Shown here: positions 1 through 64,000 of the stretch, piece by piece
Layout of the letters: each line of letters starts with the position of its first letter
Numbering within the stretch: position 1 is the first letter of the stretch
Source: Oscillospiraceae bacterium
Lineage (GTDB): Bacteria; Bacillota; Clostridia; Oscillospirales; Oscillospiraceae
Assembly (NCBI GenBank): GCA_902795345.1
Contig: CADBKO010000013.1
Span: forward strand, 30,884 to 94,883
DNA: 64,000 bases
Direction of reading: 5' to 3'
Program-made: the position numbers and the translations under genes
The notes under the pieces: model-generated
Told to the model about the DNA's origin: nothing
The model's database searches: none
What the model saw: the letters and a program-made list of their open reading frames with translations, nothing else

Positions 1-485
1 ATGGCAATGACGCCGGCGATGGCGGCGCGGCGCTTCTGCCCGCCGGACAGATCGAAGGGAGACTTATCCAGCATATCCGGGTCCAGGCCGACGAAATCCG
101 CCGCCTCCAGGACCCGCTGGTCGATCTCCGCCTTGTCCAGTTTCATATTCTTCGGTCCGTAGGCGATGTCCGCGCGGACGGTCTCCTCAAAGAGCTGGTA
201 CTCCGGGTATTGGAACACAAGGCCCACCTTGGAGCGGACCTGCCTTGTGCGGGCAGCCGAGGTGAATATCTCCTCTCCCTCCACCAGAACGCTGCCGGAG
301 GTGGGCTTCAAAAGCCCGTTCAAATGCTGGACAAAGGTGGATTTTCCGGAACCGGTATGGCCGATGATGCCGATGAACTCCCCCCTGGACGCGGAAAAAT
401 CCACGTCCTTCACCGCGACGTGTTCAAACGGGGTGCCTTCGCTGTAAATATGCGTCAGCTTTTTTGTCTCAATGAGCGGCGTCAA
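1..485 (-). CDS. ecfA2: ECF transporter ATP-binding subunit EcfA2 (partial, 3' end outside window)
   Basis: Second ATPase of an energy-coupling factor vitamin importer, acting at the inner face of the membrane with EcfA1 and EcfT. Only the N-terminal part is present; the gene runs off the left edge just after the ABC signature, read as LSGGQKRR, close to the window start. The gene begins with a TTG codon at 485 that overlaps the TGA stop of ecfA1 in a TTGA, so the two are translationally coupled. The opening residues (LTPLIETKKLTHIYSEGTPF) are the usual EcfA2 N-terminus. ecfT would be expected next, beyond the window. The family is clear; the start is inferred from the overlap. Confidence 0.85.
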   Translation of the reverse strand, partial: MTPLIETKKLTHIYSEGTPFEHVAVKDVDFSASRGEFIGIIGHTGSGKSTFVQHLNGLLKPTSGSVLVEGEEIFTSAARTRQVRSKVGLVFQYPEYQLFEETVRADIAYGPKNMKLDKAEIDQRVLEAADFVGLDPDMLDKSPFDLSGGQKRRAAIAGVIA

Positions 486-1333
486 GCTTCCCGATCTCCT
501 TTGAATTGCTGATAAAGCGCATCGGCACATTCCTCCACGGTCAGTGCGTCCAGCGGCAGGTCATAGCCCAGCTTATTCAGCTCGTACATCAAGCCCACCG
601 TGGCGGGAACGTCCAGTCCGTTAGCGCGCATCAGTTCCACCCGGGGGAATACTTCCCGCGGCGTTCCGTCCGCGACGATCTCCCCGTCGGACATGATGAT
701 GAGCCGGTCGGCTTCGATACATTCATCCATATGATGGGTGATGAGGACAACGGTGATCCCAAGCTCCCGATTCAGCCGATGGACGGTCTCCAGCACTTCC
801 CGCCGCCCCGCCGGGTCCAGCATGGCAGTGGGCTCGTCCAGCACGATGCAGCGGGGGCGCATGGCCACGATGCCCGCGATGGCGACTCTCTGCTTCTGGC
901 CGCCGGAGAGGAGGTGGGGCGCATGTGTGCGGTATTCGTACATGCCCACGTCCTTCAGCGCTTCGTCCACCCGCAGGCGGATCTCCTCGGAGGGGATGCC
1001 CATGTTTTCGGGGCCGAAGGCCACATCGTCCTCCACCACATTGGCGACGATCTGATTGTCCGGATTCTGGAACACCATGCCCACGGTGCGCCGGATCTCC
1101 AGCAGCTTTTCCTCATCCGCGGAGTCCATGCCGTCTATCCATACTTTGCCGCCTGTGGGCAGCAGGATGCCGTTGAGATGCTTGGCAAAGGTGCTTTTGC
1201 CGGAACCGTTGTGGCCCAGCACCGCCACAAAGGAGCCCGATTCGATCCCGATATCCAGGGATTTCAGGATGGGTTCCTCGTCGCTCTCCGGTTCATAGCT
1301 GAAAACCAGCTTTTCCGTTTGGATGATCTTCAT
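482..1333 (-). CDS. ecfA1: ECF transporter ATP-binding subunit EcfA1
   Basis: ATPase of the shared ECF module that powers uptake of vitamins through exchangeable S components; ThiT at 62.3 kb in this window is one candidate partner. The 283-residue protein has Walker A GHNGSGKST (about 40-48), Q-loop Gln89, signature LSGGQ (142-146), Walker B IVLDEP (163-168) and the switch His near 200. Length is normal for the family. It lies 19 bases after the methyltransferase gene and overlaps ecfA2 by four bases, so the three are probably cotranscribed. Confidence 0.92.
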   Translation of the reverse strand: MKIIQTEKLVFSYEPESDEEPILKSLDIGIESGSFVAVLGHNGSGKSTFAKHLNGILLPTGGKVWIDGMDSADEEKLLEIRRTVGMVFQNPDNQIVANVVEDDVAFGPENMGIPSEEIRLRVDEALKDVGMYEYRTHAPHLLSGGQKQRVAIAGIVAMRPRCIVLDEPTAMLDPAGRREVLETVHRLNRELGITVVLITHHMDECIEADRLIIMSDGEIVADGTPREVFPRVELMRANGLDVPATVGLMYELNKLGYDLPLDALTVEECADALYQQFKGDREA

Positions 1334-1352
1334 ATCTTCCCGTCTTCCCGGC

Positions 1353-2210
1353 TCACGCCAGCCAGCGGCAGGCAGCGCCGCAGGGCAGCGTCAGGCCGCT
1401 TTTCGTAACCGGCAGCCCCAGCTCCTGACTCTCGCTCTTTCCACCCCAGCGGGCGGAAAACACGGTCTCCGACAGATAGGTGAGCACCGAGGGGCTGAGG
1501 CCGGTGGTATAGGAGTTGATAAGCACAAACAGCGGTTTTTCACTGAGGACGCCGCAGCAAAGCTGCAGGAAATCCCACAGGCTGTCCTCCAGCTTCCATA
1601 CTTCCCCCGTCGGACCCCGGCCATAGGAAGGAGGGTCCATGATGATGGCGTCGTATGTCTTGCCCCGGCGTATCTCTTTTTCCACGAATTTCCGGCAGTC
1701 GTCCACGATCCAGCGGATGGGCTTGTCGGACAGGCCGGAGGCGGCCGCGTTCTCCTTGGCCCAGGCTACCATGCCCTTGGCGGCATCCACATGGCATACG
1801 GTGGCGCCCGCTGCCGCGGCGGCGAGAGAGGCGGCCCCGGTGTAGGCAAAAAGGTTCAGAACCCGGACGCTCCGCCCCGCACGACGGATAACGTCGTCGA
1901 TAAAGGCCCAATTCGCCGCCTGCTCCGGGAATATGCCGGTATGCTTGAAATTCATGAGCTTTACCTGGAAGGTCAGGTTCCCTTCCCGGATCTGCCAGGA
2001 AGCGGGCACTTCAGATTTGATCCATCTGCCGCCTCCGGATTCCGAGCGGCGGTAGACTGCGTCCGCTCTATCCCAATCTCTGTCCTTCGGCGTCTGCCAG
2101 ATGGCCTGCGGGTCCGGACGGCGCAGGACATACTGCCCCCAGCGCTCCAGCTTTTCGCCGCCGGAGCAGTCCAGAAGCTCATAGTCCTTCCAGTGCTCGC
2201 TGACCCACAT
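1353..2210 (-). CDS. Class I SAM-dependent methyltransferase, RlmI-like
   Basis: Predicted RNA or small-substrate methyltransferase. The SAM-binding motif NLFAYTGAAS and the catalytic DPPSYGRG motif resemble the catalytic half of the 23S rRNA cytosine-C5 methyltransferase RlmI, but the N-terminal PUA domain is missing, so the target is uncertain. I place the start at ATG 2210 because a GGAGG box lies six bases upstream and a promoter sits at 2252-2280; an in-frame ATG at 2234 has no better signal. The protein is 285 residues. It heads the unit that continues into ecfA1-ecfA2. Confidence 0.75.
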   Translation of the reverse strand: MWVSEHWKDYELLDCSGGEKLERWGQYVLRRPDPQAIWQTPKDRDWDRADAVYRRSESGGGRWIKSEVPASWQIREGNLTFQVKLMNFKHTGIFPEQAANWAFIDDVIRRAGRSVRVLNLFAYTGAASLAAAAAGATVCHVDAAKGMVAWAKENAAASGLSDKPIRWIVDDCRKFVEKEIRRGKTYDAIIMDPPSYGRGPTGEVWKLEDSLWDFLQLCCGVLSEKPLFVLINSYTTGLSPSVLTYLSETVFSARWGGKSESQELGLPVTKSGLTLPCGAACRWLA

Positions 2211-2251
2211 GATAGACCTCCGCCGAATACGCATAGCTCAAGTAATTTTAG

Positions 2252-2280
2252 AGTATAACACAAAGCCCAATAGTTCGCAA
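2252..2280 (-). promoter_or_regulatory. Sigma-A type promoter for methyltransferase-ecfA1-ecfA2
   Basis: On the minus strand a -35 box TTGCGA (2275-2280) and a -10 box TATACT (2252-2257) are separated by 17 bases, 42 bases before the chosen methyltransferase start. Match by eye only. Confidence 0.6.
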
Positions 2281-2327
2281 ATGGTTTTTCAGGATTTACA
2301 CACGGTTCATATTTCTCGCCGGCATAC

Positions 2328-2366
2328 AAAGGGAGCAGAGCTTTCGGCCCTGCTCCCTTTTTTTCG
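2328..2366 (-). terminator. Rho-independent terminator after ispA
   Basis: An 11-bp perfect stem (AAAGGGAGCAG with CTGCTCCCTTT) with an 11-base loop lies just downstream of ispA. The U-run is longer when read on the plus strand, but the stem can act in both directions. Confidence 0.65.
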
Positions 2367-2373
2367 TCACGAT

Positions 2374-3219
2374 TCAGTTTTTTCTGCCCGCCAGCTGCCT
2401 GGTGAGCCAGATCAGGAAATCCGGCGCTCCGAATTCCGAACGAAGGATACTTATGGCCTTCTCTGTCTCCTCCTGCACCAGGCGGCGGCAATGTTCCGCG
2501 CCCCGCAGGGCGAGAAGGGTGGATTTCCCGTTCTTCTCGTCGGAGCCTACGGGCTTTCCCAGCTCTTCGGTGCTGCTCTCCACATCCAGCAGGTCGTCCC
2601 GCAGCTGGAAGGCTATGCCCATGGCTCTGCCGCAGGCGTCGGCAGCCGGGAGCTTATCAAAGGCTTCCGCGCACACGCAGCCCATCGTGCAGGCGGCGGC
2701 AATGAGAGAAGCGGTCTTCCCGTCGTTGAGCGCATATATCTCCTCTTCCGAAAGGTCCCGGTCCTCCCCGTCCAGGTCCAGGAACTGACCGCCGCAGATG
2801 CCGCGGTAACCGGCGGCATCCGCCAAAATGCGGGCCGCCTCCGCCCGGACACGGGGCGGGCGGGCAGAACGCAGGATCGCGCTGTAAGCCTCGGCCTGAA
2901 GAGCGTCGCCGGCCAGCAGAGCCAGCCATTCCCCGTAGACCACATGGTTCGTGGGCTTTCCCCGGCGCAGCTCGTCGTTGTCCATGGCCGGAAGGTCGTC
3001 GTGAATCAGGGAGGAGGTATGCAGCATCTCGATGCCGCAGGCCGCATCCAGGGCAGAGTCCGCCTCCCCGCCGCAGGCCCGGCAGAATTCCAAGGTCAGG
3101 ATGGGCCGCAGCCGCTTCCCCCCCGCCAGCAAGCTGTATCGCATGGCTTCCGTCAGCCGGTCCTTTCGCGGCAAAAGCCTGTCCAGGTGCTCTTCCACCA
3201 GCTGCTTGTCCGCAGCCAT
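2374..3219 (-). CDS. ispA: Polyprenyl synthetase (farnesyl/geranyl diphosphate synthase)
   Basis: Trans-prenyltransferase that condenses isopentenyl diphosphate with allylic diphosphates to make short-chain prenyl precursors for quinones, undecaprenol and other isoprenoids. The first Asp-rich motif DDLPAMD and the second DDLLD, which bind Mg-diphosphate, are both present, as is the GGKRLRP substrate-binding motif. The start at ATG 3219, seven bases after the xseB stop, follows an AAGGAG box; the longer open frame upstream overlaps xseB and looks like read-through. The protein is 281 residues, normal for IspA. It is the last gene of the spoIIIA-nusB-xse cluster, as in many clostridia. Confidence 0.9.
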   Translation of the reverse strand: MAADKQLVEEHLDRLLPRKDRLTEAMRYSLLAGGKRLRPILTLEFCRACGGEADSALDAACGIEMLHTSSLIHDDLPAMDNDELRRGKPTNHVVYGEWLALLAGDALQAEAYSAILRSARPPRVRAEAARILADAAGYRGICGGQFLDLDGEDRDLSEEEIYALNDGKTASLIAAACTMGCVCAEAFDKLPAADACGRAMGIAFQLRDDLLDVESSTEELGKPVGSDEKNGKSTLLALRGAEHCRRLVQEETEKAISILRSEFGAPDFLIWLTRQLAGRKN

Positions 3220-3226
3220 CCTCTCC

Positions 3227-3469
3227 TTATTCTCCAAGGTCGAACTCCGTTTCCGCCGGCGCGCCGTCCGCTCCCTTGGAGAGAACGACGACTTTCTTTT
3301 CCGCTTCATTCAAAAGGTCGTCGCAGCGCTTTGCCAGCTTGGTGCCCTCCTCAAAGAGCTTGATGGAATCCTCCAGAGGCGCGTCCCCCTTTTCCAGCAG
3401 GCGGACGATCTCCTCCAGGCGGAGCATGCTGTCTTCAAAGCTCATCTTTGTTTTCTTTTCACTTGCCAT
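3227..3469 (-). CDS. xseB: Exodeoxyribonuclease VII small subunit
   Basis: Small helical subunit of exonuclease VII, which degrades single-stranded DNA in both directions during repair. The 80-residue sequence SFEDSMLRLEEIVRLLEKGD followed by LEDSIKLFEEGTKL is typical of the family. Its ATG overlaps the end of xseA by 11 bases, which fits coupled production of the two subunits. Confidence 0.93.
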   Translation of the reverse strand: MASEKKTKMSFEDSMLRLEEIVRLLEKGDAPLEDSIKLFEEGTKLAKRCDDLLNEAEKKVVVLSKGADGAPAETEFDLGE

Positions 3470-4685
3470 ACCTGTTCACCTCACACGCCGGATCCTCCTC
3501 GACCCGGCAGCCTACGTCCCCGTCCGCCAGCTTGAGCCGCAGCCGCTGTCCGGGTGCGGCGTCCTTTCTGCTGCGGAGTATCCTGCCTTCTTCCGTTTCC
3601 GCGATCGCATAACCGCGGCCCAGAACTTTCAGGGGACTCATGGCGTCCAGGGCGGCGACGCCCTGGGCCAGCCTGCCCCGCTTATCCGAAACGCTGCTGC
3701 GGAAGGAAGCCTGCAAAAGCGCTGCGGCGTGATCCAGCGCCAGGCGCCGGTCCGCCACATAAGCGCCGGGGTCCGTCAGCACGCGGCGCTGCCGGAGCTG
3801 TTCCAGCCTTTCCCGCCCGGTATCCACCCGGGCCAGGAGCGCCGACAGCATCTGCTTTCTGGCCGCCAGGAGCGAAGCATGGAGCTCGCTCTGATCCGGC
3901 ACGGCCAGCTCCGCCCCGTTGGAGGGCGTGGCCGCCCGCAGGTCCGCCACATAATCCGCAATGGTCACATCCGGCTCATGTCCGACGGCGGAAATAATGG
4001 GTATTTCCGATTCATAGATGGCTCTGGCGACACGCTCGTCATTGAAGGCCCACAAGTCCTCGATGGAACCGCCGCCCCGGCCCGTGATGATGAGGTCCGC
4101 AACCTTCCACCGGTTGGCATAGCGGATGGCGGAAACGATCTCCGGCGGGGCTTCCGCACCCTGGACGCGAACGGGCATCACGATCAGCTTCGCCACCGGG
4201 TATCGCTTTGTCGCCACCCGGATCACATCCCGCACGGCAGCGCCTGCGGACGACGTGATGACGGCGATGCGCTCCGGATAGGGCGGCAGGGGCTTTTTGT
4301 GGTCACGGTCAAAAAGGCCCTCCTCCGCCAGCTTGGCTTTCAGCTGTTCAAAGGCTGCGTGCAGGTCCCCCACCCCGTCGGGCACCAGCTCCGTTGCATA
4401 GAGCTGATAGACGCCGTCCCGGGGATAAACGGTGATCCGCCCCAGGGCGATCACCTTCATGCCGCTTTCGGGCCGGAAGCGAAGACGCGACGCTTCCCGG
4501 CGGAACATGACCGCTTTCAGCGTCGCTTCCTCATCCTTGATGGTGAAATAATGGTGGCCCGAGGGATAAATTTTATAATTGCTCAGCTCGCCCCGAACAT
4601 AGATATGCTGCAGGCTGCTCTCCCCATCCAGCAGATCCTTGATCTGCCTGGTGAGCTCGCTTACGGACCAGACATTGTCATTCAT
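3459..4685 (-). CDS. xseA: Exodeoxyribonuclease VII large subunit
   Basis: Catalytic subunit of exonuclease VII. The N-terminal OB-fold (SVSELTRQIKDLLDG, then YVRGELSNYK) binds single-stranded DNA; the catalytic domain contains the conserved ITSSAGAAVRD, GRGGGSIEDLW and SAVGHEPD segments. I start at ATG 4685 (MNDNVWSVSEL), eight bases inside the nusB end, rather than at the longer in-frame start at 4751, because the family begins here. Length is 408 residues, normal for XseA. Confidence 0.93.
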   Translation of the reverse strand: MNDNVWSVSELTRQIKDLLDGESSLQHIYVRGELSNYKIYPSGHHYFTIKDEEATLKAVMFRREASRLRFRPESGMKVIALGRITVYPRDGVYQLYATELVPDGVGDLHAAFEQLKAKLAEEGLFDRDHKKPLPPYPERIAVITSSAGAAVRDVIRVATKRYPVAKLIVMPVRVQGAEAPPEIVSAIRYANRWKVADLIITGRGGGSIEDLWAFNDERVARAIYESEIPIISAVGHEPDVTIADYVADLRAATPSNGAELAVPDQSELHASLLAARKQMLSALLARVDTGRERLEQLRQRRVLTDPGAYVADRRLALDHAAALLQASFRSSVSDKRGRLAQGVAALDAMSPLKVLGRGYAIAETEEGRILRSRKDAAPGQRLRLKLADGDVGCRVEEDPACEVNRYGK

Positions 4686-5127
4686 GATGCTCGTTTTCGA
4701 TAAAGGCCGCCAGGATCCCGTTGACAAATCCGGCGATGTCCCGCCCCTCATAGGTCTTTGCCAGCTCTACCGCCTCGTTGGCCGCGACTTTATAGGGCAC
4801 CTCCGGCTGATAGAGTATCTCATACATGGCGATGCGCAGGATCGCGGCCGCCACCCGGGAGATGCGGGAAAACTCCCAATTCTTCGCGTATTTCTCGATA
4901 TAGCCGTCCAGCTCCGCGGCATGCTCGGACACGCCCTCCGCCAGACGGCGGATATAGGCCAGCTGCCTATCGTCCGGATAATCGGCATAGGCCTCGTCTT
5001 CGGTTTTCAGGGTGGCAAAATAATCGGGCTCAAAGAAGGCGTCCAGCATCTCCCGGATATCCATACGGTTCATCACCGTGGCGAAGCTCAGATGCATGGC
5101 GATCTCCCGCGCCGTCCTTCTGGTCAT
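4678..5127 (-). CDS. nusB: Transcription antitermination factor NusB
   Basis: All-helical RNA-binding protein that, with NusE (S10), recognises boxA in rRNA leaders and supports antitermination. The N-terminus TRRTAREIAMHLSFA and the C-terminal segment VAANEAVELAKTYEGRDIAGFVNGIL are characteristic, although the protein opens shorter than some homologues. A good ribosome-binding site (AAGGAGAG) precedes the ATG. It lies between asp23 and xseA, the common clostridial arrangement. Confidence 0.9.
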   Translation of the reverse strand: MTRRTAREIAMHLSFATVMNRMDIREMLDAFFEPDYFATLKTEDEAYADYPDDRQLAYIRRLAEGVSEHAAELDGYIEKYAKNWEFSRISRVAAAILRIAMYEILYQPEVPYKVAANEAVELAKTYEGRDIAGFVNGILAAFIENEHHE

Positions 5128-5161
5128 TGGTTTCTCTCCTTACAACTCAAAACAGGACAAG

Positions 5162-5190
5162 GCGCGTTTTCCCCTCTGGCGAAAACGCGC
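5162..5190 (-). terminator. Hairpin between asp23 and nusB (possible attenuator)
   Basis: A perfect 10-bp inverted repeat (GCGCGTTTTC with GAAAACGCGC, 9-base loop) sits in the only sizeable gap inside the cluster. Read in the direction of the genes it lacks a strong U-run, so it may be a weak terminator or an mRNA-stabilising hairpin that changes expression of nusB relative to asp23. Confidence 0.45.
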
Positions 5191-5202
5191 TTTTCCATTC
5201 CA

Positions 5203-5583
5203 TTAAGCCTGCTTCGTCTTATCGAAAGCGATGCCGGTTACATTCACGTTGACGGCGCTCACCGGCACCCCCGTCATATCCCGCACGGACTTGGAAATGG
5301 CATCCTGGATATCCCTGGAGACCTTGGTGACGGAATAACCGAAACGCACGGTGATATACACGTCCACCGCCACGCTTTTCTCCTCGGTGGTGATGCGCAC
5401 GCCGCGGGAAGCATTCCTGCGGCCGATCAGCTCCGCAAGGTCACCCGGAATCCCGGCGGCAGGACCGCCGAAGCCTTCCACCTCGCGCATGGCTTCCCAG
5501 GCGATGATGGCGATAACGTCCTCGGAAATATTGACGCTGCCGTCCTCCGTGCTGCTGATGATGTAATCCTTGCTCTCCGCCAT
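5203..5583 (-). CDS. Asp23/Gls24 family envelope stress protein
   Basis: Small acidic protein of the Asp23 (DUF322) family, which in Gram-positive bacteria associates with the inner membrane and is linked to alkaline and envelope stress. The sequence shows the family pattern: GSVNISEDVIAIIAWEA, the RGVRITTEEKSVAVDVYI strand pair and a VNVNVTGIAF ending. A strong AGGAGG box lies six bases before the ATG. In clostridia this gene commonly sits between spoIIIAH and nusB, as here. Molecular role of this copy is not known. Confidence 0.88.
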   Translation of the reverse strand: MAESKDYIISSTEDGSVNISEDVIAIIAWEAMREVEGFGGPAAGIPGDLAELIGRRNASRGVRITTEEKSVAVDVYITVRFGYSVTKVSRDIQDAISKSVRDMTGVPVSAVNVNVTGIAFDKTKQA

Positions 5584-5646
5584 GGCAAACCTCCTGATAA
5601 ATGATTCATTCAGGTAAGTATACCACGCCCTTTTTGAAAATGGAAG

Positions 5647-6210
5647 TCATTTTACCTCGATTATTTTGATCTGCTCCGTGTTCAGGTCCGTTTTCTCCAG
5701 AACGATGTCCGTGATGCGGCTCACGGCGGTAAAGGTCAGGCCCGAGGGCGGCGCGGGGACCGCAACGATGGCGCTCTGCCCATCCAGGAACACCAGGCAG
5801 TCCTCAAAGCCCTTCGCCATGACCAGGGATTCGATCTCCGCCTCCGCAACGGTGTACTGCGCCATGACGGTGATGGCGTCCATCGCGCCGCTCACGGCTT
5901 CCGCCGCCGCGCTCTCATTCTCCGCCGCCTCCCGCAGTGTGGAGATGGCGCTGTCCCTGGCCTGCTGGCGGGTGAGCCGGGCGGAGGTGAAATACTCCGT
6001 CACGGCGCTGGCGGTGCTGACCGCCGGGACCGGCGCTTCGTAGAACAGCCCTTCGCCATCCCCTTCTGCGCTGACGGCGCTGACGGTCTCCCTTGCTCCC
6101 GGCTCCGACAAGGTCTCCTCCTGCCGGTTGTAGGCCCAGTTCAGATAAACCGCCACACATACGAACAGGATGGCGGCCAGGATGATCGCGTTTCGTTTGA
6201 TGATTTTCAT
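5647..6210 (-). CDS. spoIIIAH: Stage III sporulation protein AH
   Basis: Mother-cell component of the A-Q channel that joins mother cell and forespore; its extracellular domain, homologous to the YscJ/FliF ring proteins, binds forespore SpoIIQ. One N-terminal membrane segment (IILAAILFVCVAVYLNWAY), a variable linker, then a conserved domain ending ITDIVLEKTDLNTEQIKIIEVK. I prefer ATG 6210 (MKIIKRN); an ATG at 6222 is also possible. It is the last spoIIIA gene. Confidence 0.9.
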   Translation of the reverse strand: MKIIKRNAIILAAILFVCVAVYLNWAYNRQEETLSEPGARETVSAVSAEGDGEGLFYEAPVPAVSTASAVTEYFTSARLTRQQARDSAISTLREAAENESAAAEAVSGAMDAITVMAQYTVAEAEIESLVMAKGFEDCLVFLDGQSAIVAVPAPPSGLTFTAVSRITDIVLEKTDLNTEQIKIIEVK

Positions 6211-6249
6211 AACTACCCCCATTTGCGCCCTGCGGCGTTATTTGACTTT

Positions 6250-6735
6250 CTATCTGCCGGTCACCACGGTGATCCGGTCCGAACTGAGACCGGTAAGCGA
6301 AGCCACTGCCTGGGTCACGGCCAGCTTCAATGCGCTGCCGCTGCCTTCGGTCACGATCAGCGCGCCACGGTAGCGGGGATACGCGATCTTCACGGTCAGT
6401 GCTTCATCCCCCACCCGGGCGACCTCGCTCCGCTCCTCGTTCCGGGCGCTGTCCGCTTCGCTCTGCCGGTCCGAATCCAGATTTCGGGCGTATTCCCTTT
6501 CCTCGGAAGCCTCCAGGCTCAGCACCACCGTCACCTTCCCCGCCCCCTCGATGCGGCTGAGGGCAGCCTCGATCCGCTTTTCCTCCTCTTCCAGAGAAAA
6601 GGAGAATTCCAGCATCTTGACCGGTTCGGCGGAAGAAGTGTGCTTCGGCAGCAGGAGGAGCATTCCGGCCCCCATAGCCAGGAGGACCCACACCGTCTGC
6701 TTCGGTATCTTTTTCCACACGCTAACCAGCATCAT
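6250..6735 (-). CDS. spoIIIAG: Stage III sporulation protein AG
   Basis: Ring-forming component of the SpoIIIA-SpoIIQ feeding-tube complex. A single membrane helix (about residues 13-30) is followed by an extracellular domain with the conserved IEGAGKVTVVLSLE segment and the C-terminal SSDRITVVTGR. The gene overlaps the end of spoIIIAF by 14 bases, and its first two codons are both ATG. Length (161) is a little shorter than the Bacillus protein. Confidence 0.88.
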   Translation of the reverse strand: MMLVSVWKKIPKQTVWVLLAMGAGMLLLLPKHTSSAEPVKMLEFSFSLEEEEKRIEAALSRIEGAGKVTVVLSLEASEEREYARNLDSDRQSEADSARNEERSEVARVGDEALTVKIAYPRYRGALIVTEGSGSALKLAVTQAVASLTGLSSDRITVVTGR

Positions 6736-7216
6736 CCAGGCTCCATGTCTGCCGCTGAGGCGGTATGCCCAGTTCCCCTTCCAGCAGCAGGGAAAGGGCT
6801 TCCTTCTGCTGCTGCGTGACCGAGCCCGTCAGGTCGATGGACCAGGGCACGGGCATGCCGCCGCTGTCTTTTAATCGAATGCGGACGCCCAGCTTCCGTA
6901 TCCCCAGCCGCTGTGCTGCATCCCATATATATTCCTCCGTTTCCCTTCTTATGATGCGGCTGTAAAGTTCCATGGAAAGTTCATCCGTATCCGCCGCGAG
7001 CCCGGTTTCTTCCAGCCTCCGCAGGGTCAGCAGCTCCGTGAGTTTCTCCTCATCCAGACGGCGAAGCGGCTGGATGAGGAGGATCGTCAGCATAAGGGCG
7101 CAGGTCAGCTTCACCGAGCGTTTTTCGCTGCCCTCCGGTATCAGCAGGAGCACGACGGCGCAGAATATGGAGCCGACAGCCATGGTGCGCACCCATTCCC
7201 CCAGGCTCTGGATCAT
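6722..7216 (-). CDS. spoIIIAF: Stage III sporulation protein AF
   Basis: Membrane protein of the SpoIIIA channel. Two N-terminal hydrophobic helices (about residues 9-28 and 34-52) precede a soluble domain with the motif GIRKLGVRIRLKDSG. The start is ATG 7216, inside an ATGA overlap with spoIIIAE. The frame stays open far upstream, but that part is out of register with any spoIIIA protein and overlaps spoIIIAE. Length is 164 residues. Confidence 0.88.
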   Translation of the reverse strand: MIQSLGEWVRTMAVGSIFCAVVLLLIPEGSEKRSVKLTCALMLTILLIQPLRRLDEEKLTELLTLRRLEETGLAADTDELSMELYSRIIRRETEEYIWDAAQRLGIRKLGVRIRLKDSGGMPVPWSIDLTGSVTQQQKEALSLLLEGELGIPPQRQTWSLDDAG

Positions 7217-8406
7217 AGGACCACCGAGCGCATCAGCGCATACACAGAGAAATACAGCATGAGCCCGCAGGAGCCGATGCACCCCAGCGTAAGCGCCATG
7301 GATTCGCTGATGCGGCGCAGGAGCCGGGCCATCCGTTCCTCCGACAGTTCCGCCGAGATCGCCGATATGCCTTTTAGCAGCAGGTAGCGAATTCCCGTTT
7401 GGATAAAGGGGGCGAGGATGACGGAAGCCACTGCCAGAAGCCCGAAGGAGCCGACAGACTGACGGATCACGGCGGCAGCCGCCAGGATGGAGGAGGCCGC
7501 GTCCCCTGCGATGCTGCCCACCACGGGGAGCATGGTGGATACGGCGGTCTTTGCGGAACGGACGATGGCGGCGTCTGCGGCGTTGGAGGCCATGGACGTC
7601 AGGCTGAGATACAGGGTAAAGCCCAGCATCAGGCAGGACAGCACCGCCCCGCCGCACCACTTGAGAAAACCAAGCACGCCGCTCATCACGCCTCCGCCTG
7701 CTGCCGCTTCCGCCGCTGCTGCTGCCAGATACAGGCGGATCAGAGGCATGACGAAGGTACAGCAAAGATTCGTAAGGACATTCAGGAACAGGGCGGCTGC
7801 GGAATACTTGGCCGCCGCAGCCGTTACCTGGCCGGAGAGCAAAGCCGCGCTGCCCAGCACCGGCAGCAGCGCATTGGCGACGTCCTGGAGCTTACACACC
7901 GTCGCTTCCGCCAAAGCTGTCATGCTGTCGTGCCCGGCGCTTAGCAGAAGCAGTATCGCAGCGGCTCCGGCCAGGGCAGCTCCATCGAAGCTGCCCCCCG
8001 TAGGTCCAAGCACCGTCCGCACAGCGGACAGCAGGAATACCGTCAGCAAAACGCCCGTCAGATCCCGGATCAGGGCCGGGGACACGATAGTCTTGATCGT
8101 ATCCCGGACAAGATCCCCCAGGAACCCTTCCACATCGTAACCGTCCCGGACGCTGCCGTATTCCGTCAGTCCCAGCTCCTCCGCCGTTTCCTCAAGTTCA
8201 TCTGCTCCGATAGCCTCCGCCAGTTCTTCCCCGTCCTCCGCAGCGCGGACAGGCGAGCACAATACAAGGGCGGCAAGCAGGATCAGGCATAGTCGAACAC
8301 AAGCTGCAAAAGGCTTTGGAGCAAAGGCAGAGAAACGCAGAGAACGGCGCAGGCGCAGGCCAGCTCCACCGCATGGGCGGCCAGGGCTTGTCCCGCGTCC
8401 CGGCAT
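7213..8406 (-). CDS. spoIIIAE: Stage III sporulation protein AE (start uncertain)
   Basis: Polytopic membrane protein of the SpoIIIA channel, possibly the export apparatus-like core. A signal peptide (CLILLAALVLCSPVRA, followed by AEDG) is followed by six or more transmembrane segments and ends in the ATGA overlap with spoIIIAF. The start is a problem: next to the signal peptide there is no in-frame ATG, GTG or TTG. The nearest in-frame ATG is 8406, which would overlap spoIIIAD by 124 bases and lacks a ribosome-binding site; it gives 397 residues, about the Bacillus length. A rare start codon or a sequence error near 8290-8340 are alternatives. Confidence 0.82.
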   Translation of the reverse strand: MPGRGTSPGRPCGGAGLRLRRSLRFSAFAPKPFAACVRLCLILLAALVLCSPVRAAEDGEELAEAIGADELEETAEELGLTEYGSVRDGYDVEGFLGDLVRDTIKTIVSPALIRDLTGVLLTVFLLSAVRTVLGPTGGSFDGAALAGAAAILLLLSAGHDSMTALAEATVCKLQDVANALLPVLGSAALLSGQVTAAAAKYSAAALFLNVLTNLCCTFVMPLIRLYLAAAAAEAAAGGGVMSGVLGFLKWCGGAVLSCLMLGFTLYLSLTSMASNAADAAIVRSAKTAVSTMLPVVGSIAGDAASSILAAAAVIRQSVGSFGLLAVASVILAPFIQTGIRYLLLKGISAISAELSEERMARLLRRISESMALTLGCIGSCGLMLYFSVYALMRSVVL

Positions 8407-8669
8407 AGGTCGGCGGAAAAACGGCCCAAAAGCGCCAATCCCAGGCTTTTCAGCACGGGTATCGTCAAAGCCGAGGTCAGCCCGGCCCGCTCTCCAGCCC
8501 TGCGAAGAAGCGCTTCCGTCTCGCCCAGGCTCTGAACGGCAGATACGAAGATCATCGCGGCGGCAGCCATGCCCAGCAGCAGCGCCTGTTCTCCTCGCTC
8601 CTTCCCCACCGCCAGGCCAAGCAGGGATGCTGTGATACCCAAAGCGGCGCATTTCCACAGAAGTTCCAT
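8283..8669 (-). CDS. spoIIIAD: Stage III sporulation protein AD
   Basis: Small polytopic membrane protein of the SpoIIIA channel. The 128 residues contain about four hydrophobic helices and the conserved LTIPVLKSLGLALLGRFSAD region. It starts directly after the spoIIIAC stop codon, so translation is probably coupled. Confidence 0.9.
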   Translation of the reverse strand: MELLWKCAALGITASLLGLAVGKERGEQALLLGMAAAAMIFVSAVQSLGETEALLRRAGERAGLTSALTIPVLKSLGLALLGRFSADLCRDAGQALAAHAVELACACAVLCVSLPLLQSLLQLVFDYA

Positions 8670-8672
8670 CTA

Positions 8673-8864
8673 TCAGCCGAATAGACGCCGGATCAGTGTG
8701 AACAGCTCGCTGATCTCCTTTACCACCATGACGAGAGCAAGCACCAGTCCGGCAATGGTGACCATCAAGGCCTGTTCCTCCCGCCCGGATCGGCCCAGCA
8801 GGATGCTGAGCACCGTGACGATGATGCCCAGGGCTGCCAGCTTGAAAATCAGATCGATGTCCAT
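8673..8864 (-). CDS. spoIIIAC: Stage III sporulation protein AC
   Basis: A 63-residue two-helix membrane protein of the SpoIIIA channel. The opening MDIDLIFKLAALGIIVTVLS, the basic turn GRSGREEQA and the second helix LVMVVKEISELF follow the family pattern at normal length. A GAGGA box precedes the ATG. Confidence 0.92.
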   Translation of the reverse strand: MDIDLIFKLAALGIIVTVLSILLGRSGREEQALMVTIAGLVLALVMVVKEISELFTLIRRLFG

Positions 8865-8873
8865 TCCTCATCC

Positions 8874-9386
8874 TCACAGCAGCAATATCGCCAGCATCGC
8901 GCCCGCTCCTGCGCCCAGGGCAGCCCGCATGCGGCTCTTTTTCAGGTGTTCCCGCTCCTCCAGCTCCAGGAAAAGCGCCAGTTTCTTTTCCGCCGCGAGA
9001 AGGGCCTCTGCCTGCTGCTCCGCGCCGCTTCGCCCCAGCTGCCGTCCCAGATTCTCCAACGCCTGCTGTTCCTCCGGCAGGAGGCAAAGCGGCTCCGTCT
9101 CCCGCAGGGCCATTTCCCAGGCTGTGGAAAACGGGAGCTCCCTGCGCAGTAGGTTGACGGTCACCGTTCCGAAGAATTCAGCCGCCGGCTGTTTCTGCCG
9201 CGACGACAGGCGCTCTGCCAGCTCCGGCAGCGGCATGCGCCGTTCTGTCAGCAGCGTGCGCATAGCGCCCAGCGATTCCATCAGCACCCGCAGGGAGCGG
9301 ATGCGCTGTCTGGAACGGATGACCTCGTTCATGCTTATGAGCGCGCTGCTCAGCACCACCAGCGCCGCGCCGACCCACCTCAGCAT
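8874..9386 (-). CDS. spoIIIAB: Stage III sporulation protein AB
   Basis: Membrane protein with a type II secretion GspF-like fold, thought to work with the SpoIIIAA ATPase. N-terminal and C-terminal hydrophobic helices enclose a helical core with the LPELAERLS motif. The ATG at 9386 lies inside the end of spoIIIAA (seven-base overlap); the longer frame starting at 9410 is less likely. Length is 170 residues. Confidence 0.88.
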   Translation of the reverse strand: MLRWVGAALVVLSSALISMNEVIRSRQRIRSLRVLMESLGAMRTLLTERRMPLPELAERLSSRQKQPAAEFFGTVTVNLLRRELPFSTAWEMALRETEPLCLLPEEQQALENLGRQLGRSGAEQQAEALLAAEKKLALFLELEEREHLKKSRMRAALGAGAGAMLAILLL

Positions 9387-10240
9387 CCCAGCTCCTCCAC
9401 GCGGTAGCACCGCTTTCCGCCTTCCCGGAATATCCCCACGGCTAGGTCGAATCGCCCGAAGCTGATCTCCCGCCGAAGCAGCTCTTCCTTACTCCCCGCG
9501 TGGACAGTAGCAAGCAGCCTCACCCCGGCTGCCAGAGAGGAAGTCAGAAGGGGCATTTCCCCGCTGCTCAGCTCGTCCACCGCCAGGACCTGGGGAGCCA
9601 TGGTGCGCAGCAGCATCTCCGCGGCAGCCTCCTTGGGGCAGCCCTCCAGCACGTCCGTATGACGGCCCACGTCAAATTGGGGGACCCCCTCCGAAAGGGC
9701 GGCCAGCTCTCCCCGCTCATCCACCAGCGATACCCTTGTCCCTTCGTCGGAGATACGCCGAACCAGATCCCGAAGAAAGGTGGTCTTTCCGCCGCCGGGA
9801 GGGGAATAAATGAGCACGCTTTTTCCCTTCAGGCGCGCCAGCATCTCGTCCGTCACGCAGCGCACCGAGCGGGGGATCCGAATGCTGAGGGAAGATATGC
9901 TGCGGAAACCAGCAGGGCGGCCCTCCCGAAGGAAAAGACTGCCCCCCAGACCCAGGCGGTAGCCGCCCTGGGCTGTGATATACCCGGCCCGCAGGCTTTC
10001 CTCCACGGTGTATAAGCTGCTTTTGGTCGCCCGTTCCAGGGTCTCCTGTATTTCTTCCCGGCCTACCGGCGACTGAAACCGCAGCATGCCTCCCCGGAGA
10101 CAGAGCCAGGCGCCCAGGCCGCTGCGCAGCCGAAGCTCCTCCGCCTGCATGCGCACTTCTTCCGGCTGGAACAGGGCTTCCGCCCGCAGGGCGCCCGGCA
10201 GCAGCAACGCCGCCCGGTCATAGATATCCGTCCTACTCAT
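9380..10240 (-). CDS. spoIIIAA: Stage III sporulation protein AA, secretion-type ATPase
   Basis: AAA-type ATPase related to secretion and pilus ATPases; it energises the SpoIIIA channel in the mother cell during engulfment. Walker A SPPGGGKTT (about 146-154) and Walker B VLAVDE (about 218-223) are intact. ATG 10240 sits nine bases after a GGAGGG box; the TTG at 10249 touches that box and is rejected as the start. First gene of the complete spoIIIAA-AH operon. A mother-cell sigma-E promoter is expected, but I could not find a convincing one. Confidence 0.92.
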   Translation of the reverse strand: MSRTDIYDRAALLLPGALRAEALFQPEEVRMQAEELRLRSGLGAWLCLRGGMLRFQSPVGREEIQETLERATKSSLYTVEESLRAGYITAQGGYRLGLGGSLFLREGRPAGFRSISSLSIRIPRSVRCVTDEMLARLKGKSVLIYSPPGGGKTTFLRDLVRRISDEGTRVSLVDERGELAALSEGVPQFDVGRHTDVLEGCPKEAAAEMLLRTMAPQVLAVDELSSGEMPLLTSSLAAGVRLLATVHAGSKEELLRREISFGRFDLAVGIFREGGKRCYRVEELGC

Positions 10241-10297
10241 GCTCCGCAACCCTCCTTTGTTTGCTTCATGTCTATGCGTCTAAGGGTCCGGACATGC

Positions 10298-10331
10298 AAA
10301 AACCTCCGTGCCGGACGGCACGGAGGTTTTT
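10298..10331 (-). terminator. Terminator after secDF
   Basis: Perfect 10-bp stem CCTCCGTGCC / GGCACGGAGG with a GGAC loop, flanked by five A and five T, so it can work in both directions. It separates secDF from spoIIIAA. Confidence 0.9.
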
Positions 10332-10343
10332 GAGGCGTTCTGT

Positions 10344-12572
10344 TTATCTTACCTTTACGGCGTTCTTCTTGCCTTTCAGGAGATTCCAGAGAGGACCGGC
10401 CACGCAGACAGAGCTGTAACAGCCGGAAATGACGCCCACCATGATGGGTAGGGCGAAATTCCGCAGGGAATCCACGCCCAGGATTAGCAGGAAGATGATG
10501 GGCAGCATGGTGGTGACGGTGGTGCCCAGGCTGCGCCGCAGGGTCTGGGTGATGCTGCGGTCCACCACGGCGGCGAAATCCTCATGGCCGCCGGTGCGCT
10601 TCACGTTCTCACGGATACGGTCGAATACCACGATGGTGGCGTTGATGGAATAACCGATGATGGTCAGGGCCGCGGCGATGAAATTCATATTGAGCTGGAT
10701 GCGGAAGATCACATAGCAGCTGAGCATCACCATCAGGTCATGGAGCAGGCAGATCACGGCGGCCAGGCCGGATCGTATCTCAAAGCGGACGGTGATATAG
10801 ACAAGGATCAGGACCGCTGCAACGATGGACGTGATGAAGGCCGCCTTGGTGATGTCCCGGCCCACGGAGGCGGAGACGAAGTTGCTGCTCTCCATGCGGA
10901 CCCGATCGGCGCCGTAAAGCTCCATGAGTCCGGTGCCGATGCTGTCCCGCTGTTCGGTGGTCAGCTCCTGGATGCGGATATTCACGATGGTGCCTTTATC
11001 GCCAGCCCGCACCACGGCGCTGGGCCGCACCCCCGTTTTATCCGCCACCATGTCCGAGACCTGCGCCGAAATATCGCTGGTGACGGTCTGGCCGATGTCA
11101 TATTCCAGCACGACGCCGCCGGCGAAGTCGATATCCAGATTGAAGAGATTCACACCGAAGGGCAGCAGGATCAGGGAAACGACGGCCGTGATGCAAAGCA
11201 GGATGGAGATGATGGCCACGATCTTTCCTTTGGAGACGAAGCCGATCCGCCGGTTGAGGGTCTCAGGGGAAACGCCCTTGCGGGGCAGCCCGTACATGAA
11301 GGGTTTGTATTTCCGCAGTCCTGCGAAACTGCGAAGGATGGCTCTGGGAACGATCAGCATGCAGATCATGCTGAGGACGACGCCGATCAGCAGCGTCTTG
11401 GCGAAGCCCAGGATGGTGCCGGTGCCCTTCCAGAGAAGGACGAAACCGGCGATCATGGTGGTGATATTGGAGTCCAGAATGGCGGTGATGGCCCGCTTGA
11501 AGCCCGCGTCCACCGCGCTGCGGAGGGTCTTGCCGGAGATCAGTTCCTCCCGTATGCGCTCATAAATGACCACGTTGGCGTCCACCGCCATGCCGATTGT
11601 GAGGATGATGCCGGCGATGCCGGGCAGGCTGAGATTCAGCCGCATGGCGGACATGACAAGCAGGAACAGGGCGATATACAGCACCAGGGCCAGGTCAGCG
11701 ATGACGCCGGGGATGCGGTAGACGACGATCATGAAGATCATCACAAGGATGATGCCGATGATGCCCGCGGTGATGCCCGTCTCCAGGCTGCGCTCACCCA
11801 GGGATGCGCCCACAGCCTGCAGCTTGGTATCCTGCAGCTTGAAGGGCAGAGAGCCGGAATTGATGATGCCGGCCAGATAGGTGGCATATTCCACGTCGGT
11901 GCCATCCCCCAGCTGGATGATGGGAGAATCCGTGTCGATGCCGGTGGAGGCATATTCCGCGCTCACCATGGGCGAGCTGATGACTTCCTCGTCCAGCACG
12001 ATGGAGACCCAGCGCTTATCCTCATCACTGAGAGAGGCAACGTTCCGGGTGCCGTCCCGGAACTTGGCCTGTCCTTCCGGGGTCAGCTTCAGGGAGACGA
12101 TATACTCGTAAACCCCGGCGTCGCCGGTGGGCATATAGGCCGCGGTGGCGGATTCGATGTCCTCGCCGGTGATGATGGCCTTCCCGGTATAGTCCCGGAA
12201 TTCGATGATGGCCGTGCTGCCCAGCATCTGCAGGGCCTGCTCGGGATTGGACACATTGGGGATGGAGACGTTGACGCCCCGATCACCGGAAAGGACGACG
12301 GAAGCCTCCGTGTATCCCATGCTGTTGAGACGCTGGCGCAGCATGGTCTGCACAGCTTCCATGCTCTGCTTCAGTTCGCTGTCGGAGATCCCCTCGGGCA
12401 CAACGGCCTCATAGGTGATCTCGCTGCCGCCCACCAGGTCCAGGCCCAGAGAGATCCCGTCCTGAAGAGGCTCGATATTGATGAAACCAAGATTAAAACC
12501 GAAAAACACACCGAACAGCAGCAGTGCGATGATCAGCACTACGATGCCGATGCTCAGAATACATTTCTTCAT
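10344..12572 (-). CDS. secDF: Fused protein translocase subunit SecDF
   Basis: Proton-driven accessory factor that pulls proteins out of the SecYEG channel on the outer face of the membrane. At 742 residues it is a natural SecD-SecF fusion: first a SecD half (N-terminal helix, large P1 domain, five more helices with AIILTIGMAVDANVVIYERI), then a SecF half (from about residue 440, with IGYSINATIVVFDRIRENVK near 650). Both conserved Asp-containing membrane motifs are present. Fused SecDF is common in Firmicutes. Confidence 0.93.
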   Translation of the reverse strand: MKKCILSIGIVVLIIALLLFGVFFGFNLGFINIEPLQDGISLGLDLVGGSEITYEAVVPEGISDSELKQSMEAVQTMLRQRLNSMGYTEASVVLSGDRGVNVSIPNVSNPEQALQMLGSTAIIEFRDYTGKAIITGEDIESATAAYMPTGDAGVYEYIVSLKLTPEGQAKFRDGTRNVASLSDEDKRWVSIVLDEEVISSPMVSAEYASTGIDTDSPIIQLGDGTDVEYATYLAGIINSGSLPFKLQDTKLQAVGASLGERSLETGITAGIIGIILVMIFMIVVYRIPGVIADLALVLYIALFLLVMSAMRLNLSLPGIAGIILTIGMAVDANVVIYERIREELISGKTLRSAVDAGFKRAITAILDSNITTMIAGFVLLWKGTGTILGFAKTLLIGVVLSMICMLIVPRAILRSFAGLRKYKPFMYGLPRKGVSPETLNRRIGFVSKGKIVAIISILLCITAVVSLILLPFGVNLFNLDIDFAGGVVLEYDIGQTVTSDISAQVSDMVADKTGVRPSAVVRAGDKGTIVNIRIQELTTEQRDSIGTGLMELYGADRVRMESSNFVSASVGRDITKAAFITSIVAAVLILVYITVRFEIRSGLAAVICLLHDLMVMLSCYVIFRIQLNMNFIAAALTIIGYSINATIVVFDRIRENVKRTGGHEDFAAVVDRSITQTLRRSLGTTVTTMLPIIFLLILGVDSLRNFALPIMVGVISGCYSSVCVAGPLWNLLKGKKNAVKVR

Positions 12573-12608
12573 AACTCTTGCGACTTTCCAATCAATAATA
12601 TTTGTGAT

Positions 12609-13079
12609 TTAGAGATCCGAGAACCCGGAGGCGCTGCGGAAGCTGGCGCGGCTGCGGCGCACGCCGTCCAGAGACTGGCTCAGAGTTTCCTCCGTCCGCT
12701 TCAGGAGCTCGTCCGCATAACCGCTGGATGCGCGGCGCAGCTCATCCGCCTTCTGCTGGGCTTCCTCCACGATCTCCTGCGCCCGCTTCTTCGCCCCGAC
12801 GACGATGCTTTCCTTCTCCACCATCCGGGCAGCCTCGGCGGACGCGTCCTTTTTGATCTGCTCCGCCTCCTCCCGGGTCTTGCGGATCACTTCCGCTTTG
12901 GCGCTGACAAGGCGCTTGGCCTCCGCCACTTCCGCGGGAAGCTGCGCCCGGATCTCATCCAGCAGGTCCAGCGCATGATCCCTGTCCAGGATGCACTTAT
13001 CCACGCTCAGAGGAAAGCCTTTCGCATCCGAAATAGATGCATACAGCTGATCGATCAGTTCATTGATGCCGCTTGCCAT
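12609..13079 (-). CDS. Coiled-coil DivIVA/ATP synthase b-like protein of unknown function
   Basis: A 156-residue hydrophilic protein, rich in Glu, Lys and Ala, with one long predicted coiled coil (about residues 50-135). Such proteins, often named ATPase or DivIVA-like, frequently lie beside coaD in clostridia. There is no membrane segment and no nucleotide-binding motif, so the ATPase name is not supported here. A scaffold or cell-division role is possible but unproven. Confidence 0.6.
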   Translation of the reverse strand: MASGINELIDQLYASISDAKGFPLSVDKCILDRDHALDLLDEIRAQLPAEVAEAKRLVSAKAEVIRKTREEAEQIKKDASAEAARMVEKESIVVGAKKRAQEIVEEAQQKADELRRASSGYADELLKRTEETLSQSLDGVRRSRASFRSASGFSDL

Positions 13080-13081
13080 TG

Positions 13082-13573
13082 TTATTTCCGTCCTTTCCCA
13101 TCGAATTTCGCCTCGATCTCTCCGATGATCTCCCGAGGCGCGAAGGCGCTGAGATCCGCGCCGAAGAGCGCCAGCTCCTTGACGGCGCTGGAGCTCAGAT
13201 ACATGTACTTTTCACTTGCGGGGAGAAAGAATGTCTCCAGCTCCGGGTTCAGGCGCTTGTTGATAAGGGCCATCTGACATTCCTTCTCATAATCGGAGAC
13301 GGCGCGCAGGCCGCGCACAACGACGCCTGCCCCTTTCATCCGCGCATACTCCGCCACCAGCATATCGGAGGAATCCACCTCCACATTGGGGAAGCGCTGC
13401 GTCACCGTCCGCACCTGACGGACCCGCTCCTCCATGGTGAACAGGGGGTGTTTATCCTTATTGTACATGATACAGACGATGACCCGGTCAAAAACCTTGG
13501 AGGCTCTCTTGATCAGATTCAGATGCCCCAGGGTGATCGGGTCAAAGCTGCCGGTGTATACCGCTGTGGTCAA
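13082..13573 (-). CDS. coaD: Phosphopantetheine adenylyltransferase
   Basis: Fourth step of coenzyme A synthesis: transfers AMP from ATP to 4'-phosphopantetheine. The nucleotidyltransferase motif TGSFDPITLGH (7-17) and the C-terminal YLSSSAVKE motif (125-133, the ISSTxVR equivalent) are present; 163 residues is the usual length. The start is a TTG codon that overlaps the TGA stop of rsmD (TTGA), matching the way ecfA2 starts in this genome. rsmD-coaD is a widely conserved pair. Confidence 0.94.
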   Translation of the reverse strand: MTTAVYTGSFDPITLGHLNLIKRASKVFDRVIVCIMYNKDKHPLFTMEERVRQVRTVTQRFPNVEVDSSDMLVAEYARMKGAGVVVRGLRAVSDYEKECQMALINKRLNPELETFFLPASEKYMYLSSSAVKELALFGADLSAFAPREIIGEIEAKFDGKGRK

Positions 13574-14118
13574 GGTTCCGATCCCTCGCTTTTCGTAAAT
13601 GTCGTGATCCGAACCTTCCCATAGCGATAGCTGCGCAGCTTCACATAGGGTGCGCCGGGAGATTCAGGCTCGTAATCCGCAGAACTTTCAACGACCATTA
13701 TACCACCGGTATGCAATTTGTCAAAATCTTTTATGCGCTGTAAGACCTTTCCGTACAGGTCCGAGCGGTAGGGCGGATCGATGAAGATCAGGTCATATTT
13801 CTCCCGGGATTCCAGGAAGCGCAGGGCGTCTGCCTGAAACACCTGACCTTGCAGGCCGGTCTTTTCCAGATTCAGCTTCGTCAGCTTGACGGCGGTCCGG
13901 TCCGCGTCTACGAAAACACAGCCTGCCGCGCCCCGGGACAGGGCCTCGATCCCCATCTGCCCGGTGCCGGAAAACAGGTCCAGACAGCTCCTACCCTCCA
14001 CGTCGCCCTGGATGATGTTGAACACTGACTCCTTGACCTGGTCGGCGGTGGGTCGGATGTCCATGCCCTCCGGCTCCTTCAGCTTCCGCCCTCTGGCAAT
14101 CCCCGTTATCACTCTCAT
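13570..14118 (-). CDS. rsmD: 16S rRNA (guanine(966)-N(2))-methyltransferase RsmD
   Basis: Methylates G966 of 16S rRNA using SAM. Motif I LDLFSGTGQMG (46-56) and the catalytic DPPY motif (114-117) are clear, and the N-terminal MRVITGIARGRKLKEPEG is typical. The start at ATG 14118 overlaps the uvrC stop as ATGA; 182 residues is normal. Confidence 0.93.
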   Translation of the reverse strand: MRVITGIARGRKLKEPEGMDIRPTADQVKESVFNIIQGDVEGRSCLDLFSGTGQMGIEALSRGAAGCVFVDADRTAVKLTKLNLEKTGLQGQVFQADALRFLESREKYDLIFIDPPYRSDLYGKVLQRIKDFDKLHTGGIMVVESSADYEPESPGAPYVKLRSYRYGKVRITTFTKSEGSEP

Positions 14119-15950
14119 GTGCTCTTCTGTTCCTCCTCCGGTCCCCTGCGGAACCATTCGTATACGGTCTTTGCCGCCGCGGGCCCCAATACGTTTCGCA
14201 GCTCCTCTTCCGAGGCGGCGGCGATGGCCTTGACGGAACGGAAGCGTTTCAGCAGTTCCGTCCTGCGCTTCTCCCCAATGCCGGGTATCTTGTCCAGCTC
14301 GGAGCCGATGTGACGGCTCCGGAGGCTGCGCTGATATTCGATGGCAAAGCGGTGGGTCTCCTCCTGGATCCGCCCGATGAGGGCGAAGGCGGCGGGATTC
14401 CCCTCCAGGCCCAGCTCTCTCCCGTCCGGCGCGGCCAGGGCCCTGGTGCGATGCTTGTCGTCCTTCACCATGCCCAGCACCGGCCTGTCCACTTCAAATT
14501 CCCGCAGCACCTCCGCCGCCGCGGCAGCGTGAACACTGCCCCCGTCGATGAGGAACAGGTCCGGCAGGGTGGAAAAACGCTCGTTGCCCTCCCGATACTC
14601 CGTCAGGCGGCGGCGCAGGGTCTCCTGCATGCTTCCGTAGTCGTCGCCCCCGCCGGCTTCCTTCATTTTGAAGCGGCGGTAATCCCGCTTCAGGGGCCTG
14701 GCGTCCACGAATACCGTCATGGAGGATACCGTATCCTCCCCATGGAGATTGGACACGTCGTAGGCTTCGATGCGCCTCGGCGGTTCCGGCAGACCCGCCG
14801 CCTCCGCCAGCCAAGTCAGGATTCCGGAGACCCGTTCCTCCCGATCCGTGGCCCGCTCCGTCTCCTCCCGGGCATTCATGCAGGCCGTTTCCATGCGGAT
14901 GCGCATATCCCCCCGCTGGGGCACATGGATGCTGACTTTGTGCTCGTAGGTCTCGGAAAGCAGCCGTTCCAGCTCTTCCCCATCCTCCGGCATGGCGGGC
15001 AGCAGGATCGTCTTGGGGCAGACGCCTCTTTGCAGATAGTACTGCCGCGTGAGGGCGCTGAGCACCTCCTCGTCCTCCTCCATGGGGATGGGCAGCAGGC
15101 TCATATCCTTATCCAGCAGCTTCCCGCCGATGTAGTGCAGCACCACGAAGCAGGCCTTGGCCGCGCCGCGATAGAAGCCGACGGCGTCCGTGTCCGCCAT
15201 TGCCCCGGATACGGCCAGCTGCTTCTCTCCCAAAGAGCGCAGGGCGCGAAGCCTGTCCCGCAGGAGCGCCGCCTTCTCGAAATCCAGGACTTCCGCGGCT
15301 TCCTCCATCTCTTCCTGCACCTGCTTTTCCAGCTGGTCGGATTTGCCCTCGAACACCAGCAGGGCGTCGTCTATCCTTGACCGATAGGCTTCCGCATCGG
15401 GCTTTCCGGTGCACCAGCCCTCGCAGAGCCCCATTTCCTTATTAAGGCAAGGCCTTTCCTTCCCGATGTCCGCCGGGAAGCGACGGCTGCACTGGGGCAG
15501 GCGCAGGGCTTTCGTGACCGCATTCAGGGCGGCGAACAAGGTCGTCCGGCTGCCATAGGGTCCCAGATAGCGGGCCCCGTCCTTCCCGGGACGGCCCACC
15601 ACCTTCCAGCCGGGGTAGGCGGCGCGCAGGTCCGTGCGCAGATAGGGGTAGCCCTTGTCGTCCTTCAGCAGGATGTTGTAGCGGGGTTTGTGGTGCTTGA
15701 TGAGCTGGTTCTCCGTGATAAGGGCCTCAAACTCGCTGCGCACCATGATCACGTCGAAATCGCTCACATGGGAGACCATTACCTCCGTCTTGGGGCTGTG
15801 GTTCCCCTCCCGGAAATAGCTGACCACCCGGTTTTTCAGCTTCTTGGCCTTTCCCACATAGATGACTTCGCCCATACGGTCCATCATGATATAGACCCCG
15901 GGCTGCAGCGGCAGCGCCAGCGCCTTTTCCCTCAGTTCGTCTCTCGTCAT
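14115..15950 (-). CDS. uvrC: Excinuclease ABC subunit C
   Basis: Nuclease that makes both incisions in nucleotide excision repair. Domains in order: GIY-YIG (LPLQPGVYIMMD with Tyr20, and YVGKAKKLKNRV), a UVR domain near 205-240 that contacts UvrB, the RNase H-like domain (EAYDVSNLHGEDTVSSM and FLIDGG), and a helix-hairpin-helix end (KIPGIGEKRRTELLKRF). Full length at 611 residues. Overlaps the radical SAM gene upstream by ATGA. Confidence 0.95.
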   Translation of the reverse strand: MTRDELREKALALPLQPGVYIMMDRMGEVIYVGKAKKLKNRVVSYFREGNHSPKTEVMVSHVSDFDVIMVRSEFEALITENQLIKHHKPRYNILLKDDKGYPYLRTDLRAAYPGWKVVGRPGKDGARYLGPYGSRTTLFAALNAVTKALRLPQCSRRFPADIGKERPCLNKEMGLCEGWCTGKPDAEAYRSRIDDALLVFEGKSDQLEKQVQEEMEEAAEVLDFEKAALLRDRLRALRSLGEKQLAVSGAMADTDAVGFYRGAAKACFVVLHYIGGKLLDKDMSLLPIPMEEDEEVLSALTRQYYLQRGVCPKTILLPAMPEDGEELERLLSETYEHKVSIHVPQRGDMRIRMETACMNAREETERATDREERVSGILTWLAEAAGLPEPPRRIEAYDVSNLHGEDTVSSMTVFVDARPLKRDYRRFKMKEAGGGDDYGSMQETLRRRLTEYREGNERFSTLPDLFLIDGGSVHAAAAAEVLREFEVDRPVLGMVKDDKHRTRALAAPDGRELGLEGNPAAFALIGRIQEETHRFAIEYQRSLRSRHIGSELDKIPGIGEKRRTELLKRFRSVKAIAAASEEELRNVLGPAAAKTVYEWFRRGPEEEQKST

Positions 15951-16813
15951 TCCACACCCGTCCCGTCAAAGCTGGGCACATATTCCCCTTCCGCGCTGGA
16001 CAGTTCCTGCACATAGCCGCTGCGGATCCCCAGCATATACAGGTAGTCCGCCACCTCGCGCCATTCCTCCTCCCGGAGCCGCCGTTCCGGCCCTCCGGAT
16101 CCGTTGGGGGTGTATTGGGCCATGAGGCTCAGCAGGACGTCCCCCTTCGGGAACATGTCGGCAAACCACTCCAGCACATCTTTGGAATTGGCAAGATGAC
16201 CCGGCAGCACCAGATGGCGCACCAGCACGCCCCGTGTCAGGAGCCCGTCCTCGTCGAAGAGGCACGGCCCCGTCTGCCTGCGCATCTCCCGAATGGCTGC
16301 GTCCGCAGTCCCGAAATAGTCCGCCACGCCGGAAAGCCGGCGGGCCAGCCCATCGTCGGCATATTTCATATCCGGAAGATATATGTCGATCTTCCCTTCC
16401 AGCATGCGCAGGGTCTCCGGCCGCTCATAGCCGCCGCTATTCCATACCACCGGGATGCCCGGGGGCACTTCCAGGGCTTGGGCGATCACATCCGCATAGG
16501 GGGTGCCGGTGACGAGATTGATGTTGTGCACGCCGGAATCCCGAAGCCGGGCAAACAGCGCCCGCAGCTGCGCGGCGTCCAGCTGTTTTCCCTTGATGGA
16601 CCGGCTGATCTCCCGATTCTGGCAGTAAACGCAGCCCAGATTGCAGCCGGAAAAGAATACCGCCCCGGAACCGCGGCTGCCGCTGATGCAGGGTTCTTCC
16701 CAATCATGCCGTGCTGCTCTGGCGACCACCGGCAACGGCGGCGCGCCGCAGAAGCCGGTCTCTCCCGCTTGCCGGTCCACCCCGCAAAGGCGGGGACAAA
16801 GCATACATTTCAT
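15947..16813 (-). CDS. Radical SAM protein, PflA-like
   Basis: Predicted radical SAM enzyme of the pyruvate formate-lyase activase-like group. The [4Fe-4S]-SAM motif CNLGCVYC (Cys57, 61, 64) is preceded by a cysteine-rich N-terminus (Cys3, 6, 10, 22), which is usual for this group and may hold an extra metal site. Substrate is unknown. I start at ATG 16813; its -10 box ends only six bases upstream, so the message may be leaderless (see findings). Length is 288 residues. First gene of the unit with uvrC-rsmD-coaD. Confidence 0.8.
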   Translation of the reverse strand: MKCMLCPRLCGVDRQAGETGFCGAPPLPVVARAARHDWEEPCISGSRGSGAVFFSGCNLGCVYCQNREISRSIKGKQLDAAQLRALFARLRDSGVHNINLVTGTPYADVIAQALEVPPGIPVVWNSGGYERPETLRMLEGKIDIYLPDMKYADDGLARRLSGVADYFGTADAAIREMRRQTGPCLFDEDGLLTRGVLVRHLVLPGHLANSKDVLEWFADMFPKGDVLLSLMAQYTPNGSGGPERRLREEEWREVADYLYMLGIRSGYVQELSSAEGEYVPSFDGTGVE

Positions 16814-16819
16814 GGCGGT

Positions 16820-16847
16820 ATTATACCCTCTCCATATGGATTTGACA
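16820..16847 (-). promoter_or_regulatory. Promoter for the radical SAM-uvrC-rsmD-coaD unit
   Basis: Minus-strand -35 TTGTCA (16842-16847), 17-base spacer, -10 TATAAT (16820-16825). Transcription would start at or next to the ATG at 16813. Confidence 0.7.
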
Positions 16848-16883
16848 ATTGAAATATGGTATAGTTCCAAGTGGGTGATAAAT

Positions 16884-17366
16884 ATGTTTCAGATCGAATC
16901 CGGCGCTGTCAGCCCTGCGGAGCTGAAAACTGTTGCCGCGCTGTTTTACAAGCAGCTTTCCGCTGATCCGGTGTTCCGGGCCGCATTTCCCGACCCGGCA
17001 TTGGGCAGGGGCCACTGCCGCAGTTTCGTGGACGCTTACGCACAGGAGGGGGAGATCCACCGCGTTTATGAGGATGGTTCTCTTGTCGCGGCTGCGCTGT
17101 GGAGCCTGCCGGGCCGGTCCGTTCCCTCCCCCACCTGGGATTTCAGTCCGGAGGAGCCATGCTGTAAGCTCTATCTCATGGTCTCCCGCCGCCCGGGCGC
17201 CGGTTCCGCACTTCTGAGCTATGCGGAAGCCAGGTTCGGGGATTCCAGGCTCGTGACCCTCTGCGGAACGGCGCGGCAGGGGGCCTACTTCCGCAGGCGG
17301 GGCTTTGCCGAGGCGGGAAGGACGTCCTTCGGCACCATTTTGATCCGGGAAAAGGATCGTACCTGA
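16884..17366 (+). CDS. GNAT family N-acetyltransferase
   Basis: A 160-residue protein that looks like a single-domain GNAT acetyltransferase. The segment LYLMVSRRPGAGSALLSYAE resembles the acetyl-CoA pyrophosphate-binding strand-loop-helix (RRPGAG), and the ending GAYFRRRGFAEAGR resembles the usual GNAT C-terminal region. Start ATG 16884 has only a weak ribosome-binding site. It is divergent from the radical SAM gene. Substrate cannot be told from sequence. Confidence 0.65.
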   Translation: MFQIESGAVSPAELKTVAALFYKQLSADPVFRAAFPDPALGRGHCRSFVDAYAQEGEIHRVYEDGSLVAAALWSLPGRSVPSPTWDFSPEEPCCKLYLMVSRRPGAGSALLSYAEARFGDSRLVTLCGTARQGAYFRRRGFAEAGRTSFGTILIREKDRT

Positions 17367-17409
17367 CCGGACGGGCGACAAGGTTCCTCGGCAAAACGCA
17401 CATTTTCAA

Positions 17410-17438
17410 TTGACTTATCCCGCCGCAAATTATATACT
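17410..17438 (+). promoter_or_regulatory. Promoter for pepD
   Basis: -35 TTGACT (17410-17415), 17-base spacer, -10 TATACT (17433-17438), 36 bases before the pepD ATG. Confidence 0.75.
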
Positions 17439-17474
17439 TTTATAAAATGATACAAATTGAATCGGAGGTCCGAT

Positions 17475-18905
17475 ATGTCCGTTACCGACGTTTCCATCCC
17501 CATCAACCGTTATTTTGAAGAGATTTCCGCGATCCCCCGCGGTTCCGGCAATGAGGAGGGCATCAGCGCTTACCTCGCCGCCTTTGCGGAGAAGCTGGGC
17601 CTGAAATATGTGCGGGATGCTCTGAACAACGTAGTCGTTTACAAACCCGGCTCCAAGGGCCGGGAGCAGGAGCCCCCCCTGATGCTGCAGGCCCACATGG
17701 ATATGGTCTGCGAGCAGATCGGCGGCAAGGGGCACGATTTCCGGAAGGACCCCATTACGCTGATCCGAGACGGGAATATCCTCCGGGCCGACGGCACCAC
17801 CCTGGGCGCCGACGACGGCGCTGGCGTCAGCTGGATGCTGGCGATCCTCGCGGACGACTGCCTTTCTCATCCGCCGCTGGAATGTGTATTCACCGTCAGT
17901 GAAGAGACGGGCATGGACGGCGCGCGGGGCCTGAAAAAAGACCTGATCACAGCCCGGCGCATGATCGGCCTGGACGGACACGGGGAGACCGGCACCTGCG
18001 TCTCCTCCTCCGGCGGCCGTCGTCTGCTGGCCCGCTGCCCCATCCAGCTCAGCGAGAACACCTCCCCCTGCTATCTTCTGACGGTCACGGGCCTGAAGGG
18101 CGGACACAGCGGGGCATGCATCGACCAGGGACTTGGCAACGCCATCAAGCTGGGCTTCCGCATGCTGTATCAGCTGCTGGAACGGGGCGTGGATATCCGG
18201 GTTATCCGCATCACCGGCGGCGCCAAGGACAACGCCATACCCAGAGAATTTGCCGTGCTGTTCGCCTCCGATTTCTCCGCACCCATGATGGAGAAATACA
18301 CGGACCAGATCGCTGCCGACCTGAAGGAGGAGCTGATCGAAGCCGACCCGGACCTGGCCATCGAGCTGCAGGACGCGGAAAAGGTGGACAGCGCCATCAC
18401 CAGAGAAGACAGCGGGGCCCTCATCACCATGGGCTATCTGCTTCCCAACGGCATGCTGGCAAAGTCCCCCAAACTGGGCATCCCCTTCGCTTCCCTGAAT
18501 CTGGGCGTGCTCACCCAGACGGCGGAAAGCATCGACTTTGATTACTGCGTCCGCTGCCCGGTGCGCAGCATGCGGGAGGACATGAGCCGCCAGGTCGAGG
18601 GCATCAGCAGCATCTTCGGCGGCTTCATCCAGGTGCAGAACGATTACGACGGCTGGAATTACAGCGAGACTTCCCCCCTGCGGGACGCCCTGCGGAAGGT
18701 TCTGGCGGAGCAGGGCATCACGATGGAGGAAGAAGCCACCCACGGCGGCCTGGAGACCGGCATCTTCAAAGGCCGCTATCCTCAGATGGACATCATCACC
18801 TACGGTCCCCGCATGTCCGGCTGCCACACCCCCGACGAGCAACTGGAGCTGGACAGCTTCCTTCGCAGCTATCAGAATCTGGTAAAGGTCCTGGAAATCA
18901 TTTAA
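17475..18905 (+). CDS. pepD: Aminoacyl-histidine dipeptidase (beta-Ala-His dipeptidase)
   Basis: M20-family zinc dipeptidase that cleaves Xaa-His and related dipeptides in the cytoplasm. Metal and catalytic residues are visible: HMD (His74, Asp76), GADD (Asp113), and SEETG (Glu143, Glu144). The 476-residue length is typical of PepD. ATG 17475 follows GGAGG; an in-frame TTG at 17457 precedes that box and is rejected. Confidence 0.92.
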   Translation: MSVTDVSIPINRYFEEISAIPRGSGNEEGISAYLAAFAEKLGLKYVRDALNNVVVYKPGSKGREQEPPLMLQAHMDMVCEQIGGKGHDFRKDPITLIRDGNILRADGTTLGADDGAGVSWMLAILADDCLSHPPLECVFTVSEETGMDGARGLKKDLITARRMIGLDGHGETGTCVSSSGGRRLLARCPIQLSENTSPCYLLTVTGLKGGHSGACIDQGLGNAIKLGFRMLYQLLERGVDIRVIRITGGAKDNAIPREFAVLFASDFSAPMMEKYTDQIAADLKEELIEADPDLAIELQDAEKVDSAITREDSGALITMGYLLPNGMLAKSPKLGIPFASLNLGVLTQTAESIDFDYCVRCPVRSMREDMSRQVEGISSIFGGFIQVQNDYDGWNYSETSPLRDALRKVLAEQGITMEEEATHGGLETGIFKGRYPQMDIITYGPRMSGCHTPDEQLELDSFLRSYQNLVKVLEII

Positions 18906-18946
18906 TAAGCAAACGGTCCGACAGTCTGAACAAGGAGTGAATGATT

Positions 18947-19999
18947 ATGTTCCGCAAGATCCCTTACGTCCCCGCTGAGCTGGACATTGTGGAGGAATTG
19001 CCCGGCTGGTTCGGCGGCCCCTCGACCCCGCTGAGGAATACTCCCGTCACCTCCCGGGAGAACATGATGGCCCTGTTCTATGAAAAGCATCCCTTCTGGA
19101 TGCCCACCGGCCAGGAGCACAAGATGCTGAGTTCCTCCATCTACAACGACAACTTCGGCCGCGGCATGGGCCATGACAACAAGGACGTTTTCGGCATCGA
19201 ATGGGAATGGGTGCCCGCCGTCGGCGGCAGCATCGTGCGCCCCGGCGAGCCCATGCTCAGCGACGTGCGGGAATGGAAAGACAAGATCCACTTCCCGGAT
19301 CTGGACAAGTTCGATTGGAAAGAGGAAGCCAAGAAGGTCAAGATCGACGGGCGTTTTGCCTATCAGCTCAGCCTGGTCAACGGCTTCTGGTTCGAGCGCC
19401 TGATCTCCTTCATGGACTTCGCCCCCGCCGCCATGGCTCTGATCGACGAGGAACAGCAGGATGCGGTGAAGGAACTCTTCCAGGCCACCACCGATTTTGC
19501 CTGCAAGCTGGTGGACAAGCTCTGCGAGACCTGGCCCATGCTGGACGGCTTCAATATCCACGACGACTGGGGCGCGCAGAAAGCACCCTTCTTCTCCGAG
19601 GAAGTCGCCTATGAATTCTTCGTTCCCTTCATGCGGCAGCTCACCGGCCATATCCACGCCCGGGGCCGGTATGCCACCCTCCATTCCTGCGGCCATGTGG
19701 ACAGCCGGGTACAGTGCTTCATCGACGGCGGCTTCGACGAATGGGATCCCCAGCTGATGAACGACATCCACGGCCTCTATGAGCGCTGGGGCGACAAGAT
19801 CGTTCTTGGCGTCTGGCCGGATCAGTTCGACCCGGAAAAGACCAGCCTTGACGAGCAGCGGGAGCGGGCCAGAGAATTCGTCAGGATGTATTCCCAGGAA
19901 GGCAAACCCGTCATCTTCGGTCATTACGGGCGCTTTGCCCAGACGGAAGCCTTCACGGAGGAAGTCTATAAAGCCTCCCGCCTGCGTTACGGCGGCTGA
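18947..19999 (+). CDS. Uroporphyrinogen decarboxylase-superfamily protein (MtaA/CmuA-like)
   Basis: A 350-residue TIM-barrel protein of the UroD superfamily. The HSCG motif (His246, Cys248) matches the zinc site of corrinoid-linked methyltransferases such as MtaA rather than true HemE, and HDDWG (205-209) is shared with its paralogue at 58.2-59.3 kb. That favours methyl transfer, or another reaction on a methoxylated or aromatic compound, over heme synthesis. No corrinoid protein is encoded in the window, so the substrate is unknown. ATG 18947 is nine bases from AAGGAG; the ATG at 18941 is too close to it. Confidence 0.75.
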   Translation: MFRKIPYVPAELDIVEELPGWFGGPSTPLRNTPVTSRENMMALFYEKHPFWMPTGQEHKMLSSSIYNDNFGRGMGHDNKDVFGIEWEWVPAVGGSIVRPGEPMLSDVREWKDKIHFPDLDKFDWKEEAKKVKIDGRFAYQLSLVNGFWFERLISFMDFAPAAMALIDEEQQDAVKELFQATTDFACKLVDKLCETWPMLDGFNIHDDWGAQKAPFFSEEVAYEFFVPFMRQLTGHIHARGRYATLHSCGHVDSRVQCFIDGGFDEWDPQLMNDIHGLYERWGDKIVLGVWPDQFDPEKTSLDEQRERAREFVRMYSQEGKPVIFGHYGRFAQTEAFTEEVYKASRLRYGG

Positions 20000-20027
20000 A
20001 ACAGGCTCCTCACGTTTTGGTTGTCGA

Positions 20028-20073
20028 AACAGCTGCGAAATTGTAACTTTCCCCTTGCAATTTCGCAGCTGTT
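20028..20073. repeat. Perfect 16-bp inverted repeat over the V-ATPase promoter
   Basis: Arms AACAGCTGCGAAATTG (20028-20043) and CAATTTCGCAGCTGTT (20058-20073), 14-base loop. The right arm covers part of the -35 box and most of the spacer of the ntp promoter. There is no U-run after it. It may be an operator, or a terminator for the upstream gene. Confidence 0.8.
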
Positions 20074-20084
20074 CGTTATATAAT
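20055..20084 (+). promoter_or_regulatory. Promoter for the V-ATPase operon
   Basis: -35 TTGCAA (20055-20060), 18-base spacer, -10 TATAAT (20079-20084), about 30 bases before the first ntp start. Confidence 0.75.
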
Positions 20085-20115
20085 TCCATAGTTATGTGTC
20101 AATGAACGGAGGGTG

Positions 20116-20430
20116 ATGCTTATGGACGGCATCGACGCAATCCTTCAGGCTGAAAAGGAAGCCGAACGCATCCGCCGGGACGCCCGCGTTGAGGCGGACG
20201 CTTTGCTGGGCAGCGCGGAGGGCTATCGGCAGCGGACGCTGGATGCTGCCCGTCTGGAAGGCGAGGAAGAAAAGCAGCGGCTTCTGGACAATGCGCGGAA
20301 GCGGGCGGAAGAACGGAAAGCCGAGCTGCGGATCGTCGCGGACGTAAAAAACAGCGAGCTGCGTGCAGAAGCGGAAAAGCGCTTGGACGCAGCGGCGAAG
20401 ATGATCGCGGAAAGGATCGCCGGAGACTGA
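20116..20430 (+). CDS. ntpF: V-type ATP synthase peripheral-stalk subunit (G/H-like)
   Basis: A 104-residue, almost wholly charged coiled-coil protein, as expected for the peripheral-stalk partner of subunit E in prokaryotic V-ATPases. It opens the operon, the position of ntpF in Enterococcus hirae. Three possible starts lie together (GTG 20113, ATG 20116, ATG 20122); GGAGG at 20108-20111 suits either ATG. The sequence match is by composition and position more than motif. Confidence 0.75.
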   Translation: MLMDGIDAILQAEKEAERIRRDARVEADALLGSAEGYRQRTLDAARLEGEEEKQRLLDNARKRAEERKAELRIVADVKNSELRAEAEKRLDAAAKMIAERIAGD

Positions 20431-20431
20431 A

Positions 20432-22847
<2,416 letters not shown>

Positions 22848-22848
22848 A

Positions 22849-23436
22849 ATGCCGATGAACGGGATCGACAAGGTTGCTGCCCGGATCGTCTCCGACGCGC
22901 AGCAGGAAGCCTCGGCTATGAAATCGGAGGCGGAAAAGCGCGCTGCCGAGCTGAAAGCGGCTGCCGACCGGCATGCCGAGGAGCTGCGGCAGACTTACCT
23001 GGCCGAGGGCGATGCCGAAGCCGAGAAGCAGTATTCCCTTCTGGTGTCCGCTGCCGAAACGGAAGCCAAGAAGGATCTGCTGCGCGTAAAGCAGGACGTT
23101 CTTTCCGAGGCCTTTGACCGGGCGGTGCTTTACCTTCGCAATCTGGAAAAGGAGCGCTATGTGAAGCTGCTCTCCTCCCTGGCACGGAAGGCATCCGAGA
23201 CCGGCACTGAGGAGATCATCCTCAATTCGGAGGATCGGGAAAAGCTGGGCGGCGCGCTCCTGGAAGAGCTGAAACGCAGCGGAAGCCGGCTTACCCTTTC
23301 GGAGGAGACCCGGCCCATCGTGGGCGGGCTGATCCTCTCCCAGGGCAGGATCGAGATCAACTGCGCACTGGACACGCTGGCGGACCTGCACCGCAGCGAG
23401 CTGGCCGGAGAAGCCGCCAGGCTGCTGTTCGGCTGA
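22849..23436 (+). CDS. ntpE: V-type ATP synthase subunit E
   Basis: Peripheral-stalk subunit that holds the A3B3 head. Long N-terminal coiled coil (about residues 5-90) and a globular C-terminal domain with VGGLILSQGRIEINCALD, the conserved strand pair of the family. Length 195 residues. ATG is one base after the ntpK stop. Confidence 0.88.
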   Translation: MPMNGIDKVAARIVSDAQQEASAMKSEAEKRAAELKAAADRHAEELRQTYLAEGDAEAEKQYSLLVSAAETEAKKDLLRVKQDVLSEAFDRAVLYLRNLEKERYVKLLSSLARKASETGTEEIILNSEDREKLGGALLEELKRSGSRLTLSEETRPIVGGLILSQGRIEINCALDTLADLHRSELAGEAARLLFG

Positions 23437-23445
23437 GGAGACGAC

Positions 23446-24246
23446 GTGAAAAAGATCAAGGATACGGATTACCTCTACCTCTCCGCCTATCTGCAGGCCA
23501 AAAGCGCCCGCAGAAACGAGAGCGCGGAGGACAAGGCCGCCGCGTTTCGGGAGCTGAGTTCTCTGGCCCCCGATCCGCAGATCGTGGACTTTTTCCGGCT
23601 GAAATACGATTATCACAATGCGAAGGTCTATCTGAAAAGCGTAGCCGCCGGCGAGGACAACAGCCGTCTTTTCCTGCCTCTGGGCCGCTGCGCGCCTGCG
23701 GTGCTGACGGAAGCCTGCCGCACAGAGGACTATCGAAGCCTTCCGGCGGAATTTGCCGCGGCGCTGAAGGAATCCTCCGAAACCCTGGGGCGTACCTCCG
23801 ACCCGCGTCTGGCGGATTTCATCCTGGACCGGGCCTATGTGAAGGAAATGAAGGATACGGCGGAAAAGACCCGCAGCGATTTCCTTCTCGGCTATGCCGC
23901 CCTGCAGGCCGACGCTCTGAATCTGCGCGCCCTGGTGCGCATGCTGAAAAGCGGCGTCCGCCCGGAACAGCTGAAGAGCGTGCTGACGGACTGCGGAAGC
24001 GTCCGCTGCGCCGCGATCAGCTCCGCCTATCCGGATGCGGCGGCGGTGATGAGCCTTTACAAGTCCACGAAGCTCTCCCCTTCCCTCGGCGATGCGGAAA
24101 AGGCCGTGAAGGGCGAAGGGTTCGCCCCCTTCGAGCGCGCTGTGCGCAGCTGTCTGGACGGGTATATGGAGAAAGCCAAATATGCCTGCTTCGGTGAAAA
24201 CGTCCTCATCCGCTACCTTTATCAGATCGAGGAGCAAAGCACATGA
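23446..24246 (+). CDS. ntpC: V-type ATP synthase subunit C (rotor-axle cap, V-ATPase d)
   Basis: Helical funnel-shaped subunit that couples the central stalk to the K ring. The start is GTG 23446 after GAGGAG; the opening DTDYLYLSAYLQAKSARRN and the ending ENVLIRYLYQIE are typical. 266 residues is somewhat short but within the range of clostridial proteins. Ends in an ATGA overlap with ntpG. Confidence 0.85.
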   Translation: MKKIKDTDYLYLSAYLQAKSARRNESAEDKAAAFRELSSLAPDPQIVDFFRLKYDYHNAKVYLKSVAAGEDNSRLFLPLGRCAPAVLTEACRTEDYRSLPAEFAAALKESSETLGRTSDPRLADFILDRAYVKEMKDTAEKTRSDFLLGYAALQADALNLRALVRMLKSGVRPEQLKSVLTDCGSVRCAAISSAYPDAAAVMSLYKSTKLSPSLGDAEKAVKGEGFAPFERAVRSCLDGYMEKAKYACFGENVLIRYLYQIEEQST

Positions 24247-24563
24247 ACGGATATAAGATCGCCGTCATCGGTGACCGGGAGAGCGTGATGGGCTTCCGTG
24301 CCCTGGGGATCGACGTGTTCCCTGCCGACGAAGAGAATGCCAAGGCGGTTTTCACCGGCGTCGTCCGGGCGGAGGATCCCGCCTATGCCATCCTCTATAT
24401 CACGGAGGAGCTCACCATCCCCCTGCGCACGGAGATCGACGCGCTGAAGGATGAGCTGATCCCCGCCATCATCCCCATCCCCTCCAAAAACGGCACGCTC
24501 AACCTGGGTATGAACGCCCTCAACAGCGCCGTGGAGCGGGCCGTGGGCAGCAACATTCTCTGA
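24243..24563 (+). CDS. ntpG: V-type ATP synthase subunit F
   Basis: Small central-stalk subunit (V-type F; NtpG in E. hirae). The 106-residue sequence [20 protein letters not shown] followed by [11 protein letters not shown] and IPAIIPIPS is the recognisable F-subunit pattern. It is coupled to ntpC by ATGA. Confidence 0.92.
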
Positions 24564-24613
24564 TCTTTCACCTTCGCTTCTCATTCTTCAATAGGAATGG
24601 AGTTATCGAACAT

Positions 24614-26368
24614 ATGGGAAAAATCATTAAGGTATCCGGCCCGCTGGTGGTAGCCGAGGGGCTGGCAGACGCCGGCATGGCCGACGTGGTCAAGGTCGGC
24701 GCGCAGGGCCTCAAGGGCGAGATCCTGACCATGACCGGCGACCGGGCCTCTATCCAGGTCTACGAGGAGACCGCCGGGCTCGGGCCCGGCGCCGAAGTGG
24801 TCACCACCGGCGCGCCTCTCAGCGTGGAGCTGGGTCCCGGCCTGCTGGAAAGCATCTACGACGGCATCCAGCGGCCCCTCACGGAGATCCGGGCTCTGGC
24901 GGGCGAGACCATCGCCCGGGGCATCGACGTGCCCGCCCTGAACCGCACAAAGAAATGGCATTTCATCCCCGTTGTGGAGGTGGGCTGCCATGTTTCCGGC
25001 GGCGACATCATCGGCACGGTGGAGGAAACCAGCGCCATTACCCATCGTATCATGGTCCCCCATGGCGTGGAGGGTGAACTTGTCTCCATCAAGGAGGGCG
25101 ATTTCACGGTCCTGGAGACCGTGGCCGTCGTCACCATGCGGGGCGGCAGCCGGAAAGAGCTCACCATGATGCAGACCTGGCCCGTGCGCCGCAACCGGCC
25201 TTACAAACACAAATTCCTGCCCGATACCCCCATGCAGAGCGGGCAGCGGGTCATCGATACCCTCTTCCCCATCGCCAAGGGCGGCACCGCCGCCGTCCCC
25301 GGACCCTTCGGCAGCGGCAAGACCGTGGTGCAGCACGCCCTGGCCAAATGGTCGGACGTGGATATCGTGGTCTACATCGGCTGCGGCGAGCGCGGTAACG
25401 AGATGACGGACGTGCTGATGGAGTTCCCGGAGCTGCAGGACCCCCGCACCGGCGAACCGCTGATGAAGCGGACCGTGCTCATCGCCAACACCTCCGATAT
25501 GCCCGTGGCGGCCCGTGAGGCTTCCATCTATACCGGCATCACCATCGCGGAGTATTTCCGGGACATGGGCTATGACGTGGCTGTCATCGCCGACTCCACC
25601 TCCCGCTGGGCCGAGGCCCTCCGCGAAATGTCCGGCCGTCTGGAAGAGATGCCCGGCGAAGAAGGCTACCCCGCCTACCTGGCCTCCCGCCTGGCCCAGT
25701 TCTACGAGCGGGCCGGTTGCGTGGAATGTCTGGCCTCCGAGCCCCGGAGAGGTTCCCTCACCGCCATCGGCGCCGTTTCCCCACCGGGCGGCGACACCTC
25801 CGAGCCCGTTTCCCAGGCCACCCTGCGCATCGTCAAGGTGTTCTGGGGCCTGGATTCCAGCCTGGCCCATGCCCGTCACTTCCCCGCCATCAACTGGCTC
25901 AACAGCTATTCCCTGTATATGGACAACCTTCGCCCCTGGTATGACCGCAATCTGGGCCGCAGCTTCCTGGAGAACCGGGCCAAGGCTGTCGCCATCCTCC
26001 AGGAGGAGAACAACCTTCAGGAGATCGTCAAGCTGGTTGGTCAGGACGCCCTTTCCGCCGGTGACCGCCTCACCATGGAGACGGCCAAGATGATCCGGGA
26101 GGACTTTTTGCAGCAGAACGCCTTTGTGGACATCGACAACTATTCCACCTATGAGCGGCAGGCCATGCTGTTGGATATCATCCTGCGGTACGACGATCTC
26201 TGCCGCAAGGCCGTCAGCGCAGGCGCCGACCTCAACAAGCTCATCCAGATCGAGGCCCGGGACCGCATCGGACGCGCCAAATCCGTTCCCGCGGAGACCT
26301 ACGCGGAGGAATACTCCCGGATGGCGGACGATATGGCCGCGCAGATCAAGGAGGCCAGCCATGATTAA
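24614..26368 (+). CDS. ntpA: V-type ATP synthase catalytic subunit A
   Basis: ATP-hydrolysing or -synthesising subunit. The 584-residue protein has the non-homologous insertion typical of A subunits (about 110-200), Walker A GPFGSGKT (230-237), the catalytic GER (258-260) and the downstream [13 protein letters not shown] segment. Intact, with no frame problem. Its last codons overlap the ntpB start. Confidence 0.95.
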
Positions 26369-27693
26369 GGAATACAAAACCATAAGAGAGATCTCCGGCC
26401 CTCTGATGATCGTCAAGAACGTGGAGGGCGTCACCTACGACGAGCTGGCGGAGATCGAGCTTCCCTCCGGGGAGACCCGGCGCTGCAAGGTGCTGGAAGT
26501 GGACCGGGATCGGGCAGTGGTACAGCTGTTCGACTCCTCCAGCGGCATCAACCTGGCGGAGAGCAAGGTCCGTTTCCTGGGCCACGGCATGCAGCTGGGC
26601 GTCAGTCCGGACATGCTGGGCCGCGTATTCGACGGCATGGGCCGCCCCATCGACGACGGCCCGGAGATCCTGGCGGACAAGTATGAGGACATCAACGGTC
26701 TTCCCATGAACCCCGCCGCCAGAGACTATCCCTCCGAATTCATCCAGACCGGCATTTCCGCCATCGACGGGCTGAACACCCTGGTCCGCGGGCAGAAGCT
26801 GCCCATCTTCTCCGGCTCCGGCCTCCCCCACGCCAACCTGGCCGCTCAGATCGCCCGCCAGGCCAAGGTGCTGGGCACCAGCGATCCCTTTGCCGTCGTC
26901 TTTGCCGCCATCGGCATCACCTTCGAGGAGTCGGAATATCATGTTCTCCAACCTGGCCAACGACCCCGCCGTGGAACGTATCTCCACCCCCCGCATGGCT
27001 CTGACGGCGGCGGAATACCTGGCCTTTGAGCAGAATATGCATGTGCTGGTCATCATGACGGACATCACCAACTACGCGGAAGCTCTCCGTGAGATCTCCG
27101 CCGCCCGGAAGGAAGTGCCCGGACGCCGCGGTTATCCCGGCTATCTTTACACCGACCTGGCCTCTATGTACGAGCGGGCCGGACGCCGCCAGGGAAAGAA
27201 GGGCTCCATCACCCTCATCCCCATCCTGACCATGCCGGAGGACGACATCACCCACCCCATCCCCGACCTGACCGGATATATCACCGAGGGGCAGATCATC
27301 CTCTCCCGTGAGCTTTATCTGAAGAACTTCCTGCCTCCCATCGACGTTCTCCCCTCTCTGAGCCGTCTGAAGGATAAGGGCATCGGCGAGGGAAAAACCC
27401 GGGAGGATCACGCCGGCACCATGAACCAGCTCTTTGCCGCTTACAGCGCCGGTAAGGACGCTGCCGAGCTGATGACCATTCTGGGCGAAGCCGCCCTTTC
27501 CGACACCGACAAGCTCTACGCCAAGTTCGCCGGAGAGTTTGAGAAGCTCTATATCGGCCAGGGCCAGGAGACGGACCGCAGCATCGAGGAGACCCTGGAC
27601 ATCGGCTGGAAGCTACTGTCCATCCTGCCCAAGAGCGAGCTGAAGCGCATCAAGCTGGAGTATATCGAGAAGTATCTCCCCAAGGAGGACTGA
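26361..27693 (+). pseudogene. ntpB: V-type ATP synthase subunit B, broken by an internal frameshifting deletion
   Basis: Non-catalytic nucleotide-binding subunit of the A3B3 head. The first 193 residues read in one frame from ATG 26361 (AAGGAGG box) up to FEESEY at 26939; the rest continues in another frame from 26941 ([14 protein letters not shown]) to the normal end KYLPKED. The region that should encode about 15 residues between EEY/F and MF, usually reading like FxxDFxxTGAIxRxV, is absent. Together the parts give 443 residues, close to the roughly 458 of E. hirae NtpB once 15 are added. A deletion of about 44 bases fits. As written the gene cannot make a full B subunit; an assembly or read error is a serious alternative because all other ntp genes are intact. 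Confidence 0.9.
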
Positions 27694-27695
27694 GC

Positions 27696-28352
27696 ATGGC
27701 CGTCATGTCGGATATCAAGCCGACCCGCATGGAGCTGAAGAAGACCAAGGCCCGTCTCAAAACCGCCACCCGCGGCCACAAACTGCTGAAGGACAAGCGG
27801 GATGAGCTGATGCGCAACTTTCTTCAGATCGTGCGGGAAAACAAGGCCCTGCGCCAGAAGGTGGAGAAGGGCCTTGCGGAAGCCATGGCCAGCATGGCCA
27901 ACGCTTCCCGGCTCATGAGCCCGGAGATCCTGGAGCAATCCCTCCTCTGCCCCAAGCAGGGCGTGGAGGTGGATATCCAGCTGAAAAACATCATGAGCGT
28001 CAATATCCCCGAATATGGCTTCCGCACCCGCACCGACGCCGCCGAGGACATTTATCCCTATGGTTACGCCATGACTTCCGGGGAGCTGGACGAGAGCATC
28101 GACCGGCTCAGCGAAGTCTTCCGGGATATGCTGGAGCTGGCCAGGGCGGAGAAATCCATGCAGCTCATGGCAGCGGAGATCGAGCGCACCCGCCGCCGTG
28201 TCAACGCCTTGGAATACGTTATGATCCCCCAGATGCAGGACACCATCCGCTATATCACCATGAAGCTGGAGGAAAACGAGCGCAGCACCACCACCCGTCT
28301 GATGAAGGTCAAGGATCAGATCCTTCAGGAAGCCCACGATTTCGAATACTGA
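27696..28352 (+). CDS. ntpD: V-type ATP synthase subunit D (central stalk)
   Basis: Central rotor shaft that turns inside A3B3. Two long coiled-coil helices (about 10-75 and 120-200) with the family start KPTRMELKKTKARLKTATRG and the conserved RRRVNALEYVMIPQM. 218 residues, normal. Last gene of the operon, followed by a terminator. Confidence 0.93.
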   Translation: MAVMSDIKPTRMELKKTKARLKTATRGHKLLKDKRDELMRNFLQIVRENKALRQKVEKGLAEAMASMANASRLMSPEILEQSLLCPKQGVEVDIQLKNIMSVNIPEYGFRTRTDAAEDIYPYGYAMTSGELDESIDRLSEVFRDMLELARAEKSMQLMAAEIERTRRRVNALEYVMIPQMQDTIRYITMKLEENERSTTTRLMKVKDQILQEAHDFEY

Positions 28353-28362
28353 CACAGTACCG

Positions 28363-28397
28363 GCCCCGCATCCGAAAGGAGGCGGGGCTTCTTTTTT
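28363..28397 (+). terminator. Terminator of the V-ATPase operon
   Basis: Stem GCCCCGC (28363-28369) with GCGGGGC (28382-28388), then a T-rich run. Confidence 0.88.
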
Positions 28398-28399
28398 CG

Positions 28400-28428
28400 T
28401 TGCATCGCCGGAGATAATGCGCTATAAT
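28400..28428 (+). promoter_or_regulatory. Promoter for the polyferredoxin gene
   Basis: -35 TTGCAT (28400-28405), 17-base spacer, -10 TATAAT (28423-28428). It begins right behind the V-ATPase terminator. Confidence 0.75.
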
Positions 28429-28456
28429 ATTCTTACTTTGATTTAGGAGAATGCAA

Positions 28457-29269
28457 ATGGCACTTGCTTTTGTGATCGACGCGGCCAAATGTAACGGCTG
28501 CTATAACTGCCAGATCGCCTGCAAGGACGAGCATGTGGGCAACGACTGGAGCCCTTATGCAAAGCCGCAGCCGGAGATCGGCCAGTTCTGGCTTCGCGTG
28601 GAGGAGCAGGTGATGGGCACGATCCCCAAGGTGCGCATCCATTACCTCCCCCGCCTCTGCAACCACTGTGAAAAGGCTGCCTGCCTGGAAGCCTGCCCGG
28701 AAAAAGCCATCCTTCGCCGGGAGGATGGGCTGGTGCTGATAGAGCCTGAGAAGTGCACCGGCTGCGGTAAATGCCGCGACGCCTGTCCCTACGGCGTCAT
28801 TTATATGAATGCGGAGCTGAGAATCGCCCAGAAGTGCACCGGCTGCGCCCATCTCCTGGACCACGGCTCGAAGATGCCCCGCTGCGTGGAGGCCTGCCCC
28901 ACGGAGGCCATTACCTTCGGGAAGGAAGAGGAACTGGAGGACGAAATCGACGGCGCTGAAGTCTGGCAGCCGGAGACCGGGCTCCATCCCAGGGTCTATT
29001 ATCGCAACGTACCGGGCTGCTTCATCGCCGGGACCCTCTATGACCCGGATAAGAAAGTGATCGTGGAAGGGGCCCGCTGCCTTCTTAGCAGCGGCGGGAA
29101 GAACTGGGAAGCCGTTACGGATTCCTTCGGTGACTTTTGGTTCCGGGACCTGAAGCACGGCATTTATGAGCTTCTGATCCATGCCGAGGGCTATGCGCCG
29201 AAGCGTATTGCCCCCATCCGCAACAAGAATTCCATAAATCTTGGGGATATTCCCCTGGAACGGGCATAA
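28457..29269 (+). CDS. Four-cluster [4Fe-4S] electron-transfer protein with C-terminal beta-sandwich domain
   Basis: Electron-transfer subunit of the DmsB/NrfC type. Sixteen cysteines form four cluster motifs: 12/15/18/22, 68/71/76/80, 100/103/106/110 and 127/130/143/147. The last 80 residues (CFIAGTLYDPDKKVIVEGAR, then DSFGDFWFRDLKHGIYELLI) resemble a carboxypeptidase-regulatory or Cna-B fold. That architecture recalls the small subunit of pyrogallol-phloroglucinol transhydroxylase and related dehydroxylases, whose large subunit is a molybdopterin enzyme, but no such subunit is nearby. ATG 28457 follows AGGAGA with good spacing; 270 residues. The partner may be the flavoenzyme encoded next. 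Confidence 0.8.
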   Translation: MALAFVIDAAKCNGCYNCQIACKDEHVGNDWSPYAKPQPEIGQFWLRVEEQVMGTIPKVRIHYLPRLCNHCEKAACLEACPEKAILRREDGLVLIEPEKCTGCGKCRDACPYGVIYMNAELRIAQKCTGCAHLLDHGSKMPRCVEACPTEAITFGKEEELEDEIDGAEVWQPETGLHPRVYYRNVPGCFIAGTLYDPDKKVIVEGARCLLSSGGKNWEAVTDSFGDFWFRDLKHGIYELLIHAEGYAPKRIAPIRNKNSINLGDIPLERA

Positions 29270-29274
29270 AGGGC

Positions 29275-29303
29275 TTGTACTTTTTCGGAAAATCAGCTAA
29301 AAT
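29275..29303 (+). promoter_or_regulatory. Promoter for the flavin oxidoreductase gene
   Basis: -35 TTGTAC (29275-29280), 17-base spacer, -10 TAAAAT (29298-29303). Suggests that this gene is not only expressed by read-through from its neighbour. Confidence 0.65.
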
Positions 29304-29345
29304 AAACTATCAACATTAGTAAAAACTGTGAAAGGATGATTACCT

Positions 29346-31361
29346 ATGGGCTCCAAGTATTCCCACGTTTTCCAGCCGATTCGTATCCGCGGTATCGACT
29401 TCAAGAACCGCATCACCCTGGCTCCCCCCTCTCCCAACCTGGCCAGCGAGGACGGCCGCGTGACCCACGATTTCGTGGACTGGTTCCGTCAGTTCGCCCG
29501 GGGCGGCGTCTGCACCCTGTATGTCGGCAACTGCTCCATCGACATCTCGGAATGTAAAGACGAAGCCTATCAGCTGGACATGATGAACGAGAACGGCGTC
29601 CTGCCCATGACCTGGTATGCCGACATGTGCAAGCAGTATGCCTGCCATGCCTCCTTCGAGATCAACCACAACGGCGAGAACACCCGCTACGAGACCGTCG
29701 GCCACTGGCCCTACAGCTCTTCTGCCTGGATTTCCGACAACGAGCGCCGGGCTGCCCAGCAGAACAACCGTGAGCCCCATCCCTGCATCGAAATGAGCAT
29801 CGACAAGATCCACGAGACCGTCGAGAAGTACGGCGCTGCCGCCGGCAAGATGAAGAGAGCCGGCATGGACATCGTGCTCGTGCACGGCGGCCATGGCAAC
29901 CTCATCAGCCAGTTCACCAGCCCCCTGTACAACAAGCGCACCGACGAATACGGCGGCGACACCAAGAGCCGCGCCCGCTTCGCCATTGAGGTCTGCGATT
30001 CCATCCGCCGTCACTGCGGTGAAGACTTCGTTATCGAGTACCGCATCTCCGCCGACGAGATCGCGCCCGAAGGCATGCACTTCGACGAGACCCTGGAGCT
30101 GATCGGCTACCTGAAGGATCACATCGACATCCTCCATGTTTCCGCCGGCCTGCACTCCGACTTCAACATGGCCTACTTCAACAACTGGTGCCAGAACTAC
30201 CTGATGGATCACTGCTTCAACGTCCACTATGCAGCCGACGTGAAGAAGCGCTACCCCGATCTGCTGGTCAACACCGTCGGCTCCATCATGAGCATCGACT
30301 ACGCCGAAAAGATCATCGCCAACGGCTGGGCTGACTTCGTTTCCATGTGCCGTCCTCTGATGGCCGATCCTGACATGCCCAGGAAGTATGCCGAGAACCG
30401 TCCCGAGGACCGTCGTCCCTGCCTGCGCTGCAACACCTGCATGAACCACCTGATGATCCCGAAGCCCATCTACTGCGCCATCAACCCCATGTCCGCCATG
30501 ACCAGCGAGCTTCGCGACGGCGTGGTGCCCAAGGCCAGGAAGAAGAAGAGAGTCGCCATCGTGGGCGGCGGCCCCGGCGGCATCCAGGCTCTGCAGACCC
30601 TGCTGGATCGCGGCCACGACGTCACCCTGTATGAAAAGAGCGGCCAGCTGGGCGGCAACGTCATCGGCGCCGCTACGCCTCCGTTCAAAGTTGACGTGCA
30701 GGATTATCTGAAGTGGATGCGCCACACCGCCGCCCAGTGCGTGAAGCGCGGCGCCCGCATCTACCTGAATCTGGAATGCACCAAGGACATTCTGGACAAG
30801 GAAGGCTATGACGCCGTTGTCATCGCCGTCGGCGCGGAACCCATCATTCCCGGCAAGATCCCCGGCATCCACAAGCCTCATGTCGCCTGGGCTCCCGACG
30901 CGGAGCGCGGCCTTGCCAAGGTGGGCGATGAGATCGTGATCGTCGGCGCCGGCCAGGTCGGTCTGGAAGCCGCTCTCGACTTCGCGGAGCAGGGCAAGAA
31001 GGTCACCGTCATCGAAATGATGGACCAGATGACCGCCATGTTCAAGTCCCGCGGCAGCCGCGATCTGATGAAGAAGATGGCCGACGACGGTCTCAAGTTC
31101 GACGTCTTCTACGGCACCGCCCTTGAGGAAGTCAAGGACGACTGCGTGGTGGCCAAGGACGTGAAGACCGGCGAAAAGAAGGAATTCAAGGCCGACACCG
31201 TGCTGCTGGCTATGGGCATCCGTCCTCGCCTGAAGCTGGTGGATGAGCTGCGTCACTCCTGCCCCGAGACCAGCGTCGTTATCGTGGGCGACTGCAACAA
31301 CAAGGCCGGCACCATCTCCGAAGCCGTCAACCAGGCTTTCCAGGGCTGCCTCCACATCTAA
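29346..31361 (+). CDS. Old yellow enzyme-type NADH:flavin oxidoreductase with [4Fe-4S] and FAD/NAD domain
   Basis: Multidomain ene-reductase of the 2,4-dienoyl-CoA reductase/BaiCD/BaiH class. Order: FMN TIM barrel (1 to about 340, with HGGHGNLISQFTSP and RTDEYGG), a [4Fe-4S] site (Cys359, 362, 365, 377), an FAD-binding fold (VAIVGGGPGG near 402), and an NAD(P)-binding fold (IVIVGAGQVGLEAA near 531). 671 residues is normal. Such enzymes reduce activated C=C bonds of enoates, dienoyl-CoA, bile acid intermediates or plant compounds; the substrate here is unknown. The strong C-ending codon bias suggests high expression. Confidence 0.85.
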   Translation: MGSKYSHVFQPIRIRGIDFKNRITLAPPSPNLASEDGRVTHDFVDWFRQFARGGVCTLYVGNCSIDISECKDEAYQLDMMNENGVLPMTWYADMCKQYACHASFEINHNGENTRYETVGHWPYSSSAWISDNERRAAQQNNREPHPCIEMSIDKIHETVEKYGAAAGKMKRAGMDIVLVHGGHGNLISQFTSPLYNKRTDEYGGDTKSRARFAIEVCDSIRRHCGEDFVIEYRISADEIAPEGMHFDETLELIGYLKDHIDILHVSAGLHSDFNMAYFNNWCQNYLMDHCFNVHYAADVKKRYPDLLVNTVGSIMSIDYAEKIIANGWADFVSMCRPLMADPDMPRKYAENRPEDRRPCLRCNTCMNHLMIPKPIYCAINPMSAMTSELRDGVVPKARKKKRVAIVGGGPGGIQALQTLLDRGHDVTLYEKSGQLGGNVIGAATPPFKVDVQDYLKWMRHTAAQCVKRGARIYLNLECTKDILDKEGYDAVVIAVGAEPIIPGKIPGIHKPHVAWAPDAERGLAKVGDEIVIVGAGQVGLEAALDFAEQGKKVTVIEMMDQMTAMFKSRGSRDLMKKMADDGLKFDVFYGTALEEVKDDCVVAKDVKTGEKKEFKADTVLLAMGIRPRLKLVDELRHSCPETSVVIVGDCNNKAGTISEAVNQAFQGCLHI

Positions 31362-31377
31362 GCATCATCTTACACAA

Positions 31378-31408
31378 GGGAGCGCTGCAATCGCAGCGCT
31401 CCCTTTTT
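31378..31408 (+). terminator. Terminator of the flavin oxidoreductase gene
   Basis: Perfect 11-bp stem GGGAGCGCTGC / GCAGCGCTCCC, AATC loop, followed by TTTTT. Confidence 0.93.
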
Positions 31409-31413
31409 ATGAT

Positions 31414-31444
31414 ATAAGCCTCACGCACCGGGCGTGAGGCTTAT
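31414..31444 (-). terminator. Terminator of corA
   Basis: Perfect 13-bp stem ATAAGCCTCACGC / GCGTGAGGCTTAT with a 5-base loop directly after the corA stop; it sits back to back with the terminator of the convergent gene. Confidence 0.75.
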
Positions 31445-31447
31445 TGA

Positions 31448-32380
31448 TCAGAACCACTTTTTCCGTTTGCCCACCAGGACCAGGACCAGCACGACGATGA
31501 TCGAAAGCAGGATCACATAGAGATATCCGTAGCGCCAGTAGAATTCCAGCATGGACTGGAAATTCATGCCATACCAGCCCACGATGATGGTCAGAGGGAA
31601 GAAAATGCTGGTAATGACGGTGAAGAACTTCATGGTCTTGTTCAGGTTCATGTCCAGATAGGAGGAATAGGCGTCCTGCAGATGGACCACCATATTGGAC
31701 AGGGCATCCACGTCCTCCCGCAAGCGGACGATCTTTTTTCCCATGTTGGAAATATACATGAGGCTGTCCGTGTCGAAAATGTCGTTTTCGTTCTCCTCCA
31801 CGGCCTCGGTGATGTCCAGCAGCTGTTCATAATAGTTGTGGGCGCTCAAAAGACGGTTTTTCAGATCCAGCAGCGTCGTGGTGAAATCCTCGTGTGCCTC
31901 GTCCCGCAGCACCTGTGCCTCCAGCTCGCTTACTTCCGCGCCGGTGCTTTCCAGCATGATGATGTCCCCTGCTACCAGGGCGTCCAGAAAGCTGTAAATC
32001 AGCTTTTCCAGGTTCGTGTTCTTTGCCGGAAAGCGGCGCAGGGCCTGCTGGAAGCGCTGCTCCGTGGAGCGGTCTTCATCCAGCACGTCGATCACCAGGA
32101 AAAGGTTCTTTTTGATGAACAGGGCCACACAGTCGTCGTTTACCTCGGGATGGACCGGGTCCACGATCCGAAGCTCCGTGAAGGTATATTCGTCATAGAC
32201 TTCCACGCCGGAACGGAAATAAGCGTTGGCGCTCCGGCAGGCTTCCACGTTGGCGGCGGCAAAGCCCAGGGTTTCGCTGACTTCCGCCAGCTCATCGCAG
32301 GTCAGATAGCCCACGGCCAGCTTGTCCCCGGAGGGCAGCTTATTCGATTCTTCGATTGATGTACCGAAAGTATAGTACAT
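31448..32380 (-). CDS. corA: CorA-type divalent cation transporter
   Basis: Pentameric Mg2+/Co2+ channel-like transporter. A 250-residue cytoplasmic domain, then two C-terminal membrane helices with the signature YGMNF (GMN 271-273) at the end of the first helix and a basic tail (GKRKKWF). 310 residues, normal. An AGGGGAGAG box precedes the ATG. Confidence 0.92.
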   Translation of the reverse strand: MYYTFGTSIEESNKLPSGDKLAVGYLTCDELAEVSETLGFAAANVEACRSANAYFRSGVEVYDEYTFTELRIVDPVHPEVNDDCVALFIKKNLFLVIDVLDEDRSTEQRFQQALRRFPAKNTNLEKLIYSFLDALVAGDIIMLESTGAEVSELEAQVLRDEAHEDFTTTLLDLKNRLLSAHNYYEQLLDITEAVEENENDIFDTDSLMYISNMGKKIVRLREDVDALSNMVVHLQDAYSSYLDMNLNKTMKFFTVITSIFFPLTIIVGWYGMNFQSMLEFYWRYGYLYVILLSIIVVLVLVLVGKRKKWF

Positions 32381-32435
32381 TCGTCTCTCCCCTATCGCTA
32401 TGTAAAATTACTTATTGTGAGTATATGTAATATTC

Positions 32436-32578
32436 CTATCTTTGCAATTCGCTCTCAAAACACTGCTCTTGAAAACGGATATTATCCAGGATCTCACCAT
32501 CCGAGTAATCTCTTTCGTCTACTGATACGATCCACTTGTCTTCGTTATCATTGAAGCGATGATACAATTTGAACGGAG
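32436..32578 (-). pseudogene. AT-rich coding remnant of unknown origin
   Basis: A minus-strand reading frame without a start codon encodes FKLYHRFNDNEDKW, continuing to FESELQR and a TAG at 32436-32438. The acidic, protein-like composition and AT-rich codons are unlike neighbouring genes. It overlaps the short four-helix-bundle gene start in another frame. I read it as the 3' end of a decayed gene; the family is not recognised. Confidence 0.4.
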
Positions 32579-32616
32579 AAGTCCATTGAAATATCAGCGA
32601 GTTTGTTTTCTTTCAT
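32548..32616 (-). pseudogene. Truncated four-helix bundle protein (5' end only)
   Basis: A good ribosome-binding site (GGAGG) precedes an ATG at 32616 that opens MKENKLADISMDFSVQIV and stops after 22 codons. This is the usual N-terminus of the S23-type four-helix bundle (Avd-like) proteins, which are normally near 120 residues. The rest is gone, replaced by unrelated AT-rich sequence. Confidence 0.55.
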
Positions 32617-32668
32617 AGCTGCACCTCCGAAGGCTACTGAAATCTTATCATTATATTGAGTAATAATC

Positions 32669-32768
32669 AATGATGTGTTCGCCCCGCATTTCCCGCAGGA
32701 CACATCATTGCCGAAGGCTGCATCATAAGCGGAGCGACATCATTTGACCGCAAGGGCAATCATCATTC
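32669..32768. repeat. Cluster of short palindromic repeats bounded by ATCAT
   Basis: A 10-bp inverted repeat AATGATGTGT / ACACATCATT (32669-32678 and 32700-32709) is followed by three smaller units, each with a small GC-rich palindrome between ATCAT-type edges (about 32710-32768). It sits beside the truncated four-helix-bundle gene. No coding capacity. Confidence 0.6.
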
Positions 32769-32805
32769 AAAAAGCAGTGATTTGGATAACAAATCACTGC
32801 TTTTT
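32769..32805 (-). terminator. Terminator after tRNA-Gln
   Basis: Perfect 16-bp stem AAAAAGCAGTGATTTG / CAAATCACTGCTTTTT with loop GATAA. Its U-run works in both directions; it ends the tRNA-His/tRNA-Gln transcript. Confidence 0.9.
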
Positions 32806-32807
32806 GA

Positions 32808-32882
32808 TGGCTGGGATGGCGGGATTCGAACCCACGACTGCAGGAGTCAAAGTCCTGTGCCTTACCGCTTGGCGACATCCCA
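32808..32882 (-). tRNA. tRNA-Gln (anticodon TTG)
   Basis: Minus-strand cloverleaf starting TGGGATG, with anticodon stem-loop GGACTTTGACTCC (anticodon TTG), T-arm GGGTTCGAATCCC, and an encoded CCA end. Confidence 0.95.
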
Positions 32883-32891
32883 ATAAAAAAC

Positions 32892-32918
32892 CGCCGGGAC
32901 GATGGAACCGTCCCGGCG
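32892..32918 (-). terminator. Hairpin between tRNA-His and tRNA-Gln
   Basis: Perfect 9-bp stem CGCCGGGAC / GTCCCGGCG followed, in the tRNA direction, by a run of T. Could terminate part of the tRNA-His transcripts before tRNA-Gln or serve as a processing signal. Confidence 0.75.
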
Positions 32919-32921
32919 CAG

Positions 32922-32999
<78 letters not shown>

Positions 33000-33018
33000 A
33001 TATCAGGCGGTACGATGC

Positions 33019-33047
33019 ATATTACACCATTACGCTTCCAAAATCAA
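33019..33047 (-). promoter_or_regulatory. Promoter for tRNA-His/tRNA-Gln
   Basis: -35 TTGATT (33042-33047), 17-base spacer, -10 TAATAT (33019-33024) on the minus strand. Confidence 0.7.
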
Positions 33048-33069
33048 TAGCTCCCGGAAAAAATAACGC

Positions 33070-34107
33070 TCAGTCCTCGGACAAGGGAAATCCGGGCGTC
33101 GTCACATATTGACCTTCTGAATACCACAGCGCCTCTGCGCTGTACGCCTTCGCCAAAGCCGTTCCTTCCTCAATGGGCAGGAGGAACAGCGCGGTGGAAA
33201 GGGCGTCCCCCACGGCGCTGTCGGGGCAGAGCACCGTCACCATCTCATAGATCCCGGCCGGTTCCCCGCTGTCCGGGTCCACGATATGGCAGTACCGCTC
33301 TCCGTCCACCTCGAAATAACGCTGGTAGCTGCCGCTGGTCACAGCGGCGCAATCCGCCATCCGCACCGTCATCAGTGCTTGTCCACTGCCGTCCGGCCGT
33401 TCCAGAGCCACCTTCCACCGGCTCCCGTCCCCTTTCAGCCCGACGGTGCAGACGTTTCCGCCCGCCGAGACCAAAAAACCGGTATGCCCCCCTGCTTTTG
33501 CTTTCTCACAGGCGCGCTGAACGGCCCAGCCCTTGGCGACCGCGCCCACGTCCAGCCGAAGCTCCGGATCCAGATAGCGCACCGTGGAGGCTGCCCTGTC
33601 CAGCTGCAGCGCGGATGGCGACATATGCTCCATGGCTTCCTCAACAGCTTCCCTCTGGGGCAGCGCCGCCCTTTCCGGGTGCTCGTTTGCCGCGGTCCTG
33701 GCGTCATGCCAGAGCGCCAGGAGGCTGCCCATGCAGATATTCAGCTTCCCGCCGGAGGCTTCCCCCATCTCCAGGGCAAATTCCAGCAGGTCCAGGATGC
33801 GACCATCCACGACCACGGCCTCCGTACCCGCAAGCCGGTTGACGGTGCAGAGATTCGTCATGCCATCATATTCCCGATAAATGTCAAATAGCCGGTGGCA
33901 GGTCAGGAGTTCCTCATGGATAAGCTCCGCCAGCCGGTCCGCTTCCGCCTGAGAAGGCGCGTAAACCGTGATGCCCGTCACCGTATCGAACACATCCAGA
34001 TAGGTATAGCGATAGCTCCCCTGTTCTTTCCCGCAGCCGCCAAACAACAGAAGGATGCAGGCGGCAAACGCCAGAATACCGGGGAGCCTTTTACAGACAG
34101 CTGACAT
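33070..34107 (-). CDS. apbE: FAD:protein FMN transferase (ApbE), lipoprotein
   Basis: Attaches FMN covalently to threonine in target proteins such as Rnf or Nqr subunits on the outer face of the membrane. A signal peptide with lipobox LFGGC (Cys25) anchors it; the conserved DVGAVAKGWAV motif, the SAGGNVCTVG segment and the HIVDPDSGEP motif are present. ATG 34107 overlaps the upstream Na/Pi gene by 17 bases; a longer frame from 34176 would sit inside that gene and lack a signal peptide at the N-terminus. 345 residues. No Rnf or Nqr genes lie in the window. Confidence 0.92.
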   Translation of the reverse strand: MSAVCKRLPGILAFAACILLLFGGCGKEQGSYRYTYLDVFDTVTGITVYAPSQAEADRLAELIHEELLTCHRLFDIYREYDGMTNLCTVNRLAGTEAVVVDGRILDLLEFALEMGEASGGKLNICMGSLLALWHDARTAANEHPERAALPQREAVEEAMEHMSPSALQLDRAASTVRYLDPELRLDVGAVAKGWAVQRACEKAKAGGHTGFLVSAGGNVCTVGLKGDGSRWKVALERPDGSGQALMTVRMADCAAVTSGSYQRYFEVDGERYCHIVDPDSGEPAGIYEMVTVLCPDSAVGDALSTALFLLPIEEGTALAKAYSAEALWYSEGQYVTTPGFPLSED

Positions 34108-35854
34108 ATTCTTCCGTGAAGCGCAGGAACGCTTCTGTGAACTGAACGGATTCCTCCGCATTGGAGGAATACTCATGGGGCATATAGCTGGGATTCTCCG
34201 CCTTCAGCGTGTAGATGGCGATATTGGAGCAGTGATCCGCGATCCGCTCGAAATTCGTAAGGAGATCGTTGAACACGAAGCCCACGTTGATGGTGCAGCG
34301 TCCGGACTGCAGCCGGTTCACATGCCGCATCTTCAGCTCGTCGCATACGATGTCGATGACCTCTTCCAAGGGCTCCACCTGCAGGGCCAGCTGCGTATCG
34401 CTGTCGCAGTAGGCTTTTGTCGCCAGCTCCGTGACCTGGTTGATGGCCTTGGATACCAGCGTCAGCTCATCCCCCGCCTCCGGCGAGAAATACTGCTTCT
34501 TTTCCTGCATCTCCGTTGCCAACTCCGCGATATTCTGCGCGTGGTCTCCGATGCGCTCCAGGTCGCTGATGCAGCTGAGGATTTTTTCCGCGCTCCGCTC
34601 CTGGGCAGGCAAAGCCTCCGCCGCCAGCAGGCGCATCATATAATCCCCCAGCTTGTCCTCGTATTTGTCCAGGAGGGTCTCTCTGGCGGCTACCCGCTCC
34701 ACGACGGCCTTGTCGTATTCCGTCAGGAGTCCCATGGCGTCCACAATGGTCGCTTGCGCGATCTCTGCCATCTTCCGGGCTGCCGCCATGGAAAGGCTGA
34801 GGGCGGTGCTGGGATAGCGCAGCGCCGTGTCCGTCAGCTTTTCCAGATATTCGCTCTCAGCGTCCTCAGCTGAATCATATTTGACGAGCAGGTAAGCCGC
34901 TTTCTCCAGCAACCCTCGCAGAGGCATCTCCAGGATCACGTAAAAGGCGCGAGTGGTGGTATTCAGCAGGGCGACGGTCACGGGACCGGCGGCACGTTCC
35001 ATAAAGGGCAGCGCTCCGAATGACCGCAGCGGATAGTAAAACAGGCAGACCAGACATGCGCCCAAAACAGCCGAGCATACATAGATCATAGCGGTCCTTT
35101 TCCCATTCTTGGAGGAGCCCATCATGGAAAAGAGGACCGGAGAAGAACAGCCGATATTGATACCCATAATGAGCGGAAGGCAGGCATCCAGCGACAGTAC
35201 GCCGGCCACGGATATTGCCTGGACGATACCGACGCCCGCGCTGGAACTCTGGATCACGGCGGCCAGCAGCACGCCCATGATCATGGCTGGCAGCGGGTGG
35301 GAAAACAGAGTCAGGATGCTGAGGAATTCCGGATCCTCCTTCAAGGGCGTCACCGCACCGGACATGGTGGACATGCCGGTCATCAAGAGGCCGAAGCCCA
35401 GCAGAATGGAGCCGAAATGCTTCATGCTCCGCTTTTTGACGAACATATAGAGGATGATGCCCGCCAGGGAGAATACGGGCACGAAGGTGGCGGATGAAAA
35501 GACCCGGGCGATGCCGCTGCTGCCCTCGGCCCCCGCCAGGGTCAGGATCCAGCCGGTCACCGTCGTGCCGATCTGGGACCCCAGGATCAGGGTGATGCTC
35601 TGGGCCACCTTCATCATCCCGGCATTGACAAAGCCCACTACCATTACTGTGGTGGCGCCTGACGACTGGATGATCGCAGTCACGAAGATGCCGAGAAGCA
35701 GGCCTTTGACAGGATTGGAGGAGAGCTTCGCCAGGATGCTCTCCATCTTCTTTCCTGCCAGCCCCTTGAGCCCGCTGCCCATGACCGACATGCCGAACAG
35801 GAAAAATGCAAGACCGCCCAGAAGGGTGATCACATCGAATACTGTCATATACAA
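34091..35854 (-). CDS. Na/Pi cotransporter family protein with PhoU-like domain
   Basis: Sodium-dependent phosphate transporter (NptA/YjbB type). The N-terminal half has two inverted Na/Pi repeats, each with a QSS motif (QSSGATTVMVVGF and QSSSAGVGIVQAI), and about eight membrane helices; the C-terminal part (about 360-587) is a helical PhoU-like domain with ISDLERIGDHAQNIAE and FERIADHCSNIAIY. Normal length at 587. Followed by, and overlapping, apbE. Confidence 0.9.
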   Translation of the reverse strand: MYMTVFDVITLLGGLAFFLFGMSVMGSGLKGLAGKKMESILAKLSSNPVKGLLLGIFVTAIIQSSGATTVMVVGFVNAGMMKVAQSITLILGSQIGTTVTGWILTLAGAEGSSGIARVFSSATFVPVFSLAGIILYMFVKKRSMKHFGSILLGFGLLMTGMSTMSGAVTPLKEDPEFLSILTLFSHPLPAMIMGVLLAAVIQSSSAGVGIVQAISVAGVLSLDACLPLIMGINIGCSSPVLFSMMGSSKNGKRTAMIYVCSAVLGACLVCLFYYPLRSFGALPFMERAAGPVTVALLNTTTRAFYVILEMPLRGLLEKAAYLLVKYDSAEDAESEYLEKLTDTALRYPSTALSLSMAAARKMAEIAQATIVDAMGLLTEYDKAVVERVAARETLLDKYEDKLGDYMMRLLAAEALPAQERSAEKILSCISDLERIGDHAQNIAELATEMQEKKQYFSPEAGDELTLVSKAINQVTELATKAYCDSDTQLALQVEPLEEVIDIVCDELKMRHVNRLQSGRCTINVGFVFNDLLTNFERIADHCSNIAIYTLKAENPSYMPHEYSSNAEESVQFTEAFLRFTEEYVSCL

Positions 35855-36017
35855 ACCTCTGTTTGAAAACTCCCGATTTTTGCCAAGTATATCTTATCAT
35901 AAAAGGCCCAAAAAAGGAAGAGGCAGACGAAAGTTTCCTTCTCAGCTTTGCTTGCATAGTTTTCTTCGGCATGCTAACATGCTTATGGACCAAGCTGACA
36001 GAGGAAAGCGGGGCTCG

Positions 36018-36350
36018 ATGATGGAAGCGGAAAAACACACGATAAATTTTGCCTGCCGGCTGTATGCGCTGGTCCGGCAGATCCCCGCAGGCAAGGTCGC
36101 CACTTACGGACAGCTGGCCCTTCTGCTTGGGATGCCTCGGGGCGCAAGGGCTGTGGGGACCTGCCTGAACCGCTGCGCCGACCCTTCTGTTCCCTGTCAC
36201 CGGGTCGTGGACCGCCTGGGGAGAACAAAACCGGTTTTCGACGACTACGCGCCCGGCACGCAGCGGGCCTTGCTGGAATCGGAAGGCGTATCCTTTCTTC
36301 CAGACGGCCGGGTTGATCTTTCCCTTTGCGGGTGGAACGGCAAAATTTGA
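36018..36350 (+). CDS. MGMT family (O6-alkylguanine transferase-like) protein
   Basis: Small DNA alkylation repair protein made of the methyltransferase domain only (110 residues). The active-site PCHRVV with Cys60 is intact, so suicidal alkyl transfer is possible, unlike ATL proteins that have Trp at that place. GKVATYGQLALLLG is the DNA-recognition region. Start could be ATG 36018 or an in-frame ATG about 40 bases upstream. Confidence 0.85.
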   Translation: MMEAEKHTINFACRLYALVRQIPAGKVATYGQLALLLGMPRGARAVGTCLNRCADPSVPCHRVVDRLGRTKPVFDDYAPGTQRALLESEGVSFLPDGRVDLSLCGWNGKI

Positions 36351-36351
36351 G

Positions 36352-36379
36352 TTGCAAGGCAGAAAATAAATGCTATAAT
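36352..36379 (+). promoter_or_regulatory. Promoter for tRNA-Leu
   Basis: -35 TTGCAA (36352-36357), 16-base spacer, -10 TATAAT (36374-36379), 11 bases before the tRNA. Confidence 0.7.
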
Positions 36380-36390
36380 AGGTTCATTCT

Positions 36391-36473
36391 GCGGGCATGA
36401 TGGAATTGGCAGACATGCGAGATTTAGGTTCTCGTGGGAGACCGTCGGGGTTCAAGTCCCCGTGCCCGCACCA
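36391..36473 (+). tRNA. tRNA-Leu (anticodon TAG)
   Basis: Class II tRNA with acceptor GCGGGCA / TGCCCGC, anticodon loop ATTTAGGTT (TAG), a long variable arm, T-arm GGGGTTCAAGTCCCC and encoded CCA. Confidence 0.95.
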
Positions 36474-36538
36474 CCACGTCGGAGCAAGCTGCGCTCACGT
36501 CGTTTCCGGCGTCAGTCTGCGGACTGGCGCCGAAAACT

Positions 36539-36857
36539 CTGTATCGCTCCGCTGCTCCTCCTTTCCAAATCGGAAGTCTTCCGTGGGACTTCCGATTTGG
36601 TTTTTCTTTCTCGCTCAAGGCTGCTCCTTCCCGTTTCTGCGGTTTCCGTAAATGCCGCGAAAACTCCATATCCGCCGCCTCCTTCCTCCTTTCAAAATCG
36701 GACCCGCTCCGCTGGGCTCCGATTTTGTCTTTTTCTCTTCGATTAGCTGCTCCATCCCGTTTCTGTGGCTTTCGTTGGGCCGCGAAACTTTGTATCGCTC
36801 CGCTGCTCCTCCTTTCCAAATCGGAAGTCTCGCGGGGGACTTCCGATTTGGTTTAGC
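36539..36857. repeat. Three tandem units of about 125 bp with internal hairpins, downstream of tRNA-Leu
   Basis: Units begin near 36539, 36665 and 36790 (spacing 126 and 125). Each opens with a TATC-GC-CCGC/GC-TCCT segment and holds a large hairpin: CCAAATCGGAAGTC / GACTTCCGATTTGG in units 1 and 3, and an analogous AAAATCGGA / TCCGATTTT in unit 2. Units 1 and 3 are closest; the third is cut short after the hairpin. Open frames across this stretch are by-products of the repeats. Confidence 0.8.
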
Positions 36858-36908
36858 TTCGCATATGATTTTCCTATTCCTACGTACATAATTATTTCCT
36901 GTCCTCCC

Positions 36909-36937
36909 TTGCAAAGTCGGGCCAAATGCAATACAAT
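36909..36937 (+). promoter_or_regulatory. Promoter for the PrsW-like gene
   Basis: -35 TTGCAA (36909-36914), 17-base spacer, -10 TACAAT (36932-36937). Confidence 0.65.
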
Positions 36938-37003
36938 AGCGCAATAAAGACGGCTGCGGCGGGGCCGCTTCCGTCAAACAGCCATATTCAAAGGACAAAA
37001 GCC

Positions 37004-37714
37004 ATGCTTTCTGTTTTCTTCCTCCATCCCCTGCTGATCGCCGCCGCCGTGATCCCGGCTGTCCTGCTGCTGATCCGCGTCTACCGCTCGGACCGGCTGG
37101 AGCGGGAACCGGCGGGATTGCTTATCGGGCTCATACTGCGGGGAATCCTGGCGACGGTACTGGCTATGATCGCGGAGCGGATCGGAGAAACCCTGCTTGC
37201 TTTCTTTTTCGGTGAAGGCACCCTACTCTACCGGCTTCTGCTCTGCTTTATCGTGGTGGGCGGCTCGGAAGAGGGCGCGAAGCTCCTCCTTCTGAAGCGG
37301 CGTACCTGGCGCAGCCCCAGCTTCGACTGCCAGTTCGACGGGGTCGTCTATGCGGTGTTCGTTTCCCTGGGCTTCGCTCTCTGGGAAAACATCGGCTATG
37401 TGCTGATGTACGGCCTGGGAACGGCGCTGCTCCGGGCGGTGACCGCCGTTCCCGGCCACGCCTGCTTCGGCGTGTTCATGGGCATGTGGTATGCGACAGC
37501 CCGCAGATATGAAAACTACGGCTGGCATGAGAAGAGCAAAGGCTACCTTTGGAAATCTTTCCTGATCCCCGTTCTGCTCCATGGCTGTTATGACTCTATC
37601 GCCATGTCGGACCGGCAGGGCTTCGGCCTCATTTTCCTGGTTTTCGTGGTGGGCATGTTCATCGCGGCCAATCTTCTGTTGAAGAAGCTCTCCCGGCAAG
37701 ATAGTTATTTCTAA
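37004..37714 (+). CDS. PrsW family intramembrane metalloprotease
   Basis: Polytopic membrane protease of the CPBP/PrsW superfamily; PrsW in Bacillus starts the cleavage of anti-sigma factor RsiW. Motifs: SEEGAK (Glu89, Glu90, Lys93), FDGVVYAVFVSLGFALWENI (111-130), PGHACFG, and LLHGCYD near the end, which together supply the metal ligands. About seven helices, 236 residues. ATG 37004 follows AAAGGAC. Target is unknown; no ECF sigma or anti-sigma gene is nearby. Confidence 0.88.
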   Translation: MLSVFFLHPLLIAAAVIPAVLLLIRVYRSDRLEREPAGLLIGLILRGILATVLAMIAERIGETLLAFFFGEGTLLYRLLLCFIVVGGSEEGAKLLLLKRRTWRSPSFDCQFDGVVYAVFVSLGFALWENIGYVLMYGLGTALLRAVTAVPGHACFGVFMGMWYATARRYENYGWHEKSKGYLWKSFLIPVLLHGCYDSIAMSDRQGFGLIFLVFVVGMFIAANLLLKKLSRQDSYF

Positions 37715-37741
37715 TAATCTGATTATCTGAATAAAAGAAAT

Positions 37742-37940
37742 CGCCGCCGCGAACGATAACGAAGTCCACGACGACTCTAAGCTCTTTGACCTCAATCCCT
37801 TTTCGTCCTTCCAAAAACAAAACCGGAGCCCAGCTTGGCGGGTCCGGTTTTGAGAGGAGGAGCGACGTAGTGAATGAGAGACGGCGTTTGATTTAAAAAA
37901 GAAAACGCCGTCGCGAACGATACGAAGTCCGCGACGACGA
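37742..37940. repeat. Dispersed palindromic repeats between prsW and tRNA-Thr
   Basis: Two copies of a 34-bp element with the core CGCGAACGATACGAAGTC and GACGAC edge lie at 37742-37775 and 37906-37940, the first diverged. Between them are two hairpins: AAAACCGGA / TCCGGTTTT (37819-37851), which may terminate the PrsW gene, and GACGGCGTTT / AAACGCCGTC (37880-37911). No coding capacity. Confidence 0.65.
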
Positions 37941-38016
37941 TGGAGCTAGTGGGGAGACTCGAACTCCCGACCTGCTGATTACGAATCAGCTGCTCTACCG
38001 ACTGAGCTACACTAGC
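37941..38016 (-). tRNA. tRNA-Thr (anticodon CGT)
   Basis: Minus-strand cloverleaf GCTAGTG / CACTAGC, anticodon loop ATTCGTAAT (CGT), T-arm GGGAGTTCGAGTCTCCC, encoded CCA. Confidence 0.95.
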
Positions 38017-38037
38017 ATTTGCACATCAGCAAACGGT

Positions 38038-38066
38038 ATATTAGCAGACCGGCAGGCGATTGTCAA
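38038..38066 (-). promoter_or_regulatory. Promoter for tRNA-Thr
   Basis: -35 TTGACA (38061-38066), 17-base spacer, -10 TAATAT (38038-38043) on the minus strand. Confidence 0.8.
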
Positions 38067-38118
38067 TCCTTTTTTCCGCAGCGGCATGAACCGGCCTTTG
38101 GTCTGACAGGAGGTTTCC

Positions 38119-38928
38119 ATGAAGGAAAAAATGCGCATCGTTATCAAGGTCGGTACTTCCACCCTGACGCACGAATCCGGCTCTCTGAACCTGCAGCGGA
38201 TCGAGCGGATGGCGCGGGTGCTGGCGGACCTGCACGGCATGGGGCATGAGGTGATCCTGGTCTCCTCCGGCGCCATCGCCGTTGGAGTGGCGGAGCTCCA
38301 GATGGGCGCGCGGCCGACGGAGCTGCGCTATAAGCAGGCTGCCGCGGCGGTGGGCCAATGCAACATCATGCATATCTATGATAAGCTCTTCTCCGAGTAT
38401 ACCTGCTCGGTTGCCCAGATCCTGCTGACCGGAGACGACGTGGACGATCCTCTGCGGGCGGAGCATCTGTCCAACACCTTCTCCGCCCTGCTGGAAATGG
38501 GTGTGATCCCCATCGTCAACGAAAACGACTCCGTCTCCTCTGCGGAGATCGAGACCGGCCACAACAAGATCCTGGGCGACAACGACACGCTCAGCGCCAT
38601 CGTCGCCAAGCTCTGCAAGGCGGACCTGCTGGTGCTGCTCAGCGACATTGACGGGCTGTTCGATGCGGACCCCCATTCCAATCCCGATGCGAAGCTGATC
38701 CCCTGCGTATCGGAGCTGACGGAGGAAGTGCTGCATCTGGCGGGCGGCAGCGGCACCTGGCGGGGCACCGGCGGCATGGCCACCAAGCTGAACGCTGCGG
38801 GCATCGCCATGGCTGCCGGTGTGGAAATGGTCATCACCAACGGCAGCCGCATGGAAGACATTTACGGCATCGTCGCGGGGCAGCCCATCGGCACCCGCTT
38901 CCTTGCCGCTGATACCGGGAGGGAATGA
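38119..38928 (+). CDS. proB: Glutamate 5-kinase
   Basis: First step of proline synthesis: phosphorylates the gamma-carboxyl of glutamate. Amino-acid kinase fold with IVIKVGTSTL at the N-terminus, LVSSGAIAVG and NENDSVS, and the GTGGMATKLNAA phosphate-binding segment. At 269 residues it lacks the C-terminal PUA domain of the E. coli enzyme, as in many Gram-positives. AGGAGG before the ATG; overlaps proA as ATGA. Confidence 0.94.
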   Translation: MKEKMRIVIKVGTSTLTHESGSLNLQRIERMARVLADLHGMGHEVILVSSGAIAVGVAELQMGARPTELRYKQAAAAVGQCNIMHIYDKLFSEYTCSVAQILLTGDDVDDPLRAEHLSNTFSALLEMGVIPIVNENDSVSSAEIETGHNKILGDNDTLSAIVAKLCKADLLVLLSDIDGLFDADPHSNPDAKLIPCVSELTEEVLHLAGGSGTWRGTGGMATKLNAAGIAMAAGVEMVITNGSRMEDIYGIVAGQPIGTRFLAADTGRE

Positions 38929-40175
38929 ATATGACGCTGAATGAACTCGGCGCGGCGGCCAAAGCGGCCTCCCGCGTTCTGGCTATTGCGGGCACAGCCC
39001 AAAAAGATCGGGCGCTGGCCGCCATCGCCGCGAAGCTGAACGAAAACAAAGCTCTGTGGCTGGCCGCCAACGAAGAAGACCTGGCCGCCGCCCGGGCCTC
39101 GGGCATGCGCAGTGCGCTGCTGGACCGGCTCACCCTGACGGAAAAGCGGATCGCGGGCGTCACCGAAGGGGTGACGCAGGTGGCCGCTTTGCCGGACCCC
39201 ATCGGCAGCGTGGACCGGATGGAAACGCGGCCCAACGGCCTCATCATCGGGCGCAGGCGCGTGCCCCTGGGCGTGATCGCCATCATCTTTGAAGCGAGGC
39301 CCAACGTGGCGGTGGACGCCGCCGCCCTCTGCCTCAAATCCGGCAACGCCTGCATCCTGCGCGGGGGCAAGGAGGCCATCCGCTCCAATATGGCGGCGGT
39401 AAAGCTGATGCGCGAAGCGCTGAAGGAAGCCGGACTGCCGGAGGACTGTGTCTGCCTGGTGGAGGACACAAGCCGGGACAGCGCCCGGGGGTTGATGCAC
39501 CTCAGCGAATATGTGGACGTGCTGATCCCCCGTGGCGGGGCGCAGCTTATCCGCACCGTGGCGAAGGAAGCGACCGTGCCCGTCATCCGCACAGGCGAGG
39601 GCGTCTGCCATGTATATATCGACAAGGACGCGGACCTGGATATGGGGGCGAAGATCCTCTACAACGCAAAATGCTCCCGCCCCTCCGTCTGCAACGCTGC
39701 TGAGTGCGTCCTGATCCATCGGGACGTCGCCGCCGCATTCCTGAATAAGGCGGTCCCGCTGCTGGACGCGGACAAGGTGGAGCTGCGCTGCGACGAAGCG
39801 TCCCTGGCCATCCTGGGCAGCCGGGGCGTACCTGCCACGGAGGAGGATTGGGACGCGGAATACGGCGATTACATCCTGGCTGTCAAGGTCGTGGACAGCA
39901 CGGAAGAGGCCATGGCTTTCATCGAAGCCCACGGCACCGGCCACTCCGAGGCCATCGTTACCAAGGATTACTTCACTTCCCAGCGGTTCCTAAACGAAGT
40001 GGACGCCGCTGCCGTCTATGTCAACGCCTCCACCCGCTTCACCGACGGCGGCGAATTCGGCCTGGGCGCGGAGATCGGCATCTCCACCCAGAAGATGCAC
40101 GCCCGGGGCCCCATGGGCCTCACAGAGCTGACCAGCTGGAAATACGTGATCTACGGTGAGGGACAGGTGCGATAA
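38925..40175 (+). CDS. proA: Glutamate-5-semialdehyde dehydrogenase (gamma-glutamyl phosphate reductase)
   Basis: Second step of proline synthesis, reducing gamma-glutamyl phosphate with NADPH. Aldehyde dehydrogenase fold; PLGVIAIIFEARPNVAVDAA binds the cofactor, and SVCNAAE holds the catalytic cysteine. The C-terminal GLGAEIGISTQKMHARGPMG is a hallmark. Full length, 416 residues. An operon with proB that ends in a strong terminator. No proC in the window. Confidence 0.95.
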   Translation: MNMTLNELGAAAKAASRVLAIAGTAQKDRALAAIAAKLNENKALWLAANEEDLAAARASGMRSALLDRLTLTEKRIAGVTEGVTQVAALPDPIGSVDRMETRPNGLIIGRRRVPLGVIAIIFEARPNVAVDAAALCLKSGNACILRGGKEAIRSNMAAVKLMREALKEAGLPEDCVCLVEDTSRDSARGLMHLSEYVDVLIPRGGAQLIRTVAKEATVPVIRTGEGVCHVYIDKDADLDMGAKILYNAKCSRPSVCNAAECVLIHRDVAAAFLNKAVPLLDADKVELRCDEASLAILGSRGVPATEEDWDAEYGDYILAVKVVDSTEEAMAFIEAHGTGHSEAIVTKDYFTSQRFLNEVDAAAVYVNASTRFTDGGEFGLGAEIGISTQKMHARGPMGLTELTSWKYVIYGEGQVR

Positions 40176-40189
40176 GCTGAAACGAAATG

Positions 40190-40230
40190 CGCCCCCGATG
40201 CGGTTCTGGTTTCCGCATCGGGGGCGTTTT
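40190..40230 (+). terminator. Terminator of proBA
   Basis: Perfect 14-bp stem CGCCCCCGATGCGG / CCGCATCGGGGGCG with a 9-base loop and TTTT; lies between convergent proA and glyA and may serve both. Confidence 0.92.
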
Positions 40231-40243
40231 GATTCAAAGGACG

Positions 40244-41530
40244 TTACGCGGGGAACATGCTGTCCCGGGTGGAGGGGGTCTTCCGCTCGTAGATGGGGAA
40301 GCGGCGGCAAAGCTCCGCGACCCGGTTCATGACCTCCTTGCGGTTGGCGGCGAAGTCCAGGGTGGCCTTGCAGATGAGCTCGCCCACTTCCCGCATCTCC
40401 GGCTCCTTGAAGCCGCGGCTGGTGACGGCGGGAGAACCCAGGCGCAGGCCGCTGGACTCCTTGGGCGGACGGGGATCGGCGGGAACGGCATTCTTGTTGG
40501 CTGTAATGTGGACGCTGTCCAGACGCGTCTCCAGCTCCTTGCCGCTGATGTCCATTTTGCGGAGGTCCACCAGCATCAGGTGGTTGTCCGTGCCGCCGGA
40601 AACGAGATCCAGACCGCCTTCCATCAGGCTTTCGGCCAGGGTGGCGGCGTTGGCAACGATCTGGTGCTGATAGGCCTTGAAATCCGGGCGCAGGGCTTCG
40701 CCCAGGGCCACGGCCTTTGCGGCGATGATGTGCATGAGGGGGCCGCCCTGCACGCCGGGGAAGATGGCGCTGTTGATCTTCCGGGCGATGTCGGCGTCGT
40801 TGGTGAGGATGATGCCGCCCCGGGGACCGCGCATGGTCTTATGGGTGGTGGTGGTGACCACGTCGGCATAGGGAACGGGAGAGGGGTGCTCCCCTGCCGC
40901 CACCAGGCCCGCGATGTGGGCCATGTCCACCATCAGATATGCGCCCACCTCTTTGGCGATCTCGCTGAAGATGGCATAGTCGATGACCCGGGGATAGGCG
41001 GAAGCGCCGGCAATGATCATTTTGGGATGGTTGGCCAAAGCCAGTTCCCGGACCTGGTCGTAGTCGATGCGGCCCGTGGCGGGATCCAGACCATAGGAGA
41101 CGATGTGATAATTCTTTCCGGAGAAGTTGGCCGCGCTGCCGTGTGTCAGGTGGCCGCCGTTATCCAGGGACATGCCCATGACGGTATCCCCCGGCTTGCA
41201 GAGGGCCAGGTAGACGGCATAGTTGGCCTGAGAGCCGCTGTGGGCCTGCACGTTTGCATAGTGGGCGTCGAAGATGATCTTGGCCCGCTCGATGCAGATA
41301 TTCTCCGCCATGTCCACATACTCGCAACCGCCGTAAAACCGGCGTCCGGGATAACCTTCGGCATACTTGTTGGTCAGTACGGAGCCCATGACGGCCATGA
41401 CCTCCTGACTGACCAGGTTCTCCGAGGCGATCAGCTCCAGATTGTTGCGCTGCCGGTCCAGCTCCAGAGAAAGCACCTTTGCGATCTCGGGATCATAAGC
41501 GCTGATATACTGCATACTCTCTTCTACCAT
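40244..41530 (-). CDS. glyA: Serine hydroxymethyltransferase
   Basis: PLP enzyme that interconverts serine and glycine while charging tetrahydrofolate with one-carbon units. Motifs: [26 protein letters not shown], and [14 protein letters not shown] with the PLP-binding lysine. ATG 41530 (MVEESM) has a GGAGG box six bases upstream; an ATG at 41536 touches that box. 428 residues. Controlled by a glycine riboswitch and a strong promoter upstream. Confidence 0.95.
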
Positions 41531-41555
41531 GTCCATCCTCCTGTCAATAAATAAA

Positions 41556-41571
41556 GCCGCCTGAAGGCAGC
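41556..41571 (-). terminator. Possible riboswitch-controlled terminator before glyA
   Basis: Hairpin GCTGCC / GGCGGC with loop TTCA, followed on the glyA strand by TTTATTTATT. It lies between the glycine aptamer and the glyA ribosome-binding site. Confidence 0.6.
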
Positions 41572-41617
41572 TCCGAAAAAGCGCAGAGACGGCACCGGCC
41601 CCAGCCGGAACGCGCCC

Positions 41618-41712
41618 CTCTGTCCTTTTGCCTGAGAGATTCGGGCTGCATAGCCCTTGCACCTTCGGCACTCATGCATGGATGAGCTTCTCCAGAGTTT
41701 CCTCCACTGCCG
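41618..41712 (-). promoter_or_regulatory. Glycine riboswitch upstream of glyA
   Basis: Minus-strand leader contains the conserved core elements of the glycine (gcvT) aptamer: CTCTGGAGA, GTGCCGAAGGTGCAAG, and ATCTCTCAGGCAAAAGGACA. I can see one aptamer rather than the usual tandem pair. Glycine binding is expected to alter glyA expression; direction cannot be told by eye. Confidence 0.9.
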
Positions 41713-41772
41713 GTCTTGCGCGCATGCCCGAACAATTCCGGCCGTTTCCCAGGGTCTTATAGAATTTGTGCG

Positions 41773-41801
41773 ATAATAGCACAGGCAAAAGCAATTGTCA
41801 A
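41773..41801 (-). promoter_or_regulatory. Promoter for glyA and its riboswitch leader
   Basis: -35 TTGACA (41796-41801), 17-base spacer, -10 TATTAT (41773-41778) on the minus strand, upstream of the aptamer. Confidence 0.8.
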
Positions 41802-41886
41802 GGGCGAAATTCCGGCGCTGAAACTTGTTTTTTTCGTCTCTATCATCCGAACACATTGCAGTCCGTGCCTATATGAAATGTATTTC

Positions 41887-41915
41887 TTGACTTCTGTTCA
41901 AGCAAGTCTTATTCT
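41887..41915 (+). promoter_or_regulatory. Promoter for the MBL/HD-GYP/FecR/cyclase operon
   Basis: -35 TTGACT (41887-41892), 17-base spacer, -10 TATTCT (41910-41915), about 40 bases before the first gene of the operon. Confidence 0.65.
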
Positions 41916-41956
41916 ATTTATATGGATAAATATAGACATTGAAAGCTGGTGACTTC

Positions 41957-42757
41957 TTGGATACCGTAACGATCCTCGGCACCAGAGGTTCCATACCCAG
42001 AGCGGGGCAGGAATTCACCCGCTACGGGGGAGATACGATCTGTGTTCTCGTGGAGCTGGCCGGAGAAACTATCCTGCTGGATGCCGGTACCGGGCTTTTG
42101 AACTGCGACATTCCCGGAGGGACCGAGGAAAAGCCCATCCCGCTGCTGCTGTCCCATTTCCACGCGGATCATCTGCTGGGGCTGCCGATGGCCCCCCTTC
42201 TGATGGACACGGACAATCACATCGACATCTATGCCCAAAGCCGGTTCGGCATGGACGCGGAAGAACGCATTGAGCGGCTTCTTTCCCCTCCCATCTGGCC
42301 TGTCACGCTGGAGCTGCTTCCCGCCTGGATCAGATACAGGGAATTGCCGAATACGCTGCAGCTCGGCGCTGTGACGGTGGAGACCATGGAAGGCTGCCAC
42401 CCCGACGGCGTTACTCTGATGAAGCTCCGGGGAGGCGGAAAAAGCATCGTTTTTCTGACGGACTGCACCTATACGGAGGACATCTTCCCCAAGCTGACGG
42501 GTTTTGCCCGGGGCTGCGACCTGATGCTGTGCGACGGGCAGTATTCCGACGAAGAGTGGAAAACACGCAGCGCTTTCGGCCACAACACCTGGAAGCGCGC
42601 TGCCCAATTGGGCCTGGCCTGCGGCGCGAAAAAGATACGAATCATCCACCATGATCCATTCCACACGGACCGTATGCTGGAGGAGGCTGAGCCCCAGCTT
42701 TCCGCCCTCCATCCCGACTGCAGCTTTGCGCTTGCCCGAGAGGAGATCAAATTATGA
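41957..42757 (+). CDS. MBL-fold metallo-hydrolase
   Basis: Metallo-beta-lactamase fold protein related to the RNase Z/phosphodiesterase group. Zinc motif HFHADHLLG, an Asp in LTDCTY and a late His pair IIHHDPFH supply metal ligands. Start is uncertain: TTG 41957 gives DTVTILGTRGSIPR, the usual family opening; TTG 41939 adds six residues. The stop overlaps the HD-GYP gene as ATGA, so it may be the first gene of the signalling operon. With a cyclase in the operon, a cyclic-nucleotide phosphodiesterase is a plausible guess, but unproven. Confidence 0.78.
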   Translation: MDTVTILGTRGSIPRAGQEFTRYGGDTICVLVELAGETILLDAGTGLLNCDIPGGTEEKPIPLLLSHFHADHLLGLPMAPLLMDTDNHIDIYAQSRFGMDAEERIERLLSPPIWPVTLELLPAWIRYRELPNTLQLGAVTVETMEGCHPDGVTLMKLRGGGKSIVFLTDCTYTEDIFPKLTGFARGCDLMLCDGQYSDEEWKTRSAFGHNTWKRAAQLGLACGAKKIRIIHHDPFHTDRMLEEAEPQLSALHPDCSFALAREEIKL

Positions 42758-44205
42758 CGCCTGAACAGATCCGACAGTTTTTGAGCATGTGCCTTTCCCT
42801 CTCCTCCGAACGGGACCGGGAAAAGCTCCTCTCCCAGATCCTGGATACCGCTATGGACCTGTCCAATTGCGACGCGGGCACCCTTTACCTCCTGGAGGAC
42901 GACGGACTTCATTTCTGCCGTATGGTGACCCGTTCCATGAACATCCGGCAGGGCGGCCATGCCGACCCCATTACCCTGCCGCCGGTGCCTATGGAACCCA
43001 GCTACGTCTGCTCCTGGGTCGTGCTCCACAACGAGCCCATCAACGTTGCCGACGTGCACACGGACACCCGATTCAATTTCTCCGGCTCCGCCAAGTACGA
43101 CGAGATGACCGGCTACTGCACCAAGACCATGCTGGTGGTCCCCTTGGCCAACGACCGGGGCGACCTCATCGGCGCGATGCAGCTTATCAACGCCCTGGAT
43201 AAAGACGGGGTCACGATCCCCTTTGCTTCCAGTGTGGAACTGCTGGTCATGGCAATCTCCTCCCAGGCGGCCATCAGCCTCACCAATATGCTCTATGCCG
43301 AGCAGATCACTTCCCTGCTGGATTCCCTGGTAGGGGCGCTCTCCGCCGCCATCGACGAACGCACACCTTATAATGCGAACCACACCCGCAATATGGTGAA
43401 GTATGCGACGCGCTTTCTGGACTGGCTGGACAAGCAGGACAGCGAGAAGCGATTCGACGGCGACAAAAAGCGCACCTTCCTTCTGAGCGTCTGGCTCCAT
43501 GACGTGGGCAAGCTGGTAGTACCGCTGGAGGTCATGGACAAGGAAAGCCGGCTGGGACCTGCCCTGGATGGCATCCAGCAGCGCTTCCGCGCCATGGCAC
43601 TGCTGGATCGCATTTCTTTGCTGGAAGGCAGGATTTCCCGGGAAGAAGCGGAGAAGCGCAGCACCATCCGGGAGACCGGCATGGACCTGATCGAGCGGGT
43701 GAACAAGGCCGGGTTCGTGACGGACGAAGATCTTGCGCGGATCGACACTCTGGCCGCCCGGGAATACATCGACGAGAACGGTAAGACCCAGACCTGGCTC
43801 ACGGAGGAGGAACGGAAAGACCTCTCCGTCCGCAAGGGCACTCTGACCCCGGAGGAGCGCGCCATCATGGAAAGCCACGCCTCCGTGACCGCCCGCATCC
43901 TGGGCCACGTCACCTTCCCGAAAATCTATGCGCAGGTCCCCAAGTGGGCCAGCGCCCACCACGAATATCTCAACGGGAAGGGCTACCCCGATCATCTCAC
44001 TGCCGAGGACATTCCCTGGGAAGTGCGTCTATTGACCATCCTGGATGTGTTTGACGCGCTGACGGCCCGGGACCGCCCCTATAAGCCCCCCATGCCTGCG
44101 GAAAAGGCCCTGGGCATCCTCCACAGCATGGTGGAAGAAGGCAGCCTGGACGGCGACATCCTGGCGCTCTACGAAGCCAGCAAGGCTTGGGAGGAAAGCG
44201 CATGA
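42754..44205 (+). CDS. GAF domain and HD-GYP phosphohydrolase protein
   Basis: Cytoplasmic signalling protein. A GAF domain (about 1-170: NCDAGTLYLLEDDGLHFCRM, then MLVVPLANDRGDLIGAMQLIN) is followed by an HD-GYP type domain: HD in LHDVGKLVVP (His249, Asp250), HHEYLNGKGYP (His402, His403) and a late RPYKPPMPAEKA. The spacing between the HD and HHE motifs is about 150 residues against roughly 60 in usual HD-GYP domains, so about 90 residues are inserted. HD-GYP proteins usually break down c-di-GMP; this is not certain here given the insertion. Gene overlaps both neighbours. Confidence 0.82.
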   Translation: MTPEQIRQFLSMCLSLSSERDREKLLSQILDTAMDLSNCDAGTLYLLEDDGLHFCRMVTRSMNIRQGGHADPITLPPVPMEPSYVCSWVVLHNEPINVADVHTDTRFNFSGSAKYDEMTGYCTKTMLVVPLANDRGDLIGAMQLINALDKDGVTIPFASSVELLVMAISSQAAISLTNMLYAEQITSLLDSLVGALSAAIDERTPYNANHTRNMVKYATRFLDWLDKQDSEKRFDGDKKRTFLLSVWLHDVGKLVVPLEVMDKESRLGPALDGIQQRFRAMALLDRISLLEGRISREEAEKRSTIRETGMDLIERVNKAGFVTDEDLARIDTLAAREYIDENGKTQTWLTEEERKDLSVRKGTLTPEERAIMESHASVTARILGHVTFPKIYAQVPKWASAHHEYLNGKGYPDHLTAEDIPWEVRLLTILDVFDALTARDRPYKPPMPAEKALGILHSMVEEGSLDGDILALYEASKAWEESA

Positions 44206-45437
44206 AGAGACTGCTCGCTCTCCTTTTTGCCCTGGTCCTCCTGCTGGGCCTGGCCGCTCCGGCTTCAGCGGCGAAGGCGAAAGCTGTCGTCCTGCGCCTT
44301 CAGGTCGCGGAGGGCAGCGTTTATGTGCGGGATGCGGCGGGAGTCCCCGTCACCTATACCAAGGACATGCGCCTTTACAGCGGCTATTCCGTTTCAACCG
44401 ACGACAAGAGCAGCGCTTATATCCTCCTGGACGAGGATAAAGCCGTCAAGCTGGACCGAAATACCACTGTGGCGATCAAAAAATCCGGCAAGAAGCTCCA
44501 GGTCAAGCTGAAAGCAGGACAGCTCTTTTTCAATGTGACGGCGCCTCTGAACAGCGGCGAAGCCCTGGAGATCCGCACCAGCTCCATGATCGTGGGCGTA
44601 CGCGGCTCCTCCGGCATCGTCAGCCTGCGGGAAGTGATCTTCATTACCGGCCACGGCGTCGTGACCTGCGGCGGACGGCAGTATGCCATCGCCGGCGGTG
44701 AAGCCTTCCGGCCCAGGTCAGGCGTCCATCCTGCGGGCGTCCCTGCCCTCCCCGCTCTCTGTCTGAAAGAGATCCGGGACGATGCGCGGCTTCAGTCCCG
44801 CATCCGGGAGGAAGGCGTCTATGATCCCGAATTGCTGATCGCGGCTATTCCGGCTGCGGAGCTGCGGGAGGAAGAAGAATGGGACGAGGCCGAAGCAGCC
44901 ATGATCCCGCTCCCTGCCGCTGACTCCGTAGAACCGGCTTTCCCACAGGGTTCTGCCGAACCAGCTTCCTACACCATCACCTGGAAGGACGACGAAGGAA
45001 ACGTCATTGACACCACATCCGTTGCCGCCGGGGAAACGCCGAGCCACGAAGCGCCGGTCAAGGAAGCCACCGACAAGGCAAGCTACGCCTTTGTGGGCTG
45101 GGATCGGCAGCCTGCCCCCGCCACGGAGGACACGACTTATACGGCGGTATTTGAAGCGACCTATGATTTCACCGCCATCATTCCCCCGGGAACGGCCAAC
45201 ATGCCCTATCAGATCTACTACAACACGTCGGGCAACACCCCCATCACCACCGCCAAGGAGGGGGAGGAATTCACCTTCTATCTGACCAGCCCCAATAGCG
45301 ACGTTATGGCATATTCCATCCGGCTGAACGGCGAGCTGCTCGGTGAGGAAAGCGTCTATTTCAGCAAAGAATCCGACGCCCTCGTCTGCACCTTTACCGT
45401 TCCGAAGGATCCCACCATCGAGATCGTGCCCGGCTGA
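44202..45437 (+). CDS. Secreted FecR-domain protein 1 with one InlB-type repeat
   Basis: A 411-residue protein with a signal peptide (residues 1-23, LALLFALVLLLGLAAPASA), then a FecR-like domain (about 25-150: GSVYVRDAAGVPV, SGYSVSTDDKSSAYILLDED, VGVRGSSGIVSLREV), a linker, and one InlB/Listeria-Bacteroides type repeat (YTITWKDDEGNVIDT to YTAVFEAT). The C-terminal 90 residues are unlike the other two paralogues. The FecR domain normally relays a signal to an anti-sigma or transport partner; here no FecI-type sigma is present. ATG overlaps the HD-GYP stop. Confidence 0.8.
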   Translation: MKRLLALLFALVLLLGLAAPASAAKAKAVVLRLQVAEGSVYVRDAAGVPVTYTKDMRLYSGYSVSTDDKSSAYILLDEDKAVKLDRNTTVAIKKSGKKLQVKLKAGQLFFNVTAPLNSGEALEIRTSSMIVGVRGSSGIVSLREVIFITGHGVVTCGGRQYAIAGGEAFRPRSGVHPAGVPALPALCLKEIRDDARLQSRIREEGVYDPELLIAAIPAAELREEEEWDEAEAAMIPLPAADSVEPAFPQGSAEPASYTITWKDDEGNVIDTTSVAAGETPSHEAPVKEATDKASYAFVGWDRQPAPATEDTTYTAVFEATYDFTAIIPPGTANMPYQIYYNTSGNTPITTAKEGEEFTFYLTSPNSDVMAYSIRLNGELLGEESVYFSKESDALVCTFTVPKDPTIEIVPG

Positions 45438-45471
45438 TCTGCTGACCCGTTTTTAAATGGAGGAATCCACT

Positions 45472-48400
45472 ATGAGAAAGCTCCTGACATTCCTGCTGTC
45501 CCTGCTCCTGCTCCTGCTCCTGGGGCTGGCCATGTCCGCTTCCGCCGCCACAGCCAAGGCGGTCACCATGCGCGTGGAGCTGGTGGAGGGCAGCGTCACC
45601 ATCAAGGATGCCAGCGGCGTCACCCTGGAATTCTTTGAAGGCATGCAGCTCCACAGCGGATACAGCGTCGAGACAGGCGACGACAGCTCCGCCTATATCA
45701 GCCTGGACGACGACAAGGCCATCAGACTGGATTGGGGCACCGCAGTTACCATCAAGAAATCCGGGCGGAAGCTCCAGGTCAAGCTGAAAGCCGGTCAGAT
45801 CGTCTTCAACGTGACCACGCCTCTGGCGGGAGACGAAGCCCTGGAGATCCGCACCAGCACTATGATCACCGGCGTGCGCGGTTCCTCCGGCATCGTGAGT
45901 CTGCGCGAGGTGCAGTATATCACCGGGCATGGTGTGGTTTATAATGCCTCTTCCCTTTCCGATGGCGCTAACTCCGCCCCGCCGATCCCCATCCGGGGCG
46001 GCCAGCGGTACGAGGCGGAGAGTGATTCCGCCGAAGCTCTGGCCCTGGAGGACATTCCCTCTGTCTATCTGGAGGAAGCGGCCGGCAATGAGCAGCTACA
46101 GCAGGACATCTCCGAAGAAGGCAACTTTGACGTGGAGGACTTGGTCGCGGCAATCCCCGAAAAGCAGGCGGAAGAAGCCGCCCGGCGTGAAGAGACCAAG
46201 GAAACGGCTCAGCGTGAGGGGGCCAAGGAAACCGAAACGCTCCCGTCGGATACGCAGAATACGAATAGTATCGACCCGGCATTTAAGAGGGATGGATCCG
46301 ACGACGGGCAGAGTGCCGCCGGATCGAGCGCGCTGGATCGGCCTTTCATTCCAGAGAATCCCACGGTTCCCGATCTACCCGTGATCCCCGACGAACCGGA
46401 TGCGCCCGACGAACCGGATGAACCGATCATGTATACCATCACATGGAAGATCGGCGACGAAACCGTAACGCAGGAAGTGGAAGAGGGCGATATGCCCTCC
46501 TATTCCGGCGAAGTCCCCGCCACGGAAGCGGACGCGCAATACAACTATGCCTTTGCTGGTTGGACGCCGGACATTGTGGACGCGGCGGACGACGCGACCT
46601 ATACCGCCGCCTTCACGAAGACGCTTCGATCCTATACCATCACCTGGAAAAACGACGACGGCAGCGTGATCGACACTTCCTCCGTCCCTTACGGCACCGT
46701 CCCCACCCATGCCGATCCTTCCAAAGACGCCACTGCGGAATACTCTTACACTTTCGCGGGATGGTCCCCTGCTCCTGCTTCCGTCGCCGGAGAAGCGACG
46801 TACACCGCGACGTATTCACAAAACGCCAAAACATTTACTATCCAATGGATGAACGGCGAGACCGAATTCCGCAACGATACCTATGATTTCGGTATACCGG
46901 TGGCCGATCCGGGCATCCCCGAAAGGACCGGCTATACCTTCCTCGGATGGGACAATGAGATACCGGAAACCATGCCCGCTGAGGACCTCACCTTCCACGC
47001 AGTCTGGACCATCAGCAAATACAGTGTGACCTTTGTGGACGAGGACGGTTCCACGATCCTGCTGCCTGCCGCCGAGTATGAGTATGGCACTTCGGCTGAC
47101 GATATTGAAAAGCCGGACGATCCAACCAAGGAGGAGGACGACGATCACATCTATTCCTTCGCCGGATGGGACCCGATGCCGGTTAAGGTCACGGATACGG
47201 CGACGTACAAAGCCACGTATACCCCCACCGAGAAACTTACGCTGAGCATTTCCCTTACGCAAGGCGCGGAAATCACAATCATAACAGACACGCGAGAAGA
47301 CGGCGACTTCTCCGGGGAAGGCGTTAAATTCACTTCTGAGTCAGAAAAACTGACCATGAAGGTAGCGCCCGGAACTTGGGTAGAAGTGAATTGCGAAGCT
47401 GACGAATATTATACCTTCCTTGGCAGCGACTCTCTGTTGATCGATGGCGTTACCTGCGACAATGGAACGGTTTTCCAGGTAACGAAGGACGTGGAAATCA
47501 GCTCCTCTAAAGCCTATTACAGGATCACGAACGTGGAATCCTTGACCAACGGGCCGGAGATGGATTCTGTGATTGACAGCAATTTGACCATCGACAGCGC
47601 CGTTGCGATTTCCCTGAATCGCAATGTGACGATCATGCCTGGCGTCACGCTGAACATCAACAATGAAGGCGCCGTCCTTACCGTCGGCGAGGGCGTCACG
47701 CTTACCGTCAACGGCACCCTGACGAACACGGGGACCATCATCAACAACGGCACCATCGTCAACAACGGGACGATCAGCAATGACGGCACGATTACAAATA
47801 ACGGCACCATCCACAATTACAGCGATAACACGATCGTAAACAACGGCCAGCTGTTCAACATCGGCACCCTGAACAACGGCGCCGCCGGAGATACTCCCAT
47901 GGACGGAAGGATCGTGAATGGCTCTTCCGGCTTCCTGTCCAACTGCGGAACGCTCGCATCCCACACCAGCGGCAGCAGAATCGAAAACGCGGGCGTGTTC
48001 CTTCCCAAAGCCTCCAATGATACCGCTTCCATTTTCACATACGTCGGCGAGTTTGAAAACGCCGTTACAGGAGACGGCACGGTTGCCGAAAACGGAGGCC
48101 TCTGCAATGACGACGGCTCTGATGTGACCTGGTATCTGACCGACGCCGAAACTGCGGGCAAATATGTGCTGCATATCACCGGCGCGGGAGCGATCCAGGA
48201 TTACGAATATACTGGAACTGACGGCAGCGGCGGCACTGCCAATTATATCGTCGAATCGCCCTGGTGGGACATGAAGGACGATATCACGGAGCTGGACCTG
48301 GGGAATCAGATCACCGGCATCGGCGCTTTCGCCTTTGCGCACTCCAAAATCACTAGCTTGACCGTCCCGTCCGGCGTGAAATATCTCGGCAGCTATTCCT

Positions 48401-48924
48401 TCTATAAGAGCCCGGCTCTCAGCAGCCTTACCATCGGGTCCGGCGTGACGGAAATACGCGATCATGCCTTTTCTGATTGTGACAGTCTCACGACGCTGGT
48501 CGTGCCCGATAACGTGACCAGCATCGGCGCTTCTGCGTTTTATAGCGCGATGCTTCAAACGGTCGAAATCGGAAGCGGCGTAACAAACATCGGATATTGG
48601 GCCTTTGCATATTGCACCAATATGACTGTACTGACGCTTTCTGAAGGACTTGTTTCGATCAGCGATCACGCTTTTTTGAATTGCTGGAAGCTGCCTTCCG
48701 TGTCTATTCCGGCCTCTGTCCAGAACATAGACGATGAAGCGTTCTGCGATTGCAATCAGCTGAACAAAGCGAATTTCGTCAATCCACCCACCCTTGGTTC
48801 CGATGTATTTAAAAATACGCCTGAATCTTTCTGCATCTATTATCCGGATAATAATCCGAACTGGGTAATTACAGACGGCAAATGGAATGGTTACAAAGCT
48901 GAAACCTATCCAACTACCAAGTGA
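45472..48924 (+). CDS. Secreted FecR-domain protein 2 with InlB-type repeats, Asn-Gly-Thr segment and BspA leucine-rich repeats
   Basis: A 1150-residue secreted protein: signal peptide, FecR domain (about 25-150, nearly the same as in proteins 1 and 3), a charged Glu/Lys-rich linker and a Pro-Asp-Glu hinge, four InlB-type repeats (about 320-595), a region of imperfect NNGTI-type repeats predicted to stack as a beta-helix (about 740-800), and at the C-terminus five BspA-type leucine-rich repeats (YLGSYSFYKSPALSSLTIGS and others). No LPXTG or SLH anchor is seen. A surface or extracellular adhesin/sensor is likely. GGAGG precedes ATG 45472. Confidence 0.8.
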   Translation: MRKLLTFLLSLLLLLLLGLAMSASAATAKAVTMRVELVEGSVTIKDASGVTLEFFEGMQLHSGYSVETGDDSSAYISLDDDKAIRLDWGTAVTIKKSGRKLQVKLKAGQIVFNVTTPLAGDEALEIRTSTMITGVRGSSGIVSLREVQYITGHGVVYNASSLSDGANSAPPIPIRGGQRYEAESDSAEALALEDIPSVYLEEAAGNEQLQQDISEEGNFDVEDLVAAIPEKQAEEAARREETKETAQREGAKETETLPSDTQNTNSIDPAFKRDGSDDGQSAAGSSALDRPFIPENPTVPDLPVIPDEPDAPDEPDEPIMYTITWKIGDETVTQEVEEGDMPSYSGEVPATEADAQYNYAFAGWTPDIVDAADDATYTAAFTKTLRSYTITWKNDDGSVIDTSSVPYGTVPTHADPSKDATAEYSYTFAGWSPAPASVAGEATYTATYSQNAKTFTIQWMNGETEFRNDTYDFGIPVADPGIPERTGYTFLGWDNEIPETMPAEDLTFHAVWTISKYSVTFVDEDGSTILLPAAEYEYGTSADDIEKPDDPTKEEDDDHIYSFAGWDPMPVKVTDTATYKATYTPTEKLTLSISLTQGAEITIITDTREDGDFSGEGVKFTSESEKLTMKVAPGTWVEVNCEADEYYTFLGSDSLLIDGVTCDNGTVFQVTKDVEISSSKAYYRITNVESLTNGPEMDSVIDSNLTIDSAVAISLNRNVTIMPGVTLNINNEGAVLTVGEGVTLTVNGTLTNTGTIINNGTIVNNGTISNDGTITNNGTIHNYSDNTIVNNGQLFNIGTLNNGAAGDTPMDGRIVNGSSGFLSNCGTLASHTSGSRIENAGVFLPKASNDTASIFTYVGEFENAVTGDGTVAENGGLCNDDGSDVTWYLTDAETAGKYVLHITGAGAIQDYEYTGTDGSGGTANYIVESPWWDMKDDITELDLGNQITGIGAFAFAHSKITSLTVPSGVKYLGSYSFYKSPALSSLTIGSGVTEIRDHAFSDCDSLTTLVVPDNVTSIGASAFYSAMLQTVEIGSGVTNIGYWAFAYCTNMTVLTLSEGLVSISDHAFLNCWKLPSVSIPASVQNIDDEAFCDCNQLNKANFVNPPTLGSDVFKNTPESFCIYYPDNNPNWVITDGKWNGYKAETYPTTK

Positions 48925-48978
48925 TTTTATAAAGTATTCTATATCAGACTTAGTATGCACATATTCGGAGGCCTCTAT

Positions 48979-51900
48979 ATGAAAAGACTGCTTTCTGTTG
49001 CTCTTGCATTTCTCCTGATGCTGGGACTCGCCTCTCCCGCCCTTGCCGCCAAAGCCAAGGCGGTCACCATGCGTGTGGAGCTGGTGGAGGGCAGCGTCAC
49101 CATCAGGGACGCCGGCGGCGTCGCCCTCGACTACTTCGAGGGCATCCAGCTTTACAGCGGTTACAGCGTCGAGACCGGCGACGACAGCTGCGCCTATATA
49201 AGTCTGGACGAAGAAAAGGCCATCAAGCTGGCCATGAACACCGCTGTCTCCATCAAGAAATCCGGGCGCAAGCTCCAGGTCAAGCTGAAGGCCGGGGAGA
49301 TCGTGTTTAATGTGACCACGCCTCTGGCCGGGAACGAGACCCTGGAGATCCGCACCAGCACCATGATCACCGGCGTCCGCGGCTCCTCCGGCGGTGTGAA
49401 CGCCGAAACCGGGGAAATCTTTTACGGCACCGGACACGGGATCGTCTGGTTCCGTGAGACGGATCAAACAAGTTCCTTGTATGGGCTTTCCCAGCGCACG
49501 GAGCTTTGGGGCGGGCGGATCGTCAGCGTGAACTGGCCGGTAAAAGATATGGAGCTTTCGGATTTCTCCGCTCTCTTCCTGGGTGAAGTCGCAGAGAATC
49601 CTGACCTGCAGAATTCGTTGAAAATGGAAGGGAGATTTGATCCCCAGGATATGATCAACCTGCTTCCGTTAATCTTGGAAGCCGAAATAGCGGCTCGGGA
49701 GGAAGCGAAGTCCAGTGCGGTTCCCCTGCCCGAAAGCGCGACCGACAGCCCAGTCAACGGAGATAACGTCAATCCTGCCTTCAATAATAACTGGGATCTG
49801 CCCACCATCGTTACGCCTCCTCCCATCATCGATCTGGATGATTTCATCATTCCCGACGATCCCATGAACCCGGACGAACCGGAAACCACGGCTTACACCG
49901 TCACCTGGCAGGATGAAGACGGCACCATTCTGGAAAAAGACGAGAATGTTCCCGTCGGCACCGTCCCCGAGTTTAACGGCAGCGATCCCATCAAAGCCGC
50001 CGACGCGCAGTATACCTATACCTTTGCGGGATGGGATTCCATTCCCGCCGCAGTCACCGGCGACGCCATTTATACCGCGACCTACAAGGAAACGCCCAAG
50101 ACCTATACCGTCACCTGGAAGGTCGACGACGAAACGACCACCGTGAAGTATGATTACGGAAGCGTTATCGTACCCCCCGCCGACCCGACAAAGACCGGCT
50201 ATACCTTCACTGGCTGGGGCGGCAATGTGCCAGAGACCATGCCTGCTGAGAACCTCTCCTTCACCGCACAGTGGGATGTCAATACCTATACCGTCACCTG
50301 GAAGCAGAACGACGGCACCTTGATCAACACCACCACCGTTGCTTACGGTGAAGTCCCCACCCACGCAGCGCCCACGAAAGAAGCGGACGCGCAGTATACC
50401 TATACCTTCGCGGGATGGAATACCACCCCTGTCGCCGTCACCGGTAACGCCACCTACACCGCGACTTACAGCACGACCACGAACACCTATACCATCACCT
50501 GGAAGCAGGACGACGGCACCGTGATCAATACCACCACCGTCGCTTACGGCGATGTTCCCACCCATACCGATCCCACTAAAGCTGCCGACGCGCAGTTTAC
50601 CTACACCTTTGCGGGTTGGACCCCGGCTGTCGCTGACGTCACCGCCGACGCTACCTATACAGCGACTTATTCCTCCACGGTGAACAAGTACACCATCACC
50701 TGGAAAAATGCAAATGGTGAAGTCCTCAAGACAGATGAAAACGTGGAATACGGTACCCTTCCCTCCTACAACGGTACTATACCGACCAAAACTGATGATG
50801 ATACTTATACGTATGTCTTCAGTAATTGGTCCCCTGAAATCTCTGATGTTACGGGCGACGTCACCTATACGCCGCAGTTCACTCAGTATCGAATCATTGA
50901 TCAAGCGTTCTTCAATGATGAGTTTCCAATAATCAACGAACCTTCTGCAATAATCATAGATGATGTTATTGCGGAGAGCCCGGTTACCCAAAACGCAGAT
51001 CTGTATATCAAAGCCGGCAGCTCTCTAGCCCTCTATTCGAATATGACGGTGTCTGAAGGTGCTACGCTCATCATCGACGGTACTTTGACGATCGAGACGG
51101 GATTCAAGCTTACCAACAACGGCACCATCACCAATAATGGCTCCATCGAAAACCGCGGCACCGTCATCAACAATGGAACTATGAATAACTACAGTCCGGA
51201 TACGATTTCCAACTACGGTTATTTCCATAACCTCGGCACTTTGAACAACGGAGCGGATGCTGATACCCGCGGCTCGTTCATCAACGACGACGGAGGCTTC
51301 CTTGTAAACGCCGGAACTTTCTTGACCTCCGCCGGAAGCTCTTTTACCAATTATGCAATTCTTATAAAGACGATTCCTAACAACGACTCTTCTGTTTTCC
51401 AATGCGTCGGATCCTACGATAATATTGGAGTCGAAGCTTATGACGGCGGTTTCTGCGGAGCAAGCACATACGATGTTGTTTGGTATATGCTGCCTGAAGG
51501 AGAAGGCTATACGCTGGATCTGTACGGCGACGGCGATATTGCCGATTATGACAGTTCCACTGATATCAACCCACCCTGGTACAGCTACCGGAACAGCATC
51601 ACCGCCTTGGCCATCGGTTCCGGGGTCACCAAAATCGGAAATTACGCTTTTGCAGACATATCAGTTGCATCTGTGGAAATCCCTGACACCGTTGCTTCCA
51701 TCGGCAATTATGCATTTGAGTACAACGATGCGATCACCTCACTCCATCTGCCTTACAGCGTGACAAGCGTCGGGAGGTCTGCCTTTATGTCTTGTGCGTC
51801 TCTCACGACCGTAACAATCGACGATGGTTTGAAAATCATCGGAGAGAGCGCATTCAGCGGCTGCGGCAGCTTAACGACGGTTGCACTCCCAACTACCCTG

Positions 51901-52182
51901 ACGACGATCGATGGCTATGCATTTATGAGCACTGGTTTGACTGTAATTGCTATCCCAGAAAATGTTTCAAGCATTGGAGAAAGCGCGTTTAATCACTGCA
52001 ATGCGCTTACGGAAATTCATTTTTGGGGTAATCCGCCAAACATCCTTGGTGATTCCGCTCTGGGCAGTACCGAAGGGAAAACCATCTGGTATCCCGATAT
52101 TTACAGTGAAGGTTGGGAAACCGCTATGGAAGGCGGAGAGTATTATGGGTATGACTTGCGCGAAGAACGGTTTACAGATTAA
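48979..52182 (+). CDS. Secreted FecR-domain protein 3 with five InlB-type repeats, Asn-Gly-Thr segment and BspA leucine-rich repeats
   Basis: A 1067-residue paralogue of the preceding protein: signal peptide (LSVALAFLLMLGLASPALA), FecR domain, five InlB-type repeats (about 310-640; the third and fourth are nearly the same at DNA level), an NNGTI-type repeat segment (about 710-765), and BspA-type leucine-rich repeats at the end. The first 150 codons are almost the same in DNA as those of protein 2, so one arose from the other by recent duplication or gene conversion. GGAGG before ATG 48979. Confidence 0.8.
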   Translation: MKRLLSVALAFLLMLGLASPALAAKAKAVTMRVELVEGSVTIRDAGGVALDYFEGIQLYSGYSVETGDDSCAYISLDEEKAIKLAMNTAVSIKKSGRKLQVKLKAGEIVFNVTTPLAGNETLEIRTSTMITGVRGSSGGVNAETGEIFYGTGHGIVWFRETDQTSSLYGLSQRTELWGGRIVSVNWPVKDMELSDFSALFLGEVAENPDLQNSLKMEGRFDPQDMINLLPLILEAEIAAREEAKSSAVPLPESATDSPVNGDNVNPAFNNNWDLPTIVTPPPIIDLDDFIIPDDPMNPDEPETTAYTVTWQDEDGTILEKDENVPVGTVPEFNGSDPIKAADAQYTYTFAGWDSIPAAVTGDAIYTATYKETPKTYTVTWKVDDETTTVKYDYGSVIVPPADPTKTGYTFTGWGGNVPETMPAENLSFTAQWDVNTYTVTWKQNDGTLINTTTVAYGEVPTHAAPTKEADAQYTYTFAGWNTTPVAVTGNATYTATYSTTTNTYTITWKQDDGTVINTTTVAYGDVPTHTDPTKAADAQFTYTFAGWTPAVADVTADATYTATYSSTVNKYTITWKNANGEVLKTDENVEYGTLPSYNGTIPTKTDDDTYTYVFSNWSPEISDVTGDVTYTPQFTQYRIIDQAFFNDEFPIINEPSAIIIDDVIAESPVTQNADLYIKAGSSLALYSNMTVSEGATLIIDGTLTIETGFKLTNNGTITNNGSIENRGTVINNGTMNNYSPDTISNYGYFHNLGTLNNGADADTRGSFINDDGGFLVNAGTFLTSAGSSFTNYAILIKTIPNNDSSVFQCVGSYDNIGVEAYDGGFCGASTYDVVWYMLPEGEGYTLDLYGDGDIADYDSSTDINPPWYSYRNSITALAIGSGVTKIGNYAFADISVASVEIPDTVASIGNYAFEYNDAITSLHLPYSVTSVGRSAFMSCASLTTVTIDDGLKIIGESAFSGCGSLTTVALPTTLTTIDGYAFMSTGLTVIAIPENVSSIGESAFNHCNALTEIHFWGNPPNILGDSALGSTEGKTIWYPDIYSEGWETAMEGGEYYGYDLREERFTD

Positions 52183-52216
52183 TGGAATAATCTAGTCTAA
52201 AAGAAGACGCTGCAAT

Positions 52217-54040
52217 ATGAAACTCTCCTCTACACTCAAACGCATCGGCGCGGCGGTGCTGGCCGCAGCGATCCTCACCGCCATCGCGGCATTGGGGATA
52301 TTGGATCAGCCGGACTACACGGTCTCTGACCTTGTTTATCAGTCCCCCGCCGCCACGGACGGGCAGATCGTGGTCATCGGCATGGACCAGCGGGCGGTGG
52401 ACGCCTTCGGCCCCGTGCCCTGGCCCCGCACCGTGATCGCGCAAGCCATCGAATATCTGAACAAGGACCCGGAGCGAAAGCCCGCCGCCATCGGCATAGA
52501 TATTCTTTTCGTGGGCGACAGCGCGGACCCGGAGGCGGACGCCGCCCTGGTGGAAGCCGCCGAAAAGGGAGGCAACGTGCTCTTTGCCTCCGCGGGGACC
52601 TTTGGCAGCGGCCTGGTGAACACGGGCGACGACTTTTACATCGACACCAAGGCGGTGCTTGCCTGGGACCGGCCCTTTGACCAGCTGCGGGAGGTCTCCT
52701 ATACCGGGCACATCAACGCCATGGCGGACGCGGACAGCATCGTGCGCCACGCCATGCTCTATGTGGACGTGCCGGAGATCGGGCGTGTCTACTCCTTCTC
52801 CCGGACGCTTTACGAGATGTATGCCGAGCGTCACGGCATCCAGCCGACGGCTCTGCCGAAGACGGACGCCAAGGGCTTCTTCTACATTCCTTTCACCGCC
52901 GGACCCGGCAGCTACTATGACAGCGTCAGCGTTGCGGACCTGCTGGAAGGGACGGTCAGCCCCGGCTATTTCGCCGGGAAAGTCGTTCTGATCGGCCCCT
53001 ACGCCGCAGGCATGCAGGATGAATACCGCACCAGCATGGACCACGCCGCCCCCATGTACGGCATCGAGATCCAGGCGAACCTGATCGACGCCTACCGGAA
53101 TGGCTTCTATCCCCACGAGGTCCATGAAACTGCGCAGCTGGTGATCCTGTTCCTGGTCTCCGGCCTCTGCTTCTGGTGGCTGTGGGACCGGAAGGTGCTC
53201 CATGCCCTGCTGACCTGGCTGATTCTCTGCGCTCTTTGGGTGGGCCTCTGCTTCGGGCTATACCGGCTGGCAGGCCTTGTATTTCATGTGCTGTGGGTGC
53301 CCCTGGCTGCCACCCTCATCTTCATCGCCTCCGTTGCGCTGAACTATTTCCGGGCTTCTCTGGAAAAGCGGCATATCACGGACACCTTCGGGCGCTATGT
53401 GGACCCCGCCATCCTGAAGGAACTGCTGGTGAAGGGCGGCGCGGCGGAGGACCTGGGCGGCAAGACCTTTGAGATCGCGGTGCTGTTCGTGGATATCCGG
53501 GGCTTCACCACCATGAGCGAATCCCTGGACCCGCCCACCGTCGTGGAGATCATCAACCAATACCTGACCCTGACGACGGAGTGCATCATGCGTCACCACG
53601 GCACCCTGGACAAATTCGTGGGAGACTGCACCATGGCCTTCTGGAATGCTCCCCTGCCCCAGGAGGACCCCGTTTACCTGGCCTGCTGCGCCGCCATGGA
53701 CATGGTGGAGGGCTCCAAGGCTCTGGGCGCGCAGCTCCAGGAGCGCTTCGGGCGCACCGTCAGCTTCGGCGTCGGCGTCCACTTTGGCCCCGCCGTCGTG
53801 GGCAATATCGGCGCTCCCAAGCGGATGGACTACACCGCCATCGGCGACACCGTGAATACGGCTTCCCGGCTGGAATCCAATGCGCCGGGCAGCACGATCT
53901 ATATCTCCCGCGCGGTGGCCGACGCCCTGGGCGACCGGGCAAAGACCACCTCCCTCGGCGGCTCCGTCAAGCTCAAGGGCAAAGCCGAGGGGTTCGAGGT
54001 CCTCACACTGGATTCCCTGGAAATGGAAGAAAGGAAATAA
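52217..54040 (+). CDS. CHASE2-domain adenylate cyclase
   Basis: Membrane-bound class III nucleotide cyclase of 607 residues. N-terminal helix (about 10-28), an extracytoplasmic CHASE2 sensor domain (about 30-295), three to four transmembrane helices (about 305-385), then the catalytic domain. Metal-binding Asp426 (FVDIRGFTT) and Asp470 (KFVGD), the substrate-selecting pair Lys466 and Thr540 that points to ATP, and transition-state Asn547 and Arg551 (GDTVNTASR) are all in place, so activity as an adenylate cyclase is expected. It lies between the FecR genes and the NHL/SLH gene with tight spacing. CHASE2 cyclases often adjoin FecR-domain genes in other phyla. Confidence 0.88.
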   Translation: MKLSSTLKRIGAAVLAAAILTAIAALGILDQPDYTVSDLVYQSPAATDGQIVVIGMDQRAVDAFGPVPWPRTVIAQAIEYLNKDPERKPAAIGIDILFVGDSADPEADAALVEAAEKGGNVLFASAGTFGSGLVNTGDDFYIDTKAVLAWDRPFDQLREVSYTGHINAMADADSIVRHAMLYVDVPEIGRVYSFSRTLYEMYAERHGIQPTALPKTDAKGFFYIPFTAGPGSYYDSVSVADLLEGTVSPGYFAGKVVLIGPYAAGMQDEYRTSMDHAAPMYGIEIQANLIDAYRNGFYPHEVHETAQLVILFLVSGLCFWWLWDRKVLHALLTWLILCALWVGLCFGLYRLAGLVFHVLWVPLAATLIFIASVALNYFRASLEKRHITDTFGRYVDPAILKELLVKGGAAEDLGGKTFEIAVLFVDIRGFTTMSESLDPPTVVEIINQYLTLTTECIMRHHGTLDKFVGDCTMAFWNAPLPQEDPVYLACCAAMDMVEGSKALGAQLQERFGRTVSFGVGVHFGPAVVGNIGAPKRMDYTAIGDTVNTASRLESNAPGSTIYISRAVADALGDRAKTTSLGGSVKLKGKAEGFEVLTLDSLEMEERK

Positions 54041-54044
54041 AGCC

Positions 54045-55577
54045 ATGAAACGTAGTATTCTGATCCTGTTCCTGGTCGTCGCCCTGCTCACGGGCGCTGT
54101 CTCCGCCGCTTATATACCCACGGTGGAATATGACTCCCTGGATTTTGACGGCGGCATGATCTCCGGCATCTGGCTGGATGGCAGCACGCTCTATGCGACG
54201 GACATTCAAAACAAGGTCGTCTGGTGCATGGAAAACGGGGAGCCCGAAATCTTCGCCGGGGACCGAACCTACCGGGACATCAACGGCATCGTGATCGCCG
54301 ATTATTTCGACGCCGAAGTGGATAAGGCCCGCTTTATGGAGCCCTGGGCCATCGTCCCCTTCCTGGACGGCTGGGCCGTCAGCGACGCCAGCGCCAACAC
54401 GGTGCGTTATATCGTCGATGGCAAGGTGATGACCGCCTGCGGCGAAGAGAAGGGCTTTTCGGACGGATTCTGCACGGAAGCCCGCCTCTACCATCCCACG
54501 GGGCTTGCCGTGGACGACGATGGCCTTGCCTATATTGCGGACACCGGCAACGGCGCTATCCGCACCCTTGACACGGAGGGCAACGTGCGCACCGTTTACA
54601 CCGGTCTTGCGGAGCCCACGGGCCTCTGCTGGCATGACGGCGCCCTCTATATCGCAGAGACCGGGCGCAGCCGCATCCTTTGCCTGGAGGACGGCGAGCT
54701 GACGGTCCTGGCCGGGGACGGCGGCGAAAAGGATGAATACGGCGTCTATGGCTGCGGCTTTGCCGACGGGCCTGCCGCCTCTGCCCTCTTCGAGCATCCC
54801 CAGGGTCTCGCCGTGGCCGACGATGGCACTGTCTATATCGCGGACACCGGCAACGGCGCCATTCGTCGTCTGATGGACGGGCGGGTCAGCACCATGGCCG
54901 TCACCGCCGAGGACGACCTTTATCTGGCCTCTCCCCAGGGTATCCTGGTCAGCGGAAGGAATATCCTGGTTTCGGATTCTCTCACCGGCGCCATCCTGGA
55001 ATTCGATACCAGTATCCATGAGTTCCAGGACGTCTCCGAAACCGACTGGTTCGCCCCCTCCGTCCGGGAGGCGCTGATCCGCGGCATCATTTCCGGCGAG
55101 GATAACAACTTCCGTCCCGACGATCCCATGACCCGGGCGGACTTCGTGGAAATGCTGGCGAACCTGCAGCGCAGTCTGGACGGCAGCACGGTCATCAACG
55201 GTGGATTCCAGTTTACGGACATCACCGACGAAACTCCCTATGCCGCCATCGCCCGCTGGTCCGGAGATTTCGGCATCATCACCGGCAAGGATACCGGCGA
55301 ATTTGCCGGGGAGGAACCTATTCTGCGGCAGCAGATGGTGGCGATCCTCTACCGCTTCATCACCATCAGCGAGATGGACAACGTGCCCGTGGGAGACCTG
55401 GACGGCTTCAGCGATGGCTACACCACCTCCGCTTACGCGCAGGATGCCATGATCTGGGCTGTGGGCCGGGGCATCATCAACGGTTTCCCGGATGGGACGC
55501 TGGCCCCCTTCGGCGGCGCTACGAGGGCCCAGGCCGTGAAGATCATCGTTTATTTCATGGATATGTACGGGTTCTGA
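54045..55577 (+). CDS. NHL-repeat protein with three C-terminal SLH domains
   Basis: Secreted 510-residue cell-wall protein. Signal peptide (ILILFLVVALLTGAVSAA), a beta-propeller built from NHL-type blades (repeated HPTGLAVDDDGLAYIADTGN and HPQGLAVADDGTVYIADTGN), then three SLH domains from about residue 330 (DWFAPSVREALIRGIISG, FRPDDPMTRADF and similar) that bind secondary cell-wall polymer. Starts four bases after the cyclase stop. It may display a ligand-binding propeller on the wall for the neighbouring sensor. The reading frame remains open upstream of the ATG, but there it only shadows the cyclase. Confidence 0.85.
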   Translation: MKRSILILFLVVALLTGAVSAAYIPTVEYDSLDFDGGMISGIWLDGSTLYATDIQNKVVWCMENGEPEIFAGDRTYRDINGIVIADYFDAEVDKARFMEPWAIVPFLDGWAVSDASANTVRYIVDGKVMTACGEEKGFSDGFCTEARLYHPTGLAVDDDGLAYIADTGNGAIRTLDTEGNVRTVYTGLAEPTGLCWHDGALYIAETGRSRILCLEDGELTVLAGDGGEKDEYGVYGCGFADGPAASALFEHPQGLAVADDGTVYIADTGNGAIRRLMDGRVSTMAVTAEDDLYLASPQGILVSGRNILVSDSLTGAILEFDTSIHEFQDVSETDWFAPSVREALIRGIISGEDNNFRPDDPMTRADFVEMLANLQRSLDGSTVINGGFQFTDITDETPYAAIARWSGDFGIITGKDTGEFAGEEPILRQQMVAILYRFITISEMDNVPVGDLDGFSDGYTTSAYAQDAMIWAVGRGIINGFPDGTLAPFGGATRAQAVKIIVYFMDMYGF

Positions 55578-55585
55578 TTCCTATA

Positions 55586-55626
55586 AGAATACCGCCTGTC
55601 CGAGACCGGGCAGGCGGTATTCTTTT
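55586..55626 (+). terminator. Terminator of the FecR/cyclase operon
   Basis: Perfect 13-bp stem AGAATACCGCCTG / CAGGCGGTATTCT followed by TTT; may also serve the convergent cupin gene. Confidence 0.9.
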
Positions 55627-55634
55627 GAACAGGC

Positions 55635-56759
55635 TTATTTCTTGGGCAGGTCGCCGCCGTCGTAGATGTATTTCCCGTCGCGGTAAACGATCTTTCCGTA
55701 ATCCCCGTTGGGATAGAAGGGCTCGAAATTGATGGGCGCGCCCAGGCGCTTGATCACGATGGGCCCATGCCACAAACCGGCGGGGATGCGCACCGCAGTG
55801 GGCTCCGTGATGGTGTATTTCTCCATATGCTCGGGATCTGGTCCCAGGGAGATCTCAATCTCCGCGTTGAACTCGAAGAACTTGGAGATGTCCGCGCCGG
55901 TGAAGAAGAGGTATTCTTCCACGGAATGGTGCATATGGGCTTCCCCGATGGTACATTCCTTCTGCACGATGTTGTAGAGATACCAGAGACGGCTCCCCTC
56001 CATGTCCTCATTGCCGCGGAAACCGCCGCGGGGGCTCACGAAGCGGCTGTCAGAATGAACGTCGGGCTTATAGGGATAAACGTATTTGTCGAATTTGCCG
56101 GTGCGGGGCTTCTTCGCCATCTCGTAGTAGGCAGTCAGCATATTCTGCTGCTGCGGCGCAGCTTCCTTCTTCGCATCCGCCTTCTTCTCTTCGGGCTGCT
56201 TCTCCTCCATGGCCTTCATGGCCTTGGAGAAACACTTGCCGCAGTAGATGCACTCCTTCGTGCGGTCCATGACGCAGCGACGGATGCCGGCGCCGTCATA
56301 GGTGAATTCTTCCCTGCCCTGCTCGTTGACCCGGCGGTTGATCTTGGACCAGTCGCCGTCCAGATATACGGCGGAGAATACGATGGGTTTTTCCGGATTG
56401 ATCTTCCGAAAATTCACGGGACAGTGATAGAGTTTCGGCGGGACCCGGATGATGGTGGGCTGGGTGATGGTGAACATCTCCATATTCTCCGCATCGTCGC
56501 CCAGCCACACGTCGATCTCGGAGTCGAACTCGAAGAAATTGGACATGTCCGCATTGGTGAATACCAGGTATTCATCCGCGCAGTGGTGGGTGTGGGGCAC
56601 TTCCATGGGCAGCGGCTTGTTGACGGCGGTCCAGTCCATATAGACATGGGCCTTCTCCATCATCGTGGTGCCGCGGAAGAAGCCGCGGGGCGCCACGAAG
56701 CCATACCAGGAATGATGCTCCTGGGGGATCGTGAAGATCAGATCGTCATATTTTCCCAT
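55635..56759 (-). CDS. Tandem-duplicated cupin protein with cysteine-rich linker
   Basis: A 374-residue protein of unknown function made from two similar cupin-like halves. Half 1 (about 20-140) and half 2 (about 237-350) share a PRGxFRG motif, an HxHH...E cluster (His56/58/59/Glu63 and His275/277/278/Glu282), an ADxSxFFEF segment, a TITxPT strand and a late His (112 and 331), all expected cupin metal ligands. Between them lies Cys162 plus CIYCGKC (170/173/176), which could bind an Fe-S cluster or zinc. ATG 56759 follows AAGGAGAG. It may process or bind an aromatic or sugar compound; the family is not one I can name. Confidence 0.7.
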   Translation of the reverse strand: MGKYDDLIFTIPQEHHSWYGFVAPRGFFRGTTMMEKAHVYMDWTAVNKPLPMEVPHTHHCADEYLVFTNADMSNFFEFDSEIDVWLGDDAENMEMFTITQPTIIRVPPKLYHCPVNFRKINPEKPIVFSAVYLDGDWSKINRRVNEQGREEFTYDGAGIRRCVMDRTKECIYCGKCFSKAMKAMEEKQPEEKKADAKKEAAPQQQNMLTAYYEMAKKPRTGKFDKYVYPYKPDVHSDSRFVSPRGGFRGNEDMEGSRLWYLYNIVQKECTIGEAHMHHSVEEYLFFTGADISKFFEFNAEIEISLGPDPEHMEKYTITEPTAVRIPAGLWHGPIVIKRLGAPINFEPFYPNGDYGKIVYRDGKYIYDGGDLPKK

Positions 56760-56797
56760 GATTCGCTCTCCTTTGCTGTATTTTTGTTCCTGTTTCA

Positions 56798-56826
56798 AGT
56801 ATAGCAGACCGCCCTTAGAAATACAA
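56798..56826 (-). promoter_or_regulatory. Promoter for the bicupin gene
   Basis: -35 TTGTAT (56821-56826), 17-base spacer, -10 TATACT (56798-56803) on the minus strand. Confidence 0.75.
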
Positions 56827-56827
56827 G

Positions 56828-56856
56828 AAAAACACCCGGAATCGCTTCCGGGCGTT
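56828..56856 (-). terminator. Terminator after the ferredoxin gene
   Basis: Hairpin ACGCCCGGAA / TTCCGGGTGT followed by TTTT on the minus strand; it overlaps the start of the bicupin promoter region. Confidence 0.7.
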
Positions 56857-56861
56857 ATGCA

Positions 56862-57071
56862 TCATTCCTCTGTCACCGGCTCCACATGCAGCGCACCGGT
56901 GGGGCAGGCACGCAGGCAGTTGCCGCAGCGGATGCATTTGCGGATGTTGTAGCTCAGGCAGCCCCGGTCATGGTCCAGGGTAAGGGCGCCTCGGACGCAC
57001 ATGGCGATGCAGCCGAAGCAGTGTCTGCAATATTCATTGTTCCAGGCCAGGACGGTGCGCTGTCTGCTCAT
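56862..57071 (-). CDS. 2[4Fe-4S] ferredoxin-type protein
   Basis: A 69-residue protein with two classic cluster motifs: CRHCFGCIAMC (15/18/21/25) and CIRCGNCLRACPTGA (46/49/52/56). A ninth cysteine (38) lies between them. Likely a small electron carrier, perhaps for the neighbouring cupin or UroD-type enzymes. It lies between two minus-strand genes and ends in its own terminator. Confidence 0.9.
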   Translation of the reverse strand: MSRQRTVLAWNNEYCRHCFGCIAMCVRGALTLDHDRGCLSYNIRKCIRCGNCLRACPTGALHVEPVTEE

Positions 57072-57111
57072 ATGGTCATTTCTCCAATTATGCTTTTGTC
57101 CGCAAACGGGT

Positions 57112-58194
57112 TCACTGGGTCAGTCTATCTCCAACTGTCGGAAGATCCACTTTTTCCGCCCAGGGCTGCATTTCCCGAACGTTCCAGGTCTCCGCGTCCG
57201 CATTTGTCCAGCCGCTGCCTTCCAGCAGATAGAAGACGCGGGTATTCTCCGGGAAGGGGCTGAAGCCCAGATTCTCCGGCGCATCTCCGCGGAAGTAGAC
57301 CCGCCGCAGGGCGCTGCAGTTGAGGAAAGCGAGGCTTCCCAATTCCGTCAGATCCCCCATGATCTCCAGGCTGCGAAGATTCGCGTTGTTTGCAAAGGCG
57401 CGGATGGCGATCCTCCTCACCTCCGCAGGGACGCGGTAGCTGCTGCCCCACTTCTGGGCGGGATAGCAGATCAAGGTCTCCATGCTGCCGCTGTAAAGGA
57501 CCCCTTCCCGGGCCGTGTAATACCAGTTGCCCCAGGCAACCTCCACGCTTTGCAGCAAATAGCAGTCGGTGAGGGCGGTCATATCAAAACTCCGGACGCT
57601 TTCCGGTATGCGGATCTCCTTCAGCGGTGAATAGGAGAAGGCGCAGACCTCCACCCTCTCCGTCCCGGAAAGGATCTCATACCGCTCCTGGGGCCTGGCC
57701 GCCGGATAACAAATCAGACTTGTTCCGGAATAGAGGACGCCGTCGTCCTCCCAAAAGCTGCTGCTAGAGGCGTCCACATGGATGGCATAGAGACTGCGGC
57801 AGCCATAAAAGGCGTCTTCCCCGATCTCATAGACTTCCGCAGGGATCGTTATCTCCGGCAGGCTGCGGCAGCCGTAAAAGGCCATCCCGCCCAGGCTGCC
57901 CATGGTGCCGGGAAGGGAGACCTCCCGCAGCTCCGTGAGATAGAAGAAGCAGCAGTAGCTGAGGGCGGTGACCCCCTCCTCCACCACGGCGGAGCGGATG
58001 CTCTGGCGCAGCGGATACCAGGGCGCGGAACCCATGTCATACCAATACATGTCGCCATGGCCGGATATGGTCAGCACGCCGTCGGCAACGGTCCAGCTCA
58101 GATTATCGCCGCATATGCCGGTCTCCTCCGCAGCCGCCGTGGGGATGGCGCAGAGGACCAGGATGCAAAGAAGAAAACAAAGGACTCTTTTCAT
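57112..58194 (-). CDS. Secreted BspA-type leucine-rich repeat protein
   Basis: A 360-residue protein with a signal peptide (VLCFLLCILVLCAIPTAAA) and about seven LRR_5 (BspA) repeats, for example LREVSLPGTMGSLGGMAFYG and LPEITIPAEVYEIGEDAFYG. The opening domain (GDNLSWTVADGVLTISGHGD) is common in clostridial BspA proteins and resembles the corresponding region in FecR proteins 2 and 3. No wall anchor is seen. Starts at ATG 58194; a longer frame from 58239 has no signal peptide at its start. Probably a surface interaction protein. Confidence 0.82.
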   Translation of the reverse strand: MKRVLCFLLCILVLCAIPTAAAEETGICGDNLSWTVADGVLTISGHGDMYWYDMGSAPWYPLRQSIRSAVVEEGVTALSYCCFFYLTELREVSLPGTMGSLGGMAFYGCRSLPEITIPAEVYEIGEDAFYGCRSLYAIHVDASSSSFWEDDGVLYSGTSLICYPAARPQERYEILSGTERVEVCAFSYSPLKEIRIPESVRSFDMTALTDCYLLQSVEVAWGNWYYTAREGVLYSGSMETLICYPAQKWGSSYRVPAEVRRIAIRAFANNANLRSLEIMGDLTELGSLAFLNCSALRRVYFRGDAPENLGFSPFPENTRVFYLLEGSGWTNADAETWNVREMQPWAEKVDLPTVGDRLTQ

Positions 58195-58206
58195 ATCAAA
58201 TACGGG

Positions 58207-58230
58207 GAGGGGCGTCCGAAGACGCCCCTC
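58207..58230 (-). terminator. Hairpin after the second UroD-family gene
   Basis: Perfect 10-bp stem GAGGGGCGTC / GACGCCCCTC; read in the gene direction it has a very stable TTCG tetraloop. The U-run is short, so it may protect mRNA or only partly terminate. Confidence 0.55.
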
Positions 58231-58246
58231 ACGATCCATCCGGAAC

Positions 58247-59332
58247 TTACTTGCTCAGAGCGATGCGGCTGTATTTATAGATCGCCTTGGTGAAACGGGG
58301 ATCTGCGAAGAAGGTGCCCACTATGAAGGGCTTTTCCGCAAAGTCCGGCGCATACTTGTCCACAAAGGCTTTGGCGGCGGCTTCCACATCTTCGTCGGAA
58401 GCATCTCTTGGCACGGCGGGAGGGGCGATGGAGAACATGATCTTATCGCCGTACTTCTCCCGCAGCATCTCCACGTCATTCATGGACTGGGGCTGCCACA
58501 TGTCCACGCCGGCATAGATCATGGCGGGGACCAGGAGTTCATTCTTGCCGCAGGAATGCTGCTGGAACCAAAGTCCCTTCTCATGGCAGTAGTCAACGAT
58601 CTGCTTGAGGTAGGGCGCCACCATTTCCATGCACACGTCCAGGGAGAAGAAGGGTGCGCGCTGGGAACCCCAGTCGTCGTGGAAAAGGACTCCATCCAGA
58701 TTCAGTATCTCCAGATAATGGTCGATCAGGGATTTGTACATATCGACGAGCTTGCTGAACAACGCGTGGACCGCGTCCTGCTGCTCCTCGTCGATCAGGG
58801 CCAGGGCGGCGCCTTCAAAATCCATAAAGCTGATGAGCCGCTCAAAAATGCCGTTCTGGAAGGTGACGTAGAAGCTGCGGGTGGTTTCATTCATGCAGGA
58901 ATTGAGACGCCTGCACTCGTCCCAATCCAGGGCGTCAATATCCGGGAACTTGATGATCTCCGGCCAGTCGTTGGCGTCCAGGAGGGCGGGGTTGCCGGGC
59001 TGCACCATGCTGCCGCCCGCGGTGGGAACAAACACCCATTCTATGCCGAACAGGTCCTTACCGCCCTTTTCCTCCTCCTTATAGGGAGGACCCATATCCA
59101 TGACCTCGGCACGGGCCACATGGTCGATGTTGGTGCGGGATTCGATGTTCAGAAAATCTGCGGAGGAGGGAAACCAATAGGGCTTCTCCCGCTTGACGCA
59201 GAGGGCCACGTTTTCCCTGGGGGTGATGGGCGTATTGTATTTGGGGGTTTTGAAGGTGAATTTGCCGCCGAAGGACGTGGTATTTATATGCTCGCCTATG
59301 ACCTTCAATTCGTCGTCGGAATAAGGGACCAT
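58247..59332 (-). CDS. Uroporphyrinogen decarboxylase-superfamily protein (paralogue)
   Basis: A 361-residue TIM-barrel protein related to the protein at 18.9-20 kb: FERLISFMDF, ALIDEEQQDAV, HDDWG (218-222), QRAPFFS and the zinc-type HSCG motif (His259, Cys261) are shared. The two are clearly paralogues but differ at the N-terminus and in the C-terminal third, so they may act on different substrates. Methyltransferase of the MtaA/CmuA type is the best guess; no corrinoid protein is nearby. AGGAGG precedes the ATG. Confidence 0.75.
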   Translation of the reverse strand: MVPYSDDELKVIGEHINTTSFGGKFTFKTPKYNTPITPRENVALCVKREKPYWFPSSADFLNIESRTNIDHVARAEVMDMGPPYKEEEKGGKDLFGIEWVFVPTAGGSMVQPGNPALLDANDWPEIIKFPDIDALDWDECRRLNSCMNETTRSFYVTFQNGIFERLISFMDFEGAALALIDEEQQDAVHALFSKLVDMYKSLIDHYLEILNLDGVLFHDDWGSQRAPFFSLDVCMEMVAPYLKQIVDYCHEKGLWFQQHSCGKNELLVPAMIYAGVDMWQPQSMNDVEMLREKYGDKIMFSIAPPAVPRDASDEDVEAAAKAFVDKYAPDFAEKPFIVGTFFADPRFTKAIYKYSRIALSK

Positions 59333-59365
59333 TTTATTACCTCCTGTGCGAATATTATTTTCCTT

Positions 59366-59394
59366 ATCATACTATATTCCCCCCTCCTTTTCAA
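59366..59394 (-). promoter_or_regulatory. Promoter for the second UroD-family gene
   Basis: -35 TTGAAA (59389-59394), 17-base spacer, -10 TATGAT (59366-59371) on the minus strand. Confidence 0.65.
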
Positions 59395-59432
59395 CCGGTA
59401 TTTTCCCGAACAAAACGTGGTTCCGGGAAGTA

Positions 59433-59461
59433 TTGCCTTATGCCGGGCGTTCCTGTATAAT
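59433..59461 (+). promoter_or_regulatory. Promoter for the acyl-ACP thioesterase gene
   Basis: -35 TTGCCT (59433-59438), 17-base spacer, -10 TATAAT (59456-59461), 41 bases before the ATG. Confidence 0.7.
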
Positions 59462-59502
59462 GCGTTCATCCGGCCAAATCTTCTCCCGGGAGGCAAAGGA
59501 AT

Positions 59503-60243
59503 ATGACAGACGAAAAGCAAATGGTATACAGGGCGCTGGTGGATTCCTCCATGCTCAACAGCCGCCGGGACATACAGATCTCCGGCCTTCTGCGCATCGT
59601 GGAGACGACGCTGGAGGAGCATCTCCTGGACATCGGCATGGACAATCCGAAGCTGGTGCGGGAGGAAAACATCAGCTGGGCCTTTCTCGCCCTGACTTCG
59701 GAGGTTTTGAGCCTCATCGCGCCGGGGGAAGTGCTCACTGGGCGGTCCTGGTTCTCCGGGCGGCGGGGTCCCCTGTTCCGCCGCGAGCTGGAATACTGCC
59801 ATGCCGACGGCAGCCGGGCCGTAGCCTTTTCCTGCTTCTCCGGTCTGATCGACCTGGGAGCCCGGAAAATCATCCGGGACAGAGCTTATCTGGAACGATA
59901 TACCCTTCCGGTGGGGGAAACGCTGCTGGAAGCGGACAGCCGCATGGCGCCGGACACCGCGCAATACCGGGAGGCGGATCGCCGCAAGGTATATCCCAGC
60001 TGGCTGGACGGCCTGGGGCATGTGAACAACGCCCGTTACGGCGATATGATCTTCGACACCCTCAGCGCCGCCGGTTCCTTTGACGGTATGCTGCGGCGGC
60101 TGGAGCTCTATTTCATGGGCGAGCTCCACGAGGGCGAAGAAGTTGCCCTGCTGCTTCGGAAAGAGGCGGATTGCCATTCCGTTATGGGCATCCACAGCGA
60201 GAGCGGGGAGGCCGCCTTCTGTTCCCGTATCTTCCTTGCATAA
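59503..60243 (+). CDS. Acyl-ACP thioesterase family protein
   Basis: Double hot-dog fold thioesterase that would release fatty acids from acyl carrier protein. The second half carries the signature LDGLGHVNNARYGDMIFD with the Asn-His pair typical of FatA-like enzymes; the first half lacks it, as usual. 246 residues is normal for bacterial members. AAAGGA box before ATG. No fatty acid genes nearby. Confidence 0.85.
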   Translation: MTDEKQMVYRALVDSSMLNSRRDIQISGLLRIVETTLEEHLLDIGMDNPKLVREENISWAFLALTSEVLSLIAPGEVLTGRSWFSGRRGPLFRRELEYCHADGSRAVAFSCFSGLIDLGARKIIRDRAYLERYTLPVGETLLEADSRMAPDTAQYREADRRKVYPSWLDGLGHVNNARYGDMIFDTLSAAGSFDGMLRRLELYFMGELHEGEEVALLLRKEADCHSVMGIHSESGEAAFCSRIFLA

Positions 60244-60256
60244 TGCTGTTATAAGG

Positions 60257-60294
60257 ATTATCCCCTGCGCTCCGGTCAGAGCGCAGGGGATAAT
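60257..60294. terminator. Bidirectional terminator between thioesterase and pepP
   Basis: Perfect 16-bp stem ATTATCCCCTGCGCTC / GAGCGCAGGGGATAAT with a 6-base loop between two convergent genes. Confidence 0.85.
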
Positions 60295-60297
60295 TAT

Positions 60298-62094
60298 TCA
60301 GATGGGGCGCGTGGCCTCTTTCAGCCAGGCGGCTTCCTCCGGTTCCAGATAGGGCGAGACCTTCTCATATACCTGGGCGTGGAAATCATTGAGCCGCCGG
60401 ATCTCGCTGCGATCCATCTGCTCGGGCTCAATGCAATCCAGGTCGAAGGGAACATAGGTCAGGTTTTCAAAATACATGAACTGCCCGTATTCGTTCTTTT
60501 CTCCCTTGCGGCAAAGGACCTCGTTCTCCAGGCGGATGCCGTATTTTCCTTCCAGATAGATGCCGGGCTCGTCGGATGTGATCATCCCCTCCTCCAGCAC
60601 CGCATGCTCGCTGCGGTCCGGAGACCGGCGCCAGCGGAAACCGTTGGGGCCCTCGTGCACATTCAGCAGGTGCCCGATGCCATGGCCGGTGCCATGCTTG
60701 AAGTCCAGTCCGGCTTCCCAGAAGGGGCCTCTGGCCAGGATATCCAGGTTCATGCCGCTGCAGCCATAGAGGAAGCGGGCGTACATCAGATTCAGATTCG
60801 CCCGGGCGACCCGGGTAAAATCCGCCTTCATCTCCGCCGTCACTGGGCCAAGGGCGATGGTGCGGGTGATGTCGGTGGTGCCGTCGATATAGTGGCGGCC
60901 GGAATCCACCAGCAGCAGGCCTTCCGGTTTCAAAGGCACGTCCGTCTCCGGGGTCGCGCCGTAGTGGATGATGGCGCCGTGGGGCCCATAGCCGCAGATG
61001 GTGCCGAAGCTCAGGTCCAGGAACCCGGGCTGTTTGGCGGCCAGCTCTGCCAGATAGTCGGAAGCGCTGATCTCCGTCATGGGCACCTTCCCGATATTCC
61101 GCTTCAGCCAGTAGATGAATTTGCACATCAGGACGCCGTCCTTCAAGTGGGCGTTTCTGGTGGCCTTCAGCTCCGTTTCGTTTTTTGCGGCCTTCATGGG
61201 CGTTGTGGGATTCATTTGATCCCGCAGGACGACGCCGGCAGGCAGCGTGCTGCACAGGCGGTAGTTGGCGCTGCCGGTATCCATCAGCACCTTCTCCCCA
61301 GCCCGGATCGTTTTCACATAATCATAGATGTCGTTATAGGGACGCAGGACGATGCCGCAGGCGCCAAGGTCGGCGGCGATCTCCTCCGGCACCGCTTCTT
61401 TCTGCACGAACCAGATGCACGCCTCCTTCGTGATCGCCAGATAGGACAATACCACGGGGACAAAGGCGATGTCACTGCCCCGCACATTCAGGAGCCAGGC
61501 AATGTCGTACAAGGAAGTAAGGATGTGCCGGTCCGCCCCCGCCTTTTCCATTTCCTTGCGCACTGCCGTCAGCTTTTCCGCCGTGGTCCTTCCGGCGTAC
61601 TCGATCCCGTAGCGCCAGACCTTTCCGGCGGGCAGGGGCGGACGATCCGCCCAGATGAGGCCTATCAGGTCCTCGTCCACGCTGAGGCGGCCTTTTTTGT
61701 CGTCCGCCAGTTTCCGATAAGCCCTTTCCTCGGAACCGCTGACGGTCCTGCCGTCGAAGCCGATGCAGCCCCCTTGGGGCAGCTTATCCGCCAGGAATTC
61801 CTGAAGGGTGGGAACACCCTCCTCCCCCATGCGGTACAGCGTGACGCCGCTGTCCTTCAGCTGGGCGTCCGCCTGAAGGAAATAGCGGGCGTCCGTCCAG
61901 AGACCCGCCTCCTCGGCGGTGATTACCGCCGTTCCGGCGGAGCCGGTGAAGCCGGTGATGAACTGGCGCGCCTTGAAATGCTCACCCACATATTCGCTGC
62001 CGTGGAAATCCGCCGTGGGCACCACATAGATGTCGATGCCCCGGCTCTTCATCTCCCGGCGCAGATCGCTGAGACGCTGGGGAACACTGCTCAT
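60298..62094 (-). CDS. Xaa-Pro aminopeptidase (aminopeptidase P, M24B family)
   Basis: Cytoplasmic metallo-aminopeptidase that removes N-terminal residues before proline. Two N-terminal creatinase-like domains (about 1-300) precede the pita-bread catalytic domain with its five ligands: Asp in LLVDSGRHY, Asp in GTTDITRT, His in HGTGHGIGH, and Glu in the TSDEPGIYLEG and RLENEV segments. At 598 residues it is the long three-domain type, as in eukaryotes and many Firmicutes. ATG follows AAGGAGAG. Confidence 0.92.
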   Translation of the reverse strand: MSSVPQRLSDLRREMKSRGIDIYVVPTADFHGSEYVGEHFKARQFITGFTGSAGTAVITAEEAGLWTDARYFLQADAQLKDSGVTLYRMGEEGVPTLQEFLADKLPQGGCIGFDGRTVSGSEERAYRKLADDKKGRLSVDEDLIGLIWADRPPLPAGKVWRYGIEYAGRTTAEKLTAVRKEMEKAGADRHILTSLYDIAWLLNVRGSDIAFVPVVLSYLAITKEACIWFVQKEAVPEEIAADLGACGIVLRPYNDIYDYVKTIRAGEKVLMDTGSANYRLCSTLPAGVVLRDQMNPTTPMKAAKNETELKATRNAHLKDGVLMCKFIYWLKRNIGKVPMTEISASDYLAELAAKQPGFLDLSFGTICGYGPHGAIIHYGATPETDVPLKPEGLLLVDSGRHYIDGTTDITRTIALGPVTAEMKADFTRVARANLNLMYARFLYGCSGMNLDILARGPFWEAGLDFKHGTGHGIGHLLNVHEGPNGFRWRRSPDRSEHAVLEEGMITSDEPGIYLEGKYGIRLENEVLCRKGEKNEYGQFMYFENLTYVPFDLDCIEPEQMDRSEIRRLNDFHAQVYEKVSPYLEPEEAAWLKEATRPI

Positions 62095-62136
62095 GACTGT
62101 CCTCTCCTTTTAATGCGTATCGGATAACGGAAATGC

Positions 62137-62165
62137 TTGACATTCCCCGCTTACCCGGTTAAAAT
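62137..62165 (+). promoter_or_regulatory. Promoter for the TPP riboswitch-thiT transcript
   Basis: -35 TTGACA (62137-62142), 17-base spacer, -10 TAAAAT (62160-62165), just before the TPP aptamer. Confidence 0.82.
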
Positions 62166-62179
62166 GAGTTCAATTTCAA

Positions 62180-62257
62180 AGGGGTGCTGCTTGCGGCTGA
62201 GACGGAGGAACCCTCCGAACCCTGGAACCTGATCCGGATAATGCCGGCGTAGGAAGA
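62180..62257 (+). promoter_or_regulatory. TPP riboswitch (THI element)
   Basis: Conserved aptamer parts in order: GGGGTGC, GGCTGAGA, ACCCTCCGAACCC, AACCTGATCCGGATAATG and GCGTAGGAAG. It controls thiT, 67 bases downstream; thiamine diphosphate binding should favour the terminator at 62280-62312. Confidence 0.96.
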
Positions 62258-62279
62258 TCGCCCGTGAGGGTTATTGTTT

Positions 62280-62312
62280 TTGCGTCCGCATGTCCGGGCG
62301 CAATTTCTTTTT
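62280..62312 (+). terminator. TPP riboswitch expression-platform terminator
   Basis: Stem TTGCGTCCG / CGGGCGCAA (one G-T pair) with loop CATGTC, followed by TTTCTTTTT, between aptamer and thiT. Confidence 0.85.
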
Positions 62313-62324
62313 CTGGAGGCACAC

Positions 62325-62864
62325 ATGAAAGAACATCAAAAACTGCTCACCATCGTGGAAGGAGCCCTCTGCATCGCCATGTCCTATGCGCTGAGCTTCC
62401 TCAAGTTCAAGATCTGGCCCGAGGGCGGCTCCATAGACATCGTGATGGTCCCCCTGCTGATCTATGCCTGGCGCAGAGGCGCGCTCTGGGGCGTCGCTGC
62501 CGGTCTGATCTTCGGCACCATCAAGTGCTTCTTCGCCGGCGGTTTCGCCTGGGGCTGGCAATCCATCCTGCTGGATTACTCCATCGCCTATGCAGCCGTG
62601 GGGCTGGGCGGTCTGGTGCGTAAAATGAAGTTCGGCCTTCCCCTCGGCGCTGTGGTGGGCAGCGTCTGCCGCTTCCTCATCCACTTCATCAGCGGCGTCA
62701 CGATCTACAAGATCCTGGAGCCGGAAATATTCGCCGGGACCACTTACTCCAATCCGGTGCTGTATTCTACCGTCTACAACGGCTCTTACATGCTGGCCAA
62801 CCTGATCCTGGCCGTGGTGATCTGCTTCCTGCTGGAAAAGCCCATGTCCAAGCTCCCCAAGTGA
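62325..62864 (+). CDS. thiT: ECF-type thiamine transporter S component ThiT
   Basis: Membrane substrate-binding subunit for thiamine that docks on the shared EcfA-EcfA'-EcfT module. 179 residues, six helices, with the family features LKFKIWPEGGSIDIVMVPLL near the N-terminus and the FAGGFAWGWQSILLDY loop with tryptophans and a tyrosine that stack on thiamine. ATG 62325 follows TGGAGG. TPP riboswitch control supports the assignment. The ecfA genes at the left edge of this window may power it. Confidence 0.95.
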   Translation: MKEHQKLLTIVEGALCIAMSYALSFLKFKIWPEGGSIDIVMVPLLIYAWRRGALWGVAAGLIFGTIKCFFAGGFAWGWQSILLDYSIAYAAVGLGGLVRKMKFGLPLGAVVGSVCRFLIHFISGVTIYKILEPEIFAGTTYSNPVLYSTVYNGSYMLANLILAVVICFLLEKPMSKLPK

Positions 62865-62880
62865 ATCCATCCTCAAAAAA

Positions 62881-62909
62881 CGCACAGCCGGTCTTCCGAC
62901 TGTGCGTTT
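62881..62909. terminator. Terminator between thiT and the lipoprotein gene
   Basis: Stem CGCACAGCCGG / CCGACTGTGCG with one mismatch and TCTT loop, A-run before and T-rich after, shared by convergent genes. Confidence 0.75.
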
Positions 62910-62912
62910 CGT

Positions 62913-63365
62913 TTATTCTTCCGAATCACAAAGGAGCCAGATATAAGCCGTCTCCGTAAGGCTGTGGGCAAATATGCTCTGATCGTATAATTCCAGCTCA
63001 TAGAGGTCGAAGGGTTCTCCCCCGTCCACCTCCATGTGCAGCGTCAGATACCCTTCCGCATCCTTCTGCATCTGCCATTTTCCGCTGTCTATGACGTTCG
63101 TCAGTTCCTTGTCGTCAAAGTGCTGATAAGTCCCGTCGTCAGAGAAGCGGTAATACTTCATATCATAGGTATCCAGCCAAGGATAACTGCTCAGCTTTTC
63201 GGCATATTCGTCACTTACATCGGTGGTCTGGGTGCTGACGTGCGGCGAATAAGGCGTTGGAGAATTCTTGTTCAGGTTTCCCGGCGTCACTGTGTTTTTC
63301 CCCTTGCAGGCGGTCAGGCACAGGACCAGGATCAGGGCAAACAGCCAGGCTGTTCTTCTTTTCAT
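62913..63365 (-). CDS. Small lipoprotein of unknown function
   Basis: A 150-residue protein with a lipoprotein signal peptide (LFALILVLCLTAC, lipobox Cys near 20), a Ser/Thr/Pro/Asn-rich linker and a compact acidic domain (about 55-150) with FSDDGTYQHFDDKELTNVID and GKWQMQKDAEGYLTLHM, reminiscent of lipocalin-like strands that report SGKW. Function not recognised. ATG 63365 follows AAGGAAG; the frame is open to 63413, but the signal peptide fixes the start. Confidence 0.7.
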   Translation of the reverse strand: MKRRTAWLFALILVLCLTACKGKNTVTPGNLNKNSPTPYSPHVSTQTTDVSDEYAEKLSSYPWLDTYDMKYYRFSDDGTYQHFDDKELTNVIDSGKWQMQKDAEGYLTLHMEVDGGEPFDLYELELYDQSIFAHSLTETAYIWLLCDSEE

Positions 63366-63514
63366 GCTAACTTCCTTCTTGACAATCGTGTCCTCTTTTA
63401 ATACTCTGGACATGTTACTAAGATATCATATCGCATTTTCTCCATTTTGTCCATACCTTATTTCGAGAGAATCTCACAAGTTTAGTCAATTGCAGGACGA
63501 AGGATGTCGTAATT

Positions 63515-64000
63515 ATGGTATTTCGATATGCGATCCGGCCGGTGATCCCGGATGCGCAGCGCTGGGCGGGGCTGCTCTGCGGCCGCGCTGACGATCGGGC
63601 TCTGCGTCTCAGCCGACTTCGAGGCCGCAGCCTGGCCCGTTCCATGACCGGCGAGCTGCTCTGCCGGGAGCTGCTGGCAAAACTGCGGCCCGGAGAAAAC
63701 CCTTGTCTTTTGGAGGACGCTTCCGGAAGGCCCATTCTCCCCCGTTCGTCCCTCTTTGTTTCCATCAGCCACTCCGGCAGCTTTGTCGCCGCGGCTGCGG
63801 CGGATGTGCCGGTGGGTATCGATCTCCAGGAATCACGCGGGGTGTCCGACAGCGTGCTGCGCCGCTGCTACTCCCCTGAGGAGCAGCGCTGGGTGAAAGC
63901 CGGAAACGCAAGGGAGCGCGCCATCCGCCTCTGGACGATGAAGGAGGCTTACGGCAAGCTGAAGGGTATCGGCATATTCCGGGGCGATCTCTTCTGCGCA
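63515..64000 (+). CDS. 4'-phosphopantetheinyl transferase (partial, 3' end outside window)
   Basis: Sfp/EntD-type enzyme that attaches phosphopantetheine to carrier proteins. Motifs in order: GRPILP with LFVSISHSG, VGIDLQ (metal-binding Asp) and WTMKEAYGKLKGIG (the WxxKEAxxK signature). Residues 1-162 are present and the gene continues past the window edge. ATG 63515 has only a weak ribosome-binding site. It could activate ACP or a polyketide/peptide synthase elsewhere. Confidence 0.9.
   Translation, partial: MVFRYAIRPVIPDAQRWAGLLCGRADDRALRLSRLRGRSLARSMTGELLCRELLAKLRPGENPCLLEDASGRPILPRSSLFVSISHSGSFVAAAAADVPVGIDLQESRGVSDSVLRRCYSPEEQRWVKAGNARERAIRLWTMKEAYGKLKGIGIFRGDLFCA

Follow-up and report, generated by a model that had tools for sequence, protein, structure and literature searches.

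A gene cluster with a CHASE2 adenylate cyclase, a phosphodiesterase (PDE), a FecR protein and a TPR protein has been described in Campylobacterota, by bioinformatics only (PMC9239204). The operon analysed here lies in a window of 64,000 nucleotides, the whole stretch of DNA studied, from an uncultured gut-type clostridium. It shares with that cluster the grouping of a CHASE2 adenylate cyclase with a FecR envelope protein, and the cAMP-hydrolysing PDE described there is paralleled by a predicted one in the window. By contrast, the Campylobacterota host is diderm with an outer-membrane FecR, the text consulted makes no mention of a c-di-GMP enzyme, an NHL-SLH protein or LRR/InlB arms and does not say to which class the PDE belongs, and a TPR domain found no Pfam match in the seven proteins of the operon. 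In the BiofilmReg operon of Burkholderia, whose response regulator has a biofilm phenotype, the gene of a FecR-domain wall-binding protein (LysM-FecR) adjoins a CHASE2 sensor gene, as in the window, but the CHASE2 output is a histidine kinase with a response regulator and not a cyclase; the same work calls the CHASE2 ligand unknown (PMC5192318). In Sinorhizobium, the CHASE2 cyclases CyaD1, CyaD2 and CyaK, with NsrA and Clr, produce cAMP upon perception of an extracellular protein via an envelope protein. The likeness to the window is the CHASE2 cyclase with an envelope partner, although there the partner is a beta-barrel instead of a FecR protein and the receptor is the CRP-type Clr (PMC13001267).

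The initial annotation knew of no described system with such a set of genes; for a part of the set, the CHASE2-AC/PDE/FecR cluster of Campylobacterota is a described precedent. A literature search on CHASE2 in Clostridia, with subscription papers outside its scope, returned nothing on this gene set. As far as we found, the parts are known singly and the combined circuit of Clostridia is undescribed. To our knowledge, cAMP signalling in Clostridia has been little studied. We propose, with a probability of about 0.6, that the operon may be a relay from the surface to c-di-GMP via cAMP, in which FecR would act on the CHASE2 cyclase, cAMP on a GAF-HD-GYP protein, and a metallo-beta-lactamase-fold (MBL) protein would reset the signal.

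Organization of the operon and its envelope proteins

Seven genes follow one another on the forward strand (41939-55577) in the order MBL, GAF-HD-GYP, FecR1, FecR2, FecR3, CHASE2 cyclase and NHL-SLH, with junctions that are 4-base overlaps or gaps of 4-54 bases. The first two junctions, MBL/GAF-HD-GYP and GAF-HD-GYP/FecR1, are each an ATGA overlap, and the gaps measure 34 bases (FecR1-FecR2), 54 (FecR2-FecR3), 34 (FecR3-cyclase) and 4 (cyclase-NHL-SLH). Each domain of the seven proteins scored above its cut-off in the Pfam search, while NCBIfam gave no above-cut-off assignment for any of them. The tight spacing of seven same-strand genes closed by a hairpin, as the initial annotation had observed, was confirmed by gene calls, Pfam and the sequence. 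The intrinsic terminator (55587-55626, forward strand), read directly from the sequence, has a 15-bp stem with one G-U pair (55587-55601/55608-55622), a 6-base loop and TTTT, which bears out the terminator annotated at the operon end; this strong hairpin was absent from the list of the pattern scan. The same kind of scan over the intergenic gaps found no terminator-like site, so that internal terminators, which would have spoken against a single operon, were not detected there. The promoter proposed at 41887-41915 (forward strand) is a weak 9/12 match and not above chance; it is unsupported, since the region holds 6 such sites and 8.5 were expected in shuffles.

FecR1 (44202-45437) is a secreted FecR-domain protein without LRR (Pfam FecR 35.1 bits), with a signal peptide, MKRLLALLFALVLLLGLAAPASA, recognized by inspection. 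FecR2 (45472-48924) and FecR3 (48979-52182) are secreted as well, carry InlB-type repeats (Flg_new) and BspA leucine-rich repeats (LRR_5) in Pfam besides the FecR domain, and have a GGAGG sequence upstream, which in FecR2 is the ribosome-binding site 5' of the ATG. Both are paralogues, with 62% identity across the N-terminal 205 aa. All three proteins had been annotated as FecR proteins with ligand-binding repeats. The FecR domain was found in each of them, with 35-37 bits against a cut-off of 24, and the repeats hold for FecR2 and FecR3, but FecR1 has a single, sub-threshold one. By inspection, all three begin with a signal peptide and none has a cytoplasmic anti-sigma segment with a TM helix. 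The cassette therefore differs from FecI-FecR-FecA signalling in that its FecR proteins are secreted and that Pfam detected no FecI-type sigma factor and no TonB receptor among the seven genes. The last gene (54045-55577) encodes a secreted protein with an NHL-repeat propeller and three SLH domains (Pfam; signal peptide by inspection), predicted to be anchored to the cell wall.

Conservation of the cassette

The co-occurrence of CHASE2 and FecR, part of a search that the initial annotation had suggested, was evaluated in two genome sets, both including many incomplete MAGs. Among 300 genomes of the family, CHASE2 was present in 27, FecR in 27 and both in 19 (Fisher 7e-18, a test that ignores phylogeny). 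Among 299 genomes of the phylum the numbers were 36, 36 and 30 (2e-29, by the same phylogeny-blind test), and in 22 of the 30 carrying both the two genes lay at most 10 kb apart. It follows that relatives mostly keep CHASE2 and FecR as neighbouring genes and not at unrelated loci, and that the arrangement, thought at first to be unusual in clostridia, reflects a pairing of FecR with the CHASE2 cyclase that is near-obligate in Bacillota. No further copies of CHASE2 or FecR were found elsewhere in the genome assembly.

The neighbourhood was counted for 34 cyclase loci that had 6 kb or more of sequence to either side: GAF was found in 27, MBL in 26, FecR in 24 and NHL in 14. In the family genomes the counts, out of 19, were 13 for GAF, 13 for FecR, 12 for MBL and 12 for NHL. 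The membership of the cassette stays while the gene order is permuted, and some relatives are without FecR or NHL. Carriers that can be cultured include Butyrivibrio sp. AE3009 and Lachnospiraceae P6A3. At one locus (L131) FecR, InlB, LRR, SLH and NHL are fused in one protein of 1339 aa. Considering that the C-terminal parts of FecR2 and FecR3 resemble LRR adhesins, these secreted genes might merely adjoin signalling genes by chance; with the linkage repeated across genera, the phylum-wide co-occurrence and the gene fusions, we regard this as highly improbable. The cassette is genuinely conserved as a unit, and its reading as one functional unit in which FecR is tied to CHASE2 is supported by the co-occurrence and the recurring neighbourhoods. 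The distances of the cyclase and of its partner proteins were also correlated (r 0.55-0.67), which we take as background only because shared genome ancestry explains much of it.

The cyclase and the metallo-hydrolase

The CHASE2 adenylate cyclase (52217-54040) consists of a TM helix, an extracytoplasmic CHASE2 domain, three TM helices and a class III cyclase domain, by Pfam (CHASE2 144 bits, Guanylate_cyc 86 bits) and AF2 topology. Residues D426, K466, D470, T540, N547 and R551 were invariant in 105 homologues; they make up the two metal Asp, the base Lys and Thr and the transition-state Asn and Arg, that is, the Lys/Thr type (IIIb). The product is likely to be cAMP, judging from these residues, and the output first assigned to the operon is supported; the catalytic residues are all present, and the cyclase is intact rather than inactive. 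The PycC profiles of PADLOC also matched the cyclase domain (1.6e-29), which would suit a Pycsar-like anti-phage system with cCMP or cUMP as product. This match covers only the shared class III fold, however, the base-contacting residues are the adenylate-cyclase Lys/Thr in 105/105, and none of the five cassette proteins scanned with PADLOC matched an effector. We know of no CHASE2 sensor as part of a Pycsar system. On the active-site residues and the absent effector this reading was rejected, and we leave it next to no probability.

The first gene (41939-42757) encodes an MBL-fold metallo-hydrolase (Pfam PF12706, Lactamase_B_2), predicted to be a cAMP phosphodiesterase of atypical class-II type. 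With the described enzymes of this type, YhfI, Rv1339 and CpdA (PMC9117128, PMC9293780), it has in common the PF12706 fold, the [T/S]HxHxDH motif as SHFHADH and the metal ligands (H73, H75, D77, H78, H154, D175 and H237), almost invariant in 49 homologues. Its AF2 model (pLDDT 95) gave YhfI (6kns) as top Foldseek match, the closest structure, with RNase Z second and about equally close, and by sequence it matched YhfI best, along with BA1088, a relative of YhfI in Bacillus anthracis. It differs from those enzymes in the identity to YhfI, ~18% in the structural alignment, and in the score with the NCBIfam model of cyclic-nucleotide PDEs (NF041851), 45.9 bits, far under the cut-off of 400; because this cut-off was missed, we say that it would work like an atypical class-II PDE and not that it is a formal member.

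Taking into account that the RNase Z models outscored the PDE model, with 66.7 bits to its 45.9 and neither reaching its cut-off, and that RNase Z is the second structural match, the protein could be a nuclease or another phosphoesterase with no role in cAMP, and the cassette would then have no dedicated cAMP phosphodiesterase. We consider this unlikely: YhfI leads the structural matches, YhfI and BA1088 lead the sequence matches, and the genetic linkage to the cyclase and the fusion to GAF-GGDEF in relatives suit cyclic-nucleotide metabolism. YhfI prefers cAMP/cGMP (PMC9117128). A participation of the MBL protein in c-di-nucleotide turnover, which had been suggested, found no support and was rejected, since its closest characterised relatives act on mononucleotides; it is better read as a putative cyclic-mononucleotide phosphodiesterase that removes cAMP.

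The GAF-HD-GYP protein and the proposed relay

The second gene (42754-44205) encodes a protein with GAF and HD_5 domains (Pfam), predicted to be a cAMP-controlled c-di-GMP phosphodiesterase; the catalytic residues of its HD-GYP domain do not vary across 45 homologues. In Lcd1 of Leptospira (GAF-GGDEF) and Tlr0485 of Thermosynechococcus (GAF-HD-GYP), both activated by cAMP (reviewed in PMC8846402), a GAF domain is likewise joined to a c-di-GMP enzyme, and the window protein shares the domain layout of Tlr0485; it differs in that its binding of cAMP is only predicted and that its gene shares an operon with the cyclase. The GAF profiles of the cassette matched in the PDB almost exclusively cyclic-nucleotide GAFs (those of PDE5, CyaB2, PDE2, PDE6 and PDE10, all matched by the GAF-HD-GYP protein) and the PmGH GAF, whereas a control GAF of the same genome matched other GAFs. 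By its profile, the GAF of the window protein resembles the cyclic-nucleotide class. The NKFDE motif is not decisive in bacteria. Its N and F are kept in the HD-GYP-type GAF and its K and D lost, N, K, F and D are kept in the GGDEF-type GAF of relatives, and the motif is found in PmGH GAF too, for which we know of no cNMP ligand.

In relatives the HD-GYP slot is taken by GAF-GGDEF, by MBL-GAF-GGDEF (a fusion found at five loci) or, once, by cNMP_binding-GGDEF; this single case (L121) has an FGE...RRTATV motif and lies beside the cyclase. In the window and in relatives the GAF is joined to HD-GYP or GGDEF domains with intact active sites. The cyclase and the HD-GYP protein of a surface-sensing unit might nevertheless be parallel outputs, the GAF reading another ligand such as a metabolite and cAMP acting elsewhere, for example on a cNMP-antiporter. 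The loss of K and D in the window GAF would fit, and the genome also encodes a cNMP_binding-Na+/H+ antiporter (FGE...RRLST motif) whose presence tracks the system: CHASE2, FecR or both occur in 9/9 of the genomes with this antiporter. We find this the less probable arrangement, though one of some weight: the GAF is retained while its partner swaps between HD-GYP and GGDEF, a cAMP-type cNMP domain precedes GGDEF at L121, the GAF groups with cyclic-nucleotide GAFs and the control does not, and the antiporter is present in just 5 of 27 CHASE2 genomes. The role in c-di-nucleotide turnover that the initial annotation tentatively gave to HD-GYP is kept, but not its place as a parallel output; because of the domain swaps in relatives, HD-GYP is probably downstream of cAMP via its GAF.

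In the relay preferred here, the FecR domains, perhaps with the NHL-SLH protein, would contact CHASE2 from outside and set the activity of the cyclase, which would follow what the LRR/InlB arms and the NHL-SLH scaffold touch, whether surface, matrix or wall state. The cAMP made by the CHASE2 cyclase would be bound by the GAF, which would control HD-GYP, and hydrolysed by MBL to reset the signal. Considering that a HD-GYP so controlled would degrade c-di-GMP, the surface signal would alter the level of c-di-GMP and, with it, attachment or motility. If this is true, one operon holds FecR as a concrete candidate for the CHASE2 ligand, together with a phosphodiesterase and a receptor that are both dedicated to cAMP, the receptor feeding c-di-GMP. 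It would also offer an explanation of how Clostridia of the gut and rumen could convert surface contact into c-di-GMP changes. More tentatively, and at slightly less than even odds, CHASE2 may in general be a receptor for FecR-domain proteins and not for small molecules, the pair standing in Clostridia at the head of a single-operon relay with two messengers (from surface contact to cAMP and on to c-di-GMP) and an exchangeable second step, either degradation (GAF-HD-GYP) or synthesis (GAF-GGDEF, cNMP-GGDEF).

Among other cNMP proteins, an FNR-like one of this genome (L118) was set aside as cAMP receptor for its lack of the FGE...R motif. The cNMP-gated Na+/H+ antiporter may be a second target of cAMP; at one locus (L046) its gene comes after the cassette.

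Operon layout and conservation

The seven genes were found on the forward strand in the arrangement proposed by the initial annotation. They encode a metallo-hydrolase (MBL, PF12706; 41939-42757), a GAF-HD-GYP protein (42754-44205), three secreted FecR-domain proteins (FecR1, 44202-45437; FecR2, 45472-48924; FecR3, 48979-52182), a predicted adenylate cyclase with a CHASE2 domain (52217-54040), and a secreted NHL-repeat propeller with SLH domains, predicted to be wall-anchored (NHL-SLH, 54045-55577). The first two junctions are ATGA overlaps; from FecR1 to NHL-SLH the gaps measure 34, 54, 34, and 4 bases, and no terminator-like site was detected by scanning between the genes. A 15-bp hairpin and the T stretch after it (55587-55626) form the predicted terminator 3′ of NHL-SLH. 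The promoter proposed at 41887 is unproven, since it is a 9/12 match and such sites are rarer in the region than in shuffled sequences. On the left, the operon is bordered by a serine hydroxymethyltransferase gene on the opposite strand (within 40244-41671), preceded by a glycine riboswitch (41610-41705, minus strand, 60.5 bits). Right after the operon, 55635-56804 carries ORFs of 387 aa (minus strand) and 345 aa (plus strand), both without Pfam match; one more BspA-type LRR_5 protein is encoded shortly downstream (57112-58239, minus strand), and a TPP riboswitch (63.9 bits) lies at 62170-62273 (plus strand).

In the whole assembly, CHASE2 and FecR domains are confined to this operon. Co-occurrence of the two domains was evident in two samples. 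Of 300 family genomes, 27 had CHASE2, 27 had FecR, and 19 had the two together (Fisher 7e-18, phylogeny ignored); among 299 phylum genomes, spread over many families, the counts were 36, 36, and 30 (Fisher 2e-29, phylogeny ignored). The two mostly adjoin: they were on one contig less than 10 kb apart in 22 of the 30 phylum genomes having both, and in 20 of these the distance was 1.3-2.4 kb, which indicates neighbouring genes. Scanning species genomes yielded 80 loci with a related cyclase, from MAGs and isolates labelled Oscillospiraceae, Lachnospiraceae, Selenomonadaceae, and other Clostridia. Where the cyclase was flanked by 6 kb or more on each side (34 loci), same-strand neighbours were counted, giving GAF in 27, MBL in 26, FecR in 24, and NHL in 14. 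Cassette membership was kept while gene order varied, and no further family recurred comparably in the cyclase neighbourhoods. Fusions likewise support the cassette as a unit: one locus (L131) encodes a single 1339-aa protein with FecR, InlB repeats, LRR, SLH, and NHL, and five Clostridiales loci carry an MBL-GAF-GGDEF fusion. Linkage, co-occurrence, and fusions agree that the seven genes form a unit. Where Selenomonadaceae loci (diderm relatives) lack FecR, the cyclase is preceded by a conserved, secreted protein of roughly 300 aa that matches no Pfam family (e.g., L096:9036-9926), possibly a FecR substitute.

Enzymes and the output swap

Judging from conserved residues, the cyclase, HD-GYP, and MBL look active. 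Across 105 cyclases there is no variation in the two metal aspartates, in the Lys/Thr pair that contacts the base, or in the Asn and Arg; structurally, the closest matches are Cya2, CyaC, and CyaB, and the model runs from one TM helix through the CHASE2 domain and three TM helices to the cyclase domain. Every HD-GYP residue checked is the same in all 45 sequences compared, and the metal ligands of MBL hardly vary among 49. The best structural match of the MBL model (pLDDT 95) was YhfI, with RNase Z nearly equal. YhfI prefers cAMP/cGMP (PMC9117128), and another member of its group, Rv1339, breaks down cyclic mononucleotides but not c-di-GMP (PMC9293780). As no cut-off was reached in the NCBIfam search, we only infer cAMP as the MBL substrate.

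The domain swap at the output step is the most telling result of the analysis. GAF-HD-GYP is the form found in most relatives; its place is taken by GAF-GGDEF in seven loci (Selenomonadaceae and one Butyrivibrio) and by the MBL-GAF-GGDEF fusion in five, these counts being of ORFs, with some HD-GYP genomes entered twice. The GGEEF motif is intact in all GAF-GGDEF and MBL-GAF-GGDEF proteins. One locus (L121) has instead, 0.8 kb off the cyclase, a cNMP_binding-GGDEF protein bearing the cAMP-type motif FGEMTLFLQKRRTATV. The GAF, or the cNMP domain replacing it, thus stays constant while the output changes, as would be expected of a domain that senses the cyclase's messenger. Two loci (L139, L140) carry, beside MBL-FecR-cyclase-NHL-SLH, a GAF-ABC ATPase fusion with a large FtsX-type permease, possibly a further output. 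Fusions of cNMP_binding and DUF2225 also occur within cyclase loci (L121:12276-13589, L126:3085-4209).

The PDB matches of both GAF-type profiles were the GAFs of PDE5, CyaB2, PDE2, PDE6, PDE10, and PmGH, whereas a control GAF of the same genome matched methionine-sulfoxide-reductase-type GAFs. Among cAMP-activated GAF enzymes of c-di-GMP turnover are Lcd1 (GAF-GGDEF) and Tlr0485 (GAF-HD-GYP) (PMC8846402). Against the cAMP reading, K and D of the NKFDE motif are absent from the GAF of the HD-GYP type, which retains N and F.

Described clusters, probable working scheme, and a possible second target

Precedents for parts of the set have been described: a CHASE2-AC/PDE/FecR/TPR cluster in Campylobacterota (PMC9239204), an operon of CHASE2-kinase and FecR-LysM in Burkholderia (PMC5192318), and, in Sinorhizobium, CHASE2 cyclases that respond to a plant protein (PMC13001267). 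The literature searched yielded no account of a CHASE2-cyclase/FecR set that includes a c-di-GMP enzyme or an NHL-SLH protein, or of an HD-GYP/GGDEF output swap.

The working scheme probably leads from FecR/NHL-SLH through CHASE2, cAMP, and GAF-HD-GYP to c-di-GMP. The secreted FecR proteins (two with extended InlB/LRR arms), together with the NHL-SLH protein anchored in the wall, would act on the CHASE2 domain; cAMP would go up or down, MBL would hydrolyse it, and GAF-HD-GYP would turn its level into loss of c-di-GMP. The FecR-CHASE2 and cAMP-GAF links are those that we infer. As the genome encodes five GGDEF proteins, c-di-GMP is probably available as HD-GYP substrate.

The genome has two cNMP_binding proteins, one FNR-like and without cAMP motif, the other a Na+/H+ antiporter fusion with FGE...RRLST, which is possibly a second target of the system. 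Its gene (L145:2861-4789, contig 8) lies directly after a GGDEF gene (1356-2810). Relatives of this antiporter were found in 9 of the 300 family genomes, all nine having CHASE2 and/or FecR (union 35/300; hypergeometric 1.5e-9, phylogeny ignored), and at one relative's locus (L046) the antiporter gene comes after the NHL-SLH gene of a cassette.
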